Virus record (IMG/VR): IMGVR_UViG_3300033149_002282
Span: 1-27,784 of that record
Origin: a virus
Length of the DNA stretch: 27,784 bases
Reading direction: 5' to 3' (one strand)
Shown here: one piece after another, positions 1 to 27,784 of the stretch
How the letters are laid out: each line of letters begins with the position of its first letter
Position numbering within the stretch: the first letter of the stretch is position 1
The notes under the pieces: generated by a model
The model's database searches: none
What the model saw: the letters and a program-made list of their open reading frames with translations, nothing else
What the model was told of the DNA's origin: nothing
Translations under genes and position numbers: made by a program

Positions 1-882
1 TCGCAAAAACGGACGGTGCTCTATCGAGACTGGATGTGGGATGGGATAGGTGACGCTGTCAACGGCGAGAATCAGTCTATAACAGGCGAACTTGCAGATG
101 CGGTAGTCTTCCATGTCAAACTGGGCGGACGTGGACTACGAGGTGAATCCAGCGTGATAGCAGATATGGATTGGGCTCGGCAGTATCGAGAGTTTATGAC
201 TGCGCGGGCTGCCGTAGCCAGAGCCATAGCGATGTTTCCTTATAAGCTGAAACTGTTGGCTGACGCTGCTGGTTTGTCGTCTGTCAAAACGCAACTCGGT
301 ACAGGTCTAACCGAATCATCGAGCGAGACGAATCCGCCCGCCGTACCGGGATCGATGTTTCTGGAAAACGCCGGGGCGACGTTATCGTCTATGAAACAAG
401 AGACCGGAGCGAACGCTGCGAAGGTGGACGCTGAACTCTTTATGCAACAGGTGGGTGTCGGTAGCGGTATCTTCCCCCATTATTATGGGCTCGGCAACAG
501 CTTCCGACTGGCAACCGCCGATTCGATGGAACCCCCGATGTTCAAAGCGTTTGAGGCGTATCAAGAGCTCTGGCGCGATACTTATCAACTGCTGTTCGAG
601 TGGGTACTGGAACAAATGAGTGTACCCGAAGAACAACGTGTCGTTACGGTCAAAGGGGAACCGATTCGGAAACAGGACGTCGGCCCGTTGATCGACGGTG
701 CCGAGAAAGCCGTCCGTTCGTTTCCTTCGTTGGCGGACAGCACGGAACTGGCGAAACACGTGTTGACGCTGTTGGGTGTGACCGATCCAGCGAGTGTAAT
801 CGACGAGTTGACCGAGGTATACAAACAGATACCAGGGCATAATGTGCGCGACCGAGGTATACAAACAGATACCAGGGCATAA
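1..882 (+). CDS. Portal protein, C-terminal part, 3' end frameshifted
   Basis: The portal forms the dodecameric ring at the capsid vertex through which DNA is packaged. The frame is open from base 1, so the N-terminus lies outside the window and the GTG at 16 is only the first internal start. Portal-like features are the stretch 'GNSFRLATADSMEPPMF' followed by a helical segment with 'FEAYQELW', and the position just upstream of a Mu F-type gene. The last ten codons come from the second copy of a 40-bp tandem duplication (811-890), which shifts the frame and gives an early TAA at 880-882. Without the duplication the frame would continue as AMIHKVLQEVIAR and stop at TGA 929-931, overlapping the next ATG as ATGA. 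Portal identity rests on sequence character and gene order, not on a search. Confidence 0.8.
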   Translation, partial: SQKRTVLYRDWMWDGIGDAVNGENQSITGELADAVVFHVKLGGRGLRGESSVIADMDWARQYREFMTARAAVARAIAMFPYKLKLLADAAGLSSVKTQLGTGLTESSSETNPPAVPGSMFLENAGATLSSMKQETGANAAKVDAELFMQQVGVGSGIFPHYYGLGNSFRLATADSMEPPMFKAFEAYQELWRDTYQLLFEWVLEQMSVPEEQRVVTVKGEPIRKQDVGPLIDGAEKAVRSFPSLADSTELAKHVLTLLGVTDPASVIDELTEVYKQIPGHNVRDRGIQTDTRA

Positions 883-890
883 TGTGCGCG
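810..890. repeat. Perfect 40-bp tandem duplication at the portal 3' end
   Basis: Bases 811-850 and 851-890 are identical, with one more matching base at 810. The unit begins ACCGAGGTATACAAACAGAT. Forty is not a multiple of three, so the second copy is read in a new frame and truncates the portal. Removing one copy restores a reading frame that ends in an ATGA overlap with the downstream gene, so the duplication is probably recent, or it is an assembly error. Confidence 0.97.
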
Positions 891-927
891 CAATGATACA
901 CAAAGTGTTGCAAGAGGTAATCGCTCG

Positions 928-1818
928 ATGAGACGTATCGATGCGCCACGGGCTCTGTTCAGCCACCATCCACATGTGCACTTACACCGTGTGCTGGAAC
1001 GGTCGGCGGCCGGGGTCAATAAAGCTAAACGGCTCGGGCCCCAGAGTCCCGAAGGCAAACGGCTGGCACGTAAGACCGAACGCAAGATACTCCCTTGGTT
1101 CCGGGCGCGGGCACGCAAGCTGCCGCTTACCACCGTATCAGCCCTGTATCGGCAACGGCTGTCGGGAATGCAAGAAGCCGATGTACCGGTCGATGATTTC
1201 TTCGTCCTGTTCACAGAATGGCTGGAGGATGGTATCGAGCAGTTCGAGGTCTTGATGAACAGTAGCATTCAAGAGGGGCTGGCTGCCGGATTCGAGGGTG
1301 ACCTACAAGCGTGGATTGACGAGTTCAAGCTTAAAGTCCCACCATTTGATGCATCTGCTATGCTGCCGGAATCGGTTATCAAACAGGCCAAGGCGTATGC
1401 TGGCGAGCTAGTGACGGGCGTTACAGACGATACGGCCAAACAACTATCGACAGTGATAGCGGAAGCTCTCGAAACACAGCGGAGCGTGCCGGAACTCGCT
1501 AAGATGTTGAGAGATCGGTTTGAGGAAATCGGGACAAACAAAAGCAAAGTTATTGCTCGGACGGAAATGGGACAAGCGGTGAGCGACGGAGCTTATCACG
1601 CGAACAAAGCGGTCGGTGCGACGGAGAAAGAGTCCATCCAGACCACCGATCTTGATGACATCTGCGCTATCAACGAAGCGGACGGTCGGATACCGATCGA
1701 TCAACCTCATTCGAGCGGCGATATGCATCCACTCTATCATCCGAGATGTATGTGTACGGAAGTGTATTTCGGTGCGACCGAGGAAGGGCTAGCAAACTTG
1801 TTGGGACTTGGGGGTTGA
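928..1818 (+). CDS. Phage head morphogenesis protein (Mu F / SPP1 gp7-like)
   Basis: A minor head protein of the family that works with the portal in procapsid assembly and sometimes enters the capsid with the DNA. The C-terminal third carries the family signature: 'VIARTEMGQAVSDGAY' (about residues 208-223) and then 'HPLYHPRCMCTE' (about 269-280), with the closely spaced His and Cys residues typical of this domain. The first 60 residues are basic (RRIDAPRALF, ARKTERK). The ATG overlaps the ancestral portal stop (TGA 929-931) and is preceded by AAGAGG. 296 residues is normal for short members of the family. It is followed by GGGGTT...AACCCC (1811-1828), a short inverted repeat over the stop codon. 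Confidence 0.85.
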   Translation: MRRIDAPRALFSHHPHVHLHRVLERSAAGVNKAKRLGPQSPEGKRLARKTERKILPWFRARARKLPLTTVSALYRQRLSGMQEADVPVDDFFVLFTEWLEDGIEQFEVLMNSSIQEGLAAGFEGDLQAWIDEFKLKVPPFDASAMLPESVIKQAKAYAGELVTGVTDDTAKQLSTVIAEALETQRSVPELAKMLRDRFEEIGTNKSKVIARTEMGQAVSDGAYHANKAVGATEKESIQTTDLDDICAINEADGRIPIDQPHSSGDMHPLYHPRCMCTEVYFGATEEGLANLLGLGG

Positions 1819-1844
1819 CATAAACCCCGTATATCGAGTAAACT

Positions 1845-1970
1845 ATGACTGATACTAATAGAATCTTGTGGGTCGCCGTACGGCGCGGGCTGTTGCTCAT
1901 CTGTAAGGCGATTGAACGGAATCTGGGTCTCGGCGCGAACAGAGAAGAGGAGAAACAGAAGTATGGCTGA
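1845..1970 (+). CDS. Small hypothetical protein (41 aa)
   Basis: A short frame reading MTDTNRILWVAVRRGLLLIC...NLGLG and ending EEEKQKYG. It has a basic hydrophobic middle (VAVRRGLLLICKAI) and a charged tail. It fills the gap after the Mu F-like gene and its stop overlaps the next ATG by 8 bases, the same overlap length seen between the next two genes. The Shine-Dalgarno of the next gene lies inside it. Its own ribosome binding site is weak (only GAG at a suitable distance), so it may be translated poorly. Very short proteins of this kind occur beside portal and head genes in other phages. No function can be assigned. Confidence 0.5.
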   Translation: MTDTNRILWVAVRRGLLLICKAIERNLGLGANREEEKQKYG

Positions 1971-2616
1971 TAAGAGCAGATTGCGGATTATGGTGGGTGG
2001 CAATAAACCACGGTTGAGTGTGCGTGTTGAAGGCGACCAGGTAGTGATCGATTGCGCTAAATGTTTCGCCGACTTTTTGCGCACCTGCAAGTGGGCTATC
2101 GACCGCCAATCTTCCCTGCCGTCGTATGAAAGTGCCGATTGTGTCGGCTACCATGGCAGAGCCACGTTCCCGCGCGAAGCATATGATCTACTCGTACGGC
2201 TCGCGAACCGTGAGCGGATTAGGGATGTGGATGTCCCTCTATCGTTACAGACCGGAGCAATGACCGACCAGGTACCGACGCCGACTTCCTTATCCGACAT
2301 AGAAGCTGCTGCGCGAAAAGCCGCCAGTGATGCTGTAGCTCGTATGGTGCGCGTCACGCCGAACGACGCTGAAATCCAACCGAGCGACCATAAGGACAGT
2401 ATCCTCGTTGATCAAGATAGCGTATATCACGAACCTAGTCTTGACGAGATTCTGAATGCCGAGCCGGAGCCGGTGTCTCCTCTCGCGTCAAAAGCAGCGA
2501 TCGCGTTGGCAGAGACACACAGGATCGATCTTGCGAGTATCAAAAAAGCAAGCAAACACAACAAAATCGATGTGCGCGATGTGCGCGCGGCGATAAGAGA
2601 GCGTAATAATGGTTAG
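1963..2616 (+). CDS. Hypothetical protein with a peripheral-subunit-binding-like C-terminus
   Basis: 217 residues from the ATG at 1963, chosen over the upstream TTG at 1912 because AGAGGAG (1946-1952) lies ten bases before it. The first 100 residues are unrecognised; they contain two Cys in 'DCAKCF'. A charged, disordered-looking middle follows. The last 40 residues (SKAAIALAETHRIDLASIKK...IDVRDVRAAI) resemble the E3-binding/peripheral-subunit-binding fold of 2-oxoacid dehydrogenase acyltransferases, which has the shape SPaaRklA...GvdLs.vkGtG..GRI...DV, but the GTG..GR core is replaced by KASKHNK. The module may serve as a small protein-docking domain. It sits among head genes, so it may be a virion or assembly factor. 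Confidence 0.7.
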   Translation: MADKSRLRIMVGGNKPRLSVRVEGDQVVIDCAKCFADFLRTCKWAIDRQSSLPSYESADCVGYHGRATFPREAYDLLVRLANRERIRDVDVPLSLQTGAMTDQVPTPTSLSDIEAAARKAASDAVARMVRVTPNDAEIQPSDHKDSILVDQDSVYHEPSLDEILNAEPEPVSPLASKAAIALAETHRIDLASIKKASKHNKIDVRDVRAAIRERNNG

Positions 2617-2986
2617 AGCCTGTCCATGTTGCGGAACAGCCCCGCGAACGGAAGAATCCATATGCCGATACGGTCTATGGTGGCAGACAGGTATCGCCGA
2701 GGTTGAGCCTCGATACAAATATCTTATTGTCTGTGAACATTGCAAGATCAAATGTGTAGCAACGTCCGCCGACAACGATACAGCGGTTAATATGGCGACG
2801 AAACTGTGGAACGAATGTCCCGAAGTTGAAATGATACGCGACTACAAAGTGCAGGCAACGATCAAGAACGATAAAATTAGATGGTCTTTACTTGGTGGCG
2901 GACACAACCCTGTGTTTGTCAGCATGAAACCGAATATCGAGACGATCTATAACCAGACACTCGAAGCCATCGCAGATATGGCATAA
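2609..2986 (+). CDS. Lar-like zinc-ribbon protein
   Basis: 125 residues. The pattern CPCC (residues 5-8), VCEHC (about 42-46) and then 'ATKLWNECPE' follows the restriction-alleviation Lar family, whose members read CPFCG...C..CG...AI.AWN. Lar proteins change the behaviour of host type I restriction-modification enzymes; many phage relatives are uncharacterised zinc-binding proteins. A second half (NDKIRWSLLGGG...) is not part of the usual short Lar and has no recognised match. The ATG overlaps the previous stop by 8 bases. Its place inside the head operon instead of an early region is unusual. Zinc binding is well supported by the Cys pattern; anti-restriction is only inferred from the family. 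Confidence 0.6.
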   Translation: MVRACPCCGTAPRTEESICRYGLWWQTGIAEVEPRYKYLIVCEHCKIKCVATSADNDTAVNMATKLWNECPEVEMIRDYKVQATIKNDKIRWSLLGGGHNPVFVSMKPNIETIYNQTLEAIADMA

Positions 2987-3087
2987 GGATTACACCATGG
3001 AATAAGACAAATATAGCTGAATAGCCCCCGCTGTATATACCTACGGCTCCCGGTTAGCTACCCGCAGCCGATTAAGGGTCATAGTCG

Positions 3088-3144
3088 CGGCATACTGACA
3101 GAGCTCAATGATAGTTCTGATAGTGTGCCGCTTTTCTTTTTTTT
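3088..3144 (+). terminator. Rho-independent terminator or attenuator before the protease-scaffold gene
   Basis: 3088-3097 (CGGCATACTG) pairs with 3121-3130 (TAGTGTGCCG) through ten pairs, two of them G-U. After one A/A mismatch, 3099-3103 pairs with 3115-3119. The loop is 11 bases. The stem is followed by TTTTCTTTTTTTT (3132-3144), and the ribosome binding site GGAGG starts at 3145. This is the only clear intrinsic terminator in the right-going block. Its U-tract touches the Shine-Dalgarno, so readthrough would set expression of the capsid genes relative to the portal genes. The 100 bp upstream (2987-3087) hold no gene; a weaker hairpin (CGGCT...AGCCG) is present there. Confidence 0.75.
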
Positions 3145-3153
3145 GGAGGCGAT

Positions 3154-5202
3154 ATGCCATATAGGGTGGACAGTCCGGACTTACCGCCAAACGTGAAAAA
3201 GCTGGACGCGAAAGCCAAAGCGAAATGGGTCGCGACGTGGAATGCTACGTTCGAACGATGTCAATCAACCGGCGGTGAGGATTGCGAAGCGCAGGCGTTC
3301 CGCATCGCCAACGGCACGATCAAAGAGACCGAGACAACCGAGATCGAATCGGAGGAAGCAACGATCACGAAAGGTATGGCCAATGCTATGGGTAGGACGG
3401 GCAAAACGAAACTCACGTGTCCAGTCTGCGGTCAGGTCGTGCCGGTATATCCCGGTCGGTATCCGACGAAATGTCCAAACTGTGGTGAACCGTTAGAGGG
3501 AAGAGATATGACGACCACAACAGAAACGCGAGGTCAAGGGTTAGGTGTGGGGAAAAGCAGACAACAGGACGGAGGCACGGACGTTTGTCTCTGTCCACAA
3601 TGCGCTACGACCGCCGAACACGAACGTGGTATACCGTGTACCTCGCAGACCTGTCCGAAATGCGGGACACCTATGGTAGGTACAGATGCGCACGAATCGC
3701 TTGATCGTGTGCTGGAACTATGTGCTGAACGCGAAGTTACTGCTGACCACGACCGGGCGATAACGCGATGGATCGAGCAAGGCGTCGTGCCAGACGTTGC
3801 GGTTATCGATGCTATTCGGGAAGCGCGCCCGATGAAAACCGAAGACGGACAGAAGTTCCCTGCCGAGGCCTATGCGTATGTGCCTGACCCCGATAAACCC
3901 AGCACGTGGAAGTTGCGTCTGTGGGAGAGTCCGAGTCTGAAAGTTACGCGGAAACAGTTAGGGGCCGCCGCTGCTGCGTTCTCACCCGGAGGGTTCCGAG
4001 GCCAGAAAGTACAGATACCGGCTGAAGACGTGGCGAAAGTGAAAGGACGTATCCGAGCGGCCTATCGGGCGTTGAAAGTCGAACCGAAAAATATACCGAA
4101 AGCAGTGAAGGAGAACGAGCCTATGAAACGAGTAATCGCACGGGAAGCGTCTACACTTTTGGAATCGGATTATGACGAAGCTCTCGGAGAAGCTACGATC
4201 ACGATTATCAAACCGGGGTTCAATGAGAGTAAACAACGATTCTATCCAAAAGAAACTCTAGCTCGGGACTATAAAGTGTTCGAGGGGCTCAAGATGTTCG
4301 CAGATCATCAGACCTCTGCTGAAGAACGGGCGAAACCGGAACGCTCTATTCGGGAATGGGTCGCGCAGATCAAACCGAAGTCAGTGTTCGTGGCCGAGGA
4401 CGGTAGTATCAAAGCCCGAGTAGCGATCATCGAAGACTGGTTGAAAGGGAAAATGTCGAACCTGAAAAAGGCCGGGTTGCTCAGTGAAATGGGTACGTCG
4501 ATCGTTGCTGCGGGTGAAGCGTACAAAACGGAAATTGAAGGGCATAAAACCGATTTCATCGAACGTATCGTACGAGGTCGATCGGTGGATTTCGTCACTT
4601 ATCCCGGGGCGGGCGGTATGGTGGAATGTTATGAGTCGGCCCGACCAGAAGATGAGTTTGATGTAGACGTGATAACTTTGGAGGGGTTGAAGGAGCGGCG
4701 ACCGGACATCATCGAGCAGGTCGCAGCCGAGGTCAAGGGTACGCTCGATGGGGAGATACGCAGTATGAGTGAGTCAGAACGGGAACTGAAGGAACTTAAA
4801 GAGAGTGTCGATACGCTCACCGCTGAGAGGGATGAACTGAAGACGAAGATTGCGGCTAACGAAGCCGAGAAAGCGAAGCTGGAAGCGCAGGAATCTATCA
4901 AGAGCCTGATAGCGGAAGCCGAGCTACCCGACGCGACGAAAGCCAGATTGACCGACCAGTTTGTCGAGGCGGAAACGGTGGATGGTGTTGCAGAGGCTAT
5001 CGAGGCTGCCAAGAAAGAGTTGGCTGAGCTGACTGAAGCCGGGATCGTGAAACAGCTCGGTAATACAAGGCCTGCCGATGACAACGATGCGGGTAAAGTC
5101 GCCGAACGGCTGCACGAAGCGATGAAACAGCACTATCAGGAACAGGGGTATGACAACGACACGGCCGAGCAAATGGCCACAACCTACGTGAAAGGACACT
5201 AA
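3154..5202 (+). CDS. ChaB / zinc-ribbon / prohead protease / scaffold fusion
   Basis: 682 residues in four parts. Residues 1-58 resemble the ChaB fold (MPYRVDSPDLPPNVKKL...AF). Next come two Cys clusters: C89, C92, C107, C110, and C145, C147, C150, C162, C167, C170. Residues about 230-320 (KFPAEAYAYVPDPDKPSTWK... RIRAAYRAL) form a conserved phage segment. Residues 324-500 form the maturation protease, with FADHQT (candidate His385), 'GTSIVAAG' (candidate Ser450) and 'VDFVTYPGAGG'. The rest is a charged coiled coil typical of scaffold (SERELKELKESVDTLTAERD). The protease would cut scaffold and capsid subunits during head maturation. SD GGAGG (3145-3149) sits just after a terminator. Two internal in-frame starts with good SDs are listed separately. 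Confidence 0.85.
   Translation: MPYRVDSPDLPPNVKKLDAKAKAKWVATWNATFERCQSTGGEDCEAQAFRIANGTIKETETTEIESEEATITKGMANAMGRTGKTKLTCPVCGQVVPVYPGRYPTKCPNCGEPLEGRDMTTTTETRGQGLGVGKSRQQDGGTDVCLCPQCATTAEHERGIPCTSQTCPKCGTPMVGTDAHESLDRVLELCAEREVTADHDRAITRWIEQGVVPDVAVIDAIREARPMKTEDGQKFPAEAYAYVPDPDKPSTWKLRLWESPSLKVTRKQLGAAAAAFSPGGFRGQKVQIPAEDVAKVKGRIRAAYRALKVEPKNIPKAVKENEPMKRVIAREASTLLESDYDEALGEATITIIKPGFNESKQRFYPKETLARDYKVFEGLKMFADHQTSAEERAKPERSIREWVAQIKPKSVFVAEDGSIKARVAIIEDWLKGKMSNLKKAGLLSEMGTSIVAAGEAYKTEIEGHKTDFIERIVRGRSVDFVTYPGAGGMVECYESARPEDEFDVDVITLEGLKERRPDIIEQVAAEVKGTLDGEIRSMSESERELKELKESVDTLTAERDELKTKIAANEAEKAKLEAQESIKSLIAEAELPDATKARLTDQFVEAETVDGVAEAIEAAKKELAELTEAGIVKQLGNTRPADDNDAGKVAERLHEAMKQHYQEQGYDNDTAEQMATTYVKGH
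4123..5202 (+). CDS. Internal in-frame start: protease-scaffold form (359 aa)
   Basis: AAGGAG at 4108-4113 lies nine bases before ATG 4123, which is in frame with the 682-residue protein (Met324). The domain boundary is exact: the product starts 'MKRVIAREAST' at the beginning of the protease domain and lacks the ChaB and zinc parts. This looks like a conventional protease-scaffold gene to which an N-terminal extension has been fused upstream, with both forms possibly made. Confidence 0.5.
   Translation: MKRVIAREASTLLESDYDEALGEATITIIKPGFNESKQRFYPKETLARDYKVFEGLKMFADHQTSAEERAKPERSIREWVAQIKPKSVFVAEDGSIKARVAIIEDWLKGKMSNLKKAGLLSEMGTSIVAAGEAYKTEIEGHKTDFIERIVRGRSVDFVTYPGAGGMVECYESARPEDEFDVDVITLEGLKERRPDIIEQVAAEVKGTLDGEIRSMSESERELKELKESVDTLTAERDELKTKIAANEAEKAKLEAQESIKSLIAEAELPDATKARLTDQFVEAETVDGVAEAIEAAKKELAELTEAGIVKQLGNTRPADDNDAGKVAERLHEAMKQHYQEQGYDNDTAEQMATTYVKGH
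4765..5202 (+). CDS. Internal in-frame start: scaffold-only form (145 aa)
   Basis: GGGGAG at 4750-4755 is nine bases before ATG 4765 (Met538, 'MSESERELKEL'), exactly where the coiled coil begins. The product would be a free scaffolding protein. Nested protease and scaffold genes sharing a frame and C-terminus are known from lambda C/Nu3. The scaffold would fill the procapsid and be removed by the protease encoded in the longer form. Confidence 0.6.
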   Translation: MSESERELKELKESVDTLTAERDELKTKIAANEAEKAKLEAQESIKSLIAEAELPDATKARLTDQFVEAETVDGVAEAIEAAKKELAELTEAGIVKQLGNTRPADDNDAGKVAERLHEAMKQHYQEQGYDNDTAEQMATTYVKGH

Positions 5203-5205
5203 AGA

Positions 5206-6018
5206 ATGCCTACATTTGACGCAAGTGGAGGTTACGCGTTGCTGATGCCTGCCGGATCACAGGCGTCCAGCACATACGAAGGTCGACATGTAATGTTACT
5301 CGAATCCTCGTTGACCCATCCGACACACGCTGATGGATTCGTTGATAAAGGTGATCCGGTAGCTGTCGGCGATATAGTCGGCGTCTCGCTCCTGAGCGCG
5401 TCGGGTGCTACCGACTACGTGACAGTCGATACCGAGGGTATCTGGTATCTGTCGGTGGTCGGGACAGACGATAACGGTGACACTGCCGTAGCGATCGGTG
5501 ACGATCTGTTCATATCGAGCTCAGGTGTGCTCAGCCCTGACAGCAGCGGTACACCGTTCGGGGTCGCGCTCGGCGCGGTTACATCCGGTGCAACGGCGGT
5601 GATCGCTGTGAAGGTACATGCGCATCCGCAACCGGGTCTGTTCGTCGATTTCATCTCCGAGACTGTAGCTTACGATGATTTCACGGACAATACCGATACG
5701 ACCGGATATATCGACCTGACGCCGACTTTGCCGATAGGTGCAATACCGCTCGGATGTAAATTCGTGGTTGCGACCGGGTTTACGGGCGATACGACCGCGG
5801 TAGTACAGGCCGGGATAGACGGTGATCTTGACCGGTTCACGGAAGATACCACCCAGTCGGTGTTGGCTGCCGGTACGGTTGGAGCTATTCCGACCAGCGA
5901 CGCGGCTGCGGGGATCGGTGCGGCGGTTACGGTACGGGTTACAGTGACAGGTGGAGCGGATTTCACGAGCATCAGTGCTGGTGAAATGACGGTATACGTC
6001 TATTACCTGCGGACGTAA
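5206..6018 (+). CDS. Probable capsid decoration protein (DUF2190-like N-terminus)
   Basis: 270 residues, acidic and rich in Gly, Thr and Val with very few Lys or Cys, as expected of an all-beta virion protein. Residues about 45-130 (KGDPVAVGDIVGVSL ... GTPFGVALGAVTSGATAVIAVKV) match the pattern of DUF2190-type capsid decoration proteins, where a short beta barrel binds the outside of the head. A second beta-rich domain follows (FVDFISETVAYDDF to the end). It lies three bases after the protease-scaffold gene and before the capsid gene, the usual place for a decoration protein. The SD is a modest AAAGGA. The family call is by pattern and position only. Confidence 0.65.
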   Translation: MPTFDASGGYALLMPAGSQASSTYEGRHVMLLESSLTHPTHADGFVDKGDPVAVGDIVGVSLLSASGATDYVTVDTEGIWYLSVVGTDDNGDTAVAIGDDLFISSSGVLSPDSSGTPFGVALGAVTSGATAVIAVKVHAHPQPGLFVDFISETVAYDDFTDNTDTTGYIDLTPTLPIGAIPLGCKFVVATGFTGDTTAVVQAGIDGDLDRFTEDTTQSVLAAGTVGAIPTSDAAAGIGAAVTVRVTVTGGADFTSISAGEMTVYVYYLRT

Positions 6019-6044
6019 ATGCAGAACAGAATAAGGAGGGGATA

Positions 6045-6326
6045 ATGAGCGAAATAGCGATTCTGCCGGAACGGTTACGGCGACGACGTGAACGAATGAT
6101 CAATCGGTTAGCGGTGTTAGCTCGGAAACAAATCGAATACGAACGGGCGGTCACCGAGATCGAGCGGGAAGTTCGAGATTTGGAAGCACAGTTCGAGTTG
6201 ATTAAAGCCGTTGAAGGTGATTGGAAAGCGCACGAAAACGCCGTCCAGGACGTAGAACAGAATCCTCAAACTGAAGAAAGGAACATGACGAATGCCTCAA
6301 CCGATAACACTTACAGAGATGAATGA
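6045..6326 (+). CDS. Small charged coiled-coil protein
   Basis: 93 residues, with the very strong ribosome binding site AAGGAGGGG ending just before ATG 6045. Residues 10-60 are a highly charged helix (RLRRRRERMINRL... IEREVRDLEAQFELI) with heptad spacing of Leu and Ile. The tail is polar (NPQTEERNMTNASTDN). It overlaps the first 35 bases of the capsid gene in a different frame and carries that gene's SD (6276-6282), so the two are probably translationally coupled. The role is unknown; an assembly helper for the capsid protein is plausible from its position. Confidence 0.75.
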   Translation: MSEIAILPERLRRRRERMINRLAVLARKQIEYERAVTEIEREVRDLEAQFELIKAVEGDWKAHENAVQDVEQNPQTEERNMTNASTDNTYRDE

Positions 6327-7440
6327 AAGCGCCGATTGGGTTGGGTACCGTGAAAATCGTCTCTCTCGAATCAATACACCCGACCATCTGGCGCGGCTCG
6401 ATGTATTCAATGCGCTGATGGAGAATCGGGATCAACTGCCGACACATCGGTGGTTATATCAGTTGCAGGAAGCCATGACGACGAGCGATTTCCCGTACCT
6501 TTTCGGCGACAGCGTGGCCCGAGAACTGCTTAGCCATTATAAGGCTGTACAGCCGAAGATGATGCAGATTCTGCGGAAACGGGCTCCGGTAGCGGATTTC
6601 CGATCGATCAAAACGTTCCGAAAATCCGGTTACGTCACGATGCGGCTCCAACAGGTGCAGGAGAAAGGCGAATATCTGGCCGCCGAATACGAAGAAGACC
6701 AGACTGAGTACAAGTTGCGCAAATGGGGTCGTCAACTCGATTTCTCGTGGGAAGCCTTCCTCAACGACGATCTCGGTCTGTTCAGCCAATGCGCTCAGGA
6801 TTTAGCCATGGCGGTGCGGAACACGATCGAGTGGTTCGTCACCACGCTGTATTGGAATGCGGCTGGCCCGATAGCTGCCAATTTCGGGAACGCAGCCGCT
6901 TCGACTGCGCCTCTGACTATCGGTGCTCTGGAAACCGCATACGAAGCGATGATCGCGTATCGGCATCCGGACACGAACGAACCGGTTATGAACGCGCCGA
7001 AATATCTGGTTGTACCCCCGGCCTTGAAATTCACGGCGGAACAGATACTACATTCCGTGCAGAAGATGTGGCTGTACCCTGAAAGTGACGAAGGTGGCCC
7101 GTTTGCATATCCAACCACAAACGTTATCTCTCAACAGGGATTGCAACTGATAGTAAACGAATGGCAACCGTTTGTCGATACCACCACACCGACAACCGCA
7201 TGGGCTCTGTTCAGCGATCCGGCACAGATAGCTGCCGGTGAAATCGCGTTTATGAAAGGTCACGAGAATCCTGAGATCGTGATGAAGAAGTCTGATAAGG
7301 TCGGGTTGGCCGGTATGGGCGATCTGTCATCGTTCACGGGCGATTTCGCGACCGATAACATCTTCTATCGTGTCCGCCATGTATTCTATGGGGCAGCGGT
7401 CGAAACCCGAGCTTGCTGGGCGTCCACCGGTACGGGTTAG
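6292..7440 (+). CDS. Major capsid protein
   Basis: 382 residues, in the size range of HK97-fold capsid proteins. The call rests on position (after protease-scaffold and decoration genes, before connectors) and on content: an N-terminal helical segment (ARLDVFNALMENRDQL), an E-loop-like stretch (RKSGYVTMRLQQVQEKGEYLAAEYEEDQTEYKL broken by charged turns), a long spine-like helix (CAQDLAMAVRNTIEWF), 'NAPKYLVVPPALKFTAEQIL' as in many phage capsid A-domains, and a late 'GMGDLSSFTGDFATDNIFYRVRHVF' closing strand. The start ATG has GAAAGGA nine bases upstream. No protease site is obvious, although the first 25 residues could be a removable arm. Confidence 0.85.
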   Translation: MPQPITLTEMNESADWVGYRENRLSRINTPDHLARLDVFNALMENRDQLPTHRWLYQLQEAMTTSDFPYLFGDSVARELLSHYKAVQPKMMQILRKRAPVADFRSIKTFRKSGYVTMRLQQVQEKGEYLAAEYEEDQTEYKLRKWGRQLDFSWEAFLNDDLGLFSQCAQDLAMAVRNTIEWFVTTLYWNAAGPIAANFGNAAASTAPLTIGALETAYEAMIAYRHPDTNEPVMNAPKYLVVPPALKFTAEQILHSVQKMWLYPESDEGGPFAYPTTNVISQQGLQLIVNEWQPFVDTTTPTTAWALFSDPAQIAAGEIAFMKGHENPEIVMKKSDKVGLAGMGDLSSFTGDFATDNIFYRVRHVFYGAAVETRACWASTGTG

Positions 7441-7468
7441 GTTCTGGTTGCTGTCGAAGAGACCCGAA

Positions 7469-7537
7469 CGGGCCGGAGGGGTGTAGGGCCCCTCCTACCG
7501 CATGGTGCGGTTGCGAATACTTCGCCCCTCTGGCCCG
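7469..7537 (+). ncRNA. Cloverleaf-like structured RNA in the capsid 3' UTR
   Basis: A 12-bp outer stem (7469-7480 with 7526-7537, one G-U) encloses three hairpins: GTAGG/CCTAC (7483-7487 with 7494-7498), CGCA/TGCG (7500-7510 region) and GCGAA/TTCGC (7513-7517 with 7521-7525). The element is 69 nt, close to tRNA size, but it has no T-loop consensus, no U33 and a 12-bp 'acceptor', so it is not a normal tRNA. No T-tract follows, so it is not a simple terminator. An alternative 7-bp hairpin (GGAGGGG 7475-7481 with CCCCTCC 7489-7495) is mutually exclusive with the outer stem. It sits in the 123-bp gap after the capsid gene, which holds no coding sequence. Confidence 0.55.
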
Positions 7538-7546
7538 GCTCTCATA

Positions 7547-7554
7547 TAGGAGGG
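7547..7554 (+). promoter_or_regulatory. Ribosome binding site that can be masked by upstream RNA
   Basis: TAGGAGGG, nine bases before ATG 7564, is perfectly complementary over 8 bases to CCCTCCTA at 7490-7497. The same CCCTCC can instead pair with GGAGGGG at 7475-7481. The three segments form an anti-anti-SD / anti-SD / SD arrangement that could switch translation of the following genes. Pyrimidine-rich tracts often match an SD by chance, so this is only suggestive. Confidence 0.4.
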
Positions 7555-7563
7555 ACGATAGGT

Positions 7564-7785
7564 ATGATCGGTATGAATTTAACAGCGGCGGAGACGGCTA
7601 TATTTGCGCTCTGTGCGACGAACATCGGTGCCCTCGTGTGGAACACTGCCTCGCAACATGTACGGCTGCGAGCGCTTGAGCGCACTATCAATAACGGTAT
7701 CTCTGATGCTGTCGCTCGACATAGCGTACAGCTGGCCGCAATCGAAACCCGATGTCGGGAACGACATGCAGGGGAGACTGAATAA
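7564..7785 (+). CDS. Small protein with one hydrophobic segment
   Basis: 73 residues with a strong SD (TAGGAGGG, spacing 9). Residues about 9-28 (ETAIFALCATNIGALVWNTAS) are hydrophobic enough for one membrane helix, followed by a basic amphipathic helix (RLRALERTINNGISDAV) and a charged end. The stop lies one base before the next ATG. Its layout is similar to small phage membrane or lysis-associated proteins, but it lies among head genes, far from the lysis cassette. No family is recognised. Confidence 0.65.
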   Translation: MIGMNLTAAETAIFALCATNIGALVWNTASQHVRLRALERTINNGISDAVARHSVQLAAIETRCRERHAGETE

Positions 7786-7786
7786 C

Positions 7787-8146
7787 ATGAGCGGAGTTCT
7801 TGACAACGAAAGTAATGTACGGTTCCATCGCGCGACCGGTACGGGCGCCATCGCCGAAAGCGTTACGATGACGGATAAATGGCGCATTATGCAGATACGA
7901 CTGCATTTAAGCGGTGCATCGGCAGCGGAAGACCTAATCGTCTCGATAGATTCTGCCGTGTCAGCCGTCTATGACGCCGTGCTCGTAACACAAGCGATGA
8001 ATGGGTTGACGGATTATGCCTATATGTTCGGTGACGGTAGCGACGGACAAATTGTCGATGGAGGTGACGCCGTCAACATAGATTATCCGAACAGTAACGG
8101 GCGCACATGGGGGCTTGAGGTCGCTTATCGCGGAGTCGGAGGCTAG
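7787..8146 (+). CDS. Hypothetical virion-type protein
   Basis: 119 residues from ATG 7787, chosen because GGGGAG (7771-7776) lies ten bases upstream; the frame extends further 5' but that part overlaps the previous gene. The protein alternates short beta-like strands with Gly/Asp turns (IRLHLSGASAAEDLIVSID; FGDGSDGQIVDGGDAVNID), has no Cys, and ends 'GLEVAYRGVGG'. This is the style of phage virion surface or fibre-base proteins. It lies one base after the preceding gene and 8 before the following one. No specific family is recognised. Confidence 0.7.
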   Translation: MSGVLDNESNVRFHRATGTGAIAESVTMTDKWRIMQIRLHLSGASAAEDLIVSIDSAVSAVYDAVLVTQAMNGLTDYAYMFGDGSDGQIVDGGDAVNIDYPNSNGRTWGLEVAYRGVGG

Positions 8147-8154
8147 CGGGTATC

Positions 8155-8688
8155 ATGGGATACGAACGGATCGACGGAAAAGACCCGGCGGTAGTTTTGC
8201 TATCGCGTCTCAACGGGCATATACACAATCAAGAGGTATGGCGAGGTATCAGTGCAGACCAGAGCGGTGACAACTGGGCCGCCGATAGACTTGTACCGTT
8301 CGTAGCCACGTCTGGTAACAACGCGTACGGTACGGACGCAAACGATGCCGCAAAGTTGATTGGTACGGACGATACACCGGTACGGGAAGGTATGACACGG
8401 TTCCATCTGCACCGCCTGTTCGTGGTAAGTGTTGACCACGACACCCCGTATAAACTGCGGTTCATTTATGGCTCGGGCACCATGGCCGACGCTATAACCG
8501 CGGGTCAATACAGCGAATTTATGGTGCAGTTTGATTCGACGTCGCCACAAGAGACCGCCGGGTTCCCAACGAACCTGATTATGCCATGCATGTGTTGTGA
8601 CATAACGAAAGTGTGGTTGCAGGCGTGGAACGCGACCGACAATTCCCAGATAGATTTCTATGTCGGGTTCCACGAATACGCGGAGTAA
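8155..8688 (+). CDS. Hypothetical virion-type protein
   Basis: 177 residues, with GGAGG upstream inside the preceding gene end. The predicted character is beta-rich with several aromatic strands (MTRFHLHRLFVVSV; YKLRFIYGSG; QIDFYVGFHEYAE). An unusual Cys cluster 'MPCMCC' occurs near residue 145. It lies between the capsid and connector genes together with the preceding 119-residue protein, so the two may form a pair of head or neck accessory proteins. I recognise no family. Confidence 0.7.
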   Translation: MGYERIDGKDPAVVLLSRLNGHIHNQEVWRGISADQSGDNWAADRLVPFVATSGNNAYGTDANDAAKLIGTDDTPVREGMTRFHLHRLFVVSVDHDTPYKLRFIYGSGTMADAITAGQYSEFMVQFDSTSPQETAGFPTNLIMPCMCCDITKVWLQAWNATDNSQIDFYVGFHEYAE

Positions 8689-8694
8689 TAACCC

Positions 8695-9057
8695 ATGACC
8701 AACGTTGAACTCGTACAGCTATTGATCGGCGATACGGCGGCGGAACTGTTTACGGTCGCCCAGATTCAAGCGTTTCTCGATCTGTCGGCTATCGGCGGGA
8801 CGGAAAACGTCTATGCGGCAGCGTCCGTATCATGTCGATCGTTGGCAGCGTCTGCGACTCTGTTGCACAAAGCCGAACGGATTGGGAACTACAGTATCGA
8901 CAGGAAAAGTATGGCTGACGCGTACCGCAATATGGCTGCCGAGTTTGACAAGATGGTAACCGACCCGCCTGTACCGACCGCTATAGGGGTTATCCAGTTT
9001 GCCCATACGAACGCGATAGCGCAACGGATCGTTGTGAACGATGCTATGAGGAACTAA
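8695..9057 (+). CDS. Head-tail connector (adaptor) protein
   Basis: 120 residues, mainly helical: 'MTNVELVQLLIGDTAAELFTVAQIQAFLDLS' then 'NVYAAASVSCRSLAASATLLHKAERIGNYSID', and a C-terminal segment rich in Ala and Val. This is the pattern of gp6/gp15-type adaptors that bind beneath the portal and extend the DNA channel. The 'ERIGNYSIDRKSMADAYRNMAAEFDKM' stretch, split here by its turn, is typical of the helix pair before the C-terminal arm. It is the first of four consecutive genes in the classical order adaptor, closure, gp10-like, tail terminator. The ATG follows GGAG with a spacing of about nine. Confidence 0.7.
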   Translation: MTNVELVQLLIGDTAAELFTVAQIQAFLDLSAIGGTENVYAAASVSCRSLAASATLLHKAERIGNYSIDRKSMADAYRNMAAEFDKMVTDPPVPTAIGVIQFAHTNAIAQRIVVNDAMRN

Positions 9058-9062
9058 ACCCG

Positions 9063-9479
9063 ATGACGTTAGCGACTGTTGTAGAATCAACCGATTATGT
9101 CGGGCTACTCACGCATACGTGCACCGTCCAGCATAAAACCGCTGTCGGCACTGACCGTGGCGGTCTACCGATCTACGACTATATCACCGACACCGAACCG
9201 GGTGTGCCCTGTCGACCCGACCCGATCAAAAGCACTGATGTGGTTGCGGTAGCCGGTGAAATAGTCAGCGCGGATTTCCGACTGTTCCTGCTCAAGACAC
9301 AATCGATTTCCAAAGATGATCGGATAACCGACATCAAGAACAGCGCCGGTGAAAGTATAGCCGTCTCGCAAGATCGAACTGATACGGATGTTGAAGCGGT
9401 GTTCAGTGTGATCGGTCGACCGGACGATGCGGGTGCCCAAGAACATCATATGGAAGTATTGATCAAGGGGGTTCTATAG
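9063..9479 (+). CDS. Head closure / stopper protein
   Basis: 138 residues, beta-rich: 'LLTHTCTVQHKTAVGTDRGG' opens like the gp16/gpFII-type joining proteins, which often start with a tyrosine or threonine-rich strand and a mention of the coordinate 'GVPCR'. The strands 'IVSADFRLFLLKTQSI' and 'HHMEVLIKGVL' follow. Such proteins close the connector channel and hold the DNA until the tail joins. The ATG follows GAGGAA, and the gene starts five bases after the adaptor and ends two bases before the gp10-like gene. The call depends largely on order. Confidence 0.6.
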   Translation: MTLATVVESTDYVGLLTHTCTVQHKTAVGTDRGGLPIYDYITDTEPGVPCRPDPIKSTDVVAVAGEIVSADFRLFLLKTQSISKDDRITDIKNSAGESIAVSQDRTDTDVEAVFSVIGRPDDAGAQEHHMEVLIKGVL

Positions 9480-9481
9480 GT

Positions 9482-9907
9482 ATGCCGTTCAAAAGCGATG
9501 TAATTGTACGGATTAACAAACAAGCGATCAAACGCGGACTAATCGTACCCGTCGCTACTGAATACGTGAAGTCCGCACAACGTATCGTGGCGACAGCTAA
9601 ACGGGACCATCCGTATACCGACCGTACTGGCAACAATACGCGGCGGATCGGATGGGCCGTATCCGGGCCGGACGATACACAGTTCGGGCCGCTTACGACA
9701 GGAGCGGGTCAGATCGACAGTTCCGGCGCGGACAAGGAATCTAAACGGGGCGAAATAGACGTGATCGTAGCGACATCGAGCGGATATGGCGGGTATCTGG
9801 AGATCGGTACACGGAAGATGAATCCGTATCCATACATTTACCCGGCATACGAGCGGGATAAACCAAAACTCGATGCCGCGTTGACGAACATTGCAGGGAA
9901 ACGGTGA
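9482..9907 (+). CDS. HK97 gp10-like tail component
   Basis: 141 residues. The segment 'YGGYLEIGTRKMNPYPYIYP' (about residues 103-122) with the following 'AYERDKPKL' is the hallmark C-terminal region of the HK97 gp10 family, where the pattern reads Y..yvE.GT..m.a.Pfl.pA. The N-terminal half has the expected long helix (VATEYVKSAQRIVATAKRD). These proteins act at the head-tail joint or at tail completion. The gene sits directly between closure and tail-terminator genes, as usual. Confidence 0.8.
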   Translation: MPFKSDVIVRINKQAIKRGLIVPVATEYVKSAQRIVATAKRDHPYTDRTGNNTRRIGWAVSGPDDTQFGPLTTGAGQIDSSGADKESKRGEIDVIVATSSGYGGYLEIGTRKMNPYPYIYPAYERDKPKLDAALTNIAGKR

Positions 9908-9910
9908 CCC

Positions 9911-10351
9911 ATGGCTGGTACAAGCGACACGGTCGATGACAAAACGATTCTCCGCGAATATCTGACGCGACCAGGTACCGACCTGTACGCGCAGGTTGCT
10001 GGTGATGTGTTTATACCGCACCCGCCGCCGACAAGCATCTGGGACGGCAGCCGGCAGAAAGGTATCGTGATCTCCCGACGCGGCGGCGGCCCTCGCGGAG
10101 AACGGTTGAGCAATATGGCTCTTCAAGCGAAATGTTACGGAGGGCCAGACGGTTGGGACGGCGCGGAACAGGTCGCCAGCGCGTTCTGCGACGCGATACG
10201 TAACGGACATGGCACGAACGTAACGTCCGGTCGCTACATAGGAGGTAACATCGAGACCAGCGGCCAACAGATAACGGAACCGGACACGAATCCACCGTGG
10301 CGATACGTGCTCGTATTCTTTTCGGCAAACCTTGGGCCGACAGCGGTCTGA
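9911..10351 (+). CDS. Tail terminator / tail completion protein
   Basis: 146 residues. The order (after the gp10-like protein and before the tail tube gene) and the content, an N-terminal helix (DDKTILREYLTRPGTDLYAQV), a central alpha-beta unit and a last strand 'PPWRYVLVFFSANL', match tail terminators of the lambda gpU/SPP1 gp17 type, which cap the tail tube and join it to the head. The segment 'GWDGAEQVASAFCDAI' resembles the helix that follows the first strands in that family. The SD is weak, and the gene starts two bases after the previous stop, so it is probably coupled. Confidence 0.65.
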   Translation: MAGTSDTVDDKTILREYLTRPGTDLYAQVAGDVFIPHPPPTSIWDGSRQKGIVISRRGGGPRGERLSNMALQAKCYGGPDGWDGAEQVASAFCDAIRNGHGTNVTSGRYIGGNIETSGQQITEPDTNPPWRYVLVFFSANLGPTAV

Positions 10352-10376
10352 GAAACACAACAGGAGGTAAACACTT

Positions 10377-10685
10377 ATGGCGTCAGTGTACACAGAAATT
10401 AGCGTCGTGACAGTCGGACGTGACGGTACCCAAATATCGACTGTCGAAGAGGCCGGTGTGATCGCCGGTAATCGGTTCAAGAACGATGGCCGAACGTTGT
10501 TGTTGGTAATCAACGATGGGGCCGGGGCATGTAACATCACGCCGGTTCTACCGGACACGATCTATGGTGATACGGTTACGTTCGTGAACGATGACGGCGG
10601 CGGAACTTTGAGCGTACCCACGCTAGAACATCGGATTTTCGGCCCGTTCCCGGTCGAACGGTTCAACCACCGGACAGGCGGTTAG
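10377..10685 (+). CDS. Small beta-rich protein, paralogue A
   Basis: 102 residues, with a strong SD (AGGAGG, then seven bases). It shares a scaffold with the next gene: 'FKNDGRTLLLVIND' against 'FANDGRTYVLMVNT', and 'RIFGPFPVERFNH' against 'KLFGPFDPSTFNQ'. The protein is acidic and beta-rich and ends in 'HRTGG'. The position just before the tail tube gene suggests a tail-tube or surface accessory. Small paired proteins of this sort may coat the virion, but no family is recognised. Confidence 0.65.
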   Translation: MASVYTEISVVTVGRDGTQISTVEEAGVIAGNRFKNDGRTLLLVINDGAGACNITPVLPDTIYGDTVTFVNDDGGGTLSVPTLEHRIFGPFPVERFNHRTGG

Positions 10686-10727
10686 CCTGGTGGCGTTCAA
10701 ATAGCATGAGAAAGGAGACTACAACCA

Positions 10728-11114
10728 ATGGCACGTGCAAGTATTACGGTAGACACACCCGGATTCTCGAACACCGCTCTGACGGAAACGGCTGTTGACG
10801 CGGGTGATACCGGCGACGGTGACGCCTTTGCCAACGACGGTCGAACCTATGTGTTGATGGTCAATACGGATGCTGCGGATACGTTGACTTTTGATTTCGT
10901 GTCTGGCGGCACGACCGATGGGCTGGCAATCGCGGATGTGACCGGGACGGTTACACCCGGTGTAGACGTCGGGTTGACGACGGCCAAACTTTTCGGCCCG
11001 TTCGACCCGAGCACGTTTAACCAGCCGTCCGGAGATTTCATCGGTCAGATTGAACTCGATTATACCGGTACGGCGGCAGCGATCACCGATAGTTTCATTT
11101 CGGTGTTCCACTAA
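10728..11114 (+). CDS. Small beta-rich protein, paralogue B
   Basis: 128 residues with the SD AAGGAG. It is related to the gene before it (shared NDGRT and FGPF...FN motifs in the same order), but it is longer, with an insert rich in Asp, Thr and Gly around residues 50-80 and an extra C-terminal strand (GQIELDYTGTAAAITDSFISVFH in part). The pair seems to have arisen by gene duplication and then diverged, because the similarity is now only in motifs. Likely a virion protein acting near the tail. Confidence 0.65.
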   Translation: MARASITVDTPGFSNTALTETAVDAGDTGDGDAFANDGRTYVLMVNTDAADTLTFDFVSGGTTDGLAIADVTGTVTPGVDVGLTTAKLFGPFDPSTFNQPSGDFIGQIELDYTGTAAAITDSFISVFH

Positions 11115-11137
11115 CGTTTGAAAGGAGAAGCTAAACG

Positions 11138-11677
11138 ATGGCACAAGAATACTCAGCGATCGATTACAATGACATCTATTACGCGGAATGGCCGACAGCC
11201 GAACTGCCGGACTCCATCACATCCAGTACCGACTGGATAAGTGCGGGGTTTACGCGAGTTGAAGAGCCTGACGGTGATGCTGGAGCCGTGTTGACATGGG
11301 TGCGGGAGACGAAGAAAAAACGGATCGCCGGATCGTTGATGGAAAGTAGCGAACATCCGATCCGTATGGGTCTCGAATCTTTGACTTTTGCATCGTTACG
11401 ATGTGACGACAAGCATCTGACGTTGGCGTTGCCGGAAGCAAGTCATGTCGGCGAACATCTGACAGCGGACGGCAACACAAAATATTTGCGGGTAGCTGTA
11501 GTGACCGACAACAACGTCTATTGGCTCAAAAAGGTCGCCAACGACGGTAAACTCACACAGACGATCACGAACACAGAGTTTACGGGTACCCCTTATACGT
11601 TTATGTGTTTTGAGGATGATAGCGCGGGCGCAAAAAAAGGTGCCGCCAACTTCCGTATCATCCCGCTAACATCGTAG
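11138..11677 (+). CDS. Probable major tail (tube) protein
   Basis: 179 residues, in the size range of short siphovirus tube proteins, with the strong SD AAGGAG. It lies between the tail terminator region and the tail chaperone genes, the normal place of the tube gene. The content fits: 'STDWISAGFTRVEEPDGDAG' (strand-turn), 'RIAGSLMESSEHPIRMGLESLTFASL', split by turns, and a late 'FRIIPLTS' closing strand. The tube protein stacks in hexameric rings around the tape measure. No alternative tail tube candidate is nearby, apart from the two small paralogues before it. Confidence 0.7.
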   Translation: MAQEYSAIDYNDIYYAEWPTAELPDSITSSTDWISAGFTRVEEPDGDAGAVLTWVRETKKKRIAGSLMESSEHPIRMGLESLTFASLRCDDKHLTLALPEASHVGEHLTADGNTKYLRVAVVTDNNVYWLKKVANDGKLTQTITNTEFTGTPYTFMCFEDDSAGAKKGAANFRIIPLTS

Positions 11678-11691
11678 AGGAGAGCACAAAC

Positions 11692-11937
11692 ATGAGCGAT
11701 CGGGAAGTAACGAAACAGTCGAAAAAAACGGGTACGGTTTATGTCGTCGGGAGAGCGCGGTTCCCGACGCGGAAGCCTGGTCTTTGGACATGTCTCGGCG
11801 TCTACCCTACCGAAACGCTGGCGAAACAAGCCTGTTATGACAAATGGTGTTGTTATACGCGCGTCAAATTGGGTATGGCCGTCGATTTGACCATCACGTA
11901 CGACCGGGGCACAGTGCAGTTTCGGAATCAGATATGA
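11692..11937 (+). CDS. Small basic hypothetical protein
   Basis: 81 residues, SD AGAGGAG. It opens with a basic polar tail (SDREVTKQSKKTG), followed by a compact alpha-beta-like unit: 'TVYVVGRARFPTRKPGLWTCLGVY', a helix (TETLAKQACYDKWCC), and a strand (GMAVDLTITYDRG). Three Cys lie close together (A-C-Y-D-K-W-C-C). It sits between tail tube and chaperone genes. No family recognised. Confidence 0.65.
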   Translation: MSDREVTKQSKKTGTVYVVGRARFPTRKPGLWTCLGVYPTETLAKQACYDKWCCYTRVKLGMAVDLTITYDRGTVQFRNQI

Positions 11938-11961
11938 CACAGACAATAGGAGGGGCATATA

Positions 11962-12579
11962 GTGGAACTCAAGGATGTATTGACCACACCGCGAACCGAC
12001 CGGCAGATATTTGATCGAGAACCTATCGAGATTACTCTCGCCGGTAAAGTCTATGAGATCAAACCTACCACCAAAACCCGATCAAAAGAGTTTCGGGCGG
12101 CTCTTAGTAAACATCGAGATTTCATTCGTCGGGCGATAGAACTGTTCCGACTGGCCTCGTCTCATGAGGCTACCGTCACAGCGGAAGAGATTGCCGATGT
12201 GCTGATACTTGGTTATACCGAGAAGCTCGATGAAGCATACGAGTTGGTGTATATTTATTGCCCAAACATCGAAGTTGACCGTGAGCGGTTGGATGACAGG
12301 GATACCGGTGCGACGGAAGAAGAATGGCAGATCGCTCTATGGTCGATATTGAAGGTAACTCTTGGCCCTTTCGCACGGGCGCTTGGGCTGAACAATGGCG
12401 AAAAATCCGGGCCGCTCGAAAAGCTCTGGCGGCTGGGCGTCGAGTACCAGAAACAGCAACAGAACGGAAGTTCAAACAACGGCTCCACAAATGGGATCAA
12501 GAACGGCGAGAAGCTATCGGATACGCCCGACTCGCCGCAGAATGGCACAAACTCCCATGCGAAATCGACGAGCTCTTGA
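11962..12579 (+). CDS. Tail assembly chaperone (upstream, unshifted form)
   Basis: 205 residues starting with GTG after AGGAGGGG. The first 145 residues hold a compact domain (ITLAGKVYEIKPTTKTRSKEFRAAL ... ELVYIYCPNIEVDRERLDD, split by turns), as in the gpG-type chaperones that coat the tape measure during tail assembly. The last 55 residues are low-complexity Gln/Asn/Ser, unlike a folded domain, which fits a tail that is read only when no frameshift occurs. The next frame is -1 relative to this one and overlaps from about 12297 to 12579. Confidence 0.75.
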   Translation: MELKDVLTTPRTDRQIFDREPIEITLAGKVYEIKPTTKTRSKEFRAALSKHRDFIRRAIELFRLASSHEATVTAEEIADVLILGYTEKLDEAYELVYIYCPNIEVDRERLDDRDTGATEEEWQIALWSILKVTLGPFARALGLNNGEKSGPLEKLWRLGVEYQKQQQNGSSNNGSTNGIKNGEKLSDTPDSPQNGTNSHAKSTSS

Positions 12580-12713
12580 CGGACGAACAGTTCAATCTGT
12601 TGGTAGACATGCGATGGGCGTTGCAGAAACTGGATACGTTCGATATGCAGACGAACGATAAACGAATGTTGAGTGAAGATGACGCGATAAGGAAATATGG
12701 TCGTGGCGATTGA
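12324..12713 (+). CDS. Tail assembly chaperone, -1 frame extension
   Basis: The -1 frame is open from about 12297 to 12713 and encodes a basic helical segment (EQWRKIRAARKALAAG) and a folded-looking end (LPCEIDELLTDEQFNLLVDMRWALQKL, split here by its loop). Between tail tube and tape measure, two overlapping frames are the classic G/GT arrangement, with a -1 ribosomal shift producing a fusion of about 250 residues. The most likely slip is on A-AAA at 12402-12405, where a lysyl-tRNA can re-pair perfectly. A second candidate is GAA AAG at 12418-12423. Neither is a full X-XXY-YYZ heptamer. Independent start at ATG 12324 has only a poorly spaced GGAAG. Confidence 0.6.
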   Translation: MADRSMVDIEGNSWPFRTGAWAEQWRKIRAARKALAAGRRVPETATERKFKQRLHKWDQERREAIGYARLAAEWHKLPCEIDELLTDEQFNLLVDMRWALQKLDTFDMQTNDKRMLSEDDAIRKYGRGD

Positions 12714-14469
12714 TCTGGGCGATGCAATTTTACGCATCAAGGGCGATACAAAGCAGCTGACAGAAACGTTCGAGAGCATGCGGACGCAGGTCGGAATCGC
12801 TATGACGGCTGTAGGTGTCGCCATTACGGGCGCACTTGGCGGTGCCGTCTCAAAAGCTGCGGATTTCGGGGAACGTGTCGGTAATGTCGCTACGCTCGGG
12901 ATCGAAAATCTGGATGCATTAAAGAAAGGTGTATTCGATGTATCGCAGGCCGTAGGTACAGACCTAAATCAAGGTATGGATGCATTATACGATATTATCT
13001 CTGCCGGAATTCCCGAAGGTAGCGCAATTACTTTTTTGGGAAAAGCAGCTATTGCTTCTAAAGCCGGAGTTGGAGAGCTATCAGACGCAGTAGACCTCGG
13101 TACAACGATTATGAACGCATTCGGACTGACAACGGCTGATACAGGTAGGATATTCGACCAGACCCAGATCGCGATAAAACTGGGTAAAACAAATATAGCC
13201 GAGATGGGTGCAACAGTCGGTAAAGTCGCCCCTCTATTCAAGGGTGCCGGGGTTGCGAGTGAAGAGATGTTTGCTTCGCTAGCGCAGCTAACCGCTGGTG
13301 GACTATCAACAGCAGAATCCGTTACGGGGTTACGAGCCGTATTGAATAGCATTCTGAAACCTACTGGGGATGCTAAAAACATGGCGAAAGAACTCGAAAT
13401 ACAGTGGGATTCAAATGCTCTTGCAACCAAAGGTTTATCCGCGATGATGGCGGAGCTCGCCGAAAAGACGGGCGGCAACATCGATCAAATCAGTGCGTTA
13501 ATTCCGTCTGTAGAAGCTATGCCAGCAGCGTTTAGTTTGATGTCAAACAGCGGAGCCGATCTCGCGGCTAAACTTGATTTAGTCAAAAATTCCACGAACG
13601 CATCACAGGAGGCCTATGAGGCATGGGTTGATGCTAACCCAGCCGAAGCGCTTGACAGACTCACGGCAACGATTCAGGTACTAGTTATACGTGCCGGTGA
13701 TGCTTTAGTGCCCGTTTTGGCAAAGCTGGCGGATATGATTATTCCGGTTGTTGAAGGAATCGTGAACTGGATTGAACACAACCCGTCCTTAACTGCTACG
13801 ATATTAACGATTACAGGTGCTATCGGCGCGCTATTCGCTGTTCTGGGGCCGTTGTTACTCGTGTTGCCTGGTCTCGTGACAGCATTCAGTGCGGTCGGCA
13901 CTATATTTTCAGTAATCGCCGCGGGCCCGATAGCTCTTATCACGCTTGCTGTCGGCGGTCTCATAGCGCTTGCCGCAGCGGTTATATCGAACTGGGAAAC
14001 GGTCAAATCGTTTTTTGTCGGGTTCTGGCAAGCCACCAAAGAACTCTTTGCCGACGCCGTAAACGTTATTATCGGTACACTGATGTTACCATTTCAAGTC
14101 ATCGAGAATTTGATTGGAGCTGCTTGGAACGCGGTCAAACGAGTAGGCGGATGGATCGGCGAAATGTTAGGGTTTGGCGGCGGCATAGAGGGAAGCATGA
14201 CACCAATCGCCGGTATGCAACATGGCGGAGTCGTACCGCTTAGCGGCATTTATAACGTGGGTGAATCAGGGCCGGAACAGGTCTGGCTGCCCAAAGGTGC
14301 AACGGTCGTACCGAACGAACAGCTTAGCGGCGGCGGGATAACGCTTAACGTCAACGTGGACGGGATGTATGTTCGCGAAGAGGCTGACGTTGACCGTGTA
14401 TCGGAATCGTTGTATGGGAAAATTATGCAAGAACTTTCGGGTGCAGGTTTACAACCGGGGTTAGCGTAA
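12697..14469 (+). CDS. Tail tape measure protein
   Basis: 590 residues. The N-terminal part is the TP901-type core (LRIKGDTKQLTETFESMRTQVG, 'ADFGERVGNVATLGIENLDALKKG', 'VGTDLNQGMDALYDIISAG'). There follow Ala/Gly-rich helices, a long hydrophobic stretch (about residues 365-430, GAIGALFAVLGPLLLVLPGL...), and a C-terminal 'MQHGGVVPLSGIYNVGESGPEQVWLPKGA' typical of tape measure ends. The protein sets tail length and ends up in the host envelope; 590 residues would fit a short tail. The ATG at 12697 is only three bases from GGA, so GTG 12703 may be the true start. It overlaps the chaperone gene by 17 bases. Bases about 12900-13700 look more AT-rich than the neighbours. Confidence 0.85.
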   Translation: MVVAIDLGDAILRIKGDTKQLTETFESMRTQVGIAMTAVGVAITGALGGAVSKAADFGERVGNVATLGIENLDALKKGVFDVSQAVGTDLNQGMDALYDIISAGIPEGSAITFLGKAAIASKAGVGELSDAVDLGTTIMNAFGLTTADTGRIFDQTQIAIKLGKTNIAEMGATVGKVAPLFKGAGVASEEMFASLAQLTAGGLSTAESVTGLRAVLNSILKPTGDAKNMAKELEIQWDSNALATKGLSAMMAELAEKTGGNIDQISALIPSVEAMPAAFSLMSNSGADLAAKLDLVKNSTNASQEAYEAWVDANPAEALDRLTATIQVLVIRAGDALVPVLAKLADMIIPVVEGIVNWIEHNPSLTATILTITGAIGALFAVLGPLLLVLPGLVTAFSAVGTIFSVIAAGPIALITLAVGGLIALAAAVISNWETVKSFFVGFWQATKELFADAVNVIIGTLMLPFQVIENLIGAAWNAVKRVGGWIGEMLGFGGGIEGSMTPIAGMQHGGVVPLSGIYNVGESGPEQVWLPKGATVVPNEQLSGGGITLNVNVDGMYVREEADVDRVSESLYGKIMQELSGAGLQPGLA

Positions 14470-15273
14470 ATGGCTACAATCAACTTTGACGGCATCGATC
14501 TGAGTGCATATCGGGTATCGGTTCTTGAACCTGATATTCTACCGCCTATACCCCGCGCACGGATCGATGTGCAGGATATACCGTTTGGCGGCGGTGTATC
14601 ACAGGGACTCTATCACGAGAATCTGACAATCAGCGTAACCGTGATGGTCGAAGGTGACAACCCGAACGATCTCTCGGCCAATCTGCGGTCGGTAGCAGCG
14701 GCATTCAACGTACAGAGCGACAAGGTACTGTATTTCCCCGACACCGAACTTGACGATGTGTTTTGGTACGCCCGCCGCGAATGGGTCTCGCAACCGAAAA
14801 ACAAAACGCGTACATCTGTAGAGTTTGAATGGCATTTCCGCTGTCCCGACCCCATAGCACAAAGCCGATCTCTGAACACTCAGGACGAAGCTCCGGCGGG
14901 CTCTCCTCATAACTTCAATGTGCCTACGGCTGGCGTTATCGGCGGTGAAGCGGAGGCCACCCCGGTCTACACGATAACGTCTACAGGCGCCAACGCTGGG
15001 CCGATAACGCTCGTGAACTCTACTCGGGACGAGACGTTGACGTATAATTCCGGGTTAGCCAACACGCATATGTTGCGCATCACGACAGAACCGAATACTT
15101 ATACCGTTGAAAAGAGCACAGACGGCGGTGTCAACTGGTCAAGCGTGATGATCAATCTGACCACATATCAGTTCCCGCGACTATCGTGTGGCGTGCAGAA
15201 TACTATGAGTTTGTCGGGTGCGACGAATACGACGATGGCGGTAACATGGCGCAACCGTCATCTGTTAGGATAG
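14470..15273 (+). CDS. Distal tail protein (Dit-like)
   Basis: 267 residues immediately after the tape measure stop. The N-terminal half has a Dit-like look: 'INFDGIDLSAYRVSVLEPDILPPI', 'HENLTISVTVMVEGDNPNDLSANLRSVAAAF', and 'VEFEWHFRCPDPIAQ' (each split by turns). This is the ring-forming domain that joins tube and tail tip. The C-terminal half (from about 155) is a separate beta domain of the kind that carries or binds fibres. The lack of a good SD suggests coupling to the tape measure gene. Confidence 0.75.
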   Translation: MATINFDGIDLSAYRVSVLEPDILPPIPRARIDVQDIPFGGGVSQGLYHENLTISVTVMVEGDNPNDLSANLRSVAAAFNVQSDKVLYFPDTELDDVFWYARREWVSQPKNKTRTSVEFEWHFRCPDPIAQSRSLNTQDEAPAGSPHNFNVPTAGVIGGEAEATPVYTITSTGANAGPITLVNSTRDETLTYNSGLANTHMLRITTEPNTYTVEKSTDGGVNWSSVMINLTTYQFPRLSCGVQNTMSLSGATNTTMAVTWRNRHLLG

Positions 15274-15282
15274 GAGTGTATT

Positions 15283-17991
15283 ATGGCTGCTACAACATTC
15301 TTGAACCGCGAGAATCTGGTCGAATCGACTCTGGACGGCGCTATAGGGGCTGGCGATGGTACTCTCGATGTTGCCGCCGGTACAGCAGCGGATTTCGGTG
15401 CGACGGATTTCCACATCGTGGTAGGTGATACGAGCCAAGGGTTCGAGATCATGAAAGTCACCAACGTTGCAGGCGACACATTGACCATTACACGAGCCGT
15501 CGAAAACGTTGGTGGAGCCGCCGGTGTAGCGTTGCCGTTCGATGACGGTACGGCTGTTCGTATGGCGATCACCGATCAATACGTGCAAGACGCCTACGAT
15601 GCAATCAACAACATCGAGGACGGTACAACCAGGCTAACCTCCGTCACGGGCGATACCGATTCCGATCTCGTTATTGGTGCAGACCTGGATTTGATATTAC
15701 GCTGTGATCTGGATGGGGACGGGGCTAATAAGATTTCGTTTCACAACGGGGCGGACGCAGAAGTTGGGTATATCGACGAAAGCGGTGACCTGGTGGCAGC
15801 CGGCTTTCATACCGTGGGCGACGTGTACGTCGGCACCGGGGGGACGGCCGATGGACGCCTTGTCTTTGGTAGCGATGAAGATGTGTACATTCACAACGAG
15901 ACCGCAGACACTCAACTCGATATAGTTGCCGACGGTGGACTGAATACGAGCGGCCCGTTTACAGCTACCGGCGCAATCGAGGCCGGGGGCACCGGCTTTC
16001 ATACCGTGGGCGACGTGTACGTCGGCACCGGGGGAACGGCCGATGGACGTGTCTATTTCGGCTCAGATGAAGATGTCTATATCAGCAACACGACAGCCGA
16101 TACACGACTAGATATAGCCGCTGGCGCAGGCGTATACGTGAGTGCAGACCTTCATGTAGGCGATGGGCTCACCGTTACGGGCAACACCATCCACGACTCG
16201 GCGGGTGCATGGATCACGAGCGACGGCGCGGCAAACACGACGCTGGCAGGCACGTTGCATACAGCCGACGATACGATTATCGGCGGGACGGCACTGAAAC
16301 ACGCGTTTGCCGATTTAGAAGTTCAAGGCAATCTCGGTGCACTGTCAATCGTGTCTGACACAAATGATACCGTTGGCTCTGCTATTTACGGGTCGAAAAG
16401 CGTAAATGGTGCAATCGTAACAAATAATACATATCTGTTAGATATTAAGTGCCTAGGGCATGACGGCACTGATTATGATACAATTGGTGCACGTATAGCT
16501 GCCAAGATCGCCGGTACACCTGCCGCAAATCGTATGCCTACGAATCTTGTGTTTTCGACAGCACCTGGCGTGGCAGACAACGATCTGGCCATAGCAATGG
16601 TTCTCGACAAAAATAAGAAGCTCATATTATATGGCGATCTGGTACTCGAAAACGATGTCATTCAGGATTCAGGCGGCACTTGGTTATCATCGGATGGGGC
16701 GGGTAACACGACGCTGGCGGGCACGTTGCATACAGCCGACGATACGATTATCGGCGGGACGGCACTGAAAAATACAAATTCGGATTGTGAAGTACAGGGC
16801 AATCTCGGAGTTATCACTCTCATACGGGATACAGACGATATTCAAGCACCGCAACTGATTGGCTACAAATCTCATAATGACGCTATCGTTACGGACAATG
16901 ATCGATTGCTCGAAATACAAGGTCAGGGCTACGACGGTGTAAACTATAATACTATAGGTGCCCGCATGCGTATGTTAATCAATGGTACGCCTGTGGGGAA
17001 CCGTTTGCCAACCGATATTGAATTCTGGACAGCGCAAGGCGTAGGCGATGATGATATAGCTATCGCGCTTACGATTGGGAAGGACAAGAATCTGACAGTT
17101 GTCGGTGACGTGATTGTGCAAGGGGATAATATTCAGGATTCAGGCGGCACTTGGTTATTATCGGACGGGGCGGGAAACACGACGCTGGCAGGTACGCTTG
17201 ACGTCGGCGACACGTCTGTGGGTAATCGGTTCGATCAGGACACACTCAGATCATGGAGTGACTACGGTCTTCTGGGCTCGGCAGATTCTGCAGCTCTTTT
17301 TCGTCTGGACCTTACAGGCACGCCGAGCAACTGGTCTGGAACGATTTACGGTTACATTCTCTACAACAACTACACGGGTTCAAGCCCTGCGGGCGGCGTG
17401 CTGTTCTTCGAGATTACCTATACGTATAAAGACGCTTCGACCAAAGTTATAGGGTTTTCCTATTGTGACCGCGGCCACAACGGAACGTCGGCTCTAAAGA
17501 TCCGAGAATATGCAACAGACCAGTTTGAGGTGCAATACGTAGGACCGGGCTGGTTCGTTCGGTATCAGCCTCTCATCTACTGGAAAAGCACTCAGGATCC
17601 CGATTTTTCGGTCTTCGACGACTCGCCGACCAGCGCCGGGTCGCTGGTTACTCCCAACGGCACGCTTACCCTTCCAAACGATCTATCTGTCGGCGGTGTT
17701 CTGTCCACTTCGACTGTCACGACGTTTACAGCGGATGATACCACGCCCCCGGTGACAGCGGGCAATGTGTTCAAGGTACCCGCCACGTGGACGGCTGGTC
17801 ACGATATAACGGCGTTTGACGATGGCGTGATGGGACAGACGATCCATATCATTGGCGGCGATACAGACTGTAATGTGGTAGATGGTGGTACGCTGAAACT
17901 GAATGGTAACTGGAATGCGGCGGCTGATGCGACTTTAACGCTCCTGTATGACGGGTCTAACTGGTACGAACTGAGCCGGAGCGCAAACTGA
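15283..17991 (+). CDS. Modular tail fibre / receptor-binding protein
   Basis: 902 residues, SD AGGAGT. Residues 1-105 form an N-terminal attachment domain (FLNRENLVESTLDGAI... 'EIMKVTNVAGDTLTITRAV'), common in tail fibres. Next is a shaft of Gly/Asp-rich repeats: two 64-residue blocks containing 'GFHTVGDVYVGTGGTADGR', then two 157-residue blocks opening 'NTTLAGTLHTADDTIIGGTAL' and including 'YDTIGAR/YNTIGAR' and 'IQDSGGTWL'. A unique domain (about 655-800) has many aromatic residues and is a good candidate for receptor binding. The C-terminal 90 residues (HDITAFDDGVMGQTIHIIGG) are a common fibre tip. Fibres of this kind trimerise and mediate host adsorption. Confidence 0.8.
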   Translation: MAATTFLNRENLVESTLDGAIGAGDGTLDVAAGTAADFGATDFHIVVGDTSQGFEIMKVTNVAGDTLTITRAVENVGGAAGVALPFDDGTAVRMAITDQYVQDAYDAINNIEDGTTRLTSVTGDTDSDLVIGADLDLILRCDLDGDGANKISFHNGADAEVGYIDESGDLVAAGFHTVGDVYVGTGGTADGRLVFGSDEDVYIHNETADTQLDIVADGGLNTSGPFTATGAIEAGGTGFHTVGDVYVGTGGTADGRVYFGSDEDVYISNTTADTRLDIAAGAGVYVSADLHVGDGLTVTGNTIHDSAGAWITSDGAANTTLAGTLHTADDTIIGGTALKHAFADLEVQGNLGALSIVSDTNDTVGSAIYGSKSVNGAIVTNNTYLLDIKCLGHDGTDYDTIGARIAAKIAGTPAANRMPTNLVFSTAPGVADNDLAIAMVLDKNKKLILYGDLVLENDVIQDSGGTWLSSDGAGNTTLAGTLHTADDTIIGGTALKNTNSDCEVQGNLGVITLIRDTDDIQAPQLIGYKSHNDAIVTDNDRLLEIQGQGYDGVNYNTIGARMRMLINGTPVGNRLPTDIEFWTAQGVGDDDIAIALTIGKDKNLTVVGDVIVQGDNIQDSGGTWLLSDGAGNTTLAGTLDVGDTSVGNRFDQDTLRSWSDYGLLGSADSAALFRLDLTGTPSNWSGTIYGYILYNNYTGSSPAGGVLFFEITYTYKDASTKVIGFSYCDRGHNGTSALKIREYATDQFEVQYVGPGWFVRYQPLIYWKSTQDPDFSVFDDSPTSAGSLVTPNGTLTLPNDLSVGGVLSTSTVTTFTADDTTPPVTAGNVFKVPATWTAGHDITAFDDGVMGQTIHIIGGDTDCNVVDGGTLKLNGNWNAAADATLTLLYDGSNWYELSRSAN
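15800..16049 (+). repeat. Fibre repeat 1: two 58-bp copies, period 192 bp
   Basis: 15800-15857 and 15992-16049 differ at one base. The period of 192 bp equals 64 codons, so the reading frame is kept. The near identity of the DNA, not only of the protein, shows recent duplication or gene conversion. Confidence 0.95.
16234..17196 (+). repeat. Fibre repeat 2: 471-bp (157-residue) modules
   Basis: 16234-16299 and 16705-16770 are 66-bp copies with one difference. 16660-16725 and 17131-17196 are 66-bp copies with five differences. Both pairs are 471 bp apart, which defines two tandem modules of 157 residues. DNA between the conserved joints has diverged (protein similarity is still visible, as in DTIGAR/NTIGAR). 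The conserved joints could act as crossover points for swapping modules. Confidence 0.95.
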
Positions 17992-18004
17992 AGGGAGATA
18001 GAAT

Positions 18005-18262
18005 ATGATGACACCAGCTCGACGGAAGATTATACGACGATACATTATGAGCGATTTCAACGGCTTTATTGATCGCCTCGCCGAAGCGACGAATATCGCG
18101 ACGTTCAAACAGACCGAGTTTGACGGTGCTCTGGCGCTCGAACAGCGGCGGGTGTGCCGATTGATCGAACAGGCGGGTATCGAGCTGTCGGAAGACTCGA
18201 TGCGGGCTCTGCATGCCGCCGATCTGCCGACGGAAGCGGTGTCCGAAGAACCCGAGGAGTAA
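18005..18262 (+). CDS. Small hypothetical tail-region protein
   Basis: 85 residues, SD GGGAG. A second start at residue 15 (MSDFNGFIDRL) is possible, but the upstream ATG pair has the better SD spacing. Content is a helical, acidic protein (FIDRLAEATNIATFKQTEFDGALALEQRR) with a Glu-rich end 'SEEPEE'. It lies between the fibre and the Tal-like gene. No family recognised. Confidence 0.7.
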   Translation: MMTPARRKIIRRYIMSDFNGFIDRLAEATNIATFKQTEFDGALALEQRRVCRLIEQAGIELSEDSMRALHAADLPTEAVSEEPEE

Positions 18263-18268
18263 TGCGCC

Positions 18269-19924
18269 GTGGCGCAGGGTGTGATAGGTCGAGATCTGTG
18301 GGCTGAACCGTTATGGGCTGGCAAAAGCCTTACACGGTTCCCTGCCGTCTTCCGCACGGTCGAATATCAGCTTGAGCTCCGTACGGTCGGCAACGCGCTT
18401 GTCTCGATTCTGCGTAACCATGACAATGGTGAATGGACGGAACAGGTCAACCGGCCCGATACGTTGACGTTCACTTATCCCGCCGAAGATGACGACGTTC
18501 AATATTTCGTCAAACCATATCAGATATGGCTCCGTGACAGTGTAACCGATACGCTGTTACAGCGGTTCAAGATTATGCAGACGACGGCGTCCGGTGTGTT
18601 TCCGAATACTGTCAAAGTGTTCTGTCAAGACTTTTTGGTTCAACTCGGCCAGGAATGGATACCGTTTTTCCAGAAAACGGCGGCTGATGCGTACACATTC
18701 CGACAGATTCTGCAAGGGTACCTGGACTTCCAGGCGAACTCGAATAAAGTGTCGATAGGTAATCTCGGCGGCACGCTCGCAAACCGACAGACGAATACAT
18801 GGGTTACGAACAAGACCATTCTCAACGCGATCGAAACAATCCATAAGACTGTCGGGGGATTCTACCACTGTAACGCTCATCGGCGTATCGACTGGAAACC
18901 TGTATTAGTACCGAACTCGGGCCAGCAATTTCGTCGTGGCAAAAACATGAAAGGTATCACAGCTACGACGAGATATAATGAGTTGGTCAATCGTCTATAC
19001 GCTTATGGGCATGGGTCGAAACGTAGTACTCGGCTGAACCTCATAGATGCCGGTGAAGCAAACGAATATATCGATGACGCTGCTAGTATCGCTGCTTACG
19101 GTGTTCATTGCGGTACGATGCAGGATTCGTCTATCGAAGATGCGACGGAACTCTTAGCACAGGCGCAAACGGCGCTGGAGAAGACAAAAGACCCGAGAGT
19201 CGAATATACTCTCGATGTGATCGATTTGTCGCAGTCTGCGTTGAAAGCGTTAGCCTACGAGCAGATATATTTAGGTAGCCCGCGTCGAATCTTCGACCAG
19301 AAGCTCGGTATATCGACATTGCAGAATGTTGTACAGATCGTGCGGAGCCTGAAGAATCCTCTTGATGTGAAGATAACGTTGGCGAATATCCCGCGTAATC
19401 TGACGGCGTTCTGGAAGAAGACGATCCGGGACATTCAGGAATTACAGACTGCCGATGCTGTTTCGCCGTTTACTGACGAGGAAGCTTTTGGAGAGGCGTT
19501 GGAATCCACGCTGTCGGTTACGGACGCTACGACCGACATTGCGACGTGGGACGCGGCAGCCGGGGACGGCACGCTCGATGATCTGATGGAAGATATGATC
19601 GGTTGTGCAGATGCTGAAAACGATATTTGTCATTGGAACGACGCCGCCGAGACGGGCAACCTCGATACCCATATCGCCGACATGCTGAACCATGATCCGA
19701 CACCGGTCTTGACGAATAACGCGCCGGAAGATTGTACGACCGGCGCAGCAGAGGTCGGTACGGGAACCCGTGCTGCTCGCGAAGATCATAAACATCATTA
19801 CGAAGATACAGGCAGCCCGCTATCAAATGATACTCCATTAGCAGATAGTTCGACAGGTAATGCAGGAACAAGTACCGACGTGTCAAGAAGCGATCATCAA
19901 CACCCGATTCCGGTATATACATAA
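18269..19924 (+). CDS. Tail tip protein (Tal / prophage endopeptidase-tail-like) with DHxH C-terminus
   Basis: 551 residues from GTG 18269, preceded by GAGGAG. The first 390 residues fit the tail-tip hub fold of the Tal/gp27-like type: 'RTVGNALVSILRNHDNGEWTEQVN', 'PDTLTFTYPAEDDDVQYFVKPYQIWLRD', and 'VEYTLDVIDLSQSAL' (each split here by turns). From about residue 400 it becomes a disordered acidic linker. The last 60 residues carry two copies of a fibre motif: 'GTGTRAAREDHKHHY' and 'GTSTDVSRSDHQHPI', similar to the S-R-x-D-H-x-H-P motif at the ends of many phage tail fibres. The HxH pairs may bind metal in a trimer. No clear peptidase active site was identified. Confidence 0.7.
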   Translation: MAQGVIGRDLWAEPLWAGKSLTRFPAVFRTVEYQLELRTVGNALVSILRNHDNGEWTEQVNRPDTLTFTYPAEDDDVQYFVKPYQIWLRDSVTDTLLQRFKIMQTTASGVFPNTVKVFCQDFLVQLGQEWIPFFQKTAADAYTFRQILQGYLDFQANSNKVSIGNLGGTLANRQTNTWVTNKTILNAIETIHKTVGGFYHCNAHRRIDWKPVLVPNSGQQFRRGKNMKGITATTRYNELVNRLYAYGHGSKRSTRLNLIDAGEANEYIDDAASIAAYGVHCGTMQDSSIEDATELLAQAQTALEKTKDPRVEYTLDVIDLSQSALKALAYEQIYLGSPRRIFDQKLGISTLQNVVQIVRSLKNPLDVKITLANIPRNLTAFWKKTIRDIQELQTADAVSPFTDEEAFGEALESTLSVTDATTDIATWDAAAGDGTLDDLMEDMIGCADAENDICHWNDAAETGNLDTHIADMLNHDPTPVLTNNAPEDCTTGAAEVGTGTRAAREDHKHHYEDTGSPLSNDTPLADSSTGNAGTSTDVSRSDHQHPIPVYT

Positions 19925-21012
19925 TGGCTTGGTATAAGACGAACAATCCAGCGACGGGCGGCGGCAAGATTACAGATGGCGGTCGGATTCTGTGCGAGAT
20001 TGCTTATGCGATAAACGAACGCGAGCATATGATGGGACGGACAGAGACAGAATGGCTGGGAGGACTTGGTAGCTATCCGGCAGTAACAGATCTTAATGGT
20101 CATACAGTTACATCGACACGGGCGTTAATCGAGCAAATGCGCGACACTATCCAGAACAAATTGATCCAGTATACCGTACACAATGTGACTATATGGGCGT
20201 GTGACGCGTCTTGGAATCGGTATGGCTCCTTCGCCACACTTTATAATACTGCAATGGGTGCAGGGCTCCGCTGGGCGACCGATCCCATAACGGGACACAG
20301 AGTGAACGACGGCGCTATCTTAGAAGAGATGATGAAATGTGTCGAAATAATAAACAATTGGGTCGTTCGACCGATTACTGGTAAACGCCCTTTCGAGGAC
20401 GTTGCACAACAAGGAGATATAAGTGATGCAGGCCCGTACGGTAGCACACAAACGATCCTGAATGCCGCCGTTGCTGGTGGTGTGACTGTGACGCCTATTG
20501 TGGCGCCTGCCGGTAATTACATAGGGCTCTTAGCTCACGTACATTATACACCGGATACTTATATAAACTTTGCAAGTCGATTCGGAGTATATAAATTGTT
20601 TGTACCTTATCCGAGCGGCGACTATGCGCCGGATAGTGTTGAATTGGTCATTCCATATGACATCGGTCAACAGGACGGATTTACTATCGCCGCCGATTAT
20701 GTGCCGCTCAATTGGTATTTGCGTACAATCTCAGCGGCGGAATATACAACGCCGCCGTGGGTTAGTGCCGGAACCGTACGCGATACGGCGGTCTTTGACT
20801 GGCTCGATCCAGCCGGCACCTTTACCTACAACGATCCGGACTGGCTCGTAGCGAATTCTATCAATTATTTTCGGTTTGACATGGGTACGGGAAACCCATT
20901 TCCTCTCGACCCAAATCAAGGGAAAGCTACCCCTGTCTGGATTGCCTCTGCTGGTACACCGCCTTACTATATTCGGCTTCGGTACGATTTCTCTGGTTGG
21001 AAATATAACTAG
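19924..21012 (+). CDS. Tail-associated hypothetical protein
   Basis: 362 residues. The ATG shares one base with the Tal-like stop (TAATG), so the genes are coupled. The N-terminal half is helical (EIAYAINEREHMM, ALIEQMRDTIQNKLIQY). The second half (from about residue 190) is beta-rich with many aromatic residues (SRFGVYKLFVPYPSGDYAP, 'FTYNDPDWLVANSINYFRF', 'YYIRLRYDFSGWKYN'), as expected of a receptor-binding or baseplate accessory protein. The position between Tal-like and lysis genes supports a virion tail-tip role. No family recognised. Confidence 0.65.
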   Translation: MAWYKTNNPATGGGKITDGGRILCEIAYAINEREHMMGRTETEWLGGLGSYPAVTDLNGHTVTSTRALIEQMRDTIQNKLIQYTVHNVTIWACDASWNRYGSFATLYNTAMGAGLRWATDPITGHRVNDGAILEEMMKCVEIINNWVVRPITGKRPFEDVAQQGDISDAGPYGSTQTILNAAVAGGVTVTPIVAPAGNYIGLLAHVHYTPDTYINFASRFGVYKLFVPYPSGDYAPDSVELVIPYDIGQQDGFTIAADYVPLNWYLRTISAAEYTTPPWVSAGTVRDTAVFDWLDPAGTFTYNDPDWLVANSINYFRFDMGTGNPFPLDPNQGKATPVWIASAGTPPYYIRLRYDFSGWKYN

Positions 21013-21051
21013 AAATGAATTCGTTTCTATAAAGAATTGAGGATAGACTAG

Positions 21052-21546
21052 ATGTTCCGTACAGATCATAACCGCGTCGTGTTGGCAACCACGTTGCCGG
21101 GCGAACAGAAGCCCCGCACCAATTTCACTGCATACGAATTTCGGAGTCGAAGCACAGGGCTGGTTCTGATTCATCCCCTCGTTGTAATGTGCGCTGAACT
21201 TGTGCGTCGTGATCTGAATGAGTTTATTCGTCCGGGCATACAGGTGATTATAACCCATGGGTTACGAATGCCGGCAGACGAGATGCGTCTCGTTGAACGA
21301 TATGGATGGTTGGACGAAGGTGGACGAGTATCGCGAAACAGCCGTCACAAACCGGAGAACGGAGCGTGCGCGATAGACTTCTACGCATGGGACGTGGTAG
21401 AATGCGAACGGGTTCTGCAAACCTATGTCGAACGGATTGCTATGGATTGGTTCGACTGGACAAAAACGTACAACGATGGTACTATACATGGCGATTTGCG
21501 AGACGGCGGCAAACATGTAATCGAGGAGGTGAGACGATATGCGTAG
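21052..21546 (+). CDS. M15-type peptidase, probable endolysin
   Basis: 164 residues, SD GAGGAT. The zinc-site pattern of M15 (DD-/LD-peptidase) enzymes is visible: S97-R-H99 followed by a Gly and 'AIDFY' (Asp109), and 'IHGDL' (His146, Asp148), i.e. SxH...G..A.D...HxD. There is no signal peptide and no separate wall-binding domain, so export would need a holin. It would cleave peptide bonds in host peptidoglycan. It is followed by a small protein and a two-helix membrane protein, giving a lysis cassette. The alternative is a virion-associated wall peptidase, since tail genes lie just upstream. Confidence 0.75.
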   Translation: MFRTDHNRVVLATTLPGEQKPRTNFTAYEFRSRSTGLVLIHPLVVMCAELVRRDLNEFIRPGIQVIITHGLRMPADEMRLVERYGWLDEGGRVSRNSRHKPENGACAIDFYAWDVVECERVLQTYVERIAMDWFDWTKTYNDGTIHGDLRDGGKHVIEEVRRYA

Positions 21547-21599
21547 ACGGACATCAAGAAATAGTTCATAGATCACGAACAAGAAGAGGGGAGTTAATA

Positions 21600-21812
21600 A
21601 TGAGATTGCCAACCGGGGGTTATCAGCCGGAACGAGGGCTAAGCAAGGACGCGGCATTACCGAACGGCGGATCGGACATTGTCATTAACGCTGAGGCAAG
21701 GGCTATTGAGCTCCTCAAACAGTTAGGCTTGTGGCCGAGCTCTCATGAAAGTGGTGGAAACATCGATATGACATTAGATCACAGTGGCTATAACGAAGAA
21801 GGAGACGGATGA
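21600..21812 (+). CDS. Small hypothetical protein in the lysis cassette
   Basis: 70 residues starting MRLPTGGYQPERGL, chosen because GAGGGGAG (21586-21593) lies six bases before ATG 21600; longer frames upstream run across the peptidase gene. Polar, Gly-rich N-terminus, a short helix (NAEARAIELLKQLGLW), and an acidic end (YNEEGDG). Its stop overlaps the next ATG (ATGA). It may assist or regulate the holin or peptidase, but nothing in the sequence shows this. Confidence 0.65.
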   Translation: MRLPTGGYQPERGLSKDAALPNGGSDIVINAEARAIELLKQLGLWPSSHESGGNIDMTLDHSGYNEEGDG

Positions 21813-22030
21813 AAATGAAGACGAAACAGAATAGCGACTATGCTATCGAACACGGGACGAAAACCGGATTGATCGGGCTGCTGGCTGGGATCGCTGGCGC
21901 AGTGTTAGGCGGTCTATTCGCCGACAAAAACCCCGATTCGCCAATCACGGGGCCCCAAGCGCAGGCGGCTGTAACAGCAGTCGTTGCGGCGATATTAGGC
22001 GGGTTCGTCAACTGGTGGAAGCATCGATAA
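21809..22030 (+). CDS. Holin-like protein with two membrane segments
   Basis: 73 residues with a basic N-terminus (MKMKTKQNSDYAIEHGTK), a first hydrophobic segment (about residues 19-37, Gly/Ala-rich, GLIGLLAGIAGAVLGGLFA), a polar turn 'DKNPDSPITGP', a second hydrophobic segment (about 50-67, AAVTAVVAAILGGFVNWW) and a short basic tail 'KHR'. This topology suits a class II holin, which would release the upstream peptidase through the inner membrane. The start overlaps the previous stop in ATGA. Small non-holin membrane proteins can look alike, so the call depends on the peptidase nearby. Confidence 0.65.
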   Translation: MKMKTKQNSDYAIEHGTKTGLIGLLAGIAGAVLGGLFADKNPDSPITGPQAQAAVTAVVAAILGGFVNWWKHR

Positions 22031-22037
22031 GCGAAAG

Positions 22038-22766
22038 CTAAGGTTGTAACCGGTGCGCAGCACATACCATAGCCGTCAACCGTCGGTTCTGCCGGGCTCT
22101 CGCCGTATTCGCTGCCGCAATCCATGCCGCAATGTCAGCCGTTATCCTAGCTATTCCGGCAGGAGTAGCCCAAGCCACAACTTCTTCTGATTCTCTAGCC
22201 GCAGCCACAGACTTAATATCCGCCACAGCCCGAGCTCCCGCCGCACCCCTAGCCGCAAAACGCGCTGTACTATAAGCCGCATCCGCAGCTGCCGTTCGAG
22301 CCGCAGCCCGAGCAGTATCATAATCCTCAGCCGCGAATTGAGCCTCAGCCAATTCTTCGTCCGTAGCTTTACCCTGCACCCATAACCGCTTAATACGGAT
22401 GGCGTCCCAGTACCGTTCATCGGTTATCCCCACATCTCGTAACGCTTCTTCGGCCTCCCGACACGCAAACTCGTGCAAGACCATTGTCGCGTCGATCCAC
22501 CACAGAGTCTTCCGCCACGTACCGACAAGCTTGTTCTCGACTGCGACAATCTCGTACGGCTTATCCGCCCCGATCTCAACCCGTTCGATTATCGGGCCCA
22601 GCGCATTTGAAAGTGCGTCAATCAACCGGCGCGATCCGTGCAAACCATTCCAACATAAAGCCGGTTCACCCTCGACACGTAACGTTTGCCCTTTCTTTAC
22701 CAATCGTCCGTCACCGTATCCGAGTCGTCGATCTGCCGACAAGAAATGCCATGCTAATACAGTCAT
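22038..22766 (-). CDS. 'AWHFL' protein with Ala-rich tail, copy 1 (DUF7666-like)
   Basis: 242 residues. The first 130 residues (TVLAWHFLSADRRLGYGDGRLV, 'GLHGSRRLIDAL', 'LWWIDATMVLHEFACREAEEAL', split by turns) match a widespread uncharacterised phage family of pattern AWHFL...D.R LgyGDGR.v..G.tl.v..g.p.lC..GlH.s.r..dAL; I believe this is DUF7666 but could not check. Residues about 140-240 are Ala-rich with repeated 'AAARTAAADAAY / ARFAARGAAG' units. It ends 'ARQNRRLTAMVCAAHR', as its paralogue at 23686-24306 does. It is the last gene of the left-going block, with its stop 7 bp from the converging holin-like gene. Function unknown. Confidence 0.75.
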   Translation of the reverse strand: MTVLAWHFLSADRRLGYGDGRLVKKGQTLRVEGEPALCWNGLHGSRRLIDALSNALGPIIERVEIGADKPYEIVAVENKLVGTWRKTLWWIDATMVLHEFACREAEEALRDVGITDERYWDAIRIKRLWVQGKATDEELAEAQFAAEDYDTARAAARTAAADAAYSTARFAARGAAGARAVADIKSVAAARESEEVVAWATPAGIARITADIAAWIAAANTARARQNRRLTAMVCAAHRLQP

Positions 22767-22769
22767 TGT

Positions 22770-22913
22770 TTATCCCTTTCTTCTTTCAATCTCTTTATCA
22801 ATCATCGCTCTGATTACTTTTGCGATACTACACCGGTGTGCGAACGCTATTGCCCGAAGCTTCTCCCATGTCTCGTCACTAAGCCACACTGTTCGCTGTC
22901 TACCACTATTCAT
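22770..22913 (-). CDS. Ribbon-helix-helix protein (47 aa)
   Basis: A short frame reading MNSGRQRTVWLSDETWEKLR...IRAMIDKEIERRKG. The pattern is that of MetJ/Arc-type ribbon-helix-helix regulators: a basic strand (RQRTVWLS), helix A (DETWEKLRAIAFAHR) and helix B after a turn (SIAKVIRAMIDKEIERR). Such proteins dimerise, and the paired strand sits in the DNA major groove. The SD GGAGA lies seven bases upstream of ATG 22913. It overlaps the gene before it by 4 bases (22910-22913). It could bind the palindrome in the promoter 450 bp upstream, which would be autoregulation. Confidence 0.75.
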   Translation of the reverse strand: MNSGRQRTVWLSDETWEKLRAIAFAHRCSIAKVIRAMIDKEIERRKG

Positions 22914-23293
22914 TTCGTATCTCCTGTTTTTGTTTCGGCCAGCCACAAGGGAGCGATCAAGACGTCCGCAGGCCCCATCGCGCCGCGCGTCACTTCAACT
23001 TGCGATTTCGGCCACCACTCTGCTCGGCCCACTAGCATCGGCATGTCATGACACTCGTCGACGAAGAACTGAACGGCCTTATCTGATGCCTTCCGTATGC
23101 GCCCTGTCATAGTCACCATCGCAGCTACTGGCTGGCGTTCTTCGCGGAGCTCTTCGCGAAGCCGACGAAGTCGTCGTCGGTAACTGCGCATCGCGCGTGT
23201 GTCGCCGGTAGCTTTCGCTTTTGCTAAGTGCTCTTCCGTTCGCTCGATCTTCTCAGCCACCGTCATCTCGCAGAATATCTTCGTTGTCGTCAT
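22910..23293 (-). CDS. Small basic hypothetical protein
   Basis: 127 residues from ATG 23293 (MTTTKIFCEM), chosen over the upstream ATG pair at 23335 because AGGAGG lies seven bases before it and because the predicted transcript would start only about ten bases before 23335. The first half is a basic coiled helix (EKIERTEEHLAKAKATGDTRAMRSYRRRLRRLREELREE, split by turns). The second half is alpha-beta with 'KAVQFFVDECHDMPMLVGRAEWW'. It is the first gene downstream of the strong promoter and overlaps the ribbon-helix-helix gene. The basic helix suggests nucleic acid binding, but no family is recognised. Confidence 0.7.
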   Translation of the reverse strand: MTTTKIFCEMTVAEKIERTEEHLAKAKATGDTRAMRSYRRRLRRLREELREERQPVAAMVTMTGRIRKASDKAVQFFVDECHDMPMLVGRAEWWPKSQVEVTRGAMGPADVLIAPLWLAETKTGDTK

Positions 23294-23351
23294 CTTTCGA
23301 CCTCCTGTTGTTGTTGCTTCGTTTTGGTTCATCATCTCAACCTCTAGTATT

Positions 23352-23381
23352 ATTATACTATAACCCTATAGGGTTTGTCAA
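23352..23381 (-). promoter_or_regulatory. Strong sigma70-type promoter, leftward
   Basis: On the minus strand, TTGACA (23376-23381) and TATAAT (23352-23357) are separated by 18 bases. Both hexamers are perfect consensus. Transcription should start near 23345 and read the small basic protein, the ribbon-helix-helix protein and the first 'AWHFL' gene. It is the only promoter in the window with two perfect boxes. Confidence 0.8.
23362..23375. promoter_or_regulatory. 14-bp palindromic operator candidate in the promoter spacer
   Basis: AACCCTATAGGGTT is a perfect palindrome that exactly fills the space between -35 and -10 (apart from four bases next to -10). Protein bound here would block RNA polymerase. 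A related half site, AACCCTATA, recurs at 23412-23420, and ATAGGTT follows at 23427-23433, giving a degraded second site 50 bp upstream. The 47-residue ribbon-helix-helix protein of the same unit is a candidate binder. Confidence 0.7.
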
Positions 23382-23415
23382 GGGGTTTTTTGAGTTTTTT
23401 TTGACGCCGCTAACC

Positions 23416-23682
23416 CTATATGTGACAATAGGTTATGTCGCGTCTCCTCGTGATTGGCTCCCACGCACCAGACAGATAAGAGCATGGATTATCTTTTATT
23501 GCACATTCTATATCAGCCAGCAGCATCTCTTGATGTACGGGGCTCATGCTCTCCCATTGCAACATTGTTTCCATAATTATATCGTGTTCCATATCCTCAT
23601 ACGTTTCTTGTGACAATACGTATCGGCACGCTGCAATCAATACATGCGCTAGTCGTGTATTATGCCCATCATGTTCGCTCAT
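23416..23682 (-). CDS. Small hypothetical protein
   Basis: 88 residues (MSEHDGHNTRLAHVLIAACRYVL ... split by turns), largely helical with a long Met/Glu-rich helix (EHDIIMETMLQWESMSPVHQEMLLADIECAI) and a polar end. The gene starts three bases after the stop of the second 'AWHFL' gene, so it is coupled. The SD is poor. It is the last gene before the strong promoter. Its 3' end runs over the second half-operator. No family is recognised. Confidence 0.65.
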   Translation of the reverse strand: MSEHDGHNTRLAHVLIAACRYVLSQETYEDMEHDIIMETMLQWESMSPVHQEMLLADIECAIKDNPCSYLSGAWEPITRRRDITYCHI

Positions 23683-23685
23683 ATT

Positions 23686-24306
23686 TCAATTCTTTCGATG
23701 TGCGGCGCACACCATCGCTGTCAACCGCCGATTCTGCCGGGCTCTCGCCGTATTCCGCGCTGTATCGCACGGTGCAACCTGAACCGCAACTACAACCGCA
23801 CTCCAAGCTGCGTCGGGAATCGCAGCTATGACCGCTGCCTGAGCAATAGGTTCTGACACGTCATTGTTAGCCGCTTCCCGCGCTTCATCCAACTCGTTGT
23901 CCGTTGCTTTGCCTTCGATCCACAGTCTCTTTACCCGTATCGCGCTCCAACATCGCTCGTCCGTCACCCCAGCATCTCGCAACGCATCCTCAGCCTCTCG
24001 ACATGCAAACTCATGCAGGATCGTTGTTGCGTCCATCCACCACAATGTCTTCCGCCAATTGCCGACAAGTTTCCCTTTATTCTCGATGATCTTATATGGT
24101 TCATCCGCCCCGATCTCGACCCGTTCGATTATCGGGCCTGGCGCATTGTTTAACGCGTTAATCAACCGACGTGATCCATGCATACCATGTAAACACAAAA
24201 CGGGTTCACCCTTGACGCGCAACGTCCGTCCTTTTCGTACCAGTCGGCCATCGTCATGCCCTAATCGCCGATCTCGCGGTAAAAAATGCCATGCTAAGAC
24301 AGTCAT
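23686..24306 (-). CDS. 'AWHFL' protein, copy 2 (DUF7666-like)
   Basis: 206 residues, with a good SD (GGAGG, spacing seven). It is a clear paralogue of 22038-22766: both begin MTVLAWHFL, share 'GEPVLC/GEPALC', 'GPIIERVEIGAD', 'WRKTLWW', 'LHEFACREAE' and 'KRLW', and end 'NTARARQNRRLTAMVCAAHR'. It lacks most of the Ala-rich tail expansion of copy 1. The conserved ends with a variable middle show that the Ala-rich segment is an insertion or expansion between a fixed domain and a fixed C-terminus. Function unknown. Confidence 0.75.
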   Translation of the reverse strand: MTVLAWHFLPRDRRLGHDDGRLVRKGRTLRVKGEPVLCLHGMHGSRRLINALNNAPGPIIERVEIGADEPYKIIENKGKLVGNWRKTLWWMDATTILHEFACREAEDALRDAGVTDERCWSAIRVKRLWIEGKATDNELDEAREAANNDVSEPIAQAAVIAAIPDAAWSAVVVAVQVAPCDTARNTARARQNRRLTAMVCAAHRKN

Positions 24307-24307
24307 T

Positions 24308-24562
24308 CTACGTCCTCCGTTCTACTTTCCATCTCTCTTCTTCTACGGCATCGAGCCATGCTACTGTAGTTTTATCTCGCGCAGCATCAGCTACGGCATT
24401 GAGCCATGCTACTGTAGTTTTATCTCGCACAGCATCAGCTTCAAGCCACGCAGCCTCAGCATTCTCCAGCGCAGCCACAGCTTCGTTTAGCGCAGTCTCA
24501 GCTTCATCCCACGCAGCTTCAGCTTTGTCCACCTCAGCTTTCAACCTCTCGATCTCAGTCAT
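24308..24562 (-). CDS. Ala-rich coiled-coil protein A, with tandem repeat
   Basis: 84 residues. It begins 'MTEIERLKAEVDKAEAAWDEAETAL' and shows pentad/heptad repeats of the type AEAAWDEAE. Residues about 45-76 are two copies of a 16-residue unit (RDKTTVAWLNAVADAA and RDKTTVAWLDAVEEE), coded by a 48-bp tandem repeat. It is related to 25405-25605 (same MTEIERLKAE start). The role is unknown; long single helices or coiled coils of this kind could act as spacers or oligomer stalks. SD is GAGG at short spacing. Confidence 0.7.
   Translation of the reverse strand: MTEIERLKAEVDKAEAAWDEAETALNEAVAALENAEAAWLEADAVRDKTTVAWLNAVADAARDKTTVAWLDAVEEERWKVERRT
24343..24438 (-). repeat. 48-bp tandem repeat, two copies, in coil protein A
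   Basis: 24343-24390 and 24391-24438 differ at two positions. The length is 16 codons, so the frame is kept. It codes the repeated RDKTTVAWL unit. Confidence 0.95.
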
Positions 24563-24640
24563 TGCCTCGTCATCCGTGTTACTTTCCTCTCTTTTGCTAC
24601 GGTCTCAAGCCACGCAGCTTGAGCTTCATCCCAAGTCACA
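24563..24640 (-). pseudogene. Remnant of an AWDEAEAAW coil gene
   Basis: Read on the minus strand in one frame, the segment gives WDEAQAAWLETVAKERK followed by a short tail and stop, clearly related to the end of 25405-25605 (AAWDEAEAAWLEAVAKERR). There is no start of its own. In this frame the upstream DNA reads as an Ala-rich, interrupted coil with TAG codons (for example 'AWARAVEDIMAVATARDAA'). That same DNA is read in another frame as the Gly/Cys-rich tail of the neighbouring gene (24626-25108). So a coil-type gene appears to have decayed or recombined here. Confidence 0.55.
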
Positions 24641-25108
24641 TCCCGAGTCGCAGTCTGAGTCGCAGTCTAAGTCGCAGCGTGAGCAGCGTCCCGAGCCGTC
24701 GCCACAGCCATAATATCCTCCACAGCCCGAGCCCAAGCCGCCGCCTGAGCCTGAACCTAAGCCATATCCCCAGCCGTCGCCGCAACCGTAGCTGAAACCA
24801 TACCCGTTGACATATCCAGGGCTGGAACCGTGACCATATCCGCAGCCATAACCGTCATCACAACTGTTGATGGAACCATGGCCGGAGCCGGAACATGCCA
24901 TAGCGTAAAGCGGTATACCACACTCGTTCATTATCGTTTCTGCAATCTCCGGCAACTCATCTTCGATCCATACAGCATCTTCATATGTTAGCTTGTCGAA
25001 CAAATTGTCACCGACATGATACACTTTTAACCTGGATTTACAGGCACATGCTGTTCGCGCAGCATCAAAATTCTCTTGTGTTATGGTATATCGCATCATG
25101 AGTTTCAT
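24626..25108 (-). CDS. Conserved-type phage protein with Gly/Cys-rich tail
   Basis: 160 residues from ATG 25108, which overlaps the stop of the preceding gene (ATGA). Residues 1-72 form an alpha-beta domain (MRYTITQENFDAARTACAC, 'YEDAVWIEDELPEIAETI', 'IPLYAMACSG'), resembling small phage proteins that end in Gly/Asp/Tyr repeats. From about residue 75 to the end it is almost all Gly, Cys, Ser, Tyr and Asp (GYGCGYGHG, GCGDGWGYGLG, CDLDCDSDCDSGC). At least ten Cys lie in this tail, so it could bind metal or cross-link. The tail overlaps, in a different frame, DNA related to an Ala-rich coil gene. Function unknown. Confidence 0.65.
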   Translation of the reverse strand: MKLMMRYTITQENFDAARTACACKSRLKVYHVGDNLFDKLTYEDAVWIEDELPEIAETIMNECGIPLYAMACSGSGHGSINSCDDGYGCGYGHGSSPGYVNGYGFSYGCGDGWGYGLGSGSGGGLGSGCGGYYGCGDGSGRCSRCDLDCDSDCDSGCDLG

Positions 25109-25401
25109 TCCCAAAGATTTGGAATTGCAAACCGCGCAACAGCTTCTGGAGTACAGTCAATAATCGCTGTTACACCATCGAGTCGGATTTGCGGTACCGT
25201 AGGGCCAACTCGCGATCCATCTGCCGGGCCTGTTGCCGCCAACCCAAGTACCCCATGTGTAGCAGCAGACCAATAAACGATCATTCGGGCGTCTGTCAAT
25301 TCTACTGGGCTGCCGACATCACCAGATTTAAACGTTCCGTAAAATACTCCTCGTCGTCTAGAATCTGTCGTTACAATCACATGTCTCTTTTTGTTATTCA
25401 T
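25105..25401 (-). CDS. Small conserved phage protein (DUF6948-like)
   Basis: 98 residues, SD GGAGAT. The string 'HVIVTTDSRRRGVFYGTF', then 'DARMIVYWSAATHGVLGLA', 'GPADGSRVGPTVP' and 'CTPEAVARF' match a small phage protein family of pattern RGVFyG....DaRm.vYWsa.t.GvlgLA..Gp..gsRvgp..p, which I believe is called DUF6948 but could not check. The family has no known function to my knowledge; it usually travels with early genes. It is translationally coupled to the Gly/Cys-rich protein. Confidence 0.7.
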   Translation of the reverse strand: MNNKKRHVIVTTDSRRRGVFYGTFKSGDVGSPVELTDARMIVYWSAATHGVLGLAATGPADGSRVGPTVPQIRLDGVTAIIDCTPEAVARFAIPNLWE

Positions 25402-25404
25402 TAT

Positions 25405-25605
25405 CTATCTCCTTTCTTTTGCTACTGCCTCAAGCCATGCAGCTTCAGCTTCATCCCACGCAGCTTCAGCTTCACACCGCATACCCTCAGCCTTGCGGCA
25501 CGCAGTCTCAGCTTCATCCCAAGCCTTGCGGCACGCAGTCTCAGCTTTATCCCACGCAGCTTCAGCTTTGTCCATCTCAGCTTTCAACCGCTCGATCTCA
25601 GTCAT
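25405..25605 (-). CDS. Ala-rich coiled-coil protein B, with tandem repeat
   Basis: 66 residues beginning 'MTEIERLKAEMDKAEAAWDKAE', nearly identical to coil protein A over the first 20 residues. It is made of repeated AEAAWDEAE and ETACRKA units, with 33-bp direct repeats in the DNA (25490-25522 and 25523-25555). The ATG at 25605 overlaps the stop of coil protein C (ATGA). The protein is a highly charged amphipathic helix with a periodic Trp. Function unknown. Confidence 0.7.
   Translation of the reverse strand: MTEIERLKAEMDKAEAAWDKAETACRKAWDEAETACRKAEGMRCEAEAAWDEAEAAWLEAVAKERR
25490..25555 (-). repeat. 33-bp tandem repeat, two copies, in coil protein B
   Basis: 25490-25522 and 25523-25555 differ at two positions. 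The repeat is 11 codons, so the frame is kept, and it codes the unit AWDEAETACRK. Confidence 0.9.
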
Positions 25606-25796
25606 TTCATCATCTCCCGTACAGCCTCATCGTATGCCCTCTCTGCTGCTCGGACTTTGTCCCATGCCGCAGCAGCTTCAGCACGTGCCGCAGCAACTTC
25701 ATCTTCCGCAGCTTCCGCCTCAACAATCGCTGCATTGGTCTCGGCACGTAGCGCCTTCAATTCAGCCCGCATCTCAGCATTCATCGCATTCATCAT
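25602..25796 (-). CDS. Ala-rich coiled-coil protein C
   Basis: 64 residues from ATG 25796, chosen because AGGGGG (25802-25807) lies five bases upstream; a longer frame to 25823 would overlap the previous gene and has no ATG. The protein reads 'MMNAMNAEMRAELKALRAE' and then Ala/Glu repeats 'EAEAAEDEVAAARAEAAAAWDK'. It is less repetitive than A and B, but it shares AAAAWDK with them. The stop overlaps the ATG of coil protein B. Probably a related single-helix protein. Confidence 0.65.
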   Translation of the reverse strand: MMNAMNAEMRAELKALRAETNAAIVEAEAAEDEVAAARAEAAAAWDKVRAAERAYDEAVREMMK

Positions 25797-25813
25797 CCAT
25801 GCCCCCTGTTTGG

Positions 25814-26353
25814 CTATGCCCACCCCAGCACTGCGTTGATCACCATCTGCACGTCAACCGCGTTGACAAACCCGTCGCCATCGACGTCAGCCCACAGTTT
25901 GCTAATCTCGATGATCTCCGGTGCAGGAGGCGGTGCCGGAACACACGCCACATGCACCGACACCGGACGATCCTCACTTTCGGTTCCAAGCTTATCAATA
26001 CAATACGCTCGATATTCGTAAGCTCCAGCCTCCGCCACATATATGTCGACAATAACCTCCCACGGCAACTCTTGATCTTCTGCGATCGGAAAGCGTAACA
26101 CTTCCGCCCAGAATTCAGTCCCGGCATCCGTAAATGGTCGGCGCTCGATGACCGCCCAGACGGGCCGATCTTTCGGGAACTCCGGCGCCGGTATACGCAG
26201 GGTTAGATGATGTTCCATCGCAACCCACTTTTGCCGATCCGCCGGTGGCTCTTCACCAGCGGCCCACAAAAGCCGCACTGCACACGTCACCAAGCCCACT
26301 ATACACGCGACAATCACGATCTCCATCCACCATCTGTTCATAAACAATTTCAT
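25814..26353 (-). CDS. Membrane-anchored protein with a dockerin-like calcium repeat
   Basis: 179 residues with the SD AGAGGAG. Residues about 11-31 (EIVIVACIVGLVTCAVRLLWA) form one membrane helix or signal anchor. The middle (35-140) is beta-rich, similar to an Ig/FN3-like domain (LRIPAPEFPKDRPVWAVIER, 'VIVDIYVAEAGAYEYRAYCID', split by turns). A Pro-rich linker (VPAPPPAPE) follows. The end contains D156-V-D158-G-D160-G-F-V-N164-A-V-D167, the dockerin type I calcium-loop pattern, and 'MVINAVLG', its helix. A full dockerin has two repeats; here only one is seen. It could anchor a phage protein in the envelope or bind a cohesin-like partner. Stop and start overlap neighbours by a few bases. Confidence 0.7.
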   Translation of the reverse strand: MKLFMNRWWMEIVIVACIVGLVTCAVRLLWAAGEEPPADRQKWVAMEHHLTLRIPAPEFPKDRPVWAVIERRPFTDAGTEFWAEVLRFPIAEDQELPWEVIVDIYVAEAGAYEYRAYCIDKLGTESEDRPVSVHVACVPAPPPAPEIIEISKLWADVDGDGFVNAVDVQMVINAVLGWA

Positions 26354-26790
26354 ATTTTTGTCTCCTCTGGTTTGTTCTCATCTTCCAACAGTTCGACCTC
26401 CAGCCATATACCGGGGCTCGTATCTTCTTGCGGCCACAGTTTTTTCATGTGCGTTTCGCACACCTGTGCATCGGGGATAAACTGGTTGATCGCATCGAGC
26501 AGGGTTTTCTCGTGGTTGTCCAGATCGCCATGTCGTTGTGCTGTCGGATACCGGAATTTCGTTCTGCCTGGCCGCCGAATAAAGAACCAGCCGGTGACCT
26601 TTATTGGCGTCATGCCAACGGTCTTCGCATAATCTCGGAATCGACCGGCCAACAGATGATATGCGATCTCATCAACGGTCTCTTTGGTCGGTGATACAGC
26701 GTGTCCTGACCGATATACCCGGGGCCGTTTCATAGCCCGAGGCACGACCGGAATCCACAGCTCAAACCGTGTTGACGACTTCTTCTTCAT
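26350..26790 (-). CDS. RusA-family Holliday junction resolvase
   Basis: 146 residues. The catalytic pattern D89-L-D91-N-H-E-K95 followed by D107 ('PDAQV') and K116/K117 matches RusA (D-x-D-N-x-x-K ... D...). It is metal-dependent and nicks symmetrically across four-way junctions, as in recombination and genome processing. 'FFIRRPGRTKFR' and 'WLEVELLE' fit the surrounding strands. It sits in the same unit as recT, which supports a recombination role. Length is in the family range. The end overlaps the next start (26353) by 4 bases. Confidence 0.85.
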   Translation of the reverse strand: MKKKSSTRFELWIPVVPRAMKRPRVYRSGHAVSPTKETVDEIAYHLLAGRFRDYAKTVGMTPIKVTGWFFIRRPGRTKFRYPTAQRHGDLDNHEKTLLDAINQFIPDAQVCETHMKKLWPQEDTSPGIWLEVELLEDENKPEETKI

Positions 26791-27037
26791 TCTCGTTTTC
26801 CCCGAATACCTTTATGCGCTTTTTGGTATAAGCCGCGCAAAATTGCACATGCTGTTTGCGCAACGTCTCTCGGCACGTAAGACAGAGATCACCAAAGATA
26901 TAAACTGCGAGAACCTCGTTTGTCGGGTCTTCGATCTTCCCAAAGCTCTCCGTAACCCTTATTTCGACTAGTCCACCGGCTTCGTGCGGCGGAATCTCAT
27001 CCGCGCATCTATCGCAGAATATCTGTTCACGTTTCAT
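26762..27037 (-). CDS. Small zinc-ribbon protein
   Basis: 91 residues with AAAGGG upstream. Two CxxC pairs, 'FCDRC' (residues 8-11) and 'LCLTC' (about 51-55), suggest a zinc ribbon. Between them are strands 'VEIRVTESF' and 'VLAVYIFGD'. It ends in an acidic run (GENENEEEVV). It overlaps rusA by 29 bases, so the two are coupled. The upstream leader holds the pentanucleotide array. Function unknown; small zinc ribbons of this kind occur near phage recombination genes. Confidence 0.65.
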   Translation of the reverse strand: MKREQIFCDRCADEIPPHEAGGLVEIRVTESFGKIEDPTNEVLAVYIFGDLCLTCRETLRKQHVQFCAAYTKKRIKVFGENENEEEVVNTV

Positions 27038-27093
27038 CTTTTTGCCCTTTCTGTTCCGTGTTGCCGTTTCTTCGCGACCCGATTTCTATCGTG

Positions 27094-27183
27094 CCTTACC
27101 CTACCTTACCTTGCCTTACCCGACCTGACCGGGCCCCACCCGACCCCACCCTACCGTACCAGACCCTGCCCCACCACTCCTCA
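27094..27183 (-). repeat. Array of 18 pentanucleotides (CCNNN on +, NNNGG on -)
   Basis: Reading in steps of five from 27094, every one of 18 consecutive units begins with CC on the plus strand (CCTTA, CCCTA, CCTTA, CCTTG, CCTTA, CCCGA, CCTGA, CCGGG, CCCCA, CCCGA, CCCCA, CCCTA, CCGTA, CCAGA, CCCTG, CCCCA, CCACT, CCTCA); 12 of the 18 end in A. On the minus strand, which is transcribed from recT, this is a run of TNNGG-like pentamers. It lies in the 162-bp gap between recT (stop at 27200) and the zinc-ribbon gene (start 27037). The rest of that gap has no ORF of note. It is not a normal promoter, terminator or CRISPR. Confidence 0.9.
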
Positions 27184-27199
27184 CGTACTCATACCCTAA

Positions 27200-27784
27200 T
27201 CACTTTGTTTCGGTCGTGTTGTCCGTCACAAACATATCAGCTGTTGCGGGTTCCGTGAACACTTGAATCGTGGATTCAACATCATCCATAAGCTCTTGTG
27301 TCTTGTCAGGTTTTGGTTGTGTCGGTGTCACATCAACCAGTTCTTCTTCAGATATACCGGCCTCCGCGTTGTCTTCAGTTTCGAGCGCACGGGCCAGTTC
27401 CGGCGACATCGGCAGATATTTGAGCAACCGCCGTACAACGGTTTTACGCCGCATCTCACTCGTATCGGTCGCCCACGGCCCGCTATTCTTCGCTTTACTT
27501 CGATGCCGAATCGTCTCGATCTCATCATCGGTCATCCACTCGAACTGTCGGTGTCCACCGTCCATAACCGCCACTGCATAGCTACCGAGATATGCGCCTC
27601 TGTCACCTGTCACACGCGGCTCATGCTGTATCCGCTCTTCGGTGCCCTGCACGATCTGAAAGGTCTCACCAGCGTAGACGTTACGTGCCCAGACCGCCAT
27701 AACATCACCCGATCGGCGTGCGAGCCCAATCAACCCCCGGTATCCGACGATTAGTGTACACTGTTTGCCGTACGGCACGGGGTA
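27200..27784 (-). CDS. recT: RecT-family ssDNA annealing protein, C-terminal part
   Basis: The frame is open to the right edge of the window (GTG at 27778 is only an internal codon), so the N-terminus is missing. The visible part has the family core: 'VPYGKQCTLIVGYRGLIGLA', 'SGDVMAVWARNVYAGETFQI' (split by turn), 'GSYAVAVMDGGHRQFEWMTDDEI', 'KTVVRRLLKYLP'. RecT-type proteins anneal complementary ssDNA and act with a 5'-3' exonuclease in phage recombination; the partner would lie to the right of the window. The C-terminal tail (EEELVDVTPTQPKPDKTQE) is acidic and disordered, as usual. It is the first gene of the left-going unit seen here. Confidence 0.85.
   Translation of the reverse strand, partial: YPVPYGKQCTLIVGYRGLIGLARRSGDVMAVWARNVYAGETFQIVQGTEERIQHEPRVTGDRGAYLGSYAVAVMDGGHRQFEWMTDDEIETIRHRSKAKNSGPWATDTSEMRRKTVVRRLLKYLPMSPELARALETEDNAEAGISEEELVDVTPTQPKPDKTQELMDDVESTIQVFTEPATADMFVTDNTTETK

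Follow-up and report, generated by a model that had tools for sequence, protein, structure and literature searches.

A structured RNA with an anti-Shine-Dalgarno motif behind the capsid gene of uncultured tailed phages

Tailed phages need hundreds of capsid copies and few connector copies from one transcript, and how this disparity arises is seldom explained. A phage RNA whose name points to a link with head genes of the Mu gpT type is catalogued as RF03012 (Mu-gpT-DE), a small motif of 53 positions. Apart from this motif, the intercistronic mRNA-decay hairpins (puf, malEFG and an E. coli set; PMC5927463) are stable, free of U-tracts and situated within an operon, between a gene whose product is needed in excess and the gene that follows it; in E. 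coli, stabilised upstream genes of operons have their 3' ends at hairpins that lack a U-tract. The alpha-r14/cuckoo sRNAs of alphaproteobacteria (NfeR1; PMC10746234) display an ultraconserved anti-Shine-Dalgarno (anti-SD) motif in hairpin loops on freely changing stems; they are separate sRNAs with their own promoter and three hairpins, each with CCUCCUCCC. Furthermore, the aapA mRNAs and the MS2 cloverleaf leader (PMC6733600) also combine anti-SD sequences with competing folds near the Shine-Dalgarno sequence (SD), and in these the SD itself lies within the pairing.

The window analysed here (the whole stretch of virus DNA, 27,784 nt) holds a 69-nt element at 7469-7537, in the gap between the capsid stop at 7440 and the ATG of the next gene at 7564, upstream of the SD at 7547-7554. 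It was placed there by a preliminary description made from the sequence alone, and its location has been borne out. This element is a real structured RNA, and two independent relatives (L002 and L003) carry it at the same place, behind the capsid gene and ahead of the next. The features of the locus are the following:

6292..7440, plus strand: major capsid protein gene (Phage_capsid_4, Pfam PF25209, E=1e-36; weakly Mu-like gpT, PF10124, E=2.4e-4; PHROG head proteins)
7469..7483, plus strand: 5' arm of the closing stem P1, CGGGCCGGAGGGGTG (pair probabilities 0.96-1.0; double-sided changes in relatives)
7475..7481, plus strand: GGAGGGG, a possible alternative partner of CCCCTCC at 7489-7495 (forced alternative fold -65.5 versus -69.3 kcal/mol)
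7488..7511, plus strand: core GCCCCTCCT(A/G)CCGCAT(G/T)GTGCGGT, invariant in the alignment of the window, L002 and L003
7490..7497, plus strand: anti-SD CCCTCCTA, complement of the next SD, from the sequence
7498..7510, plus strand: hairpin 2, CCGCA-TGG-TGCGG, the sole conserved inner hairpin (pair probability 0.99; sequence invariant in relatives)
7523..7537, plus strand: 3' arm of P1, CGCCCCTCTGGCCCG (shuffles, pair probabilities, double-sided changes)
7539..7554, plus strand: small local hairpin, 7539-7543 with 7550-7554, covering the SD in the window only (by folding; differs in L002 and L003)
7547..7554, plus strand: SD of the next gene, TAGGAGGG, 9 nt before the ATG at 7564 (from the sequence)
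7564..7785, plus strand: next gene, an unknown small protein of 73 aa with an N-terminal hydrophobic stretch (by eye)

The 73-aa product has no match in PHROG or Pfam, and homologous small ORFs come after the element in L002 and L003.

A closing stem of 12 bp had been proposed; the stem exists and is longer, comprising 15 pairs (two of them G-U) around an invariant core made up of GCCCCUCCU and one small hairpin. When the window flanks were shuffled 2000 times, a stem of P1 length around the core arose once, and for each of the three phages the figure is at most 1 in 2000; the fold z-scores are -3.4 for the window element and -4.0 and -3.3 for its relatives. The three-hairpin cloverleaf drawn inside this stem had to be abandoned: with pair probabilities of 0.019, 0.99 and 0.007 for hairpins 1, 2 and 3, only hairpin 2 is predicted to form; the cloverleaf energy of -39.4 kcal/mol is 4.4 kcal/mol worse than that of the minimum free energy (MFE) fold (-43.8 kcal/mol); and the drawing is itself inconsistent, as hairpins 1 and 2 share a base and hairpin 3 and P1 likewise. 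Neither hairpin 1 nor hairpin 3 is kept in both relatives, the former being missing from L002 and L003 and the latter having a counterpart in L003 only. That the element is not a canonical tRNA agrees with ARAGORN, which reports 0 genes; the idea of a tRNA mimic falls with this absence of a match and with a cloverleaf fold that is neither favoured nor conserved.

A capsid query returned three contigs, namely L001, with an element identical to that of the window, and the independent L002 and L003, with capsid identities to the window of 82% and 78%. P1 comprises 16 bp in L002; in L003 it has 14 bp, with the two outermost positions unpaired. Across the trio of window, L002 and L003, 96% of its cells are paired in the structural alignment, versus 39-57% with one arm slid by 1-3 positions. 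The search for covariation in related phages, which the preliminary description had proposed, revealed double-sided changes at seven P1 pairs in the three phages (for example, G-C, A-U and C-G at a single position), counted on a hand-made structural alignment since MAFFT misplaced a gap in the P1 arms; RNAalifold on the MAFFT alignment undercounts the covariation owing to this gap. The stem of hairpin 2 shows zero sequence variation in the trio. A search of 2.9 million viral contigs located the core pattern in these phages only, and a relaxed pattern yielded 31 stretches, with the full element only in L002 and L003; the remaining stretches were judged from their folds to be chance occurrences. 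Because P1 has changed on both sides, the folds are stable and neither a U-tract nor a terminator call is found, a structured RNA between the capsid and downstream genes is supported, and the element has survived checks for the three outcomes named beforehand as speaking against it (no compensation, no stable fold, simple terminator activity). No family of Rfam 15 reaches the gathering score at the element, where a search at E 10 returned sub-threshold chance matches only, and the hairpins of the wider relatives are likewise without a match at gathering score. Even at a threshold of E 10, the covariance model of RF03012 fails to match the element in the window, L002, L003 and ten relatives.

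More than 100 wider loci were gathered with the capsids of L003 and L047 and a 15-row capsid alignment, and the gap set comprised 66 non-redundant stretches of 40-135 nt that separate the capsid gene from its downstream neighbour. A contiguous helix of at least 10 bp is present in 56 of these 66 gaps versus 10.9 expected, the MFE z-score lies below -2 in 82% of them, and a U-rich tail follows the main hairpin in only two. On about 28 phage hairpins the apical loop reads UUU-N-CUCCUUU, resembling the 16S anti-SD tail, while the stem sequence varies freely; the loop served to select these hairpins, so its constancy is partly a product of selection, and the fair test is enrichment in the unselected gaps, where CTCCTT occurs in 24 of 66 versus 3.2 expected (maximum of 9 in 200 shuffles). 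The U residues on the 5' side of the loop are conserved as well.

A covariance model built from five hairpins (R1) gave 28 matches in 98 sources (418 kb), all on the plus (coding) strand and 27 of them directly behind the capsid gene, with one (L184) after an inserted ORF. In these matches 97.6% of the cells are paired versus 71% in shuffles and 55-65% in slid controls, and double-sided changes are found at all 11 pairs with a covariation score attained by 0 of 500 shuffles, the covariation counts being inflated by phage kinship and the alignment being fitted to the model. Of 42 phage records, 29 contain exactly one match to the model R2, as a rule behind the capsid gene; the window, L002 and L003 have none. 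In the window trio, the gap behind the capsid gene holds a long covarying stem whose loop contains CUCC, and this element is probably a branched variant of the same hairpin design, a kinship that rests on position and design; the design is common to a large clade of uncultured tailed phages. The genes after the element differ among phages and belong to several unrelated types; therefore, the element is not the leader of one gene. An exact search with the 15-mer loop gave 55 matches in viral contigs, with a stem of at least 14 bp only in the two phages already known, while three further matches have a common helix of 10 positions and 9 pairs within an identical stretch. In 395 genomes from the phylum of one metagenome-assembled genome (MAG), R2 has no matches, and capsid models recovered distant relatives only, plus the phage contig itself.

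Two observations on individual loci may be added. L011 (JAFDED010000081.1), with a capsid equal to that of L001, is binned in a Deltaproteobacteria MAG, which may indicate the host or a binning error. In L184 (2620-3220), the ORF that parts the loop-bearing hairpin from the capsid gene has, by eye, a LAGLIDADG-like start (YLAGIVDGEGYIGI) and a resemblance to a homing endonuclease, and a second hairpin with a U-tail lies 3' of this inserted ORF.

The preliminary description proposed a switch in cis, in which CCUCCU has two partners, the next SD in the repressed state and the upstream GGAGGGG in the open state, and the formation of P1 controls the next gene. Its sequence basis stands: the anti-SD of the window is a perfect 8-bp complement of the next SD, GGAGGGG is likewise complementary to CCCCTCC, and each of the three close phages can form the alternative hairpin at a cost of about 3-5 kcal/mol. 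Covariation with the SDs did not emerge, and the support is generic, as the anti-SD core is invariant and the SDs variable, with 8, 5 and 5 bp in the window, L002 and L003 and no compensation. Among 30 relatives a swap test gave 4.87 bp between a loop and its own SD versus 4.94 bp with the SDs of others, and in 19 of 29 hairpins the linker could not bring the SD to its loop while the stem stays closed, on a rough estimate that allows 2.8 A for each bp and 6 A for each nucleotide of linker, with the SD taken to start at the first SD-like match. By swap test and linker geometry, pairing with the adjacent SD as a general function is ruled out; in contrast to aapA and MS2, the SD pairing of the phage element lacks covariation support and is often sterically barred. 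A pseudoknot-free state with SD and anti-SD paired would further cost 15-22 kcal/mol, and the small hairpin at 7539-7543/7550-7554, absent from the preliminary description, masks the SD of the window by itself. The linker from P1 to the SD is 10-11 nt in the window trio and suffices to span the stem, so a local switch is possible there; the switch as originally conceived is weakly supported, and we consider it unlikely. The capsid gene's own SD, mostly AGGAGG or CGGAGG, has no special match to CUCCUUU and was discarded as a partner of the loop. Action in trans, in which the abundant capsid mRNA, whole or as a cleaved fragment, would pair with the SDs of further mRNAs from phage or host in the manner of the alpha-r14/cuckoo sRNAs, would agree with the single copy per record, mostly located behind the capsid gene, with the differing downstream genes, and with a constant anti-SD loop on changing stems, as described for those sRNAs (PMC10746234). 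Nevertheless, there is no sign of a separate small RNA, an own promoter (a promoter scan gave nothing at the element site) or targets, no Rfam match, and one hairpin in an operon instead of three, with CUCCUUU in that hairpin in the relatives and CCCCUCCU in the core in the window trio; we hold this reading to be improbable. Equally improbable is its extension to a phage mimic of the 16S rRNA 3' tail, in which the capsid-transcript loop acts in trans on SDs and shifts translation late in infection. To our knowledge, such trans control of SDs has not been described for tailed phages.

The loop may also serve as a site for a phage or host RNA-binding protein, or for a factor recognising the 16S 3' tail, with the stem merely presenting it; the invariant CUCCUUU together with the conserved 5'-side U residues, inexplicable by an SD, would suit such a site, but no candidate protein has come to light and CUCCUUU is already explained by SD complementarity, which makes this a long shot. 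An intrinsic transcription terminator after the capsid gene would explain why a highly expressed gene is followed by strong, GC-rich stems, yet it is very improbable given that U-tracts are absent from the window, L002 and L003 and as rare in the gap set as noted above, and that a terminator scan called none at the site. Hairpins form easily in GC-rich DNA, and a chance fold in a GC-rich gap would need nothing else; the shuffles of each phage, the compensatory changes and the enrichment in the 66 gaps refute it, leaving it practically no credence.

Right past the capsid stop, AAAGGA(G) lacking a usable start codon occurs in roughly one quarter to one third of the loop-bearing loci, with a loop match of 6-10 nt, and is associated with the CUCCUU loop at a Fisher p of about 0.001-0.002 that is confounded by kinship. 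In L176, L177, L163, L149, L157, L155, L171 and L183, AAAGGAG, again with no start codon that could be used, lies in the first 30 nt past this stop and has a complementarity of 7-10 nt to the loop of the hairpin downstream.

The best explanation, on which our own judgement is evenly divided, is an intercistronic mRNA-processing or decay hairpin which would separate capsid from downstream expression and which bears an anti-SD pyrimidine loop. The element would sit on the late head-gene mRNA, co-transcribed with the capsid gene, where its long, sequence-variable stem would display the loop and most likely act as a processing or decay-stop hairpin, providing the capsid mRNA with a separate 3' boundary. 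An excess of capsid protein is required, and through a presumed effect on mRNA levels this protein would be made in larger amounts than the products of the downstream genes. Like the puf, malEFG and E. coli hairpins, the element is a stable hairpin between operon genes with no U-tract; an effect of the phage element on decay is proposed by analogy. We know of no constant anti-SD loop in those intercistronic hairpins. Since simple decay-stop hairpins require no conserved loop, the constant CUCCUUU loop needs an extra function, most likely an added translational control via SD pairing, which may be transient in cis or operate in trans. Against placement directly behind the capsid gene stand G016, G018 and G019, with the loop-bearing hairpin 1.7-2.2 kb past it, in two of them ahead of a connector-like gene. 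A covarying RNA with a constant anti-SD loop at the capsid boundary makes the question of the capsid/connector ratio directly testable, and a covariance model is now available for an RNA family absent from Rfam 15.

Elsewhere in the window, two clearly similar proteins (MTVLAWHFLSADRRLGYGDGRLVKKG... and MTVLAWHFLPRDRRLGHDDGRLVRKG...) are encoded on the minus strand at 22038-22766 and 23686-24306, which suggests gene duplication. A short tandem repeat at about 840-940, with similar peptides in several frames, surrounds the end of the first ORF and adjoins the start of the next gene.

Follow-up and report, generated by a model that had tools for sequence, protein, structure and literature searches.

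The window analysed here, a stretch of 27,784 nucleotides of viral DNA, ends within a recombination operon encoded on the minus strand. The upstream gene (27200..27784, minus) codes for a RecT-type single-strand annealing protein (Pfam RecT, 3.5e-33; PHROG 148); its 5' end lies outside the window and continues in contigs L012 and L066, and the gene is complete in L012. Downstream of it are the gene of a 91-amino-acid cysteine-rich (zinc-ribbon-like) protein (26762..27037, minus), for which no Pfam or PHROG family was matched, and the gene of a RusA-like Holliday-junction resolvase (26350..26790, minus; Pfam 8.7e-8; PHROG 140). The gap between the RecT and the cysteine-rich protein genes is 162 bp long and holds the array that is the subject of this report; the neighbouring junctions measure -10, -71 and +38 bp, and one other large gap of the operon, 178 bp, lies further upstream.

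Elsewhere in the window, positions 25814-26353 encode a phage protein whose N-terminal part includes a hydrophobic segment and whose C-terminal part has a dockerin type I half-repeat (Pfam 8.7e-6). Positions 24308-25605 contain a cluster of small repeat-built minus-strand genes, with heptad-like Ala/Glu/Trp coiled-coil repeats, which at the DNA level are tandem repeats of 21 and 48 bp, and with a Gly-Tyr-rich protein in whose gene CC recurs at six-base intervals, for 12 units from 24720. A pair of paralogues that end in Ala-rich repeats (MTVLAWHFL...GDGRLV.KG.TLRV.GEP.LC) is encoded on the minus strand at 22038-22766 and 23686-24306; at E 0.01 no Pfam family was assigned to either of them, and the first has a relative in the related phage G003.

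The array consists on the plus strand of 18 uninterrupted CCNNN pentamers starting at 27094. If phased with the base before CC, the units occupy 27093-27182 and read GCCTT ACCCT ACCTT ACCTT GCCTT ACCCG ACCTG ACCGG GCCCC (units 1-9) and ACCCG ACCCC ACCCT ACCGT ACCAG ACCCT GCCCC ACCAC TCCTC (units 10-18). The sense strand is the minus strand, which is also the coding strand of the flanking genes. On this strand the first unit is GAGGA, followed by 17 NNGGY units, and the NN dinucleotides are, 5' to 3', GA GT GG AG CT AC AG GG CG for units 1-9 and GG CC CA CG AA AA AA AG AA for units 10-18. CC chains at this phase reached at most 5 units when the window was shuffled 100 times under a first-order Markov model, as against 18 in the array, and chains of other dinucleotides at period 5 did not exceed 6 in the whole window. 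These values confirm the 90-base, 18-pentamer array with GG at every fifth base that had been described in the initial annotation. The statement made there that the other three bases vary holds for NN and fails for the third base, which is constrained to Y. GG is present in 18 of 18 units and Y in 17 (13 GGT and 4 GGC), the exception being the GGA of the first unit. Thus, GGY is the conserved part and NN is the variable part of the array.

A simple repeat arising by slippage was considered and ruled out, in agreement with the earlier opinion that this is not a slipped-strand repeat: there are 10 distinct dinucleotides among the 18 NN, and the two cases of identical neighbouring NN are not more than expected from permutations (p 0.44). 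On the 5' side of the array three extra in-phase units (AGGGT ATGAG TACGT; 27183..27197, minus), two of them degenerate, can be read directly. They begin 2 nt past the RecT stop codon and bridge RecT to the array; possibly they are decayed array units. No Rfam match was found at E<=1 within 26700-27784.

Units of this kind are known from VIPR, a phage-borne forerunner of CRISPR and the proposed ancestor of CRISPR RAMPs (PMC13142463, bioRxiv 2026). Vipr, a RAMP homologue of ~20 kDa, binds vrRNAs made of 9-16 YNNGG units, in which GGY is conserved and the hypervariable NN is the guide; NN pairs with double-stranded DNA, one base being skipped between dinucleotides, and the Vipr-vrRNA complex silences the genes of competitors, which may be phages, satellites or prophages (PMC13142463). 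The published vrRNA is a ~100-nt transcript with an invariable structured 3' tail (PMC13142463). Besides vipr and vrRNA, a VIPR system usually includes a vap gene. The array of the window (27093..27182, minus; 18 NNGGY units) was listed as a vrRNA-type guide array on the grounds that its unit matches the published vrRNAs (PMC13142463) and the arrays of phage SUSP1.

A scan of a viral collection in which the sole requirement was a series of twelve CC at 5-base phase gave at least 120 stretches. Many unrelated viral records were among the matches listed, and the unit common to the arrays among these was NNGGY with near-random NN, save for a minority of plain repeats. In 241 viral arrays among the matches listed, the two N columns carried 1.95 and 1.99 bits, and position 5 was C in 76% and T in 19%. 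A family of proteins was then built by iterated search, using as seed the protein that adjoins the array in locus L025. Relatives of the seed were present in 81 of 122 viral loci among the matches listed. Where the arrays were of the hypervariable GGY type, the family was encoded in 80 of 105 viral loci (among the matches listed) and in 6 of 15 genome loci, and where the repeats were of other types, in 1 of 125 loci (among the matches listed). Array and gene were on the same strand in 217 cases and on opposite strands in 6, likewise among the matches listed. A scan of genome contigs (RCCNN x15) yielded mostly simple repeats, with a member of the family in only 6 of 120 loci.

Members of the protein family share a glycine-rich motif, GxGDFRP...GRF, at the C-terminal end. 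Its AlphaFold model (pLDDT 82) found its best PDB matches in CRISPR RAMPs, mostly Csm3 (Foldseek best E 0.025, probability 0.92), with VIA Z up to 8.6 and rmsd about 4.5 over 139 residues. On structure scores alone, the predicted fold suggests with moderate confidence that the family resembles a Cas7/Csm3-like RAMP. The family profile matches the Vipr gene of SUSP1 (28477-29079, minus; E 4.6e-36), which has NNGGT arrays on both flanks, and also a gene of a Pseudomonas phage that is preceded by arrays. Because of the match to SUSP1 Vipr, the array-linked RAMP-fold family is Vipr, and it was reached starting from the array alone. A single scan for the bare pattern sufficed, with no protein profile, to recover dozens of Vipr loci, which shows how powerful the 5-base phase is as a handle for searches. 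PHROG 4652 (function unknown) matches the Vipr of L025 (8020-8583) at 3.5e-12 and can probably be relabelled Vipr.

Vipr-bearing viral loci can contain up to 43 uninterrupted units, far more than the 9-16 of published vrRNAs, and up to seven arrays of at least 12 units; very long or multiple GGY/NN arrays were seen in L029 (6308-7012), L067 (7600-9150), L112 (4357-5145) and L080 (3460-4563).

In view of the identity of the unit and of the association with Vipr that arrays of this kind show in general, we regard the array of the window as very probably vrRNA-type in kind. The same association bears on several explanations put forward in the initial annotation. GG at every fifth base could make two-tier G-quadruplexes, GG is Shine-Dalgarno-like, and RecT adjoins the array, so that a quadruplex region, a set of Shine-Dalgarno decoys, an annealing or replication site on which RecT is loaded, or a plain degenerate pentanucleotide repeat could each be imagined. 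None of these predicts the exact 3-nt spacing, the Y at position 3, the near-random NN or the repeated occurrence of such arrays next to, and on the strand of, a single RAMP family, and a signal of slippage is lacking. The quadruplex, the Shine-Dalgarno and the RecT ideas all leave unexplained why GGY/NN arrays recur near Vipr genes in unrelated phages, and we consider an element of any of these sorts very improbable.

A single further copy of the window array was found. It lies in L066/L012, the contig of a near-identical phage, and agrees with the window in every letter, which makes an assembly error unlikely. The array is absent from a relative with 71-72% identity in RecT (L013/G003) and must therefore be dispensable; the sequence of another relative, G002, stops at the end of RecT and says nothing on the presence of the array. 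With regard to conservation, which had been proposed as a check, the array is thus shared with the near-identical phage, and so is not missing from all close relatives, and it is not shared with the 72% relative.

The 55 nt 3' of the array (27038..27092, minus) are a candidate vrRNA tail, in which a hairpin is followed by the leader (AGAAAGGGCAAAAAG-ATG) of the downstream gene. The hairpin, predicted immediately 3' of the array, is small (four pairs, CGAT-AGAA-ATCG), and its energy is no better than that of shuffles (z about -0.8). A blastn comparison of 345 array tails returned only the identical copy, and a pattern joining the tail core to an array had L066 as its sole match in the viral collection. 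No intrinsic terminator was found after the array; one weak promoter-like site upstream of it does not count as evidence. vrRNA tails look conserved within clades only, and the window phage offers a single array for comparison. Successive arrays in one locus with a common hairpin tail and differing NN were observed in L016 (tail CCTTATTGCRAGGAATARGGCGG...), L024 (in which the stem sequence varies around a constant CTGAAAT loop) and L043; these tails are good material for a covariation model of the vrRNA tail.

In searching for a vipr gene we made use of two overlapping records. L261 (G001) is 100% identical to the window across the overlap save for two short length differences and extends it 5.3 kb leftward; L066 (G004), at 99.9% identity, adds 3.8 kb past the RecT end of the window. 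The outer ends of L261 and L066 share 114 identical bases, so that the three sequences close into a circle of about 36,768 bp in which the late and early operons diverge from the join. The join is supported by G003, which is contiguous at the corresponding place, with the terminase on one strand and the first early genes on the other. Thus, the genome of the window phage is apparently complete in the composite of the window, L261 and L066. The early genes identified include DnaB, YqaJ exonuclease, RecT and RusA. As a separate observation, a perfect 40-bp tandem duplication at the 3' end of the portal gene (window 810-890), which alters the last codons of the portal ORF, is single-copy in L261 (6125-6165).

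Profile search of the window, L261 and L066 gave no match to Vipr. In a profile-profile comparison (hhalign) of 158 ORFs of at least 90 codons from the ~36.8 kb composite, the highest probability was 2.7%. As positive controls, 45 Viprs held out of the profile were all recovered, at 63-100% and all but two above 94%; these came from the same search and may be easier to find than a Vipr of an unknown type. A recognisable vap gene was not found in the window phage either. Since the vipr gene was sought and not found, the array was not filed as a VIPR system. The phage might still possess a complete system, if its Vipr were too divergent for the profile, or if vipr had been missed because the circle joins contigs from different records. 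Viprs comprise seven types with high sequence diversity (PMC13142463), one held-out fragment scored only 63%, and several ORFs of the window phage matched no family. Set against this, 45 of 45 held-out Viprs were recovered, compared with at most 2.7% for any ORF of the phage, and the genes that flank the array encode RecT, a small cysteine-rich protein and RusA, which are not RAMPs. We therefore hold an overlooked Vipr to be improbable. If the phage has none, three readings are left: an RNA that serves a Vipr encoded elsewhere, a decoy and a relic.

The published rule was used to decode the target of the array, which is GA.GT.GG.AG.CT.AC.AG.GG.CG.GG.CC.CA.CG.AA.AA.AA.AG.AA; with the 1-nt skip the site is GANGTNGGNAGNCTNACNAGNGGNCGNGGNCCNCANCGNAANAANAANAGNAA. 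Sub-patterns of the target (units 1-10, 7-17 and 4-12, 1-nt skip) had 0 exact matches in the viral collection, no mismatches being allowed. When 0-3 skips were tried on 2.07 Mb of fetched sequence, the best 1-nt-skip match was 24/36, the same as with shuffled guides. Thus, with no exact sub-pattern match and with local near-matches equal to those of shuffled guides, neither a self-target in the window phage nor any other target was found. Comparison of 304 arrays with the fetched loci showed no skip rule in excess, a result that carries no weight against the rule in a sample of only 2 Mb. With respect to the host, TerL matches were spread across many hosts at <60% identity, and the MCP gave only about 23-31% against 392 Planctomycetota genomes.

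We think it likely that the array is a stand-alone vrRNA-type guide, situated in a recombination operon and working in trans with a Vipr from another element; a decoy and a relic are the main rival explanations. The position of the array, in a gap that is large for this operon, is in line with such a guide. Under the trans-guide explanation the RNA would be read from the minus strand of the operon, and its GGY triplets would be held by Vipr subunits, as in the mechanism described in the VIPR literature. Together, the 18 NN dinucleotides would spell out the target DNA as NNxNNx..., where x is the base passed over between two dinucleotides. The guide would be loaded in trans into a Vipr from a prophage, a satellite, a co-infecting phage or the host, and the loaded complex would silence a competitor. 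Several observations do not sit easily with this explanation. Vipr, normally the defining partner, is missing in the window phage; 18 units exceed the published 9-16, although arrays of 41-43 units occur in the Vipr-bearing L029; the candidate tail has little structure and is unlike the tails of the other arrays; no target was found; and the array is dispensable, being absent from G003.

Part of these observations could also be taken to indicate a relic, that is, a vrRNA that remained after the loss of vipr and is no longer functional. The absence of Vipr, the two degenerate in-phase 5' units, the GGA of the first unit, the lack of the array in G003 and the unconvincing tail structure would fit such a history, but 18 perfect GG in a row and Y in 17 of 18 units would not last long unselected, and the array is identical in two phage records. 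For these reasons we find a relic unlikely.

Small-RNA anti-CRISPRs mimic repeats. By analogy, the phage might express the array as a vrRNA mimic; the Vipr of a resident prophage or of the host would be sequestered by it, and the phage would be shielded from VIPR. An array without Vipr in a closed genome, its length of 18 units, a tail not common to other systems and the failure to find a target are in line with such a decoy. However, NN is as diverse as in Vipr-linked arrays, a feature that decoys need not have, and to our knowledge there is no precedent of a Vipr decoy. We rate this explanation as slightly less probable even than a relic.

The window phage is not the only one with a stand-alone array. 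In all, 25 further array records were checked whole. Twenty of them were without a Vipr match, and the sensitive comparison was also negative in 14 of these, one of which (G023) had no qualifying array on re-scan. Two of the records without detectable Vipr are about 105 kb long, G017 with an 18-bp terminal repeat and G008 with nearly repeated ends (134/148 bases); the remainder may for the most part be fragments. There is an even chance that stand-alone vrRNA arrays without Vipr form a class in phages, whose members would either hijack the Vipr of another element, as trans-acting guides, or disarm it, as decoys. In records without detectable Vipr the arrays often terminate in a GGA or GGG unit (L286 (G010) 1922-12015; L294/L295 (G025); L304 (G017)), and in G010 terminator-like hairpins of similar sequence follow three arrays.

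TRAP-binding RNA has about 11 (G/U)AG triplets with 2-3 nt spacers. It is like the window array in having triplets ~5 nt apart, variable filler and a multi-subunit protein as reader, the last being proposed in the case of the window array. It differs in the triplet, which is (G/U)AG in TRAP targets and GGY in the array, and TRAP does not fit because NN carries information; in arrays of the window type the filler is a guide, there is a link to a RAMP fold, and up to 43 units occur. Of the initial suggestion of an RNA array read by a ring or filament protein such as TRAP, the general idea has therefore survived, as the protein that binds vrRNAs of the same unit, Vipr, is related to the filament RAMPs of CRISPR (PMC13142463), and TRAP itself has not.

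The proposed use in trans would have a parallel in virus-borne mini-CRISPR arrays, which are thought to borrow Cas proteins. These are likewise short viral guide arrays with a proposed role in inter-virus conflict that can stand apart from effectors (PMC6858448). They are made of CRISPR repeats and contiguous spacers for Cas proteins, unlike GGY/NN, and the parallel in mechanism is an analogy only. If the trans-guide explanation is true, a guide without its protein would mean that Vipr can be shared or subverted between elements, as has been proposed for mini-CRISPR arrays.

The closest known system is the vrRNA of type II VIPR (SUSP1; Pseudomonas fulva prophage; PMC13142463). In comparison with it, the window phage is without vipr and without a recognisable vap and has one array only, which is of 18 units instead of 9-16 and is without a recognisable conserved structured tail. 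The two are alike in the tandem NNGGY units with hypervariable NN, in the intergenic position, in the sense orientation and in being borne by phages, and the arrays of SUSP1, like that of the window, are mostly GGT.
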